From Betaproteobacteria bacterium (lineage in GTDB: Bacteria; Pseudomonadota; Gammaproteobacteria; Burkholderiales; Burkholderiaceae_C), in the NCBI GenBank assembly GCA_025358155.1, contig JANYKR010000039.1, positions 35,806-99,805 of the forward strand: DNA of 64,000 nucleotides. The letters run 5' to 3'. Position 1 is the stretch's first letter. Each line of letters opens with the position of its first letter. The position numbers and the translations under genes are program-made. This document shows positions 1 to 64,000 of this stretch, piece after piece. A model generated the notes under the pieces. It made no database searches and was not told where the DNA came from. It saw nothing but the letters and a program-made list of their open reading frames with translations.

Positions 1-2
1 CG

Positions 3-713
3 GCCGGCGGCGCATCGAGTTTCGAGTTCAGGCCGGGCCCGGTCTTTGCCCAGCTTGTGCTGGTCGACGAGATCAACCGGGCGACGCCGCGCACCCAGGC
101 TGCGCTGCTCGAAGCCATGCAGGAACGGCAGGTCACGCATGCGCTGGTCAGCCACCGCCTGCCCAGCCCATTTTGTGTGCTGGCGACGCAAAACCCGATC
201 GAACTCGAGGGCACCTACCCGCTGCCCGAGGCGCAGCTCGACCGCTTCATGTTCAAGCTCACCGTGCCGTTTCCGGACAGGGTCGCGCTGCGCCAGATGC
301 TCGACGTGTCACTCGACACCGAGCCCTCGGACACGCTGCACAGCGTCGCCGGCGCTGCCGATGTGCTGCGCATCACGCAACTGTGCCGTACGGTGCTGCT
401 GGCCGAGCGCTGCAAGGACGCGGCGGTCGATCTGATCCTTGCCACCCAGCCCGACGCCAGCGGCACTGATTCGTCACTGCGGCGGCACATCCGGTACGGC
501 GCCAGCCCGCGCGCGCTGCAGGCGGTGGTGCGCGCGGCGCGGGTGCGCGCACTGATGGCCGGGCGCGCGCATGTCGATGTCGATGACCTCGAAGCGCTGG
601 CCCTGCCGGTGCTGCGCCACCGCATCTTGCTGCGCTTGGAGAGCGAGCTCGACGGCATGGACGCAGACGCCACGCTGACATCGATCATCAACGCATGGCG
701 AGCGCGACTGTGA
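3..713 (+). CDS. MoxR-family AAA+ ATPase (5' truncated by window edge)
   Basis: Frame open from base 3; [61 protein letters not shown] are MoxR Walker B/sensor motifs. Confidence 0.93.
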
Positions 714-1594
714 TGCGCGCTGCGCTGCCCAGCGAGCCGGAGCTGCGCAGCTTCGCGTCTGCGGCCGCGCAGTTGTTGATCGAGCGGCTGCCGCGCGCCA
801 GCGGTGCGCGCGCCGGGTCGCGCCGCGCCGGCATCGGCCTGCAGCATTTTGATCACCGTGACTATGCCCCGGGCGACGAAGTCCGGCATATCGACTGGCG
901 CCAGACGGCGCGGCGGCTGCGGCCGATCTTGCGCCGCTTCGAGTCGGAGTCGGTGACCGACTGGACGTTGGTGCTCGACGCCAGTTCGTCGATGGCGGTT
1001 CAGGATGCGGCCAAGTGGCAGTCGGCGGTGCAGATGGCGGCGGCGCTGAGTTACGCGTTGCTGCAGCTCGGCCACCGGGTCGGGTTGCTGGTCTTCGGCG
1101 AGCGGGTGCTGGCGCAAGTGGCGCGCGGCCGTGCCCAACACCACTACGCCGCCATCGCCCGGGTGCTGGCCGCACTGCAGCCGGCGCGCCGGGGCGAACG
1201 CTCGGCGCTGGGCGTGTGCGCGCAGCACCTGCACGGCGCCGCGTCGGTCTTCGTGATCGGCGATTTTCTGGCCCATGACGAGATGCGCCGCGACCTGGGC
1301 GCCATGGCCGCGCGCTGCACCACCTTGCACGTCATGCAGCTGCACGATGCCGCCGAGACGGCGCTGAGCGAGGGGGGTGACGTCGATCTCGAAGATGTCG
1401 AGACCGGTGCGCGCATGCCGGTGCGCGCCGACGCGCACGCCAGCCGGCTCGCCAGCGGCGAACGCGCGGCGATGACCCAGCGCTTGCGCAGTTTCTGCAA
1501 CCGCAGCGCTGTCGCTTTCACCGACTGGGACATCGCGCAGCCGTGGCAGCACACGCTGCTGGGTCACCTGGTCCAGGCGCGATCACGTTGTTGA
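695..1594 (+). CDS. DUF58 domain-containing protein
   Basis: [53 protein letters not shown] typical DUF58; directly follows MoxR. Confidence 0.9.
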
Positions 1595-3324
1595 GCTGGG
1601 TCACACCGGTCTGGCTGGTCGGGCTGGTGCTGCTGCCGGCGATTCGCTGGCTGCATCGCGGCGGTCGCCACCGGCTGGCGCTGCCGGTGGCCCATCTGGG
1701 TCTGTGGCGAGGCGCGGCCGCCAGCCCCGCCGCAGCGGGCCAACGCCGCCCGCCCGACCCGGCCTGGCGGCGCCGCGCGCTGCTGACTGCCCTGGTGCTG
1801 ACAGCACTGGCCGAGCCGCAGCTGCCCCGTCAGCGGCCGGACATCACGCTGTGGGTCGATGATTCAGTCAGCCTGCTGACGCGCGAAGCCCAAGGCACCC
1901 GCTTGGCCGATGGCTTGGCGCAGGCACGGTCGCTGCTGGCCGGGATGCCGGGCGCCGAGGTTGACGTGCGCACACTGAGCGACCCCTGGCACAGCCTCGG
2001 CCCGCTCAGCGACGCCAGCACGGCTATGCTGACCCAGGGTGCCGGGCGCAACCCGCCGCAGCCGCCGCCTGCCGGCCTGCTGCGCAGCGACAAGCTGCAG
2101 TGGCTGCTCACCGATGGCACCCAGCCGAGCTGGCTTGGCTGGCCGGGGGGCAGGCGCCCGGACCGTACGCTCTCGGTCGGCAAGTTGACCCGCAACGTCG
2201 CGGTCGAGCGCTTCTCAGCGCGACGAAACCTCGACCAACCCGACAAGCTGGACTTGCTGCTCAAGCTCAGCAACGGCGGCGACAGTGTCGAAACCCGCAG
2301 CGTTGTCATCGCCAGCGAGGCCGGAGAGCTGGCCAGGGCTGCCCGCCAACTCCAGCCCGGCGCCTCGGTGCTGGTGCTGTTGCAGGTGCAGGCGACAGTC
2401 GCGGCGGCCGGCTGGGTCCGCGCCACGCTGCAGCCCGGCGACGCGCTGGCCGAAGACGATCAAATCGCGCTCGACCTCGCCCCGCTTCGCGCCCGCCCGG
2501 TGGCGACCGATCCCGCCTGCCCCGCAGCGCTGGTCGCCGCAGTGGCCGCCCACCCCGGCCTGGTGATTGCCGCCTACGCAGCCCCCTACACGGCCAGCAA
2601 CCCGGCCAACAACCCAGCCCCCAACCCGGCCAGCAGCCCGGCCACCAACCCAGCCGCCAACCCGGCCGCCGTGCTCGACTGCGGCACAGCCCGCAGCGGC
2701 GCCCCGCTGCCGACGGTCCGCGTGCTGGCGCAGCGCACGCCGTCGTGGCCGACCGGCGCGGCGCGCTGGTCAACCCGGGTGGCCCCCGCCAGCCGCCTCC
2801 GGCTCGATGCCGACAGCCTGCCGGTGGCGGCACGGCTGCAGGCGACGCCGGCGGATGCGGTGCTGCTGGCCATCGGCGACGAGCCGGTGATCATCAGCCG
2901 GGGCGGACCCGCTACGCTGCTGGAGACCTCCGTGGACTTTGCCGCGCTGGCCAACCTGCACGGCCCGCAAATCCCCTTGCTGCTGAACCTGATGCTCGAG
3001 CAGGTGCTCGGCCCTGGCTTGCTCGATGGCATCGCCCTCACGCAGCGCAGCCCGACGGCGGCGAGGGTGGTGCCGTCGCGGCCCGCAGCCGACACGCCGG
3101 GCGAGAGCCCGTCGCGCGAGTCGCGCCTGTTGCGTGGTGCCACCCAGCCGCTGCTGGCCCTGGCTGCGCTGGTGCTGCTGTGGGAAATCGGCGCGCTGGC
3201 GCGTCAAGGCTGGCAGCAGCGGCGCGCGGAGGCGTCTCGCCACGGCAGCGCCGCGCACCGGCCGGGCCCGGTGGCACGACCGCTTGCCGCTTCGGGCAAG
3301 CCCGCCGAGGTGCCGGTCGAGTGA
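1588..3324 (+). CDS. BatA-like N-terminal membrane-domain protein (start approximate)
   Basis: N-term [24 protein letters not shown] resembles BatA-type double-TM domain; C-terminal TM LLALAALVLLWEIGALARQ; operon context. Confidence 0.7.
   Translation: MLSWVTPVWLVGLVLLPAIRWLHRGGRHRLALPVAHLGLWRGAAASPAAAGQRRPPDPAWRRRALLTALVLTALAEPQLPRQRPDITLWVDDSVSLLTREAQGTRLADGLAQARSLLAGMPGAEVDVRTLSDPWHSLGPLSDASTAMLTQGAGRNPPQPPPAGLLRSDKLQWLLTDGTQPSWLGWPGGRRPDRTLSVGKLTRNVAVERFSARRNLDQPDKLDLLLKLSNGGDSVETRSVVIASEAGELARAARQLQPGASVLVLLQVQATVAAAGWVRATLQPGDALAEDDQIALDLAPLRARPVATDPACPAALVAAVAAHPGLVIAAYAAPYTASNPANNPAPNPASSPATNPAANPAAVLDCGTARSGAPLPTVRVLAQRTPSWPTGAARWSTRVAPASRLRLDADSLPVAARLQATPADAVLLAIGDEPVIISRGGPATLLETSVDFAALANLHGPQIPLLLNLMLEQVLGPGLLDGIALTQRSPTAARVVPSRPAADTPGESPSRESRLLRGATQPLLALAALVLLWEIGALARQGWQQRRAEASRHGSAAHRPGPVARPLAASGKPAEVPVE
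2599..2670 (+). repeat. In-frame 12-bp imperfect tandem repeat (NPAX)x6
   Basis: aacccggccaac aacccagccccc aacccggccagc agcccggccacc aacccagccgcc aacccggccgcc. Confidence 0.9.
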
Positions 3325-5858
3325 ACCTCAAGGGCGCACGCACCTGGGTCGCGCTGGCCTTGCAATTGGCCGCGCTGGGGGTGCTGGTTGTGGCGCTGCT
3401 GGGTGGCTCGTGGCTGGACCCGCGCAGCCGGCCGCGTGTGCTGGTGCTGCTGGATCGGTCCCAGAGCGTGCCGCAGGCGGACGCCGACCAGGCGCTTGCG
3501 GCGGCGGTTCGGGCGGCCAAAGCTGCCGGGGTGGGCGAGGTGCAGCTGCTGGAGTTTGCCGGCCGGCCGGCCACAGCTACCGCAGCGAGCGCAGCGGCCT
3601 CGACCAGCACCCCGGCCACGGGCCCGGCGGACACGCTGAGCCCGGCTTCGACCCACATCGAAGCGGCGCTGGACGCAGCCTTGGCCGCCCATGCACAGTC
3701 GCCCTTTGCCAGCCTCGTGATCATCTCTGACGGCCTGGAGAACGAGGGCGATGCGGCACGCGCCTTGGCTGCGGTGCGGGGGGCCGGGCTGCCGCTGCAG
3801 TGGCTGGCGGTGGGCCGTGCACCACCGCCCACCCGCATCGCGCAGGTGCTGGCGCCGCAGCGCGCGCTGGCCGGCCAGCGGATCGACATCAGCGTGCAGT
3901 TGGTGGGCCCATCGGTGGGGCAATCGGCGAGGCAATCGGCGGGGCAATCTGCCGGCAAATCAGCCGACCCGTCGGGCCAGCGCCTGCAGGTCAAGGCAAC
4001 CACCCACGCCCCGGGCGGCGAGACCTGGGTGAGCCGCAGCCCGGCGGATGGCGCCGGCCGGGCAACGGTCAGCCTCGACGCCAGCCACACCGGCGCGCTG
4101 CGGGTGGATCTGGCCCTGGAGGACCCGGCAACAGCCCGTGTGCTCGACAGCTTGCCCGACGCCGCGCTGATCGATGTCGCAGCGCCCGCGGCCATGCTGT
4201 ACGTGCAGGGGTCGGCCGGGCCCCTGGCGCGCAGCCTGGTCAACGGCGGCTGGTCGCTGAAGGTGGTTGCCGCCGCGCAGCTCGATGCCCAGGCCGACGC
4301 GCTGGCCGGCTACCAGGCGGTGGTGCTCGATGACGTCGCCGTGTCTGCCGCCAGCCCGCGTTTCTGGCGGGCGCTGGCCGATGCCGTGCGGCAGCGTGGG
4401 CTCGGCCTGCTGGTGCTGGGCGGTGAACAGGCTTTCGCGGCAGGCGGCTACCGAGAATCGACGCTCGAGACGGTGTTGCCGGTGTTGTCGGAGCCGGCCG
4501 CGCTCGACCAACCGGCGGCCATCGTCTTTGCGGTAGACAAATCAGGCAGCATGGGCCAGGGCAGTGCGGGCGTTGATCGCTTTGCACTGGCGCAGCGCGC
4601 GGTGCTGGAGACCGCGCGCGGCCTGACCGAACGCGATGCGCTGGGCCTGGTGGTGTTTGATGTGCTGCCGCGGGTGCTGATCCCGCTGGGCCCCGCCGCT
4701 GCTGGCACGCTGGCCCTGGCGCGCGATTGGCAGGCCAGCCCGGGCGGCGGGACCCGACTCGCGCCGGCGCTCGATGCGGCGATCGCCCAGCTTGAGCGCT
4801 CGGCTGCGGCCCGGCGTTTGCTGGTGCTGGTGACCGATGGCTTTGTCGATGACGCACCACTGACCGGGCTGCGCGAGCGGCTTGAGCGCTCGCACATCGA
4901 GACCATCGCCCTGGCCGTCGGGCCCGACGCCGATGTCGCGGCTCTGCAGCGGCTGGTCGGCGCGGCAACCGGCGCGGGGCAGGTGATTCGGGTGGACCAG
5001 GCCGCCGGGCTGCCGCTGGCCATGCGCTCGGGGCTGGAGCGCCGCCGCACAAAGCTGGAGCGCGGCAGCCTGGCCGTGCAGCAGCGGCAGCCCCTGCCGT
5101 TTGCGCCCGGGAGCTGGGCCGACTGGCCGGCCGTCGCGGCTTACGCGGTCACCCGCGCCCGACCCGAGGCGGTGGTGGCGGTGCAAAGTGAGCGCGGCGA
5201 CCCGCTGATCGCCTACCAGCGCTCTGGCCTGGGCCGGGTGGCGGTGGTCACCAGCGGTCTGGGGCGCGGCACGCCGTTGTGGTTGCCGTGGCAGCAATGG
5301 CCCCGGCTGGCCGGCGGGCTGGCCGAGTGGATCGGGGGCACGGACGGAGCGGTTTCGCTCACGGTGTCGGATTTGCCCGGCGCGCTGCAGGTTGAGGCCG
5401 AGGTCCGCCCTGGCCTGGGCTTGGGCGAGTCCGCTGGCGTGTCCATCGCGGTCGACACGCCGGTGTCCCGAGGGCAAGTGCTGGCCACCGAAGCACTTGC
5501 AGCGGGGCGGCTGCGCGCAACGCTGCCCAACGCAGGGCCTGGCCTCTACAGCTTTGTGGTGTCGGATGCGCAAGGGTCCAGGCGGTACCTGCACCTGCGG
5601 CGCGATCGGGCCGAGAACGAGGCCTGGGGCATCAACCCGGCCGTGGACACCTGGGTGGCCAGCGGGCTCGCCAGCCGCTGGCGTGCGGACTTCCCGGCCC
5701 GCGGCGGCGAAGGGCTGCGCCGGCCCGCCGACCGCTGGTTGATCGGGCTCGCTCTGGCCCTGTTCTTGTCAGGCGTTGTGGTCGACCGGGCGGGGCTGCA
5801 GCGCCTGGGCTCGCGGCAAGCCTTGCGCCGGTGGCGTTGGCATTGGCCCTCACGCTGA
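3321..5858 (+). CDS. VWA domain-containing membrane protein with two VWA-like regions and a glutamine-amidotransferase-like segment
   Basis: GTG start overlaps preceding stop (GTGA); VLVLLDRSQSV and VFAVDKSGSMGQGS..TDGFVDD motifs; GLLVLGGEQAFAAGGY segment. Confidence 0.85.
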   Translation: MNLKGARTWVALALQLAALGVLVVALLGGSWLDPRSRPRVLVLLDRSQSVPQADADQALAAAVRAAKAAGVGEVQLLEFAGRPATATAASAAASTSTPATGPADTLSPASTHIEAALDAALAAHAQSPFASLVIISDGLENEGDAARALAAVRGAGLPLQWLAVGRAPPPTRIAQVLAPQRALAGQRIDISVQLVGPSVGQSARQSAGQSAGKSADPSGQRLQVKATTHAPGGETWVSRSPADGAGRATVSLDASHTGALRVDLALEDPATARVLDSLPDAALIDVAAPAAMLYVQGSAGPLARSLVNGGWSLKVVAAAQLDAQADALAGYQAVVLDDVAVSAASPRFWRALADAVRQRGLGLLVLGGEQAFAAGGYRESTLETVLPVLSEPAALDQPAAIVFAVDKSGSMGQGSAGVDRFALAQRAVLETARGLTERDALGLVVFDVLPRVLIPLGPAAAGTLALARDWQASPGGGTRLAPALDAAIAQLERSAAARRLLVLVTDGFVDDAPLTGLRERLERSHIETIALAVGPDADVAALQRLVGAATGAGQVIRVDQAAGLPLAMRSGLERRRTKLERGSLAVQQRQPLPFAPGSWADWPAVAAYAVTRARPEAVVAVQSERGDPLIAYQRSGLGRVAVVTSGLGRGTPLWLPWQQWPRLAGGLAEWIGGTDGAVSLTVSDLPGALQVEAEVRPGLGLGESAGVSIAVDTPVSRGQVLATEALAAGRLRATLPNAGPGLYSFVVSDAQGSRRYLHLRRDRAENEAWGINPAVDTWVASGLASRWRADFPARGGEGLRRPADRWLIGLALALFLSGVVVDRAGLQRLGSRQALRRWRWHWPSR
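3912..3959 (+). repeat. In-frame 12-bp imperfect tandem repeat (SVGQ SARQ SAGQ SAGK)
   Basis: tcggtggggcaa tcggcgaggcaa tcggcggggcaa tctgccggcaaa. Confidence 0.88.
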
Positions 5859-5912
5859 CCCGCAGACGTTGACGCCATCCGCCGCACGCCGGCTGATCAG
5901 CCCCACCCGCCA

Positions 5913-6632
5913 TCAGCCCTTACCCGCATTCAGAAAGGCCCGCGCCCAGTCGCCGTGCCGGCCGGTGGCGATGGCCTCGTGCGTGCCATCGGCCGCCACC
6001 CGCCCATCGCGCATCAGCAACACCCGGGCCCCCAGCTGGATCGCGTCGGCCGGATCGTGGGTGATGATGATCGCCGCCAGCCCGCCGGCGAGCCTGGCTT
6101 TCAGGCGCGCCAGCAGGTCAATCCGGGTGAGCCGGTCGACGTTGCCAAACGGCTCGTCGAGCAGCAGCAGCTGGGCCTCGGCCGCCAGCGCCCGCGCCAG
6201 CGACACACGCTGCGCTTCACCGCCCGACAGCGAGGCCACATCGCGCCCGTCCATCGCTGTCAGGCCCATGTCTTGCAGCGCCGCACGGGCCCGTGCCTGG
6301 CGGCTGGCCTTGTCGGCCGCGTGGATGGCAAACGCGACATTGCCCACCGCGTCGAGATGCGAAAACAGCGTGGCATCCTGAAACGCCAGCGCCAGCGCCC
6401 GGCGCTCCGGTGCCACCCGTACCTTGCCGGCGGCAGACACCTCGCTGCCCTGCAGATGAACGCTGCCGTGGGTGGGCGCGTCGAAGCCCGCGATCATGCG
6501 CATCAGCGACGTCTTGCCGCTGCCCGACGGGCCCAGGATGGCCAGCACCTCGGCGCTGGCCAGCTCGAAGGACACCTGCGACACCACCGCCCGGCCGGCA
6601 ATCACCCGCGACAAGGATTTCACTTCAAGCAT
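5913..6632 (-). CDS. ABC transporter ATP-binding protein (iron importer FbpC-like)
   Basis: LAILGPSGSGKTSLMRMIAG (Walker A), LSGGEAQRVSLARALAAEAQLLLLDEPFGNVD; cognate permease and SBP upstream. Confidence 0.9.
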   Translation of the reverse strand: MLEVKSLSRVIAGRAVVSQVSFELASAEVLAILGPSGSGKTSLMRMIAGFDAPTHGSVHLQGSEVSAAGKVRVAPERRALALAFQDATLFSHLDAVGNVAFAIHAADKASRQARARAALQDMGLTAMDGRDVASLSGGEAQRVSLARALAAEAQLLLLDEPFGNVDRLTRIDLLARLKARLAGGLAAIIITHDPADAIQLGARVLLMRDGRVAADGTHEAIATGRHGDWARAFLNAGKG

Positions 6633-6678
6633 GACGCAAGCGCTCCGCTGAACCGACGACCTGACCGGTGCAAGGGCC

Positions 6679-8358
6679 TCATGCAGCACCGGCCTGCCTG
6701 TGGCTATTTTGCCTGTGGCTACTGCCGCGCCGACCGCCGCCGAGCTGGCTGACACGCCAGCCGCACAGCAGCAGCGGCAGCAGCAGCAGCGCCTGGGTGA
6801 TCAGCACCCACACCGCCGCGCGGTCCATGTTCTGGTGCCGCGAGAAGGCGTAGATCTTGAGCGCCGGCGACGAGTAGCCGAAGGGCTGCAGCATCAGGCT
6901 CATGTCGAGCTCCTTGAGCGACTCCATGAACACCAGCGCGCAGCCCAGCAGCAGCGCCGGCCACAAATGCCCGGCAAAGGCCGTGATGCGCGCCCGCACC
7001 GGCCCCATGCCGAACACCCGCGCCGCCTCGATGGTGGCCTGCGGCGTGCGGTGCAGCGCGTCGAGCACTGGCAGCATCGCAAACGGCAAGAAACGCAGCG
7101 CTTCGGACAGCACGATCAGCAGGCGGCTGTCGCGCATCGGGCCCAGCCACTGGGCGCCCAGCGAGCCGTCGCGGCTCATCATCACAAAGGCCAGCGCCAG
7201 TACCAGCGAGGGCAGGAAATAGTTGCTCAGGAACAGCCACGGCACCCGCTCGGCCAGGCTGGAGCGCCCGCCCGAGCGCAGCAGCAAGGCCGTGAGCGCG
7301 CACACCGCTGCCACCAGCAGCGCGGTGCAGAGCGAGGTGCCGGCGGCATTGAGCATGTCCCCGGGGATCGCGGCGAAGCGGGTGCGGTCCCACAGGCGCC
7401 AGGCCCAGCGCAGCGTGATGACCTCGGGAATCCAGAACCCGGGCAGCGAGCACAGCACGCTCCAGGCCAGCAGCACCCAAGCTGCGGGCCGGGGCAAAGG
7501 CTTGCGTGAGGCGGCGGCCAAGGCCGGCGCAACCGGGTTCTGGTTGACCACCCGGGTCGATGCCCAAGCGGCCACGGCCACCAGCGCCACCGAGGGCACG
7601 ATCATCACCACCGACACGGTGGCCGCCACCGCTGAACTCTGGCTGGCCAGCCAGAGGTTGTGCACGCCCACGCTCAAGGTGTCGATGCCCAGCCGCTCGG
7701 CCGTGGCGTAGTCGCCGATGGCCAGCGCAAACACGATCATCAGCCCTGCCGCAGCCGGCACGGCATAGGCCGGCAAATGCACCCGCAGCAGCCGCTGCCA
7801 GGGGCCCAGGCCCAGCCCGGCGGCCAGCTCGCCAAACGCGGTCGGGATGCGGGTTGAGGCCACCAGAAAGACCACAAACACATACGACGAGCAGGTCAGC
7901 CCGTACTGGATGGCCAGGGCGTGTCGGCTCTGGAAGAACTCGGACGAGAACACCACGGTCCAGATGCTGGCGCTCACCGAGGGCGCGAACAACAGCGGCA
8001 GCAAGGCCAGCAGGCTGACCAGCCACCGACCTCGAAAATCAAAGCGCGAGACCGCCAGCGCCGGCACGGCGCCCACGGCAAAAGCCACTGCAGCCGCCTC
8101 GAACGCCAGAGACAGGCTCATGCGGGCCTGGTGCGGCAGGCTGGTGCGGCTGAAGTGGGCCAACCAGCCGCCATCAAACAGCACGGGCGCCGCCGTCAGC
8201 AGCAAATAGCCTGCCGGCAGCAACGCAAACCCGGCCAACACCAGGGCAAAGGCCAGGCGTGCCAGGTCGGCAGCGCTCGTGCCTGCCCAGGGCCGCCCGG
8301 CCGGCCGGGGCGGCGGCGTGGCGGTCTTGTCAGCGCTCAGCGTCGAAACGAATTTCAT
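6679..8358 (-). CDS. Iron(III) ABC transporter permease (FbpB-like, two-module)
   Basis: Long hydrophobic protein with repeated permease modules; between SBP and ATPase; start near 8358 approximate. Confidence 0.88.
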   Translation of the reverse strand: MKFVSTLSADKTATPPPRPAGRPWAGTSAADLARLAFALVLAGFALLPAGYLLLTAAPVLFDGGWLAHFSRTSLPHQARMSLSLAFEAAAVAFAVGAVPALAVSRFDFRGRWLVSLLALLPLLFAPSVSASIWTVVFSSEFFQSRHALAIQYGLTCSSYVFVVFLVASTRIPTAFGELAAGLGLGPWQRLLRVHLPAYAVPAAAGLMIVFALAIGDYATAERLGIDTLSVGVHNLWLASQSSAVAATVSVVMIVPSVALVAVAAWASTRVVNQNPVAPALAAASRKPLPRPAAWVLLAWSVLCSLPGFWIPEVITLRWAWRLWDRTRFAAIPGDMLNAAGTSLCTALLVAAVCALTALLLRSGGRSSLAERVPWLFLSNYFLPSLVLALAFVMMSRDGSLGAQWLGPMRDSRLLIVLSEALRFLPFAMLPVLDALHRTPQATIEAARVFGMGPVRARITAFAGHLWPALLLGCALVFMESLKELDMSLMLQPFGYSSPALKIYAFSRHQNMDRAAVWVLITQALLLLPLLLCGWRVSQLGGGRRGSSHRQNSHRQAGAA

Positions 8359-9406
8359 TGACGAACTTGATGGCCTGTTCGCGCTGGCCTGCCATCTCGT
8401 CAAGCGGCACGAAGTCGATCTTGAACCGGCCGTTCACCAGGCCCTGCTCGGCACCGAGCTTGACCATCAACGGATGGACCGCCACATCGGGCAGCACCGA
8501 ATACTGCTGGGTGCGATCGACGATCAACTGCTGGCCTTCTCTGGAAGCCATGTACTCGAGCAGTGCGACAGCGAGGTCGCGATTTTCGGTGGCCTTGGTC
8601 ACTCCCGCAGCCGAGCGCATGATGAAGGTGCCTTTGCCCGCCTGGCTGGGAAAGTACACCCCCACCGCATCGGCCCAGGCTTTTTGCTCCGGGTTGGCCG
8701 CCATCAACGGGTGGTAGTAGGTGTTCATCAGGGCCACGTCGCACTTGCCCTCGAAGATCGCCCTGGCCTGCTCGCGGTCGTTGCCTTTGGGTGCGCGGGC
8801 CAGGTTGGCGCCTATTCCGGAGATCACCGCGCGCGCCTTGGCCTCGCCGAACGAGGCGTAGAACATGCCGAACAACGCCAGGTTGTAGTCATGGCTGCCA
8901 GAGCGCACGCAGATGCGGCCCTTCCACTTGGGGCTGGCGAGGTCTTCGTAGCTCGACAGGTCGCTGGGTTTGACCCGCGCCTTCGAGTAGAAGATGACCC
9001 GCGCACGGTAGGCATCGACGAAGAAGCGCCCCGCCGGGTCCATGAACTGCGCTGGGATGGCCGCGCTGATCTTGGCCGATCTGATCGGCTCCAGCAAACC
9101 GCGTTGCGCCGCGATGTCGAGCAACTCGGCGTCCTTGGTGATCACCACATCGGCCTCGGTGGGGCGGGATTCGAGCCGGTTCACCAGGCCCTGATCCATG
9201 AACACGCCGATCACCTTGGCGCCGCTGCGGGCTTCGAAGGCATCCAGGATCGGCCGCAAGGTGCCCTGGTCCGTGCGGTCAGAAATAACCCGCAGCTGCC
9301 GCTGCTGCGCGGGGGCCGCTGTCGACAGCGTGATCGCGCTTGCCAGTACCAGCAGGCTCGGCAGCCACCGCTGCGCCAGGCCCGTCCTCTGTGCCAGACC
9401 CGTCAT
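8330..9406 (-). CDS. Fe(III) ABC transporter substrate-binding protein (FbpA/FutA-like)
   Basis: RQLRVISDRTDQGTLRPILDAFEARSGAKV..KWKGRICVRSGSHDYNLALF..GTFIMRSAAGVTKATENRDLAVALLEYM. Confidence 0.92.
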   Translation of the reverse strand: MTGLAQRTGLAQRWLPSLLVLASAITLSTAAPAQQRQLRVISDRTDQGTLRPILDAFEARSGAKVIGVFMDQGLVNRLESRPTEADVVITKDAELLDIAAQRGLLEPIRSAKISAAIPAQFMDPAGRFFVDAYRARVIFYSKARVKPSDLSSYEDLASPKWKGRICVRSGSHDYNLALFGMFYASFGEAKARAVISGIGANLARAPKGNDREQARAIFEGKCDVALMNTYYHPLMAANPEQKAWADAVGVYFPSQAGKGTFIMRSAAGVTKATENRDLAVALLEYMASREGQQLIVDRTQQYSVLPDVAVHPLMVKLGAEQGLVNGRFKIDFVPLDEMAGQREQAIKFVNEIRFDAER

Positions 9407-9859
9407 GTCACGATCTCTCAAAATCAGTTGCAAACACCAGAAACCGGCGTGCACCGCCAACCTGTGCGTCGGTGCACGGTATTCACCGACCGGGAGTGTG
9501 TCATTTGGGCCGTGGGCTCGCACTACCTTGGTCAGGGGGGCTGGCCGGACGCTGAAGCTCCAGAAGCTGCGCCGGCGTGCAAATTGGCGCTTCAGGGGGC
9601 GCTTCAGGGGCGCCGCAGTCTGCGCCGCTGAACCCAGACGGTGCCTGCGGGGAGCCTGAGGAGGCTCGGCCGCTCCCCCCCAACCGGAGGGGCCCAGGCG
9701 CCGGCTCGCCCGTTACACTCATATTTTGAACTATCCGCCCTCTCTGCAGCCACAAGGCATGCCAATCTGCAACCCCTCGACAACGCGTCGCCAGATGTGC
9801 CGGCTGAGGCCCAGGAGCGTGGGCGGTCCGACACCATCGGGCACCCCGCCGGGCCCGAC

Positions 9860-11257
9860 ATGACGCCCACCCTTGTGCTGAATGTGGTGGGGCTCACGCC
9901 CGGCTTGCTCGCGCATGCGCCCAACTTGCAGGCACTGGCCAAGGCAGGCGCGGTGCGCCCGCTCACCACGGTGTTGCCGGCCGTCACCACCACGGTGCAG
10001 TCCACCCTGCTCACCGGCTTGCCGCCCCGCGATCACGGCATCGTGGCCAACGGCTGGTATTTCCGCGATTTGTCGGAGATCTGGCTCTGGCGCCAATCGA
10101 ACCGGCTGGTGGCGGGCGAGAAGGTCTGGGAGGCTGCCAAGAAGCGCGACCCGGCCTTCACCTGCGCCAAGTTGTTCTGGTGGTACAACATGTATGCGAG
10201 CGTCGACTTTGCGGTCACGCCCAGGCCGATGTACCTGGCGGACGGCCGCAAGATGCCCGACATCCACACCCACCCGGCCGGGCTTCGGGATGAGTTGCAG
10301 GACAGCCTGGGGGAGTTTCCGCTGTTCCGCTTTTGGGGCCCGGGCGCCGACATCGAGTCGAGCCGCTGGATCGCGCGCAGCGCGCTGCATGTGCTCACCA
10401 AGCACCAGCCCACGCTCACGCTGGTGTACCTGCCGCATCTGGATTACGACCTGCAGCGCTTCGGCCCGCGCCACCCGGCCATCCCGGCCCAGGTCGCGGC
10501 TGTCGATGCGCTGTGCGCGCCGCTGATCGAAAAAGCCCACTCGACCGGTGCCCACGTGGTGGTGCTGTCCGAGTACGGCATGACCGAGGTTTCGCGCCCG
10601 GTCCACATCAACCGCGCGCTGCGCCAGGCCGGCTGGCTCAAGGTGCGGCTTGAACGCGGGCTGGAGCAACTCGATGCCGGGGCCAGCGATGCCTTTGCGG
10701 TGGCCGACCACCAGCTTGCGCACGTCTACGTGGCCCGGCCGGAGTTGGTGGGCGAGGTTGCCGCCTGCCTGAGGGGTTTGCCCGGCGTGGAGGCGGTGCT
10801 GGACGAAGACGGCAAACGGGCCGCCGGGCTGGACCATGCCCGATCGGGTGAGCTGGTGGCCATTGCCAAGGCCGACAGCTGGTTCACCTACTACCACTTT
10901 CTCGACGACTCGCGCGCGCCGGACTTTGCACGCACGGTCGAGATCCACCGCAAGCCCGGCTACGACCCCGCTGAGCTGCTGTTCGACCGCAAGCTCGCGT
11001 TTCCCAAACTGGCCGTGGCCGCGCGCCTGGCGCGCAAGGCGCTGGGCATGCGCTACCTGATGGATGTGATCGGGCTGGACGCGACGGTGGTGCGCGGCTC
11101 GCACGGCCGCCCTACCGACAGTGAGCAAGACGGGCCCTTGTTCATCACCAGCGCGCCCGATTTGCTCGCGCCGGGGCCGGTGAGCGCGGCATCGGTCAAG
11201 CAGTTGCTGCTCGACCATCTGTTCCCCGCCTCGGCCGGAACAGTGGGCCCGCCATGA
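9860..11257 (+). CDS. Alkaline phosphatase family / nucleotide pyrophosphatase-type protein of the ebo cluster (EboF-like)
   Basis: MTPTLVLNVVGLTPGLLAHAPNLQALAKAG..TTVQSTLLTGLPPRDHGIVANGWYF..YLPHLDYDLQRFGP typical type I phosphodiesterase/pyrophosphatase; overlaps eboA by ATGA. Confidence 0.85.
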   Translation: MTPTLVLNVVGLTPGLLAHAPNLQALAKAGAVRPLTTVLPAVTTTVQSTLLTGLPPRDHGIVANGWYFRDLSEIWLWRQSNRLVAGEKVWEAAKKRDPAFTCAKLFWWYNMYASVDFAVTPRPMYLADGRKMPDIHTHPAGLRDELQDSLGEFPLFRFWGPGADIESSRWIARSALHVLTKHQPTLTLVYLPHLDYDLQRFGPRHPAIPAQVAAVDALCAPLIEKAHSTGAHVVVLSEYGMTEVSRPVHINRALRQAGWLKVRLERGLEQLDAGASDAFAVADHQLAHVYVARPELVGEVAACLRGLPGVEAVLDEDGKRAAGLDHARSGELVAIAKADSWFTYYHFLDDSRAPDFARTVEIHRKPGYDPAELLFDRKLAFPKLAVAARLARKALGMRYLMDVIGLDATVVRGSHGRPTDSEQDGPLFITSAPDLLAPGPVSAASVKQLLLDHLFPASAGTVGPP

Positions 11258-12144
11258 GCGATGCGATGGCGCCAGGCGAACTGCTGAGCCCTGAGGCAGC
11301 GCTCCAGCAGTGGCTGGACGCCCGGCTCGATGCGCCCGCTGCGCAGTGGCTGCAGGGCGCCGTGGCGAGCCTGGCGCAGGCGACGACCGACCGCGAACTG
11401 TTCCGCAGCATCAGCCTGGTCTCGCGCAAGCTGGGCAAGGCGCCGCTCGCGCTGGACGCGGCGGCGCTGGCTTGCGCCGAGAAGACCAGGCCGGGCTGGA
11501 ACCCGTCGTCATGGACACTCGACCAGGCGGGGCGGGTGCGGCTGCTGCTGGCCACTGCGGGTGACAGCGACAGCTTCGTGCGGCGGCTCGACCAGCTTTG
11601 CGCCACGGCGGACGTGGACGAACTGGTGGCGTTCTACCGAGGCCTGCCGCTCTACCCCGATGCGCCGCGACATCGTCTGCGCGCCGCCGAGGGCCTGCGC
11701 AGCAACATGAAAGTGGTGTTCGAGGCCGTGGCCCACGGCAACCCTTACCCGGCCGAGCAGTTGGCGCAGGACGCCTGGAACCAGATGGTGCTCAAGGCGA
11801 TTTTTGTGGGCAGCGCGCTGGCCCCGATCGTCGGTCTCGACCCGCGCGCCAATGCGACGCTGGCGCGCATGCTCGGCGACTATGCGCACGAGCGTTGGGC
11901 TGCGTCCCGGCCGGTCAGCCCGGAGCTGTGGCGCTGTGTCGGACCGTTTGCAACCGGGCCGCTGCTGGCCGATCTGGGGCGGGTGCTGGAGTCTGGCACC
12001 CCGCCGGAGCGCGCGGCCGCCATGCTGGCCCTGCGCAGCGCCACCGACTTGCAGGCGCGCAAGCTGCAAGAAAATCACGCTGGACTGCGCGATGCAGTGG
12101 CGGCGGCTGGCACCGACTGGGGATCGGTGCTCGAATTCAAATGA
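11254..12144 (+). CDS. eboA: EboA domain-containing protein
   Basis: Helical protein of expected size with RKLGKAPLALDAAALACAEKTRPGWNPSSWTLDQAGRVRLLL; immediately precedes TatD-like EboB. Confidence 0.82.
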   Translation: MSDAMAPGELLSPEAALQQWLDARLDAPAAQWLQGAVASLAQATTDRELFRSISLVSRKLGKAPLALDAAALACAEKTRPGWNPSSWTLDQAGRVRLLLATAGDSDSFVRRLDQLCATADVDELVAFYRGLPLYPDAPRHRLRAAEGLRSNMKVVFEAVAHGNPYPAEQLAQDAWNQMVLKAIFVGSALAPIVGLDPRANATLARMLGDYAHERWAASRPVSPELWRCVGPFATGPLLADLGRVLESGTPPERAAAMLALRSATDLQARKLQENHAGLRDAVAAAGTDWGSVLEFK

Positions 12145-12160
12145 CCCAATGGAGAAAGCC

Positions 12161-13087
12161 ATGCGCTTCATCGACCCCCACATCCACATGATGTCGCGCA
12201 CCACCGACGACTACGAACGCATGAAGGCGGCCGGCATCGTCGCCGTGATCGAGCCGGCGTTCTGGATGGGCCAGCCGCGCACCAATGTCGGCAGCTTTGT
12301 GGACTACCTGTCGGGCATCGTCGGCTGGGAGCGTTTTCGCGCGTCGCAGTTCGGCATTCGCCACTACTGCACCATCGGCCTCAACAGCAAAGAAGCCAAC
12401 AACGAGGCGCTTGCCGAGGCGGTGATGGACGTGCTGCCCCGCTACCTGTCCAAGGAGGGCGTGGTGGCGATTGGAGAGATTGGCTACGACGACATGTCCG
12501 CGCTGGAGGACAAGTACTTTCGGGCGCAACTTGCGCTGGCACGCGAGTACGACATGCTGGTGATGGTGCACACACCGCACCGCGACAAGAAGGCGGGCAC
12601 TTCGCGCAGCATGGATGTGGCGCTGGAGATGGGCCTGGCACCGGGCAAGGTGATCATCGACCACAACAACGAAGAGACGGTTCGCGAGGTGCTCGACCGT
12701 GGCTTCTGGGCCGGGTTCACGCTGTATCCCCAAACCAAGATGGGCAATGAGCGCATGGTCGAGGTCGTGCGCCAGTACGGCAGCGACCGCATCTTCGTCG
12801 ACTCCAGCGCCGACTGGGGCGTGTCCGATCCGCTGGCCGTGCCCAAGACTGCAAACCTGATGCTGCAGCGCGGCATCGCGGCCAAGGACGTCGAAGCGAC
12901 CTGCTACGGCAATGCTCTGGCCGCCTACGGCCAGAGCGGCCAGATGCTCGAATCGCACTGGCTGACCCCTGAACCCGTTGACCAGCGACACTTGTTTGAA
13001 GGCAACTCGGTGCTGCGCGGGCAGACGCCGCAGGTGGGTGACCTGCCTGCCGTGGCGCCGTCCGCCCCGGCCGGGGTGATCGAGTAG
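12161..13087 (+). CDS. eboB: TatD-family metal-dependent hydrolase EboB
   Basis: MRFIDPHIHMMSRTTDDYERMKAAGI..EIGYDD..MVHTPHRDKKAGT..DHNNEET..DSSADWG metal-ligand motifs; cluster context. Confidence 0.9.
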   Translation: MRFIDPHIHMMSRTTDDYERMKAAGIVAVIEPAFWMGQPRTNVGSFVDYLSGIVGWERFRASQFGIRHYCTIGLNSKEANNEALAEAVMDVLPRYLSKEGVVAIGEIGYDDMSALEDKYFRAQLALAREYDMLVMVHTPHRDKKAGTSRSMDVALEMGLAPGKVIIDHNNEETVREVLDRGFWAGFTLYPQTKMGNERMVEVVRQYGSDRIFVDSSADWGVSDPLAVPKTANLMLQRGIAAKDVEATCYGNALAAYGQSGQMLESHWLTPEPVDQRHLFEGNSVLRGQTPQVGDLPAVAPSAPAGVIE

Positions 13088-13169
13088 GCGTGCCTGTGCA
13101 GGTGCGCCAAATTCAAATGTCGAAAATTTCGCCAGCTGCAGGTTTCCAGACCGCCCAGGAGCCCCCGCC

Positions 13170-14381
13170 ATGAGCGCCACGATCACCCCCCTGCCTCGGC
13201 GCGACGACGAGCGCTCGGCCGTCTACCTGCAATCGTTCACGGTCAGCTACGAGTACCCGGTGTGCTTCACCGACCACTTGTTTGCGCACAGCAATCCGGT
13301 GCTGCGCGACACGATGTTGCGGCGTGAGCCGAAACGGCGCCACCGCTTTGTGGCCTTCATCGACGCCAATGTCGCGGCCTCGTTCCCGTCGCTTGCCCAT
13401 GACATCGCCAGCTATGCGGACAAGCACGCCGACGCCATGGAGCTGCTCGCCCATCCGCAGGTGGTGCCGGGTGGCGAGCATGTCAAGAACGATCCGGCGC
13501 TGCTGACGCGCCTGCAGCACCGGCTGGTGGAGCTGGGCGTCGACCGGCATGCCTTCATCGTGGGCATCGGCGGCGGTGCGTTTCTCGACCTGGTCGGCTA
13601 TGTCGCGTCATCCACCCACCGGGGCATTCGCCACATCCGCGTGCCCACCACGGTGCTGGCGCAAAACGACTCCGGCGTGGGCGTCAAGAACGGCGTCAAC
13701 GCCTTCGGCGTGAAGAACCTGCTGGGCAGCTTTGCGCCGCCGTTTGCGGTGCTCAATGATTTTGACTTTTTGCGCACATTGCAGCCGCGCGACAAGATCG
13801 CCGGCATCGCTGAGGCGGTGAAGGTGGCGTTGATCCGCGACCGCCTGTTCTTTGAGTGGCTCGAAGCCAGCGCGGCTGCGCTGCGTGGCTGCGAAGCCGG
13901 CGCGATGAGCCGCATGATCCGGCACTGCGCCGAGCTGCACATGCGGCAGATCGCGCTCGGCGGCGACCCCTTCGAGTCGGGCAGCGCCCGGCCGCTGGAC
14001 TACGGCCACTGGTCGGCGCACAAGCTCGAATCGCTCACCGACCACGAGCTGCGCCACGGCGAGGCGGTGGCCATCGGACTGGCGCTGGACGCACGCTACT
14101 CGGTGCAGATCGGCATGCTGGCCGCGGGCGGCGAGGACCGGGTGTACGCGCTGCTCAAGCGCCTGGGGTTTCATTTGTGGCATCCGGCACTGGAGTCGCG
14201 CGACGCCAGCGGCCAATGGCTGCTGCTGCGGGGGCTGCAAGAGTTTCGAGAGCACCTCGGCGGTGAGCTGACCATCACGCTGCTGCGCGACATCGGCGTG
14301 GGCGAAGAAGTGCACCGCATGGAGGCCAGCGAGATCCTGCGCGCTCTGGCCTGGCTGCGGCGCCAGGAGTACGGTGCGTGA
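13170..14381 (+). CDS. eboD: 3-dehydroquinate synthase-like protein EboD
   Basis: GIGGGAFLDLVGYVASSTHRGIRHIRVPTTVLAQNDSGVGVKNGVNAFGVKNLLGSFAPP; cluster context. Confidence 0.9.
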   Translation: MSATITPLPRRDDERSAVYLQSFTVSYEYPVCFTDHLFAHSNPVLRDTMLRREPKRRHRFVAFIDANVAASFPSLAHDIASYADKHADAMELLAHPQVVPGGEHVKNDPALLTRLQHRLVELGVDRHAFIVGIGGGAFLDLVGYVASSTHRGIRHIRVPTTVLAQNDSGVGVKNGVNAFGVKNLLGSFAPPFAVLNDFDFLRTLQPRDKIAGIAEAVKVALIRDRLFFEWLEASAAALRGCEAGAMSRMIRHCAELHMRQIALGGDPFESGSARPLDYGHWSAHKLESLTDHELRHGEAVAIGLALDARYSVQIGMLAAGGEDRVYALLKRLGFHLWHPALESRDASGQWLLLRGLQEFREHLGGELTITLLRDIGVGEEVHRMEASEILRALAWLRRQEYGA

Positions 14382-15589
14382 ACCTGGGCAACGGCGTCCA
14401 CCTGAGCTATTGCAGCAACATCCATCCGGGCGAGTCCTGGGCCGAGGTGCGCGCCAACTTTGACCGCTACGTGCTGGCGGTGCGCGACCGGCTGCTGAGC
14501 GAAGGCGATTTCGGCATCGGCCTGCGGCTGTCGGCACGTGCGGCCACCGAGCTGGCCGACCCAGCGGTGCTGGCCGAGTTTCGCAACTTTTTGAGCCGCA
14601 ACCGGCTGTACGTCTTCACCCTCAACGGCTTTCCCTACGGCACCTTTCACGGCACGCGGGTGAAGGAGGCGGTGTACCTGCCCGACTGGCGCGACCCGCA
14701 GCGCTTGCACTACACCAACCTGCTGGCCGACCTGCTTGCCGAGTTGCTGCCGCAGGCCCTGCCCGGTGAGCCTGCTGTGGAGGGCAGCGTCAGCACGGTG
14801 CCGGGTGCGTTCAAGCCGGCACTTGGCGGGCCACAAGACCTGGCCTTGATGGTTGAGCACCTGCTGTGCCACGTGGCGCACCTGCTCGCACTGCGTGCGC
14901 GCACCGGTCGGCTGATCGCCCTGGCGCTGGAGCCCGAACCGCATTGCTTTCTGGAGACCATCGCCGAGACCAGGGTCTTCTTCCAGCAGTCGCTGCATGG
15001 CCCGGCAGCGGTGCGCCGCCTCACTGAACTCACCGGCCTCGACCCGGTGGCGGCCGCCCGCGCCCTGCATGACCACCTGGGGGTGTGCCTCGACCTGTGC
15101 CACGCTGCGGTCGAATTCGAGGACCCTGCCGATTGCATCGCTGGCCTTGCGCAGGCGGGTATTCGGGTGCACAAGATGCAAATCAGCGCCGGCTTGCGGC
15201 TGCCCACGCTGGCCGCCGATGCGCTGGCAGCGCTGCAGCGCTTTGACGATCCGGTCTACCTGCACCAGGTGGTGCAGCGCGGGCCCGGCGGCATCAGCCG
15301 GTTTGTTGACCTGCCCGAGGCCTTTGCCTCGCTGCAAGGGCCGACCGCAGACCTCGAATGGCGGGTGCATTTTCACGTCCCGATCTTTCTGGATCGGCTG
15401 GGGCCGTTCGGCTCGACGCAATCTTTCATCCGCGAGGTGTTGGCGATCCAGCGAGAGCGGCCGGTGTCGGCCCATCTGGAGGTTGAAACCTACACCTGGG
15501 GCGTGCTGCCCGAGCCGTTTCGCAGCGGCACGGTCGACGCTGCGGTGGCGCGCGAATTGGCGTGGGTACGCACGGAGCTCGGCGCTTGA
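14378..15589 (+). CDS. eboE: Metabolite traffic protein EboE (TIM-barrel sugar-isomerase-like)
   Basis: LGNGVHLSYCSNIHPGESWAEVRANFDRYVLAVRDRL; GTGA overlap with eboD. Confidence 0.9.
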   Translation: MNLGNGVHLSYCSNIHPGESWAEVRANFDRYVLAVRDRLLSEGDFGIGLRLSARAATELADPAVLAEFRNFLSRNRLYVFTLNGFPYGTFHGTRVKEAVYLPDWRDPQRLHYTNLLADLLAELLPQALPGEPAVEGSVSTVPGAFKPALGGPQDLALMVEHLLCHVAHLLALRARTGRLIALALEPEPHCFLETIAETRVFFQQSLHGPAAVRRLTELTGLDPVAAARALHDHLGVCLDLCHAAVEFEDPADCIAGLAQAGIRVHKMQISAGLRLPTLAADALAALQRFDDPVYLHQVVQRGPGGISRFVDLPEAFASLQGPTADLEWRVHFHVPIFLDRLGPFGSTQSFIREVLAIQRERPVSAHLEVETYTWGVLPEPFRSGTVDAAVARELAWVRTELGA

Positions 15590-16458
15590 ACCTGTCGCTT
15601 GCATTGCGGCTCAGCCGCATCTCCAACCTGCCCACGGTCTGGACCAACGTGGGGGTGGGTGCGCTGCTCGCCGGCGGCAGCGTGGCCGATCCGCGTTTGC
15701 CGCTGCTGATGCTGGCGCTGTCGCTGTTTTATACCGGCGGCATGTTTCTCAACGATGCCTTCGACCGCGAGTTCGATGCGCAGCACCGCCCGGAGCGGCC
15801 GATTCCGTCGGGCCAGGTGTCTGCGCGGCAGGTTTTCAGCTTCGGTTTTGGCATGCTGGCGCTGGGCATGGCGGTTGTCGTCGGGCTGGCTCGCGCTTCG
15901 GGCGGCCTGAGTGCATGGCAGGCGCCTGCGTCGGCCGCTGCGCTTGGCGCCGCGATCGTGTTCTACAACGCCCACCACAAGAACAACCCGCTGAGCCCGC
16001 TGGTGATGGGCTTGTGCCGGGTGCTGGTGGTGCTCACGGCCGCGTTCAGCATGGTGGCCGTTTTGCCGGGCGCGGTGGTGCTGGCCGCCGCCGCGCTGCT
16101 GTGCCACCTGATCGGCCTGACCTACATCGCCAAGCAGGAGCACCTGGACCGCATCGGCAGCCTGTGGCCGCTGGGTTTTTTGGCCTTGCCGCTGCTCTAC
16201 GGGGTCTGGCTGGCCGGGTCTGCGCCGGTGGTCTGGTTGCCGCTGGCCTTGTACGCAACGGTGCTGGTCTTTGCCTTGAATCTGCTGCGGCGCCGCGCCC
16301 GCGGTGATGTGCCGCGCGCGGTCGTCACGCTGATTGCCGGCATGTCGGTGCTGGACGGCGTGATGCTCGCCGGGGCCGGTCAATTGCTGCCGTGTGTGCT
16401 GGCGATTGGCGCGTTTGCGCTCACCCTGGTGCTGCAACGGTGGGTGGCGGGCACATGA
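15586..16458 (+). CDS. eboC: UbiA-like prenyltransferase EboC
   Basis: LRLSRISNLPTVWTNVGVGALLAGG..FYTGGMFLNDAFDREFDAQHRPERPIPSG UbiA motif; TTG start overlaps eboE stop (start inferred). Confidence 0.88.
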   Translation: MNLSLALRLSRISNLPTVWTNVGVGALLAGGSVADPRLPLLMLALSLFYTGGMFLNDAFDREFDAQHRPERPIPSGQVSARQVFSFGFGMLALGMAVVVGLARASGGLSAWQAPASAAALGAAIVFYNAHHKNNPLSPLVMGLCRVLVVLTAAFSMVAVLPGAVVLAAAALLCHLIGLTYIAKQEHLDRIGSLWPLGFLALPLLYGVWLAGSAPVVWLPLALYATVLVFALNLLRRRARGDVPRAVVTLIAGMSVLDGVMLAGAGQLLPCVLAIGAFALTLVLQRWVAGT

Positions 16459-16799
16459 ACGGCGCGCCCTTCACCCAAAAAAGCCCCCGAGGCCTGATGC
16501 AAAACGATGCTGGATCGCCGTGCAATGGCCAAGCCGGTCGCCTCGCGCCGGTGATCGACCGCAACCGCTGCGAGGCCAAGGGCGGCTGCGTGCAGGTGTG
16601 CCCGTTCGGCGTGTTCGAGATCCGCCTGCTTGAGCCGTCGGACCGCACTGCGCTGTCGCTCAGGGGCCGGATCAAAGCCTGGGCGCATGGCAACCGCCAG
16701 GCTTACGTCGTTCGCCCGGATGAGTGCCACGCCTGCCGCTTGTGCGTCGAGGCTTGTCCGGAGGCGGCGATCCGCTTGATGCCCCGTCCGGCGGCTTGA
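16455..16799 (+). CDS. Dicluster ferredoxin-like protein with modified first motif
   Basis: CEAKGGCVQVCP and CHACRLCVEACP; ATGA overlap with eboC. Confidence 0.88.
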   Translation: MNGAPFTQKSPRGLMQNDAGSPCNGQAGRLAPVIDRNRCEAKGGCVQVCPFGVFEIRLLEPSDRTALSLRGRIKAWAHGNRQAYVVRPDECHACRLCVEACPEAAIRLMPRPAA

Positions 16800-16900
16800 C
16801 CGGCTGAGCCGCACGTCGTTCAGGCTTGCTCCCTGCCGCTTGACCCTGGCGCCCGCCGCGCTGTCACGCCCAAAAACCGCTCGGGCTGTGGGTCAGGTGC

Positions 16901-17296
16901 TCAAGCCGCCAGCATCAGCAGCGCGATGCAGGTGGCGAGACCTGCGGTCCAGACCAGCGTGCGCAGGCTGCCCAGGTTCATCAGGTAGGTGGCGACATAC
17001 ACCACCCGGATGCCGACAAACGCCAGCGCGAGCTGGTCCACCCGGGCCTGGTCGGCCTGCGCCATCTGCGCCAGCAACACCGCCGCCACAAACAGCGGCA
17101 AGGCCTCGAAGCCATTGAGCTGGGCCGCATGGGCGCGCTGTTGCCAACCGGTCAGTCGCGCCTCCCAATCGCGGGGTTGGCGGTTGTCGTAGCGGCCCGC
17201 CGACCCCGGGTTGCGCGCCGAGGCGGCCTTGGCCAAACCCACCGTCAGCACCGGCAGGGCACAGGCTGCCAGTACACACCACTTGGCGATGGTCAT
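16901..17296 (-). CDS. MAPEG family membrane protein
   Basis: WEARLTGWQQRAHAAQLNGFEALPLFVAAVLLAQMAQA..RVVYVATYLMN typical MAPEG. Confidence 0.85.
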   Translation of the reverse strand: MTIAKWCVLAACALPVLTVGLAKAASARNPGSAGRYDNRQPRDWEARLTGWQQRAHAAQLNGFEALPLFVAAVLLAQMAQADQARVDQLALAFVGIRVVYVATYLMNLGSLRTLVWTAGLATCIALLMLAA

Positions 17297-17401
17297 CGCT
17301 GTCCGATCAAAGGATTGAAAGGGCCGATTGTGGCGGGCGGCCGGGCCTGTTGTCACGGGCCGGCGGCCGCGATGTCAGCGCGGCCAACCCGCCGCAGTGG
17401 C

Positions 17402-17421
17402 CTTGTCCCGGTCGGGACAAG
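17402..17421. promoter_or_regulatory. 20-bp perfect palindrome, putative operator
   Basis: CTTGTCCCG-GT-CGGGACAAG between divergent MAPEG and P450 genes. Confidence 0.6.
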
Positions 17422-17541
17422 TGGGCCGGCAGCCATCCCCTATGGTTCAAAATCGCAGCGCCGGGCAGGTCTGTCCCGCCTTGCCTGGTGTCATCGTCAC
17501 AGCCGCCCGTCATTCCCCCACACCCTGCGGCCCCCCGCCCG

Positions 17542-18861
17542 ATGAACGCTACGCCCTACCACAGCATCCCCCTGGTCAAAGGCCTGCCCCTGGTCGGCAA
17601 CCTGCCCAAGTTCCTGCGTGACCCGCTGGGCAATGCCCAGTCGTTGGCGGTGCACGGCAACGTGGTGCGCTCGCGCACCTTCTTCGAGACCGTCACCCTG
17701 CTCGGCCCCGACGCCAACCAGTTTGTGCTGCACGACCGTGAGGGCAACTTCACCAGCCGGGGCGGCTGGGCCTACTGGATCGACGCGGTGTTTCCGGGCG
17801 CGATCATGGCGATGGACGACCCCCAGCACAAGCACCACCGCCGCATCATGCAGGGCGCCTTCAAGCGCTCAGCGATGGAGCGCTACGTGCAAGACATGGG
17901 GCCGGTGATTGCCGATGTGCTGGCCACCTGGCCGACCGGGGCCGGGCACACGCTCAAGGTGTTCCCGCAGATCAAGGCGTTGACTCTCAACATCGCCGCC
18001 CGGGTCTTCATGGGCATGGCGCTGGGCGCCGAGGCCGACCGCATGAACCAGGCCTTCATCGACACGGTGGCGGCCTCGCTGGCGCTGGTGCGCCGGCCGC
18101 TGCCGCCGCTGGCGATGTGGCGCGGCGTGCGGGCGCGGCGCTGGCTGGTGCAGCTGATGCGGTCCAGACTGGCCGAGAAGCGCGCCACCGAGTCGCCTGA
18201 CTTGTTCAGCCAGTTGTGCCATGCCCGCAGTGAAGACGGCGAGCGCTTCAGTGACCACGAGGTGGTCAACCACATGATCTTCCTGATGATGGCGGCGCAT
18301 GACACCACCACCTCGACCCTGACCACGATGGTCTATTGCCTGGCCCGCCAGCCCGAGTGGCAAGACCGGCTGCGCCAGGACGCGCTGGCCCTGCCCGAGG
18401 CGCAGCTGCGCTATGCCGACCTGGCCGGCTGCGAGCGCACCGAGTGGGTGATGAAGGAGGCGCTGCGGCTTTATCCGCCGCTGACCTCGATCCCGCGCAA
18501 GGCGGCCAGGGACTGCGAGTTTGGCGGCTTCCAGATCCCCAAGGGCACGCCAGTGGGCATCTCGCCGATCCACACCCACCATCTGCCGTCGCTCTGGACC
18601 CGGCCGACCGAGTTCGACCCCGAGCGCTTCTCACCCGGCCGTGCCGAGCACCGCCGCCATGCCTACGGCTACCTGCCGTTTGGCGGCGGCGCGCACCTGT
18701 GCATCGGCCAGCACTTTGCCGACATGGAGGTCAAGAGCGTGCTGCACCAGCTGCTGCGGCGCTACCGCTTTGGCGTGCCTGAGGGCTACCGCATGCCCTA
18801 CCAACTGGTGCCGATTGCCAAGCCCCGGGACGGGCTGCCGATCAGCCTGCAGGCGCTTTGA
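17542..18861 (+). CDS. Cytochrome P450
   Basis: AAHDTTTSTL I-helix, EALRLYPP (ExxR), FGGGAHLCIGQHFA heme-binding loop. Confidence 0.96.
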   Translation: MNATPYHSIPLVKGLPLVGNLPKFLRDPLGNAQSLAVHGNVVRSRTFFETVTLLGPDANQFVLHDREGNFTSRGGWAYWIDAVFPGAIMAMDDPQHKHHRRIMQGAFKRSAMERYVQDMGPVIADVLATWPTGAGHTLKVFPQIKALTLNIAARVFMGMALGAEADRMNQAFIDTVAASLALVRRPLPPLAMWRGVRARRWLVQLMRSRLAEKRATESPDLFSQLCHARSEDGERFSDHEVVNHMIFLMMAAHDTTTSTLTTMVYCLARQPEWQDRLRQDALALPEAQLRYADLAGCERTEWVMKEALRLYPPLTSIPRKAARDCEFGGFQIPKGTPVGISPIHTHHLPSLWTRPTEFDPERFSPGRAEHRRHAYGYLPFGGGAHLCIGQHFADMEVKSVLHQLLRRYRFGVPEGYRMPYQLVPIAKPRDGLPISLQAL

Positions 18862-18924
18862 GGCACAGCACAGTGGCCAGCCTTGCCACCTGATTCAACC
18901 CGACCCACCGCGATCCCCGCCGAA

Positions 18925-18956
18925 CCACCGACCCACCGACCCGCTGACCCACCGAC
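18925..18956 (+). repeat. 8-bp tandem repeat CCACCGAC (one degenerate unit)
   Basis: ccaccgac ccaccgac ccgctgac ccaccgac. Confidence 0.85.
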
Positions 18957-18969
18957 CCGGAGACACCCC

Positions 18970-19761
18970 ATGCCCCAGACCGCAACCCGACCCGCCCTTG
19001 CAACCGTGTCCGACGCCGAACGCCAGGTGCGTGAAGACCTGGCCGCCGCCTACCGACTGGTCGCGCTGTGCGGCATGGACGACAGCATCTACACCCACAT
19101 CTCGGCGCGGGTGCCCGGCACCGAGGACCATTTCCTGATCAACCCTTACGGCTGGTTGTTCCGCGAGATCACCGCCTCGTCCCTGGTCAAGATCGACCTG
19201 CAGGGCCGCATCATCGACGGCTCGACCGAGGACGTGAACCCGGCTGGCTTCACCATCCACAGCGCCGTGCATGCGGCGCGCCACGACGCGGCCTGCGTGC
19301 TGCACACCCACACGGTGGCCGGGGTGGCGGTGTCGTCGCTGGCCTGCGGGCTGCAACCCATCAACCAGTGGTCGCTGCAGTTTTACGGCCGTGTGGCCTA
19401 CCACGACTACGAAGGCATTGCGCTCGACCATGCCGAGCGTGAACGCCTGGTGGCGGACCTCGGCCCGAGCAAGAAGGTGCTGATCCTGCGCAACCACGGC
19501 CTGTTGACGCTGGGCCGCAACGTAGCCGAAGCCTTCATCCTGATGCTCAACCTCGACCGCGCCTGCCGGGTGCAGATGGCCATCCAGGCCAGCGGCATGC
19601 CACCCCAGCAACTGTCGCCCGAAGTCTGCGAGCACACCGCCAAGCAGTACGAGGGCGGCGCCAGCAAGGGATTGGCCGGCAAACCCGACCCGAACATCCG
19701 CGAATGGCGCGCGCTGTTGCGCCGGCTCGACCCCCCTACCGTAACGTCGTACCGGGCTTGA
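18970..19761 (+). CDS. Class II aldolase/adducin family protein
   Basis: LCGMDDSIYTHISARVPGTEDHFLINPYGWLFREITASSLVKID..VLHTHTVAGVAVS..LRNHGLLTLGR. Confidence 0.93.
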   Translation: MPQTATRPALATVSDAERQVREDLAAAYRLVALCGMDDSIYTHISARVPGTEDHFLINPYGWLFREITASSLVKIDLQGRIIDGSTEDVNPAGFTIHSAVHAARHDAACVLHTHTVAGVAVSSLACGLQPINQWSLQFYGRVAYHDYEGIALDHAERERLVADLGPSKKVLILRNHGLLTLGRNVAEAFILMLNLDRACRVQMAIQASGMPPQQLSPEVCEHTAKQYEGGASKGLAGKPDPNIREWRALLRRLDPPTVTSYRA

Positions 19762-19847
19762 ACCGGCGCAGTGTGCCTGGAAGGGGACGCTGGCTTGAGA
19801 AGGTCAGAGGGCGACAGCTGCCGGATGCCTGGCTATCGGTAGCGCCC

Positions 19848-20630
19848 TCAGCGAACAGGGTTTGGCGGACGCAGCACCGCCAGCCGCCGGGCGATTTCGG
19901 CCTTGAGCCAGATCGCATCGTGCCCGGGCACCACCAGCTGCAGGCCCTGGGCAAGCATGTCGCGGGCCATCTCGGCGCTGCCGCACCAGATGCCGGTGAC
20001 TTTGCCGGCCGCCTGCGCTGCGGCTTGAATGCGCCGCATCGCGGCTGCCAGCACCGGGTGGTCGTGCGCTGCGCCTGGGCCCAGGCCGAGCGCGATGCCC
20101 AGGTCACTCGGGCCGATGAACAGGCCGTCGAGCTGCGTCACGGCGGCGATGGCTTCTACCGCCTCCAGCCCCGCCTGGGTTTCGATCATCGCCAGGGCCA
20201 GCAGCTGCGTGTTGGCGTGTTGCGGGTAGTCGGCTCCGCCCACCAGCAGGCCGCGCGCGGGGCCAAATGAGCGGTCGCCTTGCATGCCGTCTACGGGATA
20301 GCGACAAGCGCGCCCGAAGGCCAGCGCTTCGGCGGCAGAGTTGATGAGTGGGCAGATGATGCCGTAGGCGCCGGCGTCCAGCGCACGGTTGATCTCGGCC
20401 AGGTTGTTCTGGCTGACGCGCACCAGCGGCACAGCGGTGGTGTGCGTCAGCGCCTGCAGCATGGCCACCATCTGGGCATGGCCGGCCATGCCGTGCTGGC
20501 AGTCGATGACCACGGCGTCAAAGCCGCTGCTGCCCACCAGTTCGGCGGCATAGGCCGAATCGATGCTCAGCCAGCCGGACACGGCAGGCTGGCCTGAACG
20601 AAACAGATCAAACAGGCGATTGGTCTTCAT
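19848..20630 (-). CDS. HpcH/HpaI aldolase family protein (2-keto-3-deoxy acid aldolase type)
   Basis: VSGWLSIDSAYAAELVGSSGFDAVVIDCQHGMAG..MIETQAGLEAVEAIAAVTQLDGLFIGPSDLGIALG. Confidence 0.93.
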   Translation of the reverse strand: MKTNRLFDLFRSGQPAVSGWLSIDSAYAAELVGSSGFDAVVIDCQHGMAGHAQMVAMLQALTHTTAVPLVRVSQNNLAEINRALDAGAYGIICPLINSAAEALAFGRACRYPVDGMQGDRSFGPARGLLVGGADYPQHANTQLLALAMIETQAGLEAVEAIAAVTQLDGLFIGPSDLGIALGLGPGAAHDHPVLAAAMRRIQAAAQAAGKVTGIWCGSAEMARDMLAQGLQLVVPGHDAIWLKAEIARRLAVLRPPNPVR

Positions 20631-20730
20631 GCGCAGGGCTCCTTCAGGTCAGCCAGAACGGGGTGCAGCAACGCGGCCGGGCTGCGGCCGTTGAGCAGGG
20701 TGTTCGGCAGGGCGGTCGGTGGCGCCGTGC

Positions 20731-21858
20731 TCACACCGTCATGGCCGGGGGCAGCAGGCTCTTGCGTGCCAGGTGGCCGCCGGCATCCAGGGTCAGGTCG
20801 GCTTGGGCGGCGGCTGCGTACACCTCGGCTTCAAAGGTCGGCGTTTTGCGCGCATCACCGGCCACCACCAGCAAGGCATGGGCGTCCTGGCTGCCATGGT
20901 TGATGAACTGGCGCCAGCAGCCGGGCGGCATTGACAGCGTGTCCCAGGGGCCCAGGTTGGTTTGCAGGGCCTGGCTGCCCCGGTTGAAGGCCACCGCCAG
21001 CGGGCCGTCGGCATGCACCAGCACGGCGGCCTGGTCAAGCTGGAAGGCGGCGCTGCGCTGCCCTGCCGGAACCCTCAGCCATTCGACCGAAAACCCCTGC
21101 GGGTCGGTCACGGCGGGACGGTGGTCGCGGTGCTGGCTGATGCCCCAGCCGATCACCGGGGCCACTTGCCAGGCCTGGCCCGGCAAGGCGGTGTCGAGCG
21201 TGGCGGCGCGAAAGTCGCGCTGCGCCGGGCGCACGCAGCGTTGCATCAATTCGGTGGCTGACCAATGCCGCAAGGCGGCCACTTCGTCAGCCGGCATCAG
21301 GGGCAGAAGCTGGTCTTCGGCCGGCACCGGGCTGCCGGCGGCAACCTCGATCAACTGGTTGTTGCGCCCCAGGTACAGCCCTGTGCCACGGGCACGTTGC
21401 ATCACGTCGGGGCTCCAGATGATGCCGCCGGTGTCGTCGCCACCCAGCACCGTCATCAAGAAACCATGGCGGTTGCCGGCGTTGGAAAAGCCCCGGAACA
21501 TCCAGGTCGGCATGCAGATCACGTCGCCCTCTTCGAGCCGGGCCTCGCCCTCGTCGCCCTGAGCGCCCCAGCGCAGCGTGAAGCTGCCTTCACAGGCAAT
21601 GAAGACCTCGGCCGTGAAGTGCAGGTGCAGGCTGTTGGTGATGCCCGGTGCCATGCCAGCCGCACCGATGTTGAAGCCGTGCGGCTCGCGCAGGTTGATC
21701 ACCTGGGAGGCGTTCTGGGTGACGCCGGGGCCGACGATGGCGTAGTTCTCCTTGGGCGTGCTGCCGGGCAGCCGCACGTCGATGAAGGCGTCGTCGCACG
21801 ACACGTATTGGGCGCGACGGATGTGGCGGCGAGTAAGGTCTTCAGGTGTCAGGATCAT
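20731..21858 (-). CDS. Cupin-domain (bicupin-like) protein
   Basis: NSLHLHFTAEVFIACEGSFTLRWG..EEGDVICMPTWMFRGFSN cupin motifs 1 and 2. Confidence 0.82.
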   Translation of the reverse strand: MILTPEDLTRRHIRRAQYVSCDDAFIDVRLPGSTPKENYAIVGPGVTQNASQVINLREPHGFNIGAAGMAPGITNSLHLHFTAEVFIACEGSFTLRWGAQGDEGEARLEEGDVICMPTWMFRGFSNAGNRHGFLMTVLGGDDTGGIIWSPDVMQRARGTGLYLGRNNQLIEVAAGSPVPAEDQLLPLMPADEVAALRHWSATELMQRCVRPAQRDFRAATLDTALPGQAWQVAPVIGWGISQHRDHRPAVTDPQGFSVEWLRVPAGQRSAAFQLDQAAVLVHADGPLAVAFNRGSQALQTNLGPWDTLSMPPGCWRQFINHGSQDAHALLVVAGDARKTPTFEAEVYAAAAQADLTLDAGGHLARKSLLPPAMTV

Positions 21859-21876
21859 GATGGTGGCGGGCAGGAG

Positions 21877-22704
21877 TTAGCCTTTGACGGCGCCTTGGGT
21901 CAGGCCCGAGACGATTTGTCTTTGAAACAGCGCCACCAAGATGATGAGCGGCAGGGTGATGCTCACTGCGCCGGCCACGCCTTGCATCAGCAAGGCATCG
22001 CTCTCGGCGGTGATGGCGCTGGCTATGGCCGCCGGCATGGTCATCTTATCGGCATTGGTGAGCGCCGAGCTGAGCATGAAGTCGTTGTAGGCCAGCAGAA
22101 AACTGAACAACCCGGTGGTGACCACACCCGGCCACATGACCGGAATGATGACGCGCCTGAAGGCCTGCAAACGGGTGCAGCCGTCCACCATGGCGGCTTC
22201 GTCCAGCTCTTGCGGGATGTTGACGAAAAAGCTGCGCAGCATCCAGATCGTGAAGGGCTGGTTGATGGCCACCAGCACGAAGATCAGGCTGAGCGTGGTG
22301 TTGCGCATGCCGATGGCGTCGAACAGCGCATGGAAGCTGGGCAGCAGCGTGGCATGCGGCAACGCGCGAAACACCAGCGCGACGATCAGCAACCAGAAGC
22401 CCAGGCTGCCTCGGTAGCGCGACAAGCCATAGCCGGCCAGACAACCCACGGTGAGCGAGATGCCCACCGTGCCCAGCGTGACCACCACCGTGTTGCCGAA
22501 GTTGCGGTAGAACTCACGGTCTATCCACAGGCCCCGGTAGTTCTCCAGCGTCAGCGGTGCCAGCCATTTGAGCGGTGCCGAAAACGCATCGACATACGTG
22601 CGCAGCGAGATCACCACCGTCCACAGCACGGGCAGGGCGGCCAGCAGCAGCCACACCGTCAGGCCGGTGTAGAGCAGCGTTTGGCCCAGCTTGCTTTGCT
22701 TCAT
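21877..22704 (-). CDS. Carbohydrate ABC transporter permease (MalG-like)
   Basis: IPQELDEAAMVDGCTRLQAFRRVIIPVMWPGVVTTGLF EAA loop. Confidence 0.9.
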   Translation of the reverse strand: MKQSKLGQTLLYTGLTVWLLLAALPVLWTVVISLRTYVDAFSAPLKWLAPLTLENYRGLWIDREFYRNFGNTVVVTLGTVGISLTVGCLAGYGLSRYRGSLGFWLLIVALVFRALPHATLLPSFHALFDAIGMRNTTLSLIFVLVAINQPFTIWMLRSFFVNIPQELDEAAMVDGCTRLQAFRRVIIPVMWPGVVTTGLFSFLLAYNDFMLSSALTNADKMTMPAAIASAITAESDALLMQGVAGAVSITLPLIILVALFQRQIVSGLTQGAVKG

Positions 22705-22705
22705 G

Positions 22706-23737
22706 TCAATGCCTTTGGCGCTGTTCACGCCAGGTCTTGCGCAACAGCGGGATCAGCAAGATGGCGATACCGATGATGGTCAGCACCGACGCGGCGCTGG
22801 CCTTGTACGGGTTGTCTTCTTGCAGCAGCACGTGGTAGGTGAGGTATTGCACGCTGGTGGTGAAGGCGCCTTGCGTGAGCACCATCACGGGCTCGAACAC
22901 CCGGTAGGCGTCCATCAAATGCATCATCAGCACAAACACCAGCAGCGGCATCAAATGCGGCAGCGTGACGTAACGCAGCCTTTGCCAACGGGTGGCGCCG
23001 TCGATGGTGGCGGCTTCGAGTGCGTCTTGCGGCACGCCTTGCAGCCCGGCATAGAACACGATGAAGGCAAACGGCAGCACATGCCAGATCCCGTACAGCA
23101 CCACCAGCATCTGCGCCGACCAGGCCTGCGCCATCCAGAACACTTGCACGCCCAGGCCGCCCAGCAAATGCGGCACCAGGCCGTTGTCACGGAACAGCCA
23201 TTTGATGGCCAGCGCCCCGACCACCGGCGTGATGATGAATGGCAGCAGCGACGCGGCGATGAAAACCGCCTTCAAGCGCTGGGTGACGCGGTTCATGGCC
23301 AGCGCCAGCACCAGACCGCCGCCCAGCACGAAGGGCGTGGTGGCCGCCACGTAGAGCAGCGTGAAGCGCAGGGCCGAGAGGAACTCGGTGGGCTCTGCCG
23401 GCTTGGCAGACACAGGGGGCATGGCAGGGGTGGTCGGCGCTGCCGCCGCTTCAGGTGATGCGGTGGGTGCAGCCTCCAGGCCCAGCACCTTGCGGTAGTA
23501 GTCCAGCCCCACCCATTCGCAGGTCCGCACCGCCTGGCCGCTGGCGTCAACACGGGCACGCTGGGTGGTGACCGCGTGCGCGCCAAAAGGCCCCGTCTGC
23601 TGCAGCGTGACAAGTTCCATCTCAAGCGCGCAATTGCGCACCGACAGCACCACCGTCATCAGCATCGGCAAGGCCAGCAAAACCAGCATCAACACCACCG
23701 ATGGGCCGACAAAGCCGGCAAAGCTGCGCAGCTTCAT
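22706..23737 (-). CDS. Carbohydrate ABC transporter permease (MalF-like)
   Basis: VPQDALEAATIDGATRWQRLRYVTLPHLMPLLVFV EAA loop; start at MKLRSFAGFVGPS. Confidence 0.88.
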   Translation of the reverse strand: MKLRSFAGFVGPSVVLMLVLLALPMLMTVVLSVRNCALEMELVTLQQTGPFGAHAVTTQRARVDASGQAVRTCEWVGLDYYRKVLGLEAAPTASPEAAAAPTTPAMPPVSAKPAEPTEFLSALRFTLLYVAATTPFVLGGGLVLALAMNRVTQRLKAVFIAASLLPFIITPVVGALAIKWLFRDNGLVPHLLGGLGVQVFWMAQAWSAQMLVVLYGIWHVLPFAFIVFYAGLQGVPQDALEAATIDGATRWQRLRYVTLPHLMPLLVFVLMMHLMDAYRVFEPVMVLTQGAFTTSVQYLTYHVLLQEDNPYKASAASVLTIIGIAILLIPLLRKTWREQRQRH

Positions 23738-25035
23738 GCCCTGCCCCCGGCCCGGATGAAGCCTTTCTCGGTGGCCGAGCGCCGGTAGGCCGCTGCGGCT
23801 GCGTCGAGCACGGCCTGCGGCGTGCGCTCGCCCACCAAGGCTTCGGGCAGCAGCTTGCCCACCTCGGCATGCGCCAGGCTGAAGAAGGGCTCGCCAGGCC
23901 ACACCGGCGCGCCGGCCCGCTGCGCCAGCGCCACGCCCGCGCCAAAGCGCCCGGGCTGGTAGACCGACCGCACCCACTGCCCCAGGTCGTTGCCACCTTT
24001 CACGGCGGCCTCGCTCAAGCCTGCCATCAACACCTGGAAGGCAGCTTCGCGCCGGCGCGGGTTGTTGCGGGGCAGCACGGCTGCGTCCCACCACAGGTGC
24101 GCGGCCGTGGGGCCGCCAGCACGGGCCGACGGCGCGGCCGCAAACTGCATCTGGCCCCCCACCCTGGAGGCCGCCGGGTCGTCCATGCGAGAGGCGCGGC
24201 TGGCCCACAGCACACCCATCGCGGCCTTGCCTTGCTGGAACTGGTTGACCACATCGTCGGCGTTGCTGGCCAACACGTTCGGGGTCATGTAGGGCATGAG
24301 CGAGCGCATGACGGCGATGGCCTGCACCCCCAGTTCACTGTTGAACGCCGGCTGTGCGCCACCCGGCTGAAAAAAGCGCCCGCCCAGGCTGGCCAGGATG
24401 TTGGTGAACTCGGTTGCGCAGTCAAAGCCCTTGGCAAAACCCTGGGCGATGGGGAAAGTGATGCTGGGCTCGTCACGCTTGAGCACCGCTGCAGCCTGCA
24501 CCATCTGGGCGTAGTCGGTAGGCACGGCCAGGCCGTGCTTGGCCAACAGGTCGGCGCGGTAGAACAGCGTCTGGGTGTTTTGCAAGAAGGCCACCGCCAT
24601 CACTTGCCCGTCTACCCGCACCAGCATCTTTTCTTCGAGCTTGTAGCGCGCGCCAAACTGGCCCACCAGGTCGTCCAGCGGCTGCAGCTGCCGGCGGGCG
24701 TACAGATTGGCAAACGTGGCCATCGAGACCGCGGCCGCATCGAAGGGCGACAGGCCCTTGGCGCCAAAAGCCTGTTCTGTTTCGATGGCCGCCTGGGGCG
24801 TCAGCTTCCACACCACCTTGAAGCCGGGTCGCGTGCAGCTCTCGGCGATGGCCGCCAGGTGGGCCAAGGCCGGAAAGCTGTTGCTGATCAGTTGCACCTC
24901 GCCCGTGCTGCCGGTGGTAGCGCAGCCTGCTGAGGCCGAGAGAGCGGCCGGGAGGGCGGCCGGGAGGGCGGCGGCGCGGACAGCCACCGGGCTTGCGGCA
25001 GCAACCAGCAGCAAGGTGCGGCGGCGAAGCTTCAT
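23734..25035 (-). CDS. Extracellular solute-binding protein (sugar type, family 1)
   Basis: Signal peptide MKLRRRTLLLVAAASPVAVRAAAL; QFQQGKAAMGVLWASRAS; between permeases and ATPase. Confidence 0.88.
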   Translation of the reverse strand: MKLRRRTLLLVAAASPVAVRAAALPAALPAALSASAGCATTGSTGEVQLISNSFPALAHLAAIAESCTRPGFKVVWKLTPQAAIETEQAFGAKGLSPFDAAAVSMATFANLYARRQLQPLDDLVGQFGARYKLEEKMLVRVDGQVMAVAFLQNTQTLFYRADLLAKHGLAVPTDYAQMVQAAAVLKRDEPSITFPIAQGFAKGFDCATEFTNILASLGGRFFQPGGAQPAFNSELGVQAIAVMRSLMPYMTPNVLASNADDVVNQFQQGKAAMGVLWASRASRMDDPAASRVGGQMQFAAAPSARAGGPTAAHLWWDAAVLPRNNPRRREAAFQVLMAGLSEAAVKGGNDLGQWVRSVYQPGRFGAGVALAQRAGAPVWPGEPFFSLAHAEVGKLLPEALVGERTPQAVLDAAAAAYRRSATEKGFIRAGGRA

Positions 25036-26195
25036 GTCGAATCTGCAACCGCAGCGGCCACCGAACCCGTAGCCGCCGGGTTCAAGCGCGCCTCGGTCCT
25101 GGCATCAAACAGGTGACAGCGCGCCGCCTCCACTGCAAAGCCGAGTGGCGATCCCATGGCACAGCGAAAGTCCTTGCCGCCCTTGGCCGTGATCAGCAAG
25201 TCGCCCAGCTTCAGCGTCACCAGGGTGGCGTCACCCGTCAGCTCAAACGCGAAGACCTCGGCAACGAGGGCGGCCTCGGGGCTGGTGTTGCTTGCGCTTG
25301 CGCCAGGGCTGTTGGTCGTACTCGCGCTGGTGTCGTTCGCCAGCACGGTGATGTCTTCCGGCCGCACGCCCAGCACCACCTGATCGACATCGACGCCTGC
25401 AGTGGCCTGCGCAAAGCCGGTGACGCGCACACCCGGCGCCGTGAACACACCGCCGGCCAGCCGGCCGCGCACCAGGTTCATGGGTGGCGAGCCGATGAAG
25501 CCGGCCACGAACAGGTTGGCCGGGCGCTCGTAGATGTCTTGCGGGCTGCCGATCTGCTGGATGCGCGCACGGCTCATCACCACCACCCGGTCGGCCAGGG
25601 TCATGGCCTCGATCTGGTCGTGCGTGACGTAGATGGTGGTCACGCCCAGGCTGTGGTGCAGGTGCTTGATGTAGGCGCGCATGGTGACGCGCAGCTTGGC
25701 GTCGAGGTTGCTCAGCGGCTCGTCCATCAGAAACACAGCAGGCTGACGCACGATGGCGCGCGCCAGGGCCACCCGCTGGCGCTGCCCGCCCGAGAGCTCC
25801 TTGGGCCGGCGCTGCAAGTAATCCATCAACTCGACCTGCTGCGCCGCCTTGTGCACGGCAGGCTCGATCTGCGCCTTTGGCAGGCCCCGGATCTTGAGCG
25901 GGAAGCCGATGTTCTCGGCCACCGTCATGTTGGGATACAGGCCGTAGCTCTGGAAAACCATGGCCACGTCGCGGTCCTTGGGCTCGAGCGTGTTGACGCA
26001 GCGATCGCCGATCCACACCTCGCCGGCGCTGGGGTCTTCCAGCCCGGCCACCATGCGCATGGTGGTGGTCTTGCCGCAGCCACTGGGGCCCAGCAGCACC
26101 AAAAATTCACCATCGGCAATGTCGAGCGACAGGGGCTCGACGGCGGTGGTCGTACCCCAGCGCTTGGCAATGTGCTTGAGTTGAACGCGGGCCAT
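25032..26195 (-). CDS. Sugar ABC transporter ATP-binding protein (UgpC/MalK-like)
   Basis: LLGPSGCGKTTTMRMVAGLEDPSAGEVWIGDRCVN..LSGGQRQRVALARAIVRQPAVFLMDEPLSNLDAKLR. Confidence 0.95.
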   Translation of the reverse strand: MARVQLKHIAKRWGTTTAVEPLSLDIADGEFLVLLGPSGCGKTTTMRMVAGLEDPSAGEVWIGDRCVNTLEPKDRDVAMVFQSYGLYPNMTVAENIGFPLKIRGLPKAQIEPAVHKAAQQVELMDYLQRRPKELSGGQRQRVALARAIVRQPAVFLMDEPLSNLDAKLRVTMRAYIKHLHHSLGVTTIYVTHDQIEAMTLADRVVVMSRARIQQIGSPQDIYERPANLFVAGFIGSPPMNLVRGRLAGGVFTAPGVRVTGFAQATAGVDVDQVVLGVRPEDITVLANDTSASTTNSPGASASNTSPEAALVAEVFAFELTGDATLVTLKLGDLLITAKGGKDFRCAMGSPLGFAVEAARCHLFDARTEARLNPAATGSVAAAVADST

Positions 26196-26220
26196 GGGGA
26201 ATTGCGCAAGCGCGTCCGGT

Positions 26221-27207
26221 TCAGGGTGTGAGGAGCTGCATCCACAGCGCCACTTCGTCGATCAGCACCCACTCGCGCAGGATGCGGCTGCGGGCGTGGT
26301 CGACCTCGGCATGGGTGATGCCCAGAATCTCCACCGGCTGCTGTGTGGCCGGGCCAAAGCGCCCGCCGCCCGTGTGCTGGCCCACCAGACGCCAGCGCAT
26401 CGCCACCCGCGGTGTGCGGCCCGGATCGGTGCGCTCGGCCAGGCTGTCGATGAGCAGCGTGGCGCCGTTGAAGGCCGCCGTGTAGCCAAACCAGAAGGCT
26501 TCCGCTGCAGCCACGCCCACAGCTGCCTGTCCGTTGGGCAGTTGCAGGGCCACGGCTTCATCGGCATGGCGCTGCAACACCGCCAGATCACCCGCCCACA
26601 CGGCGCGGTAGGTGGCTGCCAGCAGCTGCGCGCCCGGGGTGTCGTGCAGCGGGTCGTGCCAATGCGCGGGCGGCGCGGGCTGCCACAGCGGCAGCGTGGG
26701 AGCGCCCCGGCCGCCAAGCCATGCCCGGGCCAGCGCTTGGGGGCTGCTGCCCAGCTGCAGCGCGATGGCGCCTTGGTCGCGCACCAGCCATTCATGCACG
26801 ATGCGGTTGCCTGCGCACACACAGTCAGCCACCGTGCGCACCTGCACCGGGCGGCCAGTGGCCGCACCGAAAACGCCGCCACCGCAGTGGGTCATGGTCG
26901 ATGCAATCCGGTGCGACGACAAGTAGCCCCCCGTTGCATCGCCAGCGCCGACGATGTCCTCGCACAACAGCCGCCGGTCCGGGAACTGGTGCAAGGTTTC
27001 AAGCGTGCCGCGTACCACGGCGCCAACCCCCTGGCTGGTGCCGCCTGGGCTGATGACGGCGCAGTCGGCGCTGTAGTAGCGGTGGATGGCGTCGACCTGC
27101 CGGCCCTCCCAGATGCGCGCGGTGATGACGCGGATGTAGTCGTCCAGGCTGCTGAATTCGGCATCAAACCCGGGCAAGGCCGGGTTGACCGTGCTGGGTG
27201 GGTTCAT
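26221..27207 (-). CDS. Tandem NTF2/SnoaL-like protein, subfamily A
   Basis: DDYIRVITARIWEGRQVD..YLSSHRIAS..VADCV..HEWLVRD plus second half ending EWVLIDEVALWMQL. Confidence 0.78.
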   Translation of the reverse strand: MNPPSTVNPALPGFDAEFSSLDDYIRVITARIWEGRQVDAIHRYYSADCAVISPGGTSQGVGAVVRGTLETLHQFPDRRLLCEDIVGAGDATGGYLSSHRIASTMTHCGGGVFGAATGRPVQVRTVADCVCAGNRIVHEWLVRDQGAIALQLGSSPQALARAWLGGRGAPTLPLWQPAPPAHWHDPLHDTPGAQLLAATYRAVWAGDLAVLQRHADEAVALQLPNGQAAVGVAAAEAFWFGYTAAFNGATLLIDSLAERTDPGRTPRVAMRWRLVGQHTGGGRFGPATQQPVEILGITHAEVDHARSRILREWVLIDEVALWMQLLTP

Positions 27208-28274
27208 GATCGCGGCAACCGGGCGGACGAGCGCAGCACCAGCCGGGTGGGCACCACCACATGATCACGGGTCACGGCGTCGTCTTCGAGTTGCTGCAGC
27301 AGCATCTGCACCGTGGCTTCGATCATCGGCACGGCGCTTTGCTCAACGGTGGTCAGGCGGTAAGCGCCCCAGGCGGCCTGGGGCACGTTGTCAAAACCGA
27401 CCACCGACACATCCTCGGGCACCCGCAAACCCAGTGCACCGCGCAAGGTGTCGATGGCCGCAAAGGCCATGTGGTCGCTGGCCACAAACAGCGCGTCGGG
27501 CCGCTCAGCGCTGGGCAGCATGCCGCCGAACAGCTCTTGGGTGGCCAACGCGGCGCGTTCGAATTCATAGTTGCCGACCGCGCGTGCCACCACCCGCAAG
27601 CCGCGTTCAGCCAGGCCGGCGCGCAAGCCTTCTTCACGGTCCTGGTTGGTGGATGAATCTTCGGCGCCCGCGATGTAGGCCACGCGCTGGTGCCCGGAAT
27701 CGGCCAGAAAGTGCGCCACCGCGCGGCCGCCGCCCAGGTTGTCCGAGCTGACGGTGCTGATGCTCCCCTTGAGGCTGGTGCGGTTGAACATCACCACCGG
27801 GATGCGGGCATCGGCAATTTGCTGCGCCAGCCCCGACGACAACTGCGTGGACGCCATCACGATGCCATCGACCTGGTAGCGCAGCAACTCGAGCAGCAGT
27901 TCGTCGGCGTCCTCGGTTTCGGTGATGAAGAGCAACACGTGGTAGCCGTCCTTCTGCAGCCGCTGCGACAGCGTCTCGATGACCACCGGGTAGAACTGGT
28001 TCTGCAGGTTCGACAGCACCACCGCGATCATGCGGCTGCGCTGCGAGCTGAGCGTACTGGCAATGGCGTTGGGCCGATAGCCCAGCTTGCGCGCCGCTTC
28101 CAGCACCCGCAGGCGCGTCTCAGGGGCGACGCTGGCCCCGGGGGTGAAGCTGCGGCTGACGGCAGACTGCGACACCTCGGCCAGGCGGGCCACGTCGTTG
28201 GACGTGATGCTGCGCCTGCCTGAGCCCAGGCCCGGGCCGGGGCGGCCTTTCGACGGGTTCAAGGGTTTGATCAT
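27204..28274 (-). CDS. LacI-family transcriptional regulator
   Basis: ITSNDVARLAEVSQSAVSRSFTPGASVAPETRLRVLEAARKLGYRPNAIA HTH; periplasmic-binding-like domain. Confidence 0.96.
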   Translation of the reverse strand: MIKPLNPSKGRPGPGLGSGRRSITSNDVARLAEVSQSAVSRSFTPGASVAPETRLRVLEAARKLGYRPNAIASTLSSQRSRMIAVVLSNLQNQFYPVVIETLSQRLQKDGYHVLLFITETEDADELLLELLRYQVDGIVMASTQLSSGLAQQIADARIPVVMFNRTSLKGSISTVSSDNLGGGRAVAHFLADSGHQRVAYIAGAEDSSTNQDREEGLRAGLAERGLRVVARAVGNYEFERAALATQELFGGMLPSAERPDALFVASDHMAFAAIDTLRGALGLRVPEDVSVVGFDNVPQAAWGAYRLTTVEQSAVPMIEATVQMLLQQLEDDAVTRDHVVVPTRLVLRSSARLPRS

Positions 28275-28340
28275 CTGGCAATCCAGCGGCAGTTCAGCCT
28301 CTGTGCAGGGCCTGCGACGGGGGCGGCAAAGCAGAGCCCC

Positions 28341-28374
28341 AGACCCATCCACAGACCCATCCACAGACCCCTGG
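28341..28374 (+). repeat. 12-bp direct repeat AGACCCATCCAC x2 plus partial third unit
   Basis: agacccatccac agacccatccac agacccctgg, upstream of the LacI gene. Confidence 0.8.
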
Positions 28375-28431
28375 CGCGTAGCGTTCGAACCCGGCGTGAG
28401 AGGAAATCGGTGGGCACGGGGTGGCTGTCCA

Positions 28432-29532
28432 TCAATCGACGCTGATGTTGTTGGTCTTGATCAAGTCAGCAAACTTGACCGTCTCGTCCTGAATGAACTT
28501 GCGGAAACTCTCAGGCGACATGGGCTTGGGCGTGAAGCCCTGCGCTGCCAGCTTTGCCGTGGCGCCAGGGGAGTCCAGAACCTCGCCCACTTCCTTGTTC
28601 AGCCAGTTGACGACGGCTGCGGGTGTGCCCGCGGGCGCCAGCAAGCCGAGCCAGGTCACCGCTTCAAATCCCGGAACGCCTGACTCGGCCAGCGTCGGCA
28701 GATCGGGCCGCAGGCGAGAACGCACGCTGCTCGTGACCGCGAGCGCCCTGGCTTGGCCGTTCTGGGCAAAGGCCAGTGCGGTGCTCATGTTGTCGAACTG
28801 CATGTCGATCTGGTTGCCGGCCAGGTCGGCGAGCGACTGGCTGCTGCCCTTGTACGGAATGTGCAGCGCCCGTGCGCCGATGCGGTTGAGCAGCATCAGC
28901 ATCGTCAGGTGCTGCGATGTGCCGTTGCCGCTGGTGCCGTAGGACACGGCATCGGGCCGGGCCTTGAGCGCTGCCATCAGCGCTGGCACGGTTGTGATGC
29001 CCGACTTGTTGCTGGCCAGCAGCACCAGCGGCGTGCTGGCCAACTGGCTGATCGGCGCAAAATCCTTGTCGACGTTGTAGGCCAGCTTTTTCTGCAGCGA
29101 CGGGTTGACCGACAGCGCCGTCTGCGTGCCCAGCAACAGCGTGTAGCCGTCGGGCTTGGCCCTGGCCACCGCCTCGGTGCCGATGCCGCCGCCAGCGCCG
29201 GCCTTGTTGTCGACCAACACTGCCGTGCCCCAGCGCTTGCCGAGTTCTTCAGCCAGCAGACGGGCGATGATGTCGGTGGCGCCGCCGGGCGCAAACGGCA
29301 CCACGATAACGACGCGCCCGCCCTGCGGGTAGCCGGCAGGGCCCGGCGCAACCGCCAGCGCAACGGCCGGCGTTTGCGCCGCCACGGGGCCGCAAAGCAG
29401 GCTCAGCGCAGCGCAGGCAAGCGCGCCAGCGACCCCGCGCAAAAAGTGCGGGCGAGCCGTTGCCCTGGGCGCCGTTGCGGGTGGCGTGGTGCTGTGCATG
29501 AGGTTCTCGACCGCGTGGTGGGTTGTTGTCAT
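28432..29532 (-). CDS. Tripartite tricarboxylate transporter substrate-binding protein (Bug family)
   Basis: VVIVVPFAPGGATDIIARLLAEELGKRWGTAVLVDNKAGAGGGIGTEAVARAKPDGYTLLLG. Confidence 0.94.
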   Translation of the reverse strand: MTTTHHAVENLMHSTTPPATAPRATARPHFLRGVAGALACAALSLLCGPVAAQTPAVALAVAPGPAGYPQGGRVVIVVPFAPGGATDIIARLLAEELGKRWGTAVLVDNKAGAGGGIGTEAVARAKPDGYTLLLGTQTALSVNPSLQKKLAYNVDKDFAPISQLASTPLVLLASNKSGITTVPALMAALKARPDAVSYGTSGNGTSQHLTMLMLLNRIGARALHIPYKGSSQSLADLAGNQIDMQFDNMSTALAFAQNGQARALAVTSSVRSRLRPDLPTLAESGVPGFEAVTWLGLLAPAGTPAAVVNWLNKEVGEVLDSPGATAKLAAQGFTPKPMSPESFRKFIQDETVKFADLIKTNNISVD

Positions 29533-30527
29533 TCGGCCTGAATGCCGGCGTCCTGGATGACCTTGCCCCATTTGGCGATCTCGGCGCGCTGGAACGCACC
29601 GAAGGCCTCGGTCTGCCGGCCATCGGGTTCAACACCCAGGTTGCGCAGCTTGTCTTGCATGGCCGGCATGGCGACGATAGCTGCCAACTCGCGGCCCAGG
29701 CGATCGACGATGGCCTTGGGCGTCGCTGCGGGTGCAAACACGCCTTGCCAGGACTGCATTTCGAACTTGGGCGCGCCGGCCTCGGCCAGCGTGGGTATGC
29801 CGGGCAGGCTGGCCAAGTGCTGGCTGGAGGTCACGCCCAACACCTTCACGCGCTTGGCGTCGATCATCGGGCGCGCGGCGGCGATGGTCTCGAACACCAT
29901 GTCGATCTGGCCGCCGACCAGATCGACCATGGCCTGCGAGCCGCCCTTGTAGGGGATCTGCCGCATGCGGGTCTGCGTGATGCTCTGGAACAGCTGACCC
30001 GACAGGTGCTGGGAGGTGCCCGCCCCCGCCGTGCCGTAGGTCAGGCTGTCCGGCCTGGCCTTGAGTTCGGCGATCAGATCGGCCACCGAATTGAAGCGGC
30101 TGTCTGCCCGCACCACCAACGCATTGCTCACCATGCCCACCAATGCCACGGGCACAAAGTCGGCCAGCGGTTCATAGCCCAGGTTCTTGGTGAAGAAGGG
30201 GTTGACGGCATGGGTGGTGATGGTGCCGCCCATCAAGGTGTAGCCGTCAGGTGCCGACCTTGCGACCGACTGTGTGCCCATGATGCCCGACACGCCCGGC
30301 CGGTTGTCGACGACGATCGTCTGGCCCAGCCGCTCACCGAGTTGCTGGGCGATCAGCCGCGCCACCCCGTCAGACACGCCACCGGGCGAGAAGGGCACCA
30401 CGTACTTGATGGGCCTGGCAGGCCAGGCGGGGGTTTGCGCGTGGGCATTGCCTGGCGTGACGGCGGCCAGGCTGGCCAGGGACAAGGCCAAGCCCGTTAG
30501 CAGCCAGTGGCGGCGTCGGGTGTTCAT
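29529..30527 (-). CDS. Tripartite tricarboxylate transporter substrate-binding protein (Bug family)
   Basis: IKYVVPFSPGGVSDGVARLIAQQLGERLGQTIVVDNRPGVSGIMGTQSVARSAPDGYTLMGG; start inferred from signal peptide and RBS. Confidence 0.94.
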   Translation of the reverse strand: MNTRRRHWLLTGLALSLASLAAVTPGNAHAQTPAWPARPIKYVVPFSPGGVSDGVARLIAQQLGERLGQTIVVDNRPGVSGIMGTQSVARSAPDGYTLMGGTITTHAVNPFFTKNLGYEPLADFVPVALVGMVSNALVVRADSRFNSVADLIAELKARPDSLTYGTAGAGTSQHLSGQLFQSITQTRMRQIPYKGGSQAMVDLVGGQIDMVFETIAAARPMIDAKRVKVLGVTSSQHLASLPGIPTLAEAGAPKFEMQSWQGVFAPAATPKAIVDRLGRELAAIVAMPAMQDKLRNLGVEPDGRQTEAFGAFQRAEIAKWGKVIQDAGIQAE

Positions 30528-30568
30528 CGGGCGCTCCAGAGAGACAAAAAAGTTGAGGCGGCGCGTCA

Positions 30569-31366
30569 TCATGCTGCGGTCCAGCCCCCGTCCACCATCA
30601 AGGCTGAGCCGGTGACGAGGGCTGCGGCGTCACTGGCCAGAAACAGCACGGCACCCATCACGTCCTCGACCCGGCCGACCCGGCCCAGCGCAATCTTGCC
30701 CAGCACCTGCTCGCGAAAGGCCGGCGTGGCCAGCCAGTCGTGCGTCATTGGCGTGTCGATGAAGGTGGGGCAGACGGTGTTGACGCGGATGCCGTGGGGC
30801 CCCAGTTCAAGCGCGAGCGCCTTGCTCATGCCCTCCAGCGCGTGTTTGGTGGCGCAGTAGATGGTTCGGTTGGCGCCGCCCACATGGCCCATTTGCGACG
30901 ACATCTGCACGATGCTGCCCGGCAGCCCGGCTTGCTTGAGCCCGCTGGCCACCGCGCGGGCCACAAAAAAAGCGGCCTTGGTGTTGAGCGCCAGCAGGGC
31001 GTCTACATCGTCTTCGGTGACTTCGTCAAAGGGCTTGGGGCGGTTGCCGCCGGCGTTGTTGACCAGCACCTGAAACGGGCCGTGTTGGTGCGCGTGTGTG
31101 GCAAGGGTCTTGGCTACTGCGGCGGTGTCGGTCACGTCCAGTACCAAGGCATGGGCCTGGTCGCCACGCGCGCGCAGGGCCGATGCCGCGGCTTCGATTT
31201 CATCGGCACTGCGCGCGGCCAGCCAGACCTCGGCGCCGGCTTCGGCCAGCGCTGCGGCGCACGCCAGGCCCAGGCCGCGACCAGCGCCGGTGACCAGCGC
31301 GCGCCGGCCATCCAGGCGCAGGCTGGGCGTGCGAGGCAGCAGGGTGGTGAGGGGCAGGGCGGACAT
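30569..31366 (-). CDS. SDR family oxidoreductase
   Basis: GRRALVTGAGRGLGLACAAALAEAGAEV (TGxxxGxG), NNAGGN, YCATKHALEGMSKALALELGPHGIRVN. Confidence 0.95.
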   Translation of the reverse strand: MSALPLTTLLPRTPSLRLDGRRALVTGAGRGLGLACAAALAEAGAEVWLAARSADEIEAAASALRARGDQAHALVLDVTDTAAVAKTLATHAHQHGPFQVLVNNAGGNRPKPFDEVTEDDVDALLALNTKAAFFVARAVASGLKQAGLPGSIVQMSSQMGHVGGANRTIYCATKHALEGMSKALALELGPHGIRVNTVCPTFIDTPMTHDWLATPAFREQVLGKIALGRVGRVEDVMGAVLFLASDAAALVTGSALMVDGGWTAA

Positions 31367-31391
31367 GAGATGGCTTGGCAGCGGCGGTGGC

Positions 31392-32711
31392 TCAGTCTGC
31401 GGCCGGCACCGGCTGATACCAGGGCAGGTCGGGCTGATGGCCGTAGCGGCGCACCCGCAGGTTGGCCTGCTCGCCGTGGCCGGCGAAGTTTTCCATGTGG
31501 CACAGGCGCGAACAGACCGCGCCGATGGCGGCACTGGCTTCGTCGGTCAGCACACGCTGGTAGGTGCAGGTCTTCAAGAACTTGCCAACCCACAGGCCGC
31601 CGGTGTAGCGCGCGTTCTTGTTGGTGGGCAAGGTGTGGTTGGTGCCGATGACCTTGTCACCGAAGCTGACGTTGGTGCGCGGCCCCAGAAACAGCGCGCC
31701 GTAGTTCGTCATGCGCTGCAAGAACCAGTCGGGGTGTCGCGTCATCACCTGCACGTGTTCGCTGGCGATGCGCTCGGCCTCGGCCAGCATCTCGTCGTCG
31801 CTGTCGCAGACGATGACCTCGCCGTGTTCGGCCCAGGCTTGGGCAGCAATGCCGGCGGTGGGCAGGTGCTTGAGCTGTCGCTCCACTTCGGCCATCGTCG
31901 CGTGCGCCAGCTTTTCGCTGGTGGTCAACAGCACTGCCGGTGAGGTCGGACCGTGCTCAGCCTGGCCGAGAAGGTCGACCGCGCACATCTCGCCGTCCAC
32001 CGAGTCGTCGGCAATCACCAGGGTTTCGGTCGGGCCGGCAAACAGGTCGATGCCCACCCGGCCGTAGAGCTGGCGCTTGGCTTCGGCCACGAACATGTTG
32101 CCCGGGCCCACCAGCATGTCCACCGCCTTCACGCTTTGGGTGCCGATGGCCATGGCGGCCACGGCCTGCACGCCGCCCAGCACCAGGATCTGGTCAGCGC
32201 CTGCAAAGTGCATGGCCGTCACGATGGCCGGGTGCGGCGCACCCTGGTAGGGCGGCGCGGTGGCCACGATGCGCGGCACACCGGCCACCTTGGCGGTGAG
32301 CACACTCATGTGGGCCGAGGCGATGAGCGGGTATTTGCCGCCGGGCACGTAGCAGCCCACCGCGTTCATGGGGATGTGCTTGTGGCCCAGCACCACGCCG
32401 GGCAGGGTTTCAACCTCGACATCCCTCATCGAATCGCGCTGAATCTGCGCAAAGCCGCGCACCTGGGTCTGGGCGAACCGGATGTCTTCGATCTCGCGCG
32501 CACTCAGCTGCTTCACGGCCGCTTCGATGGCGGCTTGCGACAGCGTGAAGTCGGCCGGGTCCCACTGGTCGAACTGGCGTGAGTACTGGCGCACGGCGTC
32601 GTCGCCGCGGGCCTCGACATCGGCCAGGATGCCCTCGACGGTGGTGCGCACCTTGGCGTCGGCGGCGGCGTGGGCGGCGGCGCTTTGGCCGCGTTTGAGG
32701 TAACGGATCAT
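31392..32711 (-). CDS. Histidinol dehydrogenase-like protein (not in a his operon)
   Basis: [68 protein letters not shown]. Confidence 0.92.
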
Positions 32712-32808
32712 GGTGTTCTCCGGTTTGGCCGGCTTGCAGGCCAGGATGAGGGGGTGTGCCGAGGGGCCGTGCCGCCAGCGTGAGTGTGCGCCAGCGCGCC
32801 GTGGGTGC

Positions 32809-33879
32809 TCACCCGGGCCACCGCTTCAGGCCGGGATTGGCGGCGTAGCGCAGGTCGTCCAGCACATCCAGGCCGGCCTGTTGAAGGATGTGCAGCACAT
32901 CGATCATCACCCAGTTGTCGATGATTTTGCCGGCCCGGTCGGTGCGGTACCAATCGGCCACCCGCATCTCCACACGCTTGCCCGATGGCGCCAGCCCCAA
33001 CCACTGACCACCCAGGTGGGTGCCGTACAACGAGGGCCAGCCGGCCGTGACCGCAAAGTGCCCGTCGCCCAGCCGGATGTAGTGGCCGGGCGCGTCGGGG
33101 TTTTGAGCGCCGACGGTGGGGTCGCGCGCGATGCCTTCGCGGTCAGGAAAGGCCTGGATGAACAAGGCGCCGTGGTAGTCCAGGAAGCCGCGTTGACCGC
33201 GGCTGCTACCAATGCCGGCCGGGCCGTACCACATCATGTTTGGATGCCAGTGCGGGCTGTGGCGGTTGCGCGTGGCGCCCAGGTTCTTCAGCTCGTCGCC
33301 CTTGGCGAGGCCGAGCTGCATTTCGCGCACGTTTGCCAGCGTGGTGGCACCGAGTTCAAGGTCCACACTTTCGCCGGTAGCCCCACTGTCACAGGGCGGA
33401 AAGGCCCAGGCCTCGGCTGAGCCGGGCATGCGGCGGAACGGGTAGTGCCCGGCCTGGCGCATCAAGTCGACGATGTCGAGCAGCAGGTAGACCTTGGCGA
33501 TGCGGCCGTCGCGCACCACGGCATTGAGCCCGAAGCGCAGCGCGCACAGGCCCTGGGTGGCCGGGATACCCAGCCATGGCCGGGCCAGATTGCCCATCAG
33601 CACCCCCCAGGTGCTGACACAGTCGCGCCCTTCGTATTCACCGGCCAGCACACAGGCCATGCGGGCTTCCCAATCCGGGAAGGCCTCACGCAGCGGGCCC
33701 CAGAAGCGGGCAGCGGCTTCGGCGTTGCCGCTCAGATCGTTGAAGGGGTGGAAGACGCGCCAGACGCAGTCTGGGTGGCAGTGGGCGGCGAGCGCATCGT
33801 CGATGGCCGCGCCGTCGGCGTCCGACAGGCTTTGCAACAGCGCGGCCAGCAGGCGTTTGTGGTCGGTGTGGGGGTGCAT
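32809..33879 (-). CDS. Tandem NTF2/SnoaL-like protein, subfamily B
   Basis: [68 protein letters not shown]. Confidence 0.78.
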
Positions 33880-33883
33880 GGAT

Positions 33884-35389
33884 TCAGACGGGTGCGAGCT
33901 CGGGCTTGGGCGCTGAGTTGGGCGCAGCTTCGCCAGCGGCTTGTTGCTGGTTGGCGGCAATCGCCGCGCGGGTGGCGTCGTGGGTGGCGCGGGTGACCTT
34001 GAGCATGCCGTAAAAGATGGCTCCCACCAGACCCGGCACGGTGGACAACACAAACGCGGCGGCCAGGCCCATCAGCACCGGCGGGTCTACCTGCCCTGGC
34101 GTGGCCTTGGCCGGAAAAGCCACCCACGCCAGCACCATGCCGGCCAGCGCCGTGCCCAGTGCCTGGTCAACCCGCGCGAACAAGGTGCGCGTGGCGTACA
34201 GCGCACCCTCCTGGCGGATGCCGTAGCGCAGCTCATTCTCGTCGGCGATGTCGGCCAGCGCCGAATACACCGTGGTCGTCATGATGCTGTAGGGCGCGTG
34301 TTGCAGCAGCGAGAAGGCGATCAGGATCCACAACAGGCCCGGCGTTTGCGCCGACAGCACGCCGAAGTAGCCCAGCGCCAGCGGAATGGCCGGCCCCACG
34401 CAGTAGACGATCAGCGCCAACATGCCGGTCCAGCGCTTGTCGAAGCGCTCATGCAGGCGCTTGACGCAGAAGGCCGCAAACACGTAGCCGGCAAAGCTGC
34501 CAACGGCAAAGAAGGCCAGTTGGTCGTTGCGCAGCTGCCAGAAGTAGGTGGCGTTGTAGATCCACAGGCCACCGCGCACGCCGGTCATCAGCGACAGAAA
34601 AAACATCCCCAGCAACAGCACGAGATAGTTGCGGTTGCGCACTACACGCCAGACATCGCGGCCCCACTCCCGTGGCCCGAAGGTCGGCGCCGCTGCGGCC
34701 GGTTGCACGAGGTACGGAATGCGCCGCTTGGTGACCTGGCTGGAGAAAAACAGGCAGGCCAGCACGATCAGCGCGATCGTGATCGAGAACGGCTGCCAGC
34801 GGCTGGGGTCGAGCGCGCCGTTGGGAAACTGCTGGCTGGCGCGGAAGAAGACCAGGAAACACAGCAGCCAGCCGGTGGTGTCGCCGATCCACAGGAAGAA
34901 GGTGTTCACGCCCATGATGCTGGAGCGCTCGAGGTAGTCCTGGCTCAACTCGCCGCCCAGTGCCAGGTGCGGCGTGTGAAACACCGTCATGGCCTGCAGC
35001 AGCATCACGTTGAAGACCGTCAACCACACCAGCTGCTGCGTGTTTGACAGGCCGTCGGGCGGGTTGAACAGGCCATAAAAAAGCAGCGCTGCGGGCACGA
35101 TGGACGCAAACATGAACGGATGACGCCGGCCCCAGCGGCTGCGTGTGCGGTCAGACCAGGAGCCCACCAGCGGGTCGAACACCGCATTCACCGTGAGCCC
35201 GATGGCCAGGGCCACGCCGATGGCCGCCGGGTCGAGGCCGCGCACCTGGTTGTAAAACAGCATCAGGAACGCACTGGTGGTGGTGATGACCACCGCCTCG
35301 GCCGTGCTGCCCAAGCCAAATGCCCACTTCATGCGCCAACTCACCGGGGGTACCGGCGCGGCGGCAAGCTGTTCGGGTCCCTGGCTCAC
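33884..35389 (-). CDS. MFS transporter, glycoside-pentoside-hexuronide (GPH) symporter-like
   Basis: FGLGSTAEAVVITTTSAFLMLFYNQVRGLDPAAIGVALAIGLTVNAVFDPLVGSWSDRTRSRWGRRHPFMFAS. Confidence 0.9.
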   Translation of the reverse strand: MSQGPEQLAAAPVPPVSWRMKWAFGLGSTAEAVVITTTSAFLMLFYNQVRGLDPAAIGVALAIGLTVNAVFDPLVGSWSDRTRSRWGRRHPFMFASIVPAALLFYGLFNPPDGLSNTQQLVWLTVFNVMLLQAMTVFHTPHLALGGELSQDYLERSSIMGVNTFFLWIGDTTGWLLCFLVFFRASQQFPNGALDPSRWQPFSITIALIVLACLFFSSQVTKRRIPYLVQPAAAAPTFGPREWGRDVWRVVRNRNYLVLLLGMFFLSLMTGVRGGLWIYNATYFWQLRNDQLAFFAVGSFAGYVFAAFCVKRLHERFDKRWTGMLALIVYCVGPAIPLALGYFGVLSAQTPGLLWILIAFSLLQHAPYSIMTTTVYSALADIADENELRYGIRQEGALYATRTLFARVDQALGTALAGMVLAWVAFPAKATPGQVDPPVLMGLAAAFVLSTVPGLVGAIFYGMLKVTRATHDATRAAIAANQQQAAGEAAPNSAPKPELAPV

Positions 35390-36180
35390 GGCGCAAAAAA
35401 GAACGCGAGCGCGGGCTCGGGCAGCGGGTCTGAGACAGCCAGCCGGCTGTGCACCACGCTGGCTTCGCCTGCACGCCTTGCAGTGGCCAGGGCCAGCCGC
35501 TGGTGGGCGCGGCGCGGCACGGCGTGCTGCTGCACGCGCAGGCTGTACAACACCGCCGCCTGGTCGCCCACGCTGAACGCACGCATCACCACCGCCTGGC
35601 TGCTGCTGGCGGCCGGCGACACGCCGGCAGCGGCAGGGACGGCAGTCTCAGCCAGTGCGGTTGTCGGGCCCAGCGAGGTCGGCGCGACCGCCGCAACTGC
35701 AGGCACCGTGAGCGCAGCGCTGCCGAGCAGCAGCAGATCGGGCCAGAACTCTGCTGCCAGGCCCGGGTGGTCTGCCGCATCGCCCACGCAGGGCACACGC
35801 AGCTGGCTGAGAAAGTCGTCGCGCGCCACCGGCACGGCGGCTTCTGGCTGGGCATCGGCGGCGGTTGAAGCAACCACCCACAGGCGGGTGAGCACGCCGT
35901 CAGCCAAATCGGCGAACACCCCGACGCAGCGGCCGTCATCGGTTTCATCGAGCACAGCCAGCGCCTGCGCCGACAGCAGCAAGTGGGGCAGGGCCGAGAG
36001 CACCAGCGGGTGGGTGGCAAACAGACCCAGCGCGTCGGTGCGGCCAAAGGTGGTGTGGCCGAAGGCCTCGACACGCAAGGTGTTGGCCACCGCGTCGGCT
36101 GCCGTGGCCTGGCCGACAAGCAGTGCCTTGAGCACCGCCATCAGGCCCGTCGGCGCCTGGGGTGCAAGCGCTGCGTTCAT
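35386..36180 (-). CDS. Hypothetical protein (264 aa), translationally coupled in the catabolic operon
   Basis: 4-bp overlaps with both neighbouring CDSs; no recognised family motif. Confidence 0.65.
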   Translation of the reverse strand: MNAALAPQAPTGLMAVLKALLVGQATAADAVANTLRVEAFGHTTFGRTDALGLFATHPLVLSALPHLLLSAQALAVLDETDDGRCVGVFADLADGVLTRLWVVASTAADAQPEAAVPVARDDFLSQLRVPCVGDAADHPGLAAEFWPDLLLLGSAALTVPAVAAVAPTSLGPTTALAETAVPAAAGVSPAASSSQAVVMRAFSVGDQAAVLYSLRVQQHAVPRRAHQRLALATARRAGEASVVHSRLAVSDPLPEPALAFFFAP

Positions 36181-37283
36181 GCTGAGCTCCCCACCGGCAA
36201 CGAAGCGCCCGAACCGCCCTGCACTTGCCTCAACACCGCGAGTTCGTCGAACACCGTTTGGTCGCGCACGATGCGGCCGTTACGAAGCACGTAATGGCTG
36301 CTGCCCGCGACCAGAATCTCTCGGCCTGTCGGCGGCCCCCAAGGCCCCGCGCCGCTGTGCAGGCCGCAGGCTGACCAGCGCAGCGCAACGGCCACTTCGC
36401 CGTTGGGCAAAGGCCGCGCGGCCCAGTGTTCGATGGCCAGGTCAAAGCGGCTCAACTGGGCCCGCAACTGCATCAGACAACCCACCCAATAGCCCCGGCC
36501 CCAGCCGTTGCGGCCGGTGGGCCACGCCACCTCGATGCTGGGTGACACCTGGCTTGCGGCCTCGCCGTACAGGTCGTCGCACCAGGCGGCGTGCAGCAGA
36601 CGCGCCGGGCCGTGCGCCGGGTGTGTGCTGTCGGGCCAGGTTTGCGAGAAGCCGCGCACCTTGGCAATCCACTGCTGCCGCCAGGCGTGCCGGGCGGGGT
36701 CACCTTGGCGATCCGCTTCAGCCTGCGCCTGTGCCACGGCGGCCGGCGCATGCTGCATCTGCAGTGCCGCGCGGGCGTTGTCGCGGAACAGCCATTCTTC
36801 GACGATCAGGTTCTCACGCACCACGCAGTCGGCCACCGTGGTGGCCATTTGCGCGCGGCCGGTGGCCTGGCCGTACGCGGCGTCGGTGCCTTCGAGCGTG
36901 GAGCGGCTGGTGATGCGGTGCGATGAGTAAAACAGGCCTGGGGCGTCCTCGCTCCAGATCACGTCGTCGGCAATCACTTGTCGGTCTGCATACGCTGCCA
37001 GCGCACCCAAGGTGCCTTGCACGACATTCTCCAGCCCGCTGCTCGGGCCGTTCAAGGTGTGCATGACGCAGGCGTCGGCGTAGTGCGTGCGGCACAAGCC
37101 GACGTTTTTTTCTTCCCAGATGCGGTGGGTGCAGCGCACGATGTAGTCGACGATGTCGCTGTACACCGGCTCGAAGCCGACCAGCGCCTGGCGGCGGGGA
37201 CGCAACGCCAAGAGTTCGGTGGCGGTGCGGCCGGCCGGTGAACGCACCTCGGGCAATTGGTCCCAGGACTGTGGGGGCGTCAT
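36177..37283 (-). CDS. Tandem NTF2/SnoaL-like protein, subfamily A
   Basis: DIVDYIVRCTHRIWEEKNVG..FYSSHRITS..ATGRAQMATTVADCV..EEWLFRDNARAALQM; second half ending DQTVFDELAVLRQV. Confidence 0.78.
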   Translation of the reverse strand: MTPPQSWDQLPEVRSPAGRTATELLALRPRRQALVGFEPVYSDIVDYIVRCTHRIWEEKNVGLCRTHYADACVMHTLNGPSSGLENVVQGTLGALAAYADRQVIADDVIWSEDAPGLFYSSHRITSRSTLEGTDAAYGQATGRAQMATTVADCVVRENLIVEEWLFRDNARAALQMQHAPAAVAQAQAEADRQGDPARHAWRQQWIAKVRGFSQTWPDSTHPAHGPARLLHAAWCDDLYGEAASQVSPSIEVAWPTGRNGWGRGYWVGCLMQLRAQLSRFDLAIEHWAARPLPNGEVAVALRWSACGLHSGAGPWGPPTGREILVAGSSHYVLRNGRIVRDQTVFDELAVLRQVQGGSGASLPVGSSA

Positions 37284-37341
37284 AAGTTGCACCGCGCGCG
37301 GCACCTTTCGGGTTGGATGATCAGCGGCGGCATGGGCGCGC

Positions 37342-38655
37342 TCATGCCCACGGACGGTTGCGTCGCAGGTTGCGCACGAGGCTTCCGTAGGCATTGAGGC
37401 TGGGTTTGGGCGTCCTCACGAAGGTCTTGCGATCGACCGCCACGAGCCCGAAGCGCGGGACATAGCCCGACGACCATTCGAAGTTGTCGAGCAAGCTCCA
37501 GTGCAGGTAGCCCTGCACCGGGAGGCCTGCGGCGATCTCGGCCTCCAGACCGCCGATGGCCGAGCGCAGGTGCTGGATGCGCTGCGCGTCGTCGTTTGTG
37601 TTGTTGCCGTGCTCCGTGACGAAGATCGGCACCTTGGCGTGTGTGTAGGCCTCGCGCACCACGGCAGCCAAGGCGCCGGGTGGGGTGGGATAGCCGAACA
37701 TGTCCTTCATCGCATCAGCGGGTGCGGGCAGGTAGTCCCCGGCGCCGGTTTCGAATTTGTTGTAGGTCTGCACACCCAGGAAGTCGTCGCTCGATGCTGC
37801 CGCGTAAAACGGCGCCCGTGCCTCGGCAAAGATGCGTCGGTACAGCGCCTCGCCGCCGGTACCCGGCGTCAGTTCCTGCAGGGCCAGCGTCATGCCGACG
37901 CGGGCATGGGGAATCGCCGCCTTGATCGCGTCCCGGCCCTTGGCGTGCGCGGCCAGGCAGACGTCACGCACCTTGAAGCTGTCGCCAAGAAAGTACATGT
38001 GGAAACGGTCGGACCCGACAGCCCGCGCCGCCGCTGCACGCAACCCCGGCTCTGCGGCCCAGGGCTTGCGCTGCAAAACCTTTGACGTGACCTGCGCGTT
38101 CGGTTCGTTCATCGTGCAGAACCAGTCGACGACGCCTGAGAGCGTACGCGCGGTGGCTTCGGCGTAGCGCGCAAATCGGTCAACTACCGCAAAGTCTTCC
38201 CATCCGCCCATGGCGGCGACCCAGCGCGGGCTGCTGAAGTGGTGCAGCGTGACCACAGGGGTGATGCCCGCCTCCAGGCAGGCCACGCAGATGCGTCGGT
38301 AGTGGGCAAGCGCAGCGTCGGAGAACTCCCCCGGTTCTGGCTCGATGCGCGCCCATTCAACCGAGAATCGATAGCTGTTGAGCCCTGCCGACCGGATCAG
38401 CGCAATGTCCTCACGCCAACGACTCAAGCTGTCACAGGCGTCGCCTGAGGGTTCCTTGAAGTACGTGCCGGGCACATGCTCCATGACCCAGTAATCGCTG
38501 TTGACATTGCCGCCTTCGATCTGGTGGCCAGCGGTGGCCACACCCCAAAGAAAGCGAGGACTCGCGCCAACCCGGGTGCGAGCGAGCGCGGGAGTGCTTG
38601 CGACCCCGACCCCGGCCAACAAGGCGACACGGCGGTCGAAACCCGCCGGTGTCAT
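37342..38655 (-). CDS. Glycoside hydrolase family 1 (beta-glucosidase-like), Tat-like signal
   Basis: FLWGVATAGHQIEGGN..GLNSYRFSVEWARIEPEPG..CTMNEPNA (acid/base) ..PIFVTEHGNN (nucleophile region)..LHWSLLDNFEWSSGY. Confidence 0.94.
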   Translation of the reverse strand: MTPAGFDRRVALLAGVGVASTPALARTRVGASPRFLWGVATAGHQIEGGNVNSDYWVMEHVPGTYFKEPSGDACDSLSRWREDIALIRSAGLNSYRFSVEWARIEPEPGEFSDAALAHYRRICVACLEAGITPVVTLHHFSSPRWVAAMGGWEDFAVVDRFARYAEATARTLSGVVDWFCTMNEPNAQVTSKVLQRKPWAAEPGLRAAAARAVGSDRFHMYFLGDSFKVRDVCLAAHAKGRDAIKAAIPHARVGMTLALQELTPGTGGEALYRRIFAEARAPFYAAASSDDFLGVQTYNKFETGAGDYLPAPADAMKDMFGYPTPPGALAAVVREAYTHAKVPIFVTEHGNNTNDDAQRIQHLRSAIGGLEAEIAAGLPVQGYLHWSLLDNFEWSSGYVPRFGLVAVDRKTFVRTPKPSLNAYGSLVRNLRRNRPWA

Positions 38656-39749
38656 GCGCGGTACGCCTGCACCAAAGCGCCGATCTCGTCGAAGATCATC
38701 CAGTGCTCGACCACCCGTGCGCCGCACAGGCGCAGGTGGCTCATGCCCATCAGCGCGACAGGCTTGTGCTCGGGGCACGCCCCCAGCAGCGAGCCGGCGC
38801 GGCTGGTGCCTTCCAGCCGCCAGCGCACGGCCACGATCACGCCGTCGGTCTCGTCGGAGTGGCACACATGCTCGACATGCATGGTGGCGTCGGGCAGGGC
38901 GGCCATGATCATCAGCATCAGCGCCGCCTGGTTGCGCAAGCCGGCGGCCACGCGGCCACCGCCGGCGTGGCAGATGGAATCGGTGCTGAAATACAACGCC
39001 AGGCGGTCCAGCCGGCGCTGGTTCCAGAGCTGGTCGAACATCACCCGCGCCCAGGCTTCGACGCTGTCGTCGGCCAGCGCCAACGGCAGGCGCGGCGCCT
39101 GGCCCAGCAGGGCGGTGTGCGGTGAATTGACACGCTGATCGACCGGCGCGCGGGCGGCCACCTGGCGCGCCACTTCGTTTGCATCCAGCCCCAGTTGACG
39201 CACCATGGCGCCGTTGTCGCGCACCAGCCATTCGGTGTGCACGACATTGCCTCGGGTCACGCAGTCGGCCACAAAGTGGACAGCGATGCGCTTGCCGGTG
39301 GCCGGCCCCCAGCCCGAAGGCCCGCGGTTGGTCGAGCGACTGAAGCCCAGGTGCGAGCTGTAGTAGCCTGCGCTGTCGTCACCGCTCCAGGCCACGTTCA
39401 GGTGGTGCAGTTCGCCGTCTGGAAAGGCATTGAGCGTTGACACTGTCGAGGCGACCACTTCTTCAACCGAGCGCACCACGCCGTAAGACGAGTAAATGGT
39501 GCAGGCGTGGTCATAGGTCTCGTAGATGCGCCCCACCGCGCGGTCGACCCAGATCTCCTCGGTGATGCGGACGATGAAGTCGACGATGTCGGCATAGCCC
39601 TCGTCGAAGCCCGCCATGGGCTGCAAGCGGGCCGGCTTGACAGCGCGCAAGACCTGGGGGTCGACTTGCCGCACCCGAGTGACCTGCGGGCGCGGCGGCA
39701 AGTTGAACGGCAGCTCATCGAGCCTTGGGTTGGGGCGTGCTTCAGTCAT
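38652..39749 (-). CDS. Tandem NTF2/SnoaL-like protein, subfamily A
   Basis: DIVDFIVRITEEIWVDRAVG..YYSSHLGFS..GPATGKRIAVHFVADCV..TEWLVRDNGAMVRQ; second half ending EHWMIFDEIGALVQAY. Confidence 0.78.
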   Translation of the reverse strand: MTEARPNPRLDELPFNLPPRPQVTRVRQVDPQVLRAVKPARLQPMAGFDEGYADIVDFIVRITEEIWVDRAVGRIYETYDHACTIYSSYGVVRSVEEVVASTVSTLNAFPDGELHHLNVAWSGDDSAGYYSSHLGFSRSTNRGPSGWGPATGKRIAVHFVADCVTRGNVVHTEWLVRDNGAMVRQLGLDANEVARQVAARAPVDQRVNSPHTALLGQAPRLPLALADDSVEAWARVMFDQLWNQRRLDRLALYFSTDSICHAGGGRVAAGLRNQAALMLMIMAALPDATMHVEHVCHSDETDGVIVAVRWRLEGTSRAGSLLGACPEHKPVALMGMSHLRLCGARVVEHWMIFDEIGALVQAYRA

Positions 39750-39792
39750 GCGGCAAGGGCTGCGAAAAAATCATCAGGCGGGATGCATGGGG

Positions 39793-39808
39793 ATGCATAC
39801 GGGTGCAA
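39793..39808. promoter_or_regulatory. Putative LacI-family operator (imperfect)
   Basis: ATGCATACGGGTGCAA in the divergent intergenic region; shares TGCATACG half-site with 43900-43919. Confidence 0.5.
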
Positions 39809-39874
39809 AGTGTAGCCAATGCTGGCCCTGCATTGGGTCATTTTGATTAGGGTTAGCAGCAATGACTTGCAGCG

Positions 39875-39890
39875 GTGAATTCGTATGCAA
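39875..39890. promoter_or_regulatory. Putative LacI-family operator (imperfect)
   Basis: GTGAATTCGTATGCAA, central CG; right half is reverse complement of TTGCATAC. Confidence 0.5.
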
Positions 39891-39933
39891 TGCTGCTACC
39901 TGAAAGTCCCGCCAACGACCTCCTGGAGGATCC

Positions 39934-42666
39934 ATGACTGTCCGTTTGAGCCCCCCCAGCCGATTTCGGTTGCTGTTGTTGTCTTCTGCCGTGCTCAGCA
40001 CCTTTGCTGTTGCGCCCCCGGCCAACGCTCAAGACACCCCCAAAGCCGGTGACAAGCCCGACCCGGAGGTGATCGTCATTACCGCGCAGCGCCGCTTCGA
40101 GCCGCTGCAGGAGGTGCCGCTGTCGGTGTCTGCAATTTCGGGCAGCCAGCTCAAGAACGCCAACGTCACCACGGCCGACCGGCTTGAGCAGCTTGTGCCC
40201 GGCCTGCGCATGGGGCGTTCGGGGTCGGACCTGCGGCCCGCCATGCGCGGCACCTACACCGAAAACGTGTCGGCCAACGGTGACCCGCGGTTTGGCATTT
40301 ATGTGGACGATATCTACCAGTCGCGCACCAGCCAGGTTCCGCCCATCGTCGACCTCGCTCGCGTCGAGGTGCAAAAGGGCCCGCAAGGCACGCTGTACGG
40401 TCGCAACAGCTTTGGCGGCAACATCGTTTTCCACTCCGCCGCGCCAACCGACAAGTTCGAAGGCGGCATCGACCTGTTGGCGAGCAACTTCAGCCACACC
40501 CGCGCCGAAGGCTTCGTGAACATGCCGATCGCCGATGGCATTGCGCTGCGCGTGGCAGGCTTGGCGGAGAGCTCCAAGGGCTACGTCAAGAACATCGGCA
40601 CGGGCAACGACTACGGTGGCGAGACGCAAAAGTTCATCCGCGGCACGCTGCGCATCGACCCGGCCTCGGTGCCGGGGCTGAGGGTAGACGTGCGCGCGTC
40701 CTACCTCGATCTTGGCGGTCAGGGCCTGGGCGGTTTTGGCTACAAGATCCTGGGCACGCTGGTTGACCCCAGCTTGATCCGCACACCCGGCAGCCCGTTG
40801 ACCTACAACGGCGTCACCTACCAGTTGCCCAACGGCTTCAACGGCAACAGCTGGACGGGTACGGGCTACCCCATCGACACCCGGTTTCGGGATGGCATTC
40901 CGGATGTCAATGGCGCCGACATCGGCATCCCCACCAACAGCGACCCCTACAAGGTCAACTACGCGGGCAACATCTTCCGCAAGGGCTCGCAGCAGCAGTA
41001 CGGCGCAACCGTCAGCTACGACGTCGGGTCGGTGCGGCTGCGTTCCATCACCAGCTACACCGATTTCGATCTGATCCGCACGGGCGGCAGCCTGACGCCG
41101 GTGCTGCTGAATTACGCGTATGCCCAGACCCTGACCAAGACCATCACGCAAGAACTGCAGATCTTGTCGAATGACGACGAAAAGACGCCGCTGAACTGGA
41201 TTGTTGGCGGCTACTACTTCAATGACACGGCAAGCGACCGCAGTACCGTCATCACCGACCGCAGCTACGTCACCGCCACGGCGCCGGTGGGGCAGCAGTA
41301 CTACCCCTTCGGCTTCAGCTACCTGCCTTCAGGGACCGGCTTCAACCAGACATCCACGGGCGACACCTTCAGCGCAAATCAGCAAAAGACGCGCTCGCTT
41401 GCGGCCTATGGCCAACTGTCCTACACCTTGTTTGACAAGCTGACCTTGACAGGGGGGGTGCGCCACACCCGCGATGAGAAAGATGTTCTGGCATCACGCT
41501 TCAACAAGAGCTTGGCCGGGAGTTACTTCAATCTCAGCATCAATGATCCGGTTGACTACCGCTGCGGTGGCTTTGTGGCCGCCAATACGGCTACGGTTGC
41601 CGGGCCAACGGCCACGGTGGCGGACGCCTACAACTTTGTGTGCGCCAACAACAGCATCAGCTATTCCACCTACCGCCTTGCGGCGGACTACAAGCTCGAC
41701 CGTGATCACATGGTGTATGCGAGCTATTCAACAGGCATACACGCCGGCGGCTTCAACACCGGGGCGGTCAACGTCAATGGCGTGCCAACCTTGCTGCCTT
41801 TTGCGCCCGAGAAGGTCAGGGCCTTCGAGGTGGGATCAAAGAACACCTTCCTCAACCGGATGGTGACCTTGAATGCCGCTGCCTATGTCAACGACTACAC
41901 CGACTTGCACGCGCAGACCTCGATTCCCAACCCCAATGCCCCCCTGACCAGCGTGATCGCGCTGGTTCAGAACATCGGCAAGGACCGCGCGGTTGGTTTT
42001 GACCTGGACGCTGTGATTCGGCCCGCCAAAGACCTGCGCATGACGCTGGCCTACAACTGGTTGGACGCCAAGCAGCTCGACTACGCCGTCAACACCTTCA
42101 ACTACGGTGGCGGTGCCAGCCTCTGTGGTGTCACGCCGAGCTGCATCGCGGCCACGGGTGAAGCCAACACCGTGCAAGGCACCCCGTTCCCGAATGCGCG
42201 AACCGATCCGAACCGGTTCATCCCTGTGCTCGATGCCAACGGCGCGCAAATCGTCGTGGGCGGTGTGCCTCAGGTTCGCTACGTCATTGCCGGTACCGGG
42301 CGCGACGGCACCAAGTACACCTCGCGCAAGGCCTTCTCGCCCAAGCAGACGTTCCAGATCGGCTTTGCCTATGACTTCTCCTTGGGCAGTGCCGGCACGC
42401 TGACGCCAGAAGTCCAGACCTACTACAACTCTGGCTACATCCTGACCGATCTGACACCCGACTACGGCAACAACCCTGCCTACACCAAGACCGATCTGCG
42501 GCTGACCTACCGCAATGCGGATGGCAAGTTCAGCCTGCAGGCCTTTGTCAACAACCTCGAAGACAAGGCCATCATCACCCGTGCCGTCTACACCAACCAC
42601 CGTGCCCTGTTGGTGAACTACGCGCCGCCGCGCAGTTTCGGTCTGAATATGGGTTATCGCTTCTAA
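39934..42666 (+). CDS. TonB-dependent receptor
   Basis: Signal peptide; plug VIVITAQRRFEPLQEVPLSVSAIS..VDLARVEVQKGPQGTLYGRNSFGGNI; C-terminal GLNMGYRF. Confidence 0.96.
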   Translation: MTVRLSPPSRFRLLLLSSAVLSTFAVAPPANAQDTPKAGDKPDPEVIVITAQRRFEPLQEVPLSVSAISGSQLKNANVTTADRLEQLVPGLRMGRSGSDLRPAMRGTYTENVSANGDPRFGIYVDDIYQSRTSQVPPIVDLARVEVQKGPQGTLYGRNSFGGNIVFHSAAPTDKFEGGIDLLASNFSHTRAEGFVNMPIADGIALRVAGLAESSKGYVKNIGTGNDYGGETQKFIRGTLRIDPASVPGLRVDVRASYLDLGGQGLGGFGYKILGTLVDPSLIRTPGSPLTYNGVTYQLPNGFNGNSWTGTGYPIDTRFRDGIPDVNGADIGIPTNSDPYKVNYAGNIFRKGSQQQYGATVSYDVGSVRLRSITSYTDFDLIRTGGSLTPVLLNYAYAQTLTKTITQELQILSNDDEKTPLNWIVGGYYFNDTASDRSTVITDRSYVTATAPVGQQYYPFGFSYLPSGTGFNQTSTGDTFSANQQKTRSLAAYGQLSYTLFDKLTLTGGVRHTRDEKDVLASRFNKSLAGSYFNLSINDPVDYRCGGFVAANTATVAGPTATVADAYNFVCANNSISYSTYRLAADYKLDRDHMVYASYSTGIHAGGFNTGAVNVNGVPTLLPFAPEKVRAFEVGSKNTFLNRMVTLNAAAYVNDYTDLHAQTSIPNPNAPLTSVIALVQNIGKDRAVGFDLDAVIRPAKDLRMTLAYNWLDAKQLDYAVNTFNYGGGASLCGVTPSCIAATGEANTVQGTPFPNARTDPNRFIPVLDANGAQIVVGGVPQVRYVIAGTGRDGTKYTSRKAFSPKQTFQIGFAYDFSLGSAGTLTPEVQTYYNSGYILTDLTPDYGNNPAYTKTDLRLTYRNADGKFSLQAFVNNLEDKAIITRAVYTNHRALLVNYAPPRSFGLNMGYRF

Positions 42667-42674
42667 ACACCGCG

Positions 42675-43742
42675 CTAACCATCGCGCAGGCGGGCCAACA
42701 GGTCAACGTCCATCTGCAGCATCAAGTGCGGCAGGTCGATCAAGACCCAGTTCTCGGTCAGCAGCGTGCCGTCGTTGCGCCACCAGTCCATCACGCGCAT
42801 GTTGATGGGCTCGCCGGTGGCCTTGACGCCCAGGTAGTCGCCCAGGAAAGTGCCACGCACGCTGGGCCAGCCGGTCGAGCCCACGTAAGCCCCTTCGGCG
42901 ACGCGCGCGCGGTGGCCGCGCGGCAAGTGGTGGGGGCTGCCACGGTCAGGAAAGGCGTGCAGGAACGGCGCCTGGTGGTGGCGCTGGAAGCCGCCCACGC
43001 CACGCATGCTGCCGATGCCGCCGGGCCCGTACCACATCATGTTCGGATGCCAGTAGCGCGGCATGTCCATCGAGTCGAGGTTCTTGCCGTCAAAGCGCCA
43101 CAGCCCGGTGAACATCTCCAGCGTCAGCCGCATGCTTTCGAGCCCCAGCGCCGGGTCGGTGGGGCCTAGCAGCAAGCCGTCGTGCGGGGCCGGGCCGGGT
43201 ACCAGCCATTCGAGCCCGCTGCTGGGCGGCAGGATACGGCGCCCGGCCTGGCGCGCCAGATCGACGATGTCCAGCAACACCCGCGCCTCGGTGATCCGGC
43301 CCACGCCGTCGGGGCCTGGTTGCCAGCGGTAGAACTCACCAAAGCGCAAGGCTGCCGGCTCGCCGGTAGCCGGAATGCCCAGCCACGGCTGCTTGAAAGT
43401 GCCCAGGTAGTGGCCGGTGGTCGTGACCCACCACCCCTCACCGCGCAACTCGGGCGGTGCATGGCCCACCACGCCGGGCGGCGGGCTGATCCATTCGCCG
43501 CCGAAGAACAGGTCGGTGCGGCGCTCGAGGTCTGGAAACGCCGCCTGCAGCGGCGCGTAGAACTGCTCAGACACTGCCGCAGGCCCGACCAGCTCGTTGA
43601 AGGGATGCGACACAAACCAGGACGCATCGGGCGCCAGCTGGTCGCGTAGCGCTGCGGCCGCGTCGGGGCCGGGCAGCCGCTGCAACAGGCGCCAGACATC
43701 GCACTTCATTTGTGCCAGCGTGGAATCGGGTTTGCTTGTCAT
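42675..43742 (-). CDS. Tandem NTF2/SnoaL-like protein, subfamily B
   Basis: [79 protein letters not shown]. Confidence 0.78.
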   Translation of the reverse strand: MTSKPDSTLAQMKCDVWRLLQRLPGPDAAAALRDQLAPDASWFVSHPFNELVGPAAVSEQFYAPLQAAFPDLERRTDLFFGGEWISPPPGVVGHAPPELRGEGWWVTTTGHYLGTFKQPWLGIPATGEPAALRFGEFYRWQPGPDGVGRITEARVLLDIVDLARQAGRRILPPSSGLEWLVPGPAPHDGLLLGPTDPALGLESMRLTLEMFTGLWRFDGKNLDSMDMPRYWHPNMMWYGPGGIGSMRGVGGFQRHHQAPFLHAFPDRGSPHHLPRGHRARVAEGAYVGSTGWPSVRGTFLGDYLGVKATGEPINMRVMDWWRNDGTLLTENWVLIDLPHLMLQMDVDLLARLRDG

Positions 43743-43899
43743 CGCTTGGGGGTCGGTTGCAGGTTCGGGATTGAGGCATGCGGCATGCGGCTTGCGGCTG
43801 TCAGCTGCATGGATCGTGCATCCATTGCGTGCGTCCGCTTGTCGGCGCAAAGCCACACGGCAGCGAGCTCAGGGTTTCTAGCAAGTCGATTTTGCGCGG

Positions 43900-43919
43900 G
43901 ATTGCATACGCTTGCAATC
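43900..43919. promoter_or_regulatory. Putative LacI-family operator
   Basis: GATTGCATACGCTTGCAATC: 7-bp inverted arms GATTGCA/TGCAATC around a central ACGC core with CG axis. Confidence 0.65.
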
Positions 43920-43975
43920 TTGCCGGCCCAGCGCCGCGCACTCTCAACCCCACTCTGCGCTGTGGCGCCCGGAGA

Positions 43976-46624
43976 ATGACGATGACAAATGCCTCCCGCT
44001 TGATGCCCACGCCGCTGTCCCGCGCTGTGGCGTTGGCCTTTGGTGCCTGGGGCTTGATGGGGGCCGGTGCGGCGTTGGCGCAGGCCGCCCCGGCCGCTGC
44101 GGCGGCCGACAGCGGCCAGCTCGGCACCGTCACCGTCACCGCCACTCGCCGCATTGAAGACCAGCAAAAGGTCAGCACCTCGGTCACTGCCTTGTCGGCC
44201 GAGAAGCTGGCCGAGCGCAACATCTACGACATCTCGCAGCTCGAAGGCCTTTCACCAGGCTTCACTTTTGGCCGTTCGGGCTCCGATGCGCGCCCGGCGA
44301 TGCGCGGTGTGCGCACCGAGGCCGTGCAGCAAAACGCCGACACCACCATCGGTTTCTTCATCGACGGCATCTACAAGAGCCGGCCCAGCCAGGCCTTGGC
44401 CAGCTTTGTCGACCTGGAGCGCGTCGAGGTCCAGCGGGGCCCGCAAGGCACGCTGTTCGGGCGCAACACCTTTGGCGGCAACATCGTGTTGACGACCGCG
44501 CGGCCCGAGCTCGGCGAAACCAGCGCCGAAGGCAGTGTGCTGCTGGGCAGCTTCAAGCGATTGCGCGTGGAGGCGGTAGGCAATATCGCGGTGGCGCCCA
44601 CGGTGGCCTTGCGGCTGGCCGGTGCGGTGGACAAGTCCGACGGCTACGTGAAGAACGACTTCAACCCGGCGGCCGACCTGTTCGACCAGGACTTGCGCTA
44701 TTTCCGGGCGTCAATGCGCTTCAAGCCCGACAACCGCTTCGACGCCTTCATCAAGCTCGACAGTACCGAGCAGCGCGGCAACGGCGCCGGTGGCTTCAGC
44801 TATTTTCAGAGAGGCACCTATCTCAACAACACCTGCCGGCCGCTGCTGAACAGCACCTTTTACGCGCTCAACGGCCGGGGCGGCTTGGCCGACGGTGTGG
44901 CCGACTGCACCCGCACCCAAGCCAGCCCAGGGGGTGCCGTTGGCAGCACGGCCGATGTGGGCCGGCCGATCTACAGCCCAGGCAATGTGTGGCGGGTCGA
45001 GAACGACTACCAGTCGCAGCTGAAGCTGTCCGACATGAGCTTCACGGCCGATGTCTCCTACCGATTCGATACCGCCACGGTCAAGTCCATCACCGGTTTT
45101 TCTGATTTCTCCGTGCTGCGCACCGTTGACCAGGACTTCTCGCGCGAAGCCATTGCCATCAGCTACGAGCGCACCAAGAACAAGAGCTTCTCGCAAGAGC
45201 TGCAGGTGTTGTCAGAAGGCGCCGGACCCCTGGGGTACGTGGCCGGCGTCTACTTTTTCAAGGACAAGACCGACAACCTGGCCGTTTTCCAGTCGCTGCG
45301 CCGATCGGTGGGCAATGGCACCGCCGACACGGCGGTGTCAGAAACCGAATCCACCGCCGCTTACGGGCAGCTGAGTTTTGCGGTGAATGACGACCTCAAG
45401 CTCACCGCTGGCATGCGCTACACGGTAGACAAGAAAAAGTACAAGTTCGCCAACCGCAACTCGGTGGTGCCGGTCAGCGCCAACCTGGCCGACCCGGACC
45501 CGGTCTTCACGTCGCTGGACAACCTGGTGGCGGGCTCGGCGGCTTTTGGCAACGCCGGCGTCACCAATTGCGCCGCGACGGTGTTTCCCGCTGCTTCGGG
45601 TCCGGTCTTGGGCGCCAACTGCGGCGGGGTGGGCAACAACACGTTTTATGGCGCCACCTACACCCCCGTGGAGTTCAAGCGAACCACAGGCCGCCTGGCC
45701 GCCGAGTACAACCTGAGCAAGAGCCAGTTGCTCTACATGAGCTACAGCACCGGCTTCAGCTCGGGTGGTTTCAACGGCAGTCAGGCCGCCTTGAACACCG
45801 AGGCCACACGCACCTTCAATCCGCAAGAGGTCGCGGCTATCGAGATCGGCTCGAAGAACCGTTTCTTGAACAACACCTTGCAGGTCAACGTGGCGGCGTT
45901 TGCCAACCGCTACACCAACCAGCAAGAACAGCGCCAGGTGCCGGTAGGCCTGACCACGGCGTCGTTGCTGTTCAATGCCGCCAAGTCCAAGGCCAACGGC
46001 GTCGAGCTTGAAGGTGAATGGCGTGTCAACCGCCAGCTGACGCTGGGCGGCACCTTGTCGCTGCTGGACGCCAAGTACACCAGCTTCCCGGACGCGCCTG
46101 GCCCCATCGCCATCACCCAGCTCATCGACACCCCGGGCACGGCGGCCACGGTCGTGAATGGCGTGACCATCGCGCCGGCCGGGCAAACCCGCGTCTACGC
46201 GCCCGGCTACAACTGCGGCTTGATCAACGGCACGGGCGTCAACGGCGTGCCCCAGGCATTTGGCTGCAACCTGACCGGCAACAAGATCCCGTACGCGGCC
46301 AACACCTCGGGCTCGGTGTCTGCGGCCTATTCCATTGGCCTGGGCAGCATGGGTAGCATCACGCCGATGGTGGTGGTCAACTTCAACAGCGGCTACTACG
46401 GTCAGATTTACAACGTGGAGGCAGAAAAGCAAGGGGCCTTCACCAAGACCGACCTGAAGCTGAACTGGAAGATCAACGACGGCTTGAACATGCAGGCCTT
46501 CGTGGACAACGTCAGCAACACGGTGGTGATCAACCGCTTTGTCTGGGGCGGCGGCAGCACCATGCAAAACAGCGCCGCAGCGCCGCGCACCTTCGGCGTG
46601 AAGCTCGGCTATCGCTTCTTCTGA
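43976..46624 (+). CDS. TonB-dependent receptor (paralogue of the 39934 receptor)
   Basis: GTVTVTATRRIEDQQKVSTSVTALS..VDLERVEVQRGPQGTLFGRNTFGGNI; C-terminal GVKLGYRFF. Confidence 0.96.
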   Translation: MTMTNASRLMPTPLSRAVALAFGAWGLMGAGAALAQAAPAAAAADSGQLGTVTVTATRRIEDQQKVSTSVTALSAEKLAERNIYDISQLEGLSPGFTFGRSGSDARPAMRGVRTEAVQQNADTTIGFFIDGIYKSRPSQALASFVDLERVEVQRGPQGTLFGRNTFGGNIVLTTARPELGETSAEGSVLLGSFKRLRVEAVGNIAVAPTVALRLAGAVDKSDGYVKNDFNPAADLFDQDLRYFRASMRFKPDNRFDAFIKLDSTEQRGNGAGGFSYFQRGTYLNNTCRPLLNSTFYALNGRGGLADGVADCTRTQASPGGAVGSTADVGRPIYSPGNVWRVENDYQSQLKLSDMSFTADVSYRFDTATVKSITGFSDFSVLRTVDQDFSREAIAISYERTKNKSFSQELQVLSEGAGPLGYVAGVYFFKDKTDNLAVFQSLRRSVGNGTADTAVSETESTAAYGQLSFAVNDDLKLTAGMRYTVDKKKYKFANRNSVVPVSANLADPDPVFTSLDNLVAGSAAFGNAGVTNCAATVFPAASGPVLGANCGGVGNNTFYGATYTPVEFKRTTGRLAAEYNLSKSQLLYMSYSTGFSSGGFNGSQAALNTEATRTFNPQEVAAIEIGSKNRFLNNTLQVNVAAFANRYTNQQEQRQVPVGLTTASLLFNAAKSKANGVELEGEWRVNRQLTLGGTLSLLDAKYTSFPDAPGPIAITQLIDTPGTAATVVNGVTIAPAGQTRVYAPGYNCGLINGTGVNGVPQAFGCNLTGNKIPYAANTSGSVSAAYSIGLGSMGSITPMVVVNFNSGYYGQIYNVEAEKQGAFTKTDLKLNWKINDGLNMQAFVDNVSNTVVINRFVWGGGSTMQNSAAAPRTFGVKLGYRFF

Positions 46625-46632
46625 GACCCGTC

Positions 46633-47784
46633 ATGCCGTCTTCCCGCACAAGCCCCCACACCACCCGCCTGGCGACCACCCACGTCGGCAGCCTGCCGCG
46701 CAGCCAACCCGTGGTCGACCAGATCTTTGCCCTCGAAAAGGGTGAGCCGGTGGACGAAGCCCGCTTCGACGCCATCATGGCCAAAGCCATCGACGACTGC
46801 GTGGCGCGGCAGGTGGCTGCGGGGGTGGACATCGTCAGCGATGGCGAGATGAGCAAGATCAGCTACGCCACCTACATCAAGGATCGCTATACCGGCTTTG
46901 ACGGCGACAGCCCCCGGCGCACCCCGGCTGACCTGACCGACTTCCCCGGTTTCATGGACCGTCTGCGCAGCAGTGGCGGCACGCCCACCTACCGCAGGCC
47001 TTGCTGCGTGGGCCCGATTGCGGTCAAGACGCTGGCGCCGCTGCACAAGGACATCGCCCACTTGAAGGCCGCTGCGGCCCGGCATGGCGCGGCGCAGATG
47101 TTCATGAACGCGGCTTCACCAGGCGTGGTGGCGCTGTTCCAGCCCAACCAGCACTACGCCGACGACGATGCCTACCTCGAAGCGCTGGCGCGTGCGCTGC
47201 GGCATGAGTACCACGCCATCGTCGATGCGGGCCTGATCCTGCAGATCGACTCGCCTGATCTGGGCCTGGGTCGGCACATGATGTTCAAGGAGCTCGATGA
47301 CGCGGCCTACCTGACGCGCATTCAAAAGCACATCGAGGCGCTGAACTTTGCCCTGGTGGCCTTGCCGGCCGACCGCTTGCGCATGCACGTTTGCTGGGGC
47401 AACTACGAGGGCCCGCACCACAAGGATGTGCCACTGGCCACCCTCCTGCCCACGGTGCTGAAAGCCAAGCCGCAGGGCCTGTTGTTCGAGACCGCCAACC
47501 CGCGCCACGGGCATGAGTGGGCCACCATCCGCGACATGCAAGCGCTCATTCCGCAGGACAAGGTGTTGATCCCTGGCGTGCTCGACACCACCACCAACTT
47601 CATTGAACACCCTGAGTTGATTGCCCAGCGTCTGCAGCGCTTCGTTGACATCGTCGGCGCTGACCGGGTCATTGCCGGCAGCGACTGCGGCTTTGGCACC
47701 TTTGCCGGCTTTGGCGCGGTGGACGAGGACATCGTCTACGCCAAGCTGGCAGCCATGGCGCAAGGTGCGCAGCGCGTGACTTGA
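46633..47784 (+). CDS. Cobalamin-independent methionine synthase (MetE C-terminal)-like protein
   Basis: TTHVGSLPRS..QVAAGVDIVSDGEMSKISYATYIKDR..DSPDL..HVCWGNYEGPHHKDV..LIPGVLDTTTNFIEHPELIAQRL..DCGFGTF. Confidence 0.9.
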   Translation: MPSSRTSPHTTRLATTHVGSLPRSQPVVDQIFALEKGEPVDEARFDAIMAKAIDDCVARQVAAGVDIVSDGEMSKISYATYIKDRYTGFDGDSPRRTPADLTDFPGFMDRLRSSGGTPTYRRPCCVGPIAVKTLAPLHKDIAHLKAAAARHGAAQMFMNAASPGVVALFQPNQHYADDDAYLEALARALRHEYHAIVDAGLILQIDSPDLGLGRHMMFKELDDAAYLTRIQKHIEALNFALVALPADRLRMHVCWGNYEGPHHKDVPLATLLPTVLKAKPQGLLFETANPRHGHEWATIRDMQALIPQDKVLIPGVLDTTTNFIEHPELIAQRLQRFVDIVGADRVIAGSDCGFGTFAGFGAVDEDIVYAKLAAMAQGAQRVT

Positions 47785-47843
47785 TCCTGGCGAGCGGCGC
47801 CAACGCACCGGGCCATCACGCCCCGGCGCCGGCCCGCTGAACC

Positions 47844-48914
47844 TTAGGCCGCCTGCAAGTGGCAGGCCACTGCCCGCCCACCGCCCATGTCCAGCAGGGG
47901 CGGGTCTTCGCTGCGGCACCGGGCGATGGCCAAGGGGCAGCGGGTGTGGAAGCGGCAGCCCGGCGGCGGCTTGAGCGCGCTCGGCACCTCACCCTGCACC
48001 ACGATGCGTTTGCGCGCACGCTCCACCACCGGGTCCGCCACCGGCACCGCCGACAGCAGCGCCTGGGTGTAGGGGTGCAGCGGCTCGCGGTAGAGGTCGT
48101 CGCGGGCGGCGATCTCGACGATGCGGCCCAGGTACATCACCGCCACCCGGTGGCTCAGGTGCCGCACCACCGCCAGATCGTGGGCGATGAACAGGTAGCC
48201 CAGACCGAGGCGCTCTTGCAGCTCCTGCAACACGTTGACCACCTGGGCCTGGATCGACACGTCCAGCGCCGAGACCGGTTCATCGCAGATGATCAGGCTG
48301 GGCTCCAGCGCCAGGGCGCGCGCGATGCCGATGCGTTGGCGTTGGCCGCCCGAGAACTCATGCGGATAGCGGTCGGCCATGTCGGGCAGCAGGCCCACCG
48401 TCTTGAGCAGCGCCGCGATGCGGTCCTGGTACTCGGACTTGTTGCTGGCCATGCCGTGCACTTGCAGCGGCTCACCCACCAGGTTGCGCACCGTCATGCG
48501 CGGATTGAGCGAGCCGTAGGGGTCTTGGTAGACCATTTGCATGCGGCGCCGGAAAGTGCCGGTGCGGGCTTGCTGGGTGCTGATGTCCTCACCCTCGAAG
48601 ACGATGCGCCCGCCGGTCAGCGGCTGCATGCGCAGCACCGCCAGGCCGGTGGTGCTCTTGCCGCAGCCACTCTCGCCCACCAGGCCCAGTGTCTGGCCTG
48701 GCGCCAGGCTGAACGACACCCCGTCCACTGCCTTGACCGCACCGGCCGAGCGCCGCAGCAGCCCGCTGCCCGGCAGCGGAAAGTGCACCTTCAGGTCTTC
48801 AACCCGCAGCAGGTCACCAGCGGGTGGCCGAACGCCAGCAGGCTCAGCGGCGGTTGCAGGGGTGGCGCGGTGGGCGGCCAGGTTGGTGGCCGCCGAGGTT
48901 TCAGACGACAGCAT
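47844..48914 (-). CDS. Dipeptide/oligopeptide ABC transporter ATP-binding protein (DppF/OppF-like)
   Basis: LGLVGESGCGKSTTGLAVLRM..FSGGQRQRIGIARALALEPSLIICDEPVSALDVSIQAQVVN..GCRFHTRCPLA. Confidence 0.94.
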   Translation of the reverse strand: MLSSETSAATNLAAHRATPATAAEPAGVRPPAGDLLRVEDLKVHFPLPGSGLLRRSAGAVKAVDGVSFSLAPGQTLGLVGESGCGKSTTGLAVLRMQPLTGGRIVFEGEDISTQQARTGTFRRRMQMVYQDPYGSLNPRMTVRNLVGEPLQVHGMASNKSEYQDRIAALLKTVGLLPDMADRYPHEFSGGQRQRIGIARALALEPSLIICDEPVSALDVSIQAQVVNVLQELQERLGLGYLFIAHDLAVVRHLSHRVAVMYLGRIVEIAARDDLYREPLHPYTQALLSAVPVADPVVERARKRIVVQGEVPSALKPPPGCRFHTRCPLAIARCRSEDPPLLDMGGGRAVACHLQAA

Positions 48915-49884
48915 GGTGGCAGGCGCTCAGGTGGCCGGGGGCGGCTTCGCGCAGTGGCGGGCGCGTGGTTTGGCAGAGGGCATCAGCACGGCCGCAGCGC
49001 GGCGCAAACGCGCAACCCGGCGGCAAGCGCGCCAGGTCGGGCGGCTGACCGATGATGGGCACCAGGCGTTGGCCGGCGGTGCTGTCGAGCCTGGGGATCG
49101 AGGCCAGCAAACCCTGGGTGTACGGGTGGCGCGGGTGGGCATACAGCTCACCGGCCGGCGCCTGCTCGACGATGCGGCCGCCATACATCACGGCCACATG
49201 GTCGGCGTAGCGCGCCACCACGCCCAGGTCGTGGGTGATCAGGATCAGCGCTGCGCCGGTCTCGTCGGTCAGCGCCTTGAGCAGGTCCAGGATCTGCGCC
49301 TGCACCGTCACGTCCAGCGCGGTGGTGGGCTCGTCGGCAATGATCAGTTTGGGCTGGCAGGCCAGCGCCATGGCAATCATCGTGCGCTGGCGCATGCCGC
49401 CCGAGTACTGGTGCGGCCAGGTGTGCAGCCGGCTGGCCGCGTCGGGGATGCGCACCCGCTCCAACAGGCTGCATGCGGCCTCGTAGGCCCGGGCCCAGGG
49501 CAACTTGCGGTGCACGTTGACCGGCTCGGCGATCTGCAGGCCGACCGTGAGCGACGGGTTGAGCGAGCTCATCGGCTCCTGGAAGATCATCGCGATGCGG
49601 TCACCGCGGATGTCGCGCATCTGCGCCTCGCTCAATTTGAGCAGGTCCTGACCCTCGAACAGCATCTCGCCCGCCGTGATGCGGCCGGGCGGATTCGGGA
49701 TCAGCCGCATCAGCGACATCGCGGTCACGCTCTTGCCCGAACCCGACTCGCCCACGATGGCCAGGGTCTGACCGGCCGCCACGGTGAACGAGACATCATC
49801 GACCGCGGTCAGCTCTCCGCGCTCGGTGCGAAAGCGGGTGGTCAGGCCTTTGACTTCCAGCAGGGGCGGGTTGGCGGGGGGCAT
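48901..49884 (-). CDS. Dipeptide/oligopeptide ABC transporter ATP-binding protein (DppD/OppD-like)
   Basis: [76 protein letters not shown]. Confidence 0.94.
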
Positions 49885-49903
49885 GTCGGGTCAGGTTGCG
49901 GCG

Positions 49904-51610
49904 TCAGAAGCCAGCGTTTTTCTTCAGTTCCTGGTCCACCCAGACCCGGGCATGGATGGGCCCGGGGCGGTCGGCGCCGGCGCGCAACTCGCCGCCGTAG
50001 TTTTTGACCCAGGGCCACCAGGCGGTGTAGACATAGGGCACCGGCAAGAAGATGTGCGGCGCCTTGTCCAGGATCTCGCGCACCATCAACTTGACCTTGA
50101 TCTGGCGCACCCGCTCATCGGGCTCGGCATACACCGCGGCCATCTTCTTGTCGAACTCCGGGTCGCTGTGCTGCGACGGGTTCCAGGTCTGCTTGGACAC
50201 GAAGGTCTTGCGCAGCGAGGTGGTGGGGTTGGTCAGCCCGGCCTGCAAAAAGTAACCTGCCGCGTTGGTCTTGGTGGTCATGGCCGACAAATAGCCCGGG
50301 TACTCCAGCACCTGGATCTCCATCTTGACGCCCACCTTGGCCAGGTAGGCGGCAATCTGGGCCAGCAGGTCGTTGTCCAGGCTGGCCGACGAGGTCTGTG
50401 TCTTGAAGCTGAAGCCGGTCGGGTAGCCGGCCTCGGCCAGCAGCGCCTTGGCCTTGACCGGGTTGTAGACGTAGAGCTCCTTGACCGAGTCGGGCATGTC
50501 GGCCAGCGGCTCGAAGTAGCCGAGGTGGTTGGCATGCATCGGAAAGTTGAGCATCTCGGCGTTGCCGCCGTAGTAGGTCTTGATGATCTCGGCCTTGTTG
50601 ACGGCCATGTTCAGTGCCCGGCGTACCCGCACGTCGTCAAACGGCTTCTGGTCCACCCGCAGCGTGATGTAGCTGCCGTTGTTGCTGAGAAACTTGTGCC
50701 ACTGCAGCTTGGGTGCACTTTTTTTCAGCTCGTCCACCGCGCTCCAGCGCACGGATTCCATGATGTCGAGCTTGCCGGTGCGCAACGCGGTGAGCGCGGT
50801 GGATTCGTCCTTGATGTAGCGGTAGGTGATGGTGTCGGCAAACGGCAGCTTGTACTTCTCGCCGGCGATGGTTTCACTGTCCCAGTAGGCGGGATTCCTG
50901 GTGAAGGTCATCGCGTTGCCCTGCACATAGTTTGTCAGTGCGTAGGGGCCCGTGCCGTTGACGTTCTTCCAGTCTTTGCCGCCGGTCTCCATCACCTCTC
51001 TGGGCACGATCGCCGAGTAGTAGCCCCAGCCCCAGCGGTAGTCCCACTCGGCGTTGTAGACCGAAAAGCTCATCACCACCGTGTGCTTGCCAGTGGCTTC
51101 CACCTTGCTGATGTGGTCGAAGTACGTGGGGATCTTCTTGGGGCTCTTGTTCATGCGGTCATAGCTGTAGACCACATCGTCGGCCACCAGCTCGCGCGCA
51201 GGCATCACGCCCGGCTTGGCCGGAAACATCACGCCTTTGCGCAACTGCACCTCCAGCCGCAACGGATTGTCCAGCAGCTTCCAGCTCTCGGCCAGCTCAC
51301 CGCGCAGGGCGTCGGGCGGTATCCAGCCGTCGGTGATGAAGTCGTGCTTGCCGCCGTTGCGCCTGGCCTTGCTCAGGTCGGCGGCAAACAGCTGCTCGTA
51401 GACCAGCCCGGTGTCCTGGTTGAACTTCCAGGCCCAGTCGGCTGAATCGAAGGTGAGCGGCGCAATCGTGTAATAGGCATTGGCAATGCTGAGCGCACCG
51501 CCGTACTGGGGTTTTGCGGACGCCTTGGGCTGGGCCTGGGCAGCGCCGGCCAGGGCCAGGGCCACGGCCAGCGTGGTGAGCGTAGCTGCAACGTTTGCCA
51601 TCGCGGTCAC
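49904..51610 (-). CDS. ABC transporter substrate-binding protein, family 5 (copy 1)
   Basis: DDVVYSYDRMNKSPKKIPTYFDHISKVEATGKHTVV..VRRALNMAVNKAEIIKTYYGGNAEML. Confidence 0.93.
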   Translation of the reverse strand: MTAMANVAATLTTLAVALALAGAAQAQPKASAKPQYGGALSIANAYYTIAPLTFDSADWAWKFNQDTGLVYEQLFAADLSKARRNGGKHDFITDGWIPPDALRGELAESWKLLDNPLRLEVQLRKGVMFPAKPGVMPARELVADDVVYSYDRMNKSPKKIPTYFDHISKVEATGKHTVVMSFSVYNAEWDYRWGWGYYSAIVPREVMETGGKDWKNVNGTGPYALTNYVQGNAMTFTRNPAYWDSETIAGEKYKLPFADTITYRYIKDESTALTALRTGKLDIMESVRWSAVDELKKSAPKLQWHKFLSNNGSYITLRVDQKPFDDVRVRRALNMAVNKAEIIKTYYGGNAEMLNFPMHANHLGYFEPLADMPDSVKELYVYNPVKAKALLAEAGYPTGFSFKTQTSSASLDNDLLAQIAAYLAKVGVKMEIQVLEYPGYLSAMTTKTNAAGYFLQAGLTNPTTSLRKTFVSKQTWNPSQHSDPEFDKKMAAVYAEPDERVRQIKVKLMVREILDKAPHIFLPVPYVYTAWWPWVKNYGGELRAGADRPGPIHARVWVDQELKKNAGF

Positions 51611-51613
51611 CCC

Positions 51614-53365
51614 TCAAAAGCCCATCTTCTTCTTCATGTCCTGGTCCACCCACATGCGGGCGTGGATAGGGTTGGGCCGCTCGGACCCGGCGCGCAACTC
51701 GCCGCCGTAGTTCTTGACCCAAGGCCACCAGGCGGTAAAGCCGTACTGGGTGGGTAGCCAGAGGTAGGGTGCCTTTTCAAGGATCTCGCGGTTCAGCAGC
51801 TTGGCCTTGATCTGGCGTACCCGCTCGTCAGGCTCGGCGTAGATCTCGGCCATCTTCTTGTCGAACTCGGGCTCGCTGAACTGGGACGGGTTCCAGTACT
51901 GGCCCTTCATGAAGTTCTTGCGCAGCGAGGTGGTCGGGTTGGTGGCACCGGCGAACATGTAGTATCCCGGCGCGTTGGTCCTGGTGCCCATGGCCGACAT
52001 GAAGGCCGGGTACTCCAGCACCTGGATCTCCATCTTGACGCCGACCTTGGCCAGGTAGGCCGCCACCATCGCCAGCAGGTCGTTGTCCACACTGGCCGAG
52101 GTGGTCTGGGTCTTGAACGCGAAGCCGCTCGGGTAGCCGGCCTCGGCCAGCAGCGCCTTGGCCTTGGCCGGGTTGTAGACAAACAGCTCCTTGACCGACT
52201 CGGGCATGTCTGAGAGCGGCTCGTAGTAGCCGACCCAGGTCGGGTGCATCGGGAAGGCAAGCATCTCGGCCTGGCCGCCCCAGTAGGTCTTGATGATCTC
52301 GGCCTTGTTGACGGCCATGTTGAGCGCGCGCCGCACCCGCACATCGTCAAACGGCTTGGTGTCGGTGCGCAGCGCGACAAAGTTGCCGCCCATCGCCAGG
52401 TACTTGCTCCACTGCAGTTTGGGCGCGTTTTTCTTGAGCTCGTCGGCCGCGCTCCAGCGCACGGCCTCCAGCACATCTACCTTGCCGGTGCGCAGCGCCG
52501 TCATCATGGTCGCCTCGTCCTTGATGAAGCGGTAGGTGATGCTGTCGGCAAACGGCAGTTTGTAGGGCGTGCCGCCAATCGTCTCGCTGTCCCAGTACTC
52601 CTTGTTCTTGGTAAAGGTCAGCGAGTTGCCTTGCACGTAGTTGCTCAGCAGGAAGGGCCCGGTGCCGTTGGCGTTTTTCCAGTCTTGCGCGCCGGCGGCC
52701 ACCACCTCCTTAGGCATGATGGCCGAGTAGTAGCCCCAGCCAAAGCGGTAGTCGTACTCGGCGTTGTAGTACTTGTAGGTGAAGACGACGGTGTGCTTGC
52801 CGGTGGCCTCGACCTTGTCGACATGGTCAAAGTAGCCGGCAATCTTCTTGGGGCTCTTGACCAGCCGGTCGTAGCTGTAGACCACGTCCTCGGCTGTCAT
52901 TTCACGCGCTGCCATCACGCCGGCCTTGGCCGGAAACATGATGCCCTTGCGCAACTGCACCTCCAGGCGCCACGGGTTCTGCTTGAGCTCCCACTTCTCG
53001 GCCAGCTCGCCGCGGATGCCGTCGGTCGGCAGGTAGGCATCAGACTGGAACGGGTACTTGCCGCCGTTGCGCTTGCTCTTGCTGAGGTCGGCGGCAAACA
53101 ACTGCTCGTAGGTCAGGCCGGTGTCCTGGTTGTGCTTCCAGGGCCAGTCGGCCGCATCAAAGGACAGCGGCGAAACGGTGTAGTAGACGTTGCCGATGCT
53201 CAGCGTGCCGCCGTACTGCGGCTTTTCAGCGGCGGCGGCCGGGGCTGGGGCCGCCTTGGCCGCAGGCGCCTGGGCCAGTGCGGGTGTGGCGGCGAGCCAG
53301 CCTGCCGCGAGCAATGCGGCGAGCAAGGGAGTGGCAGGGTGCGTCGAGGGTGTGAGGCGGGTCAT
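51614..53365 (-). CDS. ABC transporter substrate-binding protein, family 5 (copy 2)
   Basis: EDVVYSYDRLVKSPKKIAGYFDHVDKVEATGKHTVV..VRRALNMAVNKAEIIKTYWGGQAEML. Confidence 0.93.
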   Translation of the reverse strand: MTRLTPSTHPATPLLAALLAAGWLAATPALAQAPAAKAAPAPAAAAEKPQYGGTLSIGNVYYTVSPLSFDAADWPWKHNQDTGLTYEQLFAADLSKSKRNGGKYPFQSDAYLPTDGIRGELAEKWELKQNPWRLEVQLRKGIMFPAKAGVMAAREMTAEDVVYSYDRLVKSPKKIAGYFDHVDKVEATGKHTVVFTYKYYNAEYDYRFGWGYYSAIMPKEVVAAGAQDWKNANGTGPFLLSNYVQGNSLTFTKNKEYWDSETIGGTPYKLPFADSITYRFIKDEATMMTALRTGKVDVLEAVRWSAADELKKNAPKLQWSKYLAMGGNFVALRTDTKPFDDVRVRRALNMAVNKAEIIKTYWGGQAEMLAFPMHPTWVGYYEPLSDMPESVKELFVYNPAKAKALLAEAGYPSGFAFKTQTTSASVDNDLLAMVAAYLAKVGVKMEIQVLEYPAFMSAMGTRTNAPGYYMFAGATNPTTSLRKNFMKGQYWNPSQFSEPEFDKKMAEIYAEPDERVRQIKAKLLNREILEKAPYLWLPTQYGFTAWWPWVKNYGGELRAGSERPNPIHARMWVDQDMKKKMGF

Positions 53366-53442
53366 GGGGTTCCTTCATCGGGCCGCTGGGGCCCCGGGGT
53401 TGGCAACGCAAGCAGGACGGGTGGCGATACCAGAGCCATGGA

Positions 53443-54330
53443 TCAACGTGATCCACGCATGCGCGGATCGAGCAGGTCACGCAGCGCATCACCAAACACA
53501 TTGGTGGCGTAGACCACCACCGTCAGGCACAGGCCGGGCGCCAGGGCCAGCCACGGGCCCTGGAACATGTAGGTGCGGCCACTGCCCGACAGCATCGAAC
53601 CCCAGGTGGGGGCCGGCGGCGGCACGCCCAGACCCAGGAACGACAGGCCCGACTCGGCCAGGATCACCGACCCGACCCGGGTGGTGAACAGCACGATGAT
53701 CGGCGGCAGCACATTGGGCAGCACATGTTTCCAGAGGATGCGCAGCGACGACGCACCGATCGACTGCGCCGCATGCACGTACATGTGCTCGCGAACCGAC
53801 ACCACGGCCGAGCGCACGATGCGTGAGCCGCCGATGCCCAGCAGCAAGCCCAGCGTGCCGATGATCTGCGGCATGCCCGGCCCCAGCACCGAGACCACCA
53901 CGATCAGCACGATCAGGTCCGGAAAGCTCATCCAGGCATCGACCACCCGCTGCACCAGCAGGTCGACCTTGCCGCCAAAGTAGCCGCTGACGATGCCCAC
54001 CGCGGCCGAGATGAACGTGGCCAGTGCGGCGGCGGTGCAGCCGATGATGACCGACAGCTGCGCGCCGTACAGGCAGCGCGACAGCACATCGCGGCCCAGG
54101 TTGTCGGTGCCAAACCAGTGCGCGGCATTGGGCGCCTGCAGCCGGTCGAGCGGCGCGATCTCGTTGAAGTCGTAGGGGCTGATGACATCGGCCAACAGGC
54201 CGCAGACCACAAAAAACAGCAGCATCACGCCGCCCGCCGCACCCAGCGGTTTGTCGCGGAACAAGCGGGTGAAAAAGCCGTTGCCACGCGGCTTGGACGC
54301 GGCAAGCGCGACGGAAATTGGAGCGCTCAT
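53443..54330 (-). CDS. ABC transporter permease (DppC-like)
   Basis: HWFGTDNLGRDVLSRCLYGAQLSVIIG..HVLPNVLPPIIVLFTTRVGSVILAESGLSFLGLGVPPPAPTWGSML. Confidence 0.95.
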   Translation of the reverse strand: MSAPISVALAASKPRGNGFFTRLFRDKPLGAAGGVMLLFFVVCGLLADVISPYDFNEIAPLDRLQAPNAAHWFGTDNLGRDVLSRCLYGAQLSVIIGCTAAALATFISAAVGIVSGYFGGKVDLLVQRVVDAWMSFPDLIVLIVVVSVLGPGMPQIIGTLGLLLGIGGSRIVRSAVVSVREHMYVHAAQSIGASSLRILWKHVLPNVLPPIIVLFTTRVGSVILAESGLSFLGLGVPPPAPTWGSMLSGSGRTYMFQGPWLALAPGLCLTVVVYATNVFGDALRDLLDPRMRGSR

Positions 54331-54385
54331 AGGGGCTTGCTCGATTTCAGTCGCGAGCGCGCCGAGCTCAGGTCGAGGAGCGGAG

Positions 54386-54401
54386 CCGTACACCCGTACG
54401 G
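54386..54401. repeat. Short perfect hairpin in the inter-permease gap
   Basis: CCGTAC-ACCC-GTACGG. Confidence 0.6.
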
Positions 54402-54454
54402 CGAGCACCGCAAGCCCAAGATCGGCGTGCGCAGCAGGAAAGCGGGCAGGCCCA

Positions 54455-55411
54455 TCAACGCATCCTCACCTTGGGGTCCAGAAACCCGTAGCTGAGATCG
54501 ACCAGCAGGTTGATCAGCATCACCGCCACACCCACGATCAAGAACACGCCGGTGATGATCGGGTAGTCGCGCTGTTGCACGGCTTCGAGCAGCAGCAGCC
54601 CCATGCCGGGAATCACGAAGATCTGCTCGATGATCACCGCGCCGCCGATCAGCAGCGGTGCTTGCAGGCCCACCAGCGTGATCACCGGGATCATCGCGTT
54701 GCGCAGCGCATGGCGCACGATCACCAGCCGCTCGTTCAGGCCCTTGGCCCAGGCGGTGCGGATGTAGTCTTGCCGCAGCACCTCCAGCATCATGGTGCGG
54801 GTCATGCGCATGGTCACGGCCGACAGCGCGGCGCCCAGCACGATGCCGGGCAGCAGCATCTGCGACAGGTTGGCCCCGGGGTTCTCAAAAAAGCCGACGT
54901 AATCGACCGACGGCGACCAGCCCCACCAGATCGACGGGAACACCACCACCATCGTGCCCAGCCAAAAGCTCGGCACCGCCAGCAGCAGGATCGAGAAACT
55001 GCGCGCCAGGTAGTCACCGGCGGTGTCTTGCCGCACGGCGGAATAAATGCCGATCGGCAGCGCGATCAGCAGGCCAACCAGCATCGCAATGGCGCCCAGC
55101 TCAAAGGTGACCGGCAAACGCGCCAGCAGGTGCTCGGTCACCGGCGTGCCCTGCCACAGCGATTTGCCGAGGTCGCCGTGCAGCACGATGGCCGAGACCC
55201 AGCGCAGGTACTGCTGCCACATCGGGCGGTCAAAGCCGAGCGCGGCGATCACGTCGTCGCGGCTTTTCTTGTCGGCCGAGACATCGTTCTGGCTCAGCAT
55301 CAGGTCGATCACGTCGCCAGGGATCAGCCGCACGGTGACAAACACGATGATGCTGGCCAGCACCAGCGTGGGCAGCAAGGCCATCAGCCGGCGCAAGATG
55401 TAGGCGCGCAT
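54455..55411 (-). CDS. ABC transporter permease (DppB-like)
   Basis: MRAYILRRLMALLPTLVLASIIVFVTVRLIPGDVIDLML..LNERLVIVRHALRNAMIPVITLVGLQAPLLIGGAVIIEQIF. Confidence 0.95.
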   Translation of the reverse strand: MRAYILRRLMALLPTLVLASIIVFVTVRLIPGDVIDLMLSQNDVSADKKSRDDVIAALGFDRPMWQQYLRWVSAIVLHGDLGKSLWQGTPVTEHLLARLPVTFELGAIAMLVGLLIALPIGIYSAVRQDTAGDYLARSFSILLLAVPSFWLGTMVVVFPSIWWGWSPSVDYVGFFENPGANLSQMLLPGIVLGAALSAVTMRMTRTMMLEVLRQDYIRTAWAKGLNERLVIVRHALRNAMIPVITLVGLQAPLLIGGAVIIEQIFVIPGMGLLLLEAVQQRDYPIITGVFLIVGVAVMLINLLVDLSYGFLDPKVRMR

Positions 55412-55699
55412 CAGGCGGCGGCCCCAGCTGGGGCGGGCCGGCGGCGATGGCTGTCGGGCAGGGGCAGCGGCAAAGCGGCAATCGGGCGCATGGTTCTCCT
55501 GGCGACCAGCGCTGCAGGGCGCCATGTCCAGCGGCGATGATGCGCTGAAATAGAGGCTCAGGTACGCCGTGGTTTTCCCTAGCCGCTGCAGGACTTGTCG
55601 CCTGTGCGGCAGGATTTAGAAAACAGGGTTTGTACCGTCGGGCGGACCGTCTGCTACGCTGGCGGGCTGCACTTGTCGCTTTGCCCACGGACCCCGACC

Positions 55700-57046
55700 A
55701 TGGCCACCCCTGCCCAGAACGCTGCACCCAGAACCGCTGCAAATGCGGCCGAGAACGTGGCCGAGAACGTGGCCGAGAACGTGGCCGAGAACGTGGCCGA
55801 GAACGTGGCCGAGAATGCGCCCGGTATCCCGGCCCGAAGCGAGGCGTCCCAGACCCCGCAAGATGCCACGCCCGAGCTGGCTGCGTTCCGGGAGGAAACC
55901 CGCGCCTGGCTGACCCAGCATTGCCCGGCCGAGATGCGCCGGCCCATGACCAGCGAGGACGATGTCTGCTGGGGCGGGCGCCAGTTCAAGTTCAGCTCCG
56001 CCGCGCAACAGCAATGGTTGCAAACCATGGCTGCACGGGGTTGGACCGTGCCCAGCTGGCCCACCGCCTACGGCGGCGGCGGCTTGAGCGGCGAGCAGGC
56101 CAAGATCCTGGCGCTGGAGATGCGCTCGCTGCAATGCCGTGCACCGCTGCAGAGTTTTGGCATCTGGATGCTGGGCCCGGCGCTGCTGAAATTTGGCAGC
56201 GAGGCGCAAAAGCTTGAACACCTGCCAAAAATTGCCCGGGGCGAGATCCGCTGGTGCCAGGGCTACAGCGAACCCAACGCCGGCTCGGACCTGGCGTCGC
56301 TGGCGACCAAGGCAGAGGACTGCGGCGACCACTTCATCGTCAACGGCCAGAAGATCTGGACGTCTTACGCCGACCAGGCCGACTGGATCTTCTGCCTGGT
56401 GCGCACCGACAGCGCCAAGAAGCACACCGGCATCAGCTTCGTGCTGTTCGACATGGCCTCAGCCGGCGTCAGCACCCGGCCAATTTTGCTGATTTCGGGC
56501 AAGAGCCCATTTTGCGAGACCTTTTTCGACAACGTGCGGGTGGACAAAGCCAACCTGATCGGCCAGCAAGGCGCGGGCTGGGACGTGGCCAAGCATTTGC
56601 TGGCGCACGAGCGCGAGATGATCGGCAGCATCGGCGACCGGGCTGCGGCCAAGCCGCTGGGCCAGCAGGCTGTTGCCGCCATCGGGCTGGACGCCAGCGG
56701 CCGCCTGGCAGACCCGATGCTGCGCGCCCAGATCGCCGAGTTCGAGGCCGACGAGGCGGCTTTCCGGCTGGCGATGGAGCGTGCCGGCGACCTGGGCCGT
56801 GCGCGCCAGGGCCATCCTGCGATGTCGTCGATGCTCAAGTACTACGGTGCCGAACTCAACAAGCGGCGCTGGGAGCTGATGATGGCCGTGGGCGGCGCCA
56901 ACGCGCTGGAGTGGGAGAGTGAGCGCTCCAGGAGCGGCGCTGTAGCGCGCACCTGGCTGCGCACCAAGGCCAACTCGATCGAGGGCGGCACCAGCGAGGT
57001 GCAGCTCAACATCATCGCCAAACGCATCCTTGAGCTGCCGAATTGA
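55700..57046 (+). CDS. Acyl-CoA dehydrogenase
   Basis: RWCQGYSEPNAGSDLASLATKAEDCGDHFIVNGQKIWTSYADQADWIFCLVRTD. Confidence 0.94.
   Translation: MATPAQNAAPRTAANAAENVAENVAENVAENVAENVAENAPGIPARSEASQTPQDATPELAAFREETRAWLTQHCPAEMRRPMTSEDDVCWGGRQFKFSSAAQQQWLQTMAARGWTVPSWPTAYGGGGLSGEQAKILALEMRSLQCRAPLQSFGIWMLGPALLKFGSEAQKLEHLPKIARGEIRWCQGYSEPNAGSDLASLATKAEDCGDHFIVNGQKIWTSYADQADWIFCLVRTDSAKKHTGISFVLFDMASAGVSTRPILLISGKSPFCETFFDNVRVDKANLIGQQGAGWDVAKHLLAHEREMIGSIGDRAAAKPLGQQAVAAIGLDASGRLADPMLRAQIAEFEADEAAFRLAMERAGDLGRARQGHPAMSSMLKYYGAELNKRRWELMMAVGGANALEWESERSRSGAVARTWLRTKANSIEGGTSEVQLNIIAKRILELPN
55754..55813 (+). repeat. Perfect 12-bp tandem repeat AACGTGGCCGAG x5 encoding (NVAE)5
   Basis: Five identical consecutive units, flanked by variant units NAAE and NAPG. 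Confidence 0.97.
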
Positions 57047-57056
57047 CCCACCCACC

Positions 57057-58205
57057 ATGTCCCTGATCCTGAGCGCCGAACAAACCATGCTGCGTGACAG
57101 CGCACGCAGCTTTCTGGCCGAGCAGTCCCCGGTGTCGGCCTTGCGCCAGTTGCGCGACAGCGCGGACGCCACCGGCTTCTCGCGCAGCCTGTGGGCAAAG
57201 TTCGCCGAGATGGGTTTCACCGGCGTGCTGGTGCCCGAGGCGCTGGGCGGGCTGGGGCTGGGTCCCGTCGAATCCGGCGTGGTGATGGCGCAGATCGGCC
57301 GCCAGCTGTGTGCGTCGCCGTTGCTGGCCTCCAGCCTGGTGGCGGTCACGGCGCTGCGCCAGGCCGGCACGCCGGCACAGCAGCAACAGTGGTTGCCGCA
57401 AATGGCCAGTGGCCAAACCATTGCCACACTGGCGGTGGACGAGGGCGCCAAGCACCGGCCGCTCGGTTTTGCCACCACCGCCCGGGTTGACAGCGACGGG
57501 AGCGGCAACGGTGTGGGCTGGCTGCTCGACGGCGCCAAGACCCTGGTGCTCGATGGCCATGTGGCCGACCTGCTGATCGTTGCGGCCACGCTGCCCGATG
57601 GTGGCGTCGGTCTGTTCCTGGTGGCGCCACAAACCGCCGGGGTGCAGATCGAGCGCACGGTGATGGTCGATGCCCACAACGCCGCCCGCGTCACGCTGCA
57701 AGGTGTGCGGCTGAGCGCGGACGCGCGGCTGGGCGGGCCGGACGCCGGCAGTTCTGCCGTGGCCCTCAACGCCGCGCTGGATGTAGGCCGGGCCGGCGCG
57801 GCGGCCGAGCTGCTGGGCCTGGCCGACGAGGTGTTCGACCGCACCGTGCAATACCTCAAGGACCGGCGCCAGTTCGGCAAGGCCATCGGCGAGTTCCAGG
57901 CCCTGCAGCACCGTGCCGCCCACCTCTACACCGAGCTCGAGATCAGCCGCGCCGCGCTACTCAAAGCCGAGCAAGCCCTGGACGCCGACATCCACCGCGC
58001 AGGCGCTGCCGTGGCGGTGGCCAAGGCGCGTGCCGGGCGCACCGCCACCCTGGCGGTGCAGGAAGCGGTGCAGATGCACGGCGGCATGGGCATGACCGAT
58101 GCCTTCGAGATCGGCTTTTTCATGAAGCGAGCCCGGGTGCTGCAGGAGCTGTGGGGCGACACTCACTTTCATCTCGACGCACTGGCCCGTCGCCGAGGTT
58201 ACTGA
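57057..58205 (+). CDS. Acyl-CoA dehydrogenase family protein
   Basis: LSAEQTMLRDSARSFLAEQSPV..FDRTVQYLKDRRQFGKAIGEFQALQHRAAHLYTELE..VQMHGGMGMTDAFEIGFFMKRA. Confidence 0.93.
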   Translation: MSLILSAEQTMLRDSARSFLAEQSPVSALRQLRDSADATGFSRSLWAKFAEMGFTGVLVPEALGGLGLGPVESGVVMAQIGRQLCASPLLASSLVAVTALRQAGTPAQQQQWLPQMASGQTIATLAVDEGAKHRPLGFATTARVDSDGSGNGVGWLLDGAKTLVLDGHVADLLIVAATLPDGGVGLFLVAPQTAGVQIERTVMVDAHNAARVTLQGVRLSADARLGGPDAGSSAVALNAALDVGRAGAAAELLGLADEVFDRTVQYLKDRRQFGKAIGEFQALQHRAAHLYTELEISRAALLKAEQALDADIHRAGAAVAVAKARAGRTATLAVQEAVQMHGGMGMTDAFEIGFFMKRARVLQELWGDTHFHLDALARRRGY

Positions 58206-58217
58206 GCCACCGGCCTG

Positions 58218-60047
58218 ATGAGCGACCCTACCGCAACCTTGCCCATGACTTCGCCCATGAACCCAGACACTGCAGCCCCCGCAACCGCCCCCACCTGGCC
58301 GGTGATGACCCTGGCCCAGGCCCATGCCGCGATGACGGCGCCTGGCCAGCCCTTCGAGATGGCCGAGGTGCTGGTTGACGGCCGTGCCATGCGGGTCTGG
58401 AAAAACGCCCCGCCCACGCTGCGGGACGTGTTTGTCAACAGCCGTGCCGCGTTTGGCGCGCAGACCTTTCTGGTCTACGAGGGTGAGCGCGCCAGCTTCG
58501 AGGCCTTTGCCCGCGCTACCCTGGCCTTTGCCGAGCAGCTGGCAGCGATGGGCGTGGTCAAGGGCGACCGGGTAGGGGTGGCGATGCGCAACCTGCCCGA
58601 GTGGCCGGTGGCCGTGCTGGCCACCTTGTTGCTGGGTGGCATCGCCACGCCGATCAATGCCTGGGGCACCGGACCGGAGCTGGCCTACTGCCTGATGGAT
58701 TCGGGTGCCAAGGTGGCGGTGCTGGACGGCGAGCGCTGGGACCGGCTGCAGCCGCTGCTGGCCACACTGCCCGCGCTGCAGCGGGTGGTGGTGGCGCGGC
58801 CCACGGCATCGGTGGGCAGCCCTGCCAGCGGCGCGAGCTTCAAAGCCTGCAGCTGGGATTCGCTGATCGGCCCCACGTCAGGCTGGGCCGACCTGCCCGA
58901 CCGCCCGCTGCCGGTGGTGGACTTGTTCCCCGACGACGACGCCACCCTGCTTTACACCTCGGGCACCACGGGTGCCGCCAAAGGCGCGCTGGGCACCCAC
59001 CGCTGCAGCGGCAACACCTTGATGGGCAGTGCGTTCTCGGTCGCGCGCAGCTTTGTGCGCCGGGGCGAGCCGCTGCCCGACCCGGCGGCCCGCACGGTGC
59101 AAAGGGCGCTGCTGCTGGCGATCCCGTTGTTCCACACCACCGGTTGCCAGGTGATCCTGTTCGGCGCGCTGCAGTCGGGTACCAAGCTGGTGTTGATGCA
59201 CCGCTGGGAACCCGAGGCCGCGATGGCGCTGATCCAGGCCGAACGGGTTACCTCCGCCGGCGGCGTGCCCACCATCGCCTGGCAATTGATCGAGCACCCG
59301 GCCCGCGCCAACTACGACTTGAGCAGCCTGGAGTCGGTGTCCTACGGCGGCGCGCCGGCCTCGGCTGCGCTGGTGCAGCGCATTGGTGAGGCCTTTCCAC
59401 TGGCCCAGCCCGGCACCGGCTGGGGCATGACCGAGACCTCAGGCACCTTCACCCACCACGGCGCCGAAGATTACCTGCACCGGCCCGACAGCGCCGGCCC
59501 GGCGATGCCGGTGGCCGAGATGAAGATTGCGGATGACGGTGGCCTCAGCCTGCCGCTGATCGGCAAGACCACCGAGGTGGGCGAGCTCTGGGTGCGCGGC
59601 CCCAACGTCGTCAAGCGCTACTGGAACAAGCCCGAGGAGACCGCGGCCACCTTTGTGGACGGCTGGCTGCGCACCGGTGATCTGGCGCGGCTGGACGACG
59701 AGGGCTTTTTGACCATCGTCGACCGCAAGAAGGACATGCTGATCCGCGGTGGCGAGAACATCTACTGCGCCGAGGTCGAGGCGGTGCTGTACCGGCACCC
59801 GGCGGTGATGGACGCCGGTGTGATCGGCCAGGCCCACGCCACGCTGGGTGAAGAACCCGTGGCGCTGGTCACGCTCAAGCCCGACATGAGCGCCACCGAG
59901 GCCGAGTTGCGGGCTTTTGTGCGCAGCCAGATCGCCGGCTTCAAGGTGCCGGTGCGCATCTTGATCCAGGCTGACCCGCTGCCGCGCAACCCCACCGGCA
60001 AGCTGATGAAAAAGACCCTCAAATTGCTGTTCGAGACGCTGGCCTGA
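58218..60047 (+). CDS. AMP-dependent synthetase/acyl-CoA ligase
   Basis: ATLLYTSGTTGAAKGALGTHR, GWGMTETSG, DGWLRTGDLARLDDEGFLTIVDRKKDMLIRGGENIYCAEVE. Confidence 0.96.
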   Translation: MSDPTATLPMTSPMNPDTAAPATAPTWPVMTLAQAHAAMTAPGQPFEMAEVLVDGRAMRVWKNAPPTLRDVFVNSRAAFGAQTFLVYEGERASFEAFARATLAFAEQLAAMGVVKGDRVGVAMRNLPEWPVAVLATLLLGGIATPINAWGTGPELAYCLMDSGAKVAVLDGERWDRLQPLLATLPALQRVVVARPTASVGSPASGASFKACSWDSLIGPTSGWADLPDRPLPVVDLFPDDDATLLYTSGTTGAAKGALGTHRCSGNTLMGSAFSVARSFVRRGEPLPDPAARTVQRALLLAIPLFHTTGCQVILFGALQSGTKLVLMHRWEPEAAMALIQAERVTSAGGVPTIAWQLIEHPARANYDLSSLESVSYGGAPASAALVQRIGEAFPLAQPGTGWGMTETSGTFTHHGAEDYLHRPDSAGPAMPVAEMKIADDGGLSLPLIGKTTEVGELWVRGPNVVKRYWNKPEETAATFVDGWLRTGDLARLDDEGFLTIVDRKKDMLIRGGENIYCAEVEAVLYRHPAVMDAGVIGQAHATLGEEPVALVTLKPDMSATEAELRAFVRSQIAGFKVPVRILIQADPLPRNPTGKLMKKTLKLLFETLA

Positions 60048-60118
60048 GCGGCCGCCGCGTCGACTTGCCGTACCTGATCGCTAACCCTATTTTGCTTTTT
60101 TACCCAGAGAGACCCCCC

Positions 60119-62209
60119 ATGAGCAACCCTGTCAGCATCCAAGTCTCGGGCCCGGTGGCCGTGCTCACGATGGACCGCCCGCCGGTCAACAGCCTGGGCT
60201 ACGACCTGCGCGCCGGCATTGCCGACGCACTCGACGCGGCCAATGCCAACCCGGCGGTGCAGATCATCGTGCTGACCGGCACCGCTCGGGCGTTTTCGGC
60301 CGGCGCCGATGTCACCGAGTTCGGCACGCCCAAGGGTGCCAAAGAGCCCAACCTGCGGGTGGTGATCGGCATGCTGGAGAACAACGCCAAGCCGATCGTC
60401 GGCGCCATCGCTGGGCAGTGCCTGGGCGGCGGGCTGGAGCTGGCGATGGGCTGCCACTTTCGGGTGGCTTTGGCCGATGCGCAGCTCGGCTTGCCTGAGG
60501 TCAAGATCGGCCTGCTGCCGGGCGCCGGTGGCACACAGCGTCTGCCGCGCCTGATCGGGTTGGAGGCTGCGCTGAACATGATCGTCAGCGGCGCGCCGGT
60601 GGCCGCCGCCAAGTTTGCCGGCACCGCCCTGGTAGACCGCATCATCGACGGCGACTTGGTGGCTGGCGCCGTGGCATTTGCCGAGGAGGTGCTGGAGAAG
60701 AAACTGCCGGCCCGGCGTGCCCGTGACCTCAAGGTCAAAGACCCGCAAGCCGAGGCCTTTTTGCAATTTGCCCGCAACACCGTGGGCGCGATGAGCAAAA
60801 ACTTCCCCGCGCCGCTGAAGTGCCTGGAGGCAGTGGCCGCGTCCTGCGGCAAGTCTTTCGATGAAGGCGTGCAGGTCGAGCGCGAGGGCTTCTTGTCGCT
60901 GATGGCGAGCCCGGAGTCGCGAGCGCTGCGCCATGTGTTTTCAGCAGAACGCGCTGCCGCCAAGATCCCCGGCTTGCCGGCGGACACCGTACTGCGCAAG
61001 ATCGCCAAGGTCGGCGTGATCGGTGCCGGCACCATGGGCGGCGGCATCACGATGAACTTTCTCAACGCCGGCATCCCGGTCGTGTTGCTGGAGACCCAGC
61101 AAGAGGCTTTGGACAAAGGCCTGGCGACGGTGCGCCGCAACTACGAAAACTCGATGAAAAAGGGCAAGTTGAAGCCCGAGCAGGTTGAGCAGCGCATGGG
61201 CTTGGTCACCGGCACGCTCAGCTACGAAGCCTTTGCCGATGCCGACCTGGTGATCGAGGCGGTGTTCGAGAACATGGATGTCAAGAAAACCGTGTTCGAG
61301 ACCTTGGACAAGGTCTGCAAGCCGGGCGCGATCCTGGCGTCCAACACCAGCTACCTCAACATCGACCAGATCGCCAGCTTCACCCAGCGCCCGTCCGACG
61401 TGCTGGGCCTGCACTTCTTCAGCCCGGCCAACGTGATGCGGCTGCTGGAGGTGGTGCGCGGTGCCAAGACCGCGCCCGACGTGCTGGCCACCAGCATGGC
61501 GGTGGCCAAGACCATCAAGAAGATCGCGATCGTCTCGGGCGTGTGCGACGGCTTCATCGGCAACCGCATGCTGGCGCGCTACGGCGCCGCAGCCCAGGGC
61601 CTGCTCAACGCCGGTGCGCTGCCGCAGCAGATCGACGGCGCGCTGCAAAAGTACGGCATGGCGATGGGCCCGTTCCGCATGGGCGACCTGGCCGGGCTGG
61701 ACATTGGTTGGGCCACCCGCAAGCGCAAGGCGGCCGAGGCCGGCGTGCCGCTCAAGCCCAGCGTGCCCGACCTGCTGTGCGAGGTGGGCCGGTTCGGCCA
61801 GAAGACCGGCGCCGGCTACTACCGCTACGAGGCCGGCAAGCGCGACCCGATCCCCGACGCGCTGACCGAAAAGCTGATTGCCGACTACCGCAGCGCCAAC
61901 GCAATCACGCCGCGCAAGATCAGCGACGACGAGGTGGTGGAGCGCTGCATCTTTGCGCTGGTCAACGAGGGCGCCCGCATCCTGGACGAGGGCATCGCTG
62001 CCCGCGCGTCGGACATCGACATCGCCTACTTGAACGGCTACGGCTTCCCGCTGCACCGGGGCGGGCCGATGCTCTACGCCGACATCGTCGGCCTGCCGAA
62101 TGTCGTGCGCGCGCTGCGCCGGTTTGCCGCCGAGCCGGGTGCCGATGCGTCCTGGCAGCCTGCGCCCTACCTGGTCAAGCTGGCCGACGACGGCAAGACA
62201 TTCAACTGA
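60119..62209 (+). CDS. Bifunctional enoyl-CoA hydratase / 3-hydroxyacyl-CoA dehydrogenase (FadB/FadJ-like)
   Basis: [96 protein letters not shown]. Confidence 0.96.
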
Positions 62210-62225
62210 TCCCGAGGACACAAAA

Positions 62226-63404
62226 ATGATCGACGCAGTCATCGTCTCCACCGCCCGCACCGGCCTGGCCAAGAGCTGGAAGGGTGCTTTCAACATGACC
62301 TACGGCGCCACGTTGGGCGGCCACGCCGTGCAGCACGCCGTGGCCCGGGCCGGCATCGACCCGGCCGAGGTCGAGGACGTGATCATGGGCGGCACCTTTG
62401 GCGAGGGCACCACCGGCGGCAACATCGCCCGCGCCATCGCGCTGCGCGCCGGCCTGCCTGTCACCACCGGCGGCCTGACCATCAACCGCTTCTGCTCGTC
62501 GGGCCTGCAAAGCATTGCACTCGCCGCCCAGCGCATCATGACCGAGGGCTGTCCGGTGATGGTGGCCGGCGGCGTCGAGAGCATCAGCTGCGTGCAGAAC
62601 GAGGCGAACCGCCACATGCGGGTCGACCCCTGGCTGGCCGAGCACAAGCCCGAGCTGTACTGGAACATGCTGCAAACCGCCGAGCAGGTGATCAAGCGCT
62701 ACAACATCCCCAAGCTGGCGCAAGATGAATACGGCGTGCGCAGCCAACAGCGCGCTTTTGCGGCCCAGGCGGCCGGCAAGTTCAATGACGAGATTGCGCC
62801 GATGACGACCGTGATGGGCGTGGTGGACAAGGCCAGCGGCCGGCTCACCCGCAAGGAGGTCACGATCTCGACCGATGAGGGCATCCGCGGCGACACCACG
62901 CTGGAGGCGGTGAGCGCGCTGCGCTCGGCGCTGCCCGGCGGCATCGTCACGGCCGGCAACGCCAGCCAGTTCTCGGACGGTGCCTCAGCCTGCGTGCTGA
63001 TGAACGGAAAGCTGGCCGAGCAGCGCGGCATCCAGCCGCTGGGCATCTTCCGCGGCTTTGCCATCGCCGGCTGCGAGCCCGACGAGATGGGCATCGGCCC
63101 GGTTTTTGCCGTGCCGCGATTGCTTGAGCGCGCCGGCCTGAAGGTCAGCGACATCGGCCTGTGGGAGCTCAACGAGGCCTTTGCCTGCCAGGTGCTCTAC
63201 AGCCGCGACAAACTCGGCATCCCGGATGAGCTGCTCAACGTCAACGGCGGCGCGATTGCGGTCGGCCACCCGTATGGCGTCAGCGGCTCACGCCTGACCG
63301 GCCATGCGCTGATCGAAGGCAAGCGGCGCGGCGCCAAGTACGTGGTGGTGACCATGTGCATCGGCGGCGGGCAAGGCGCGGCGGGGTTGTTTGAGGTTTG
63401 CTGA
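62226..63404 (+). CDS. Acetyl-CoA acyltransferase (thiolase)
   Basis: [59 protein letters not shown]. Confidence 0.96.
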
Positions 63405-63450
63405 GTTGAGCCGCAGCGCGCCTGCCGTCCGGCTCGTCCGGCCCATGTGG

Positions 63451-63477
63451 GCTGAGCGGGCTGAGCGGGCTGAGCGG
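63451..63477 (+). repeat. 9-bp tandem repeat GCTGAGCGG x3
   Basis: gctgagcgg gctgagcgg gctgagcgg downstream of the thiolase gene. Confidence 0.9.
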
Positions 63478-63806
63478 TGGTGGCGCTGGCGGTCAAGCTG
63501 AGCGATGCAAAGCTGAAACCTTTCAGGTCCTCGCGGAGACGTTGGATGGGTTTCAGATGGGCACCTTGCGTGAGGGCTGCGAGGTTCGGCGGAGACAACC
63601 GTTCGAGTGGTTGCCGCACAAAACGCCGGAAGTGCGCTGTCGAGCCTTTGCTGCCGGCCAGTTCATCAGCATGCTGGCCGCAGAGTTGACATCGCCGAGC
63701 CCGTCTGGCGGACCCTCGGCCCGGCCGCTTGGGCGGCTGCTGTGCAGCGGCCGCTTTCGCCCAGGTCTGAATCGCTAAACAGAACGGGGCAGCCGCATCG
63801 GATGCC

Positions 63807-64000
63807 GTGTGGTCCCTGTGCTCGGGAAACGTCTACGTCAGGGAGTTCTGGAACTTGAACGCCAATTTCCCCAGCTACGGCATCAAGGATCTGACGATCA
63901 GCAGTTCAAGCGACGGCATCAATTACTTCGCACTGGCCGGCGCGCCCATCACGTTTGCGATGGGTGCCAGCAACGCCAGCGAGCTGGCCGAAATCTTTTC
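63807..64000 (+). CDS. Partial ORF (3' open), possible discoidin/secreted-protein-like fragment lacking an obvious start
   Basis: VWSLCSGNVYVREFWNLNANFPSYGIKDLTISSSSDGINYFALAGAPITFAMGASNASELAEIF; frame open from 63771 after a stop. Confidence 0.35.
   Translation, partial: MWSLCSGNVYVREFWNLNANFPSYGIKDLTISSSSDGINYFALAGAPITFAMGASNASELAEIF

Follow-up and report, generated by a model that had tools for sequence, protein, structure and literature searches.

The window (the entire 64-kb stretch of DNA that was analyzed) carries two TonB-dependent receptor genes, receptor 1 (39934-42666, plus strand) and receptor 2 (43982-46624, plus strand), in a cluster with a histidinol-dehydrogenase-like (HDH) gene (31392-32711, minus strand), an adjoining short-chain dehydrogenase (SDR) gene (30569-31369, minus strand; start approximate), two TctC substrate-binding proteins (28432-30572, minus strand), and a LacI-family regulator (27204-28274, minus strand). 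GH1-like and GPH-symporter-like genes are also present in the cluster and hint at a glycoside as the substrate. The cluster also encodes five proteins of the SnoaL (NTF2-like) type, the majority with two domains (26221-27207, 32809-33883, 36177-37284, 38652-39749, and 42675-43742). An NCBIfam search with two of these five yielded no model, and a solved-structure search with one of them returned weak matches only. The tandem SnoaL gene at 38652-39749 (minus strand) heads the minus-strand cluster; that at 42675-43742 (minus strand) is the NTF2-like gene that had been predicted to diverge from receptor 2, and it was confirmed as such. Behind receptor 2 lies a MetE-like (Meth_synt_2) gene (46633-47784, plus strand), an adjacency that is kept in relatives; the two genes are probably co-transcribed. 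The receptor-2 gene had been given a start at 43976. The gene itself stands, but its ATG is better placed at 43982, because a relative (G046) keeps the GGAG and the ATG at 43982, not the ATG at 43976.

Between receptor 2 and the divergent SnoaL gene, a palindrome with 7-bp arms and a CG axis had been predicted, and the 20-mer GATTGCATACGCTTGCAATC (hereafter operator 1; no strand assigned) was found exactly at 43900-43919. Its 7+7 bp arms are perfect and its CG center is paired (8 of 10 pairs). The distance to the receptor-2 start codon is 62 bp, and that to the divergent SnoaL start is 157 bp. The window has 15 palindromes with such 7+7 bp arms around a 6-bp spacer; the palindromic shape alone is thus little proof, and the proof lies in the sequence. 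With three or fewer mismatches allowed, no second match to GATTGCATACGCTTGCAATC turned up in either the window (0 expected) or the genome (5.1 Mb). Sites in the window were scored with a weight matrix trained exclusively on sites of other species, and operator 1 received 27.5 bits; in 40 simulated 64-kb windows, the maximum averaged 11.3 bits and the highest value was 19.9 bits. Pattern searches, not the weight matrix, were used for the genome-wide ranking. As a genome-wide element, the palindrome CTAGGGTTTNCCCTAG showed no excess over a reversed control (27/27 vs. 28/35). No sigma-70-like promoter was recognized in a search near operator 1.

The form of the site is that of the LacI family, most of whose sites are even palindromes with a CG center located 30-140 bp before a start (PMC4052901). 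Operator 1 is an even palindrome within the 16-22 bp range and has a central CG, the dinucleotide that occupies positions 10-11 in 98% of the matrix training sites. It lies 62 bp before the ATG at 43982, inside the 30-140 bp interval (PMC4052901), and it is conserved in relatives alongside the genes and regulator. The comparative evidence supports the LacI-type reading that was originally proposed.

A search of the window with the symmetrized core TTGCATACGTATGCAA, which is also the operator consensus across copies and has the central CG, located two companion sites (neither assigned a strand), both in the 184-bp divergent gap between receptor 1 and the SnoaL gene at 38652-39749. Operator 2 (CGGTGAATTCGTATGCAATG, 39873-39892) is found 41 bp before the receptor-1 start and scores 21.1 bits; the weaker operator 3 (GGATGCATACGGGTGCAAAG, 39791-39810) lies 41 bp from the start codon of the SnoaL gene leading the minus-strand cluster and scores 14.9 bits. 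Operators 1, 2, and 3 hold ranks 1-3 of the weight matrix in the window, although the score of operator 3 alone falls inside the chance range, and its support comes mainly from its position and from site pairs upstream of this gene's counterparts in Roseateles violae (G035) and Pelomonas sp. Root405. The original prediction had described a half-site near receptor 1; a related site is indeed present there, but there are actually two.

Conservation was assessed upstream of receptor-2 orthologs. All 10 orthologous upstream regions that were compared share a 14-bp core, TGCATACGCTTGCA, without a single change and in one orientation; some of these regions belong to closely related genomes and so do not represent ten independent lineages. 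The flanks of this core have diverged (average column conservation of 0.59 and 0.49), and the receptors in relatives are 52-83% identical to receptor 2 of the window. A check for loss of the palindrome in relatives having the same genes found no case of loss. That the palindrome arose by chance and is functionless, as the 15 palindromes with such arms in the window might suggest, is hardly credible in the face of its score and context, and the conservation at orthologous positions rules it out. From the comparison of sequences, the palindrome very probably serves as a genuine control switch and is a conserved candidate docking site for a LacI-family protein. An asymmetric form of the operator is the rule before receptor 2, and HDH sites are usually closer to the perfect palindrome; in one genome (G038), the asymmetric form precedes both HDH and receptor 2. 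Operator-type sites also precede orthologs of the SnoaL gene at 42675-43742 in the absence of any receptor.

The proposed binder is the regulator at 27204-28274, which has a LacI helix-turn-helix (HTH) and a periplasmic-binding-protein-like sensor (PF00356 and PF13377, both above cut-offs). It is one of three genes in the genome with a LacI HTH. Compared with the named NCBIfam types (RbsR, CytR, GntR, PurR, and others), it fell far below all cut-offs. Its recognition helix, VSQSAVSR, is invariant in 13 LacI orthologs. The 15.6 kb that separate the gene from operator 1 are a point against the assignment.

Among 200 further family genomes, 12 contained an ortholog of this regulator. Four of the 200 contained a receptor-2 ortholog, which was always close to an ortholog of the LacI gene. 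All 13 family genomes that have the regulator (the 12 and the window genome) also have the motif, vs. 10 of 188 that lack the regulator (Fisher p = 1.2e-14). The ten genomes with a motif match have no LacI ortholog at the cut-off used, and those that were inspected mostly have no cluster. A match on one contig (C293) was rejected as a member of the regulon; it is inside a fatty-acid-desaturase/alkane-monooxygenase-like coding sequence (the family was judged from the sequence itself) and was taken as chance. In another genome (G083), two TctC orthologs on a separate contig, unlinked to the cluster, still carry a perfect 16/16 site.

A second collection comprised 80 named LacI-ortholog loci that were gathered via alignment of the LacI protein, a few of which come from genomes that are also in the 200-genome set. 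At a threshold of at least 13 of 16 matches, 103 sites were found in these loci, with about 3 expected and 0-4 in simulated sequence. Some loci had no site within 10 kb, partly because the cluster extends past the fetched DNA. For 115 sites of both operator classes, the nearest start was that of HDH in 63 cases, SnoaL in 13, and receptor 2 in 5 (sites in divergent gaps were counted for the nearer gene). The sites are typically about 20-65 bp upstream of the HDH and receptor start codons. A dyad count in 53 HDH upstream regions, which presupposed no motif, recovered the same element: TTGCAT-N4-ATGCAA occurred in 28 regions, and the next unrelated dyad in at most 6. In three Variovorax loci (L117, L120, and L122; about 7844-7891), two perfect operators are located 26 bp apart before HDH, a spacing suggestive of two dimers binding cooperatively. 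Computation established the existence and placement of the site as well as its conservation and its co-occurrence with the LacI gene.

The form of the operator also follows the HTH of the regulator. LacI proteins with Leu at the start of the HTH (TLSDVA/TLADVA; L160, L161, L164, L167, and L171) are accompanied by GCAANCGNTTGC operators and those with Ser or Ala by GCATACGTATGC operators, with one exception. This covariation favors a direct recognition of the motif by LacI, but the sequences behind it are few and from a single clade, and most of them have a different recognition helix as well. The pair GCATACGTATGC and GCAANCGNTTGC could possibly constitute a natural specificity switch. Other families also bind palindromes of this length, and an unlinked regulator (e.g., of the GntR or IclR type) might accordingly serve the same clusters through this site; such an arrangement is improbable, because the motif follows LacI both from genome to genome and in its place in the cluster, its form varies with the LacI HTH, and its even length and CG center are the usual ones for LacI-family sites.

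We consider it highly likely that the palindrome is the operator of the LacI protein encoded at 27204-28274, which would repress receptor 2 as part of one regulon spanning the whole cluster. In the proposed mechanism, a LacI dimer would recognize a pair of half-sites of the TTGCATACG type and place its hinge helix at the central CG. The bound protein would repress receptor 2 together with the MetE-like gene that follows, and probably the divergent SnoaL gene too. The same LacI would act at the sites at 39791 and 39873, which would place the two receptors, the SnoaL genes, and the minus-strand catabolic/transport cluster in one regulon. In Burkholderiales, the regulator appears to control an entire set of genes for uptake and breakdown. 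A single regulon for the two receptor/NTF2 pairs had been predicted; the comparative data favor it, but its scope is wider and takes in the whole HDH/SDR/LacI/transport cluster. A metabolite derived from the imported compound would presumably cause release. Binding by LacI, the inducer, and the substrate are what we infer here, as is the sign of the regulation: repression is most likely, because the sites are about 20-65 bp before starts and because it is usually the ligand-free protein that binds DNA in the LacI family, whose members are mostly ligand-released repressors (PMC4052901).

A block with the sequence AGGGTTT (43871-43877, plus strand) precedes the operator core by about 32 bp. It is partly conserved; in the receptor-2 promoters, the AGGGTTT-like block has an invariant G at two columns. 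It may be the site of a second regulator or a promoter element. AGGGTT is also found before receptor 1 (39849-39854), TAGGGTTTTCC is found before a Pelomonas operator (L196), and AGGGTTT often occurs 15-16 bp upstream of the core in HDH promoters. The conserved block makes the promoter layout not simple, and a few LacI-family members do bind DNA with ligand, so LacI might activate from this site or co-repress with a ligand instead of acting as a plain inducible repressor. This is unlikely: a protein bound about 20-65 bp before the starts would hinder polymerase, and regulators of the family are mostly ligand-released repressors (PMC4052901). The analysis turns a visual guess into a defined regulon that comprises a single regulator, a single motif, and a set of co-regulated genes. 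Membership in it is the best lead to the targets of the SnoaL-like and HDH-like enzymes and of both receptors, and the operator could be used as a reporter in a search for the inducer.

Among solved structures, DHPS-3-dehydrogenase HpsN (PMC11382572) is closest to the HDH-like protein, ahead of histidinol dehydrogenases. His126 of HpsN recognizes the sulfonate (PMC11382572); the corresponding position is Leu or Met in the HDH-like protein of the window and in all 53 orthologs that were read. A DHPS substrate is thus not supported for this enzyme, and DHPS catabolism was ruled out as the pathway of the cluster by the missing His126. The enzyme, whose gene is the commonest operator target in relatives, appears to belong to an uncharacterized subgroup near HpsN.

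A literature search for the consensus TTGCATACGTATGCAA or for the gene set of the cluster found nothing relevant. The LacI recognition code was worked out for the TVSR group (PMC2978694); the helix of the window LacI reads AVSR and is outside that group. The prospects are evenly balanced for the broadest reading, namely a LacI regulon not previously described, widespread in Burkholderiales and with relatives in some other proteobacteria, that would control TonB-receptor uptake and a new HDH-like/SnoaL breakdown pathway, and whose GCATACGTATGC-to-GCAANCGNTTGC switch would extend the recognition code beyond TVSR. The arrangement resembles the Xanthomonas CUT loci for carbohydrate scavenging, in which receptor genes are reported to stand beside catabolic genes and a regulator (PMC1790865); the window cluster differs in having HDH-like, SDR, and tandem SnoaL genes at its center. 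With the local regulons of the LacI family (PMC4052901) it shares the even, CG-centered palindrome, a LacI gene inside the regulated cluster, and paired sites at several promoters.
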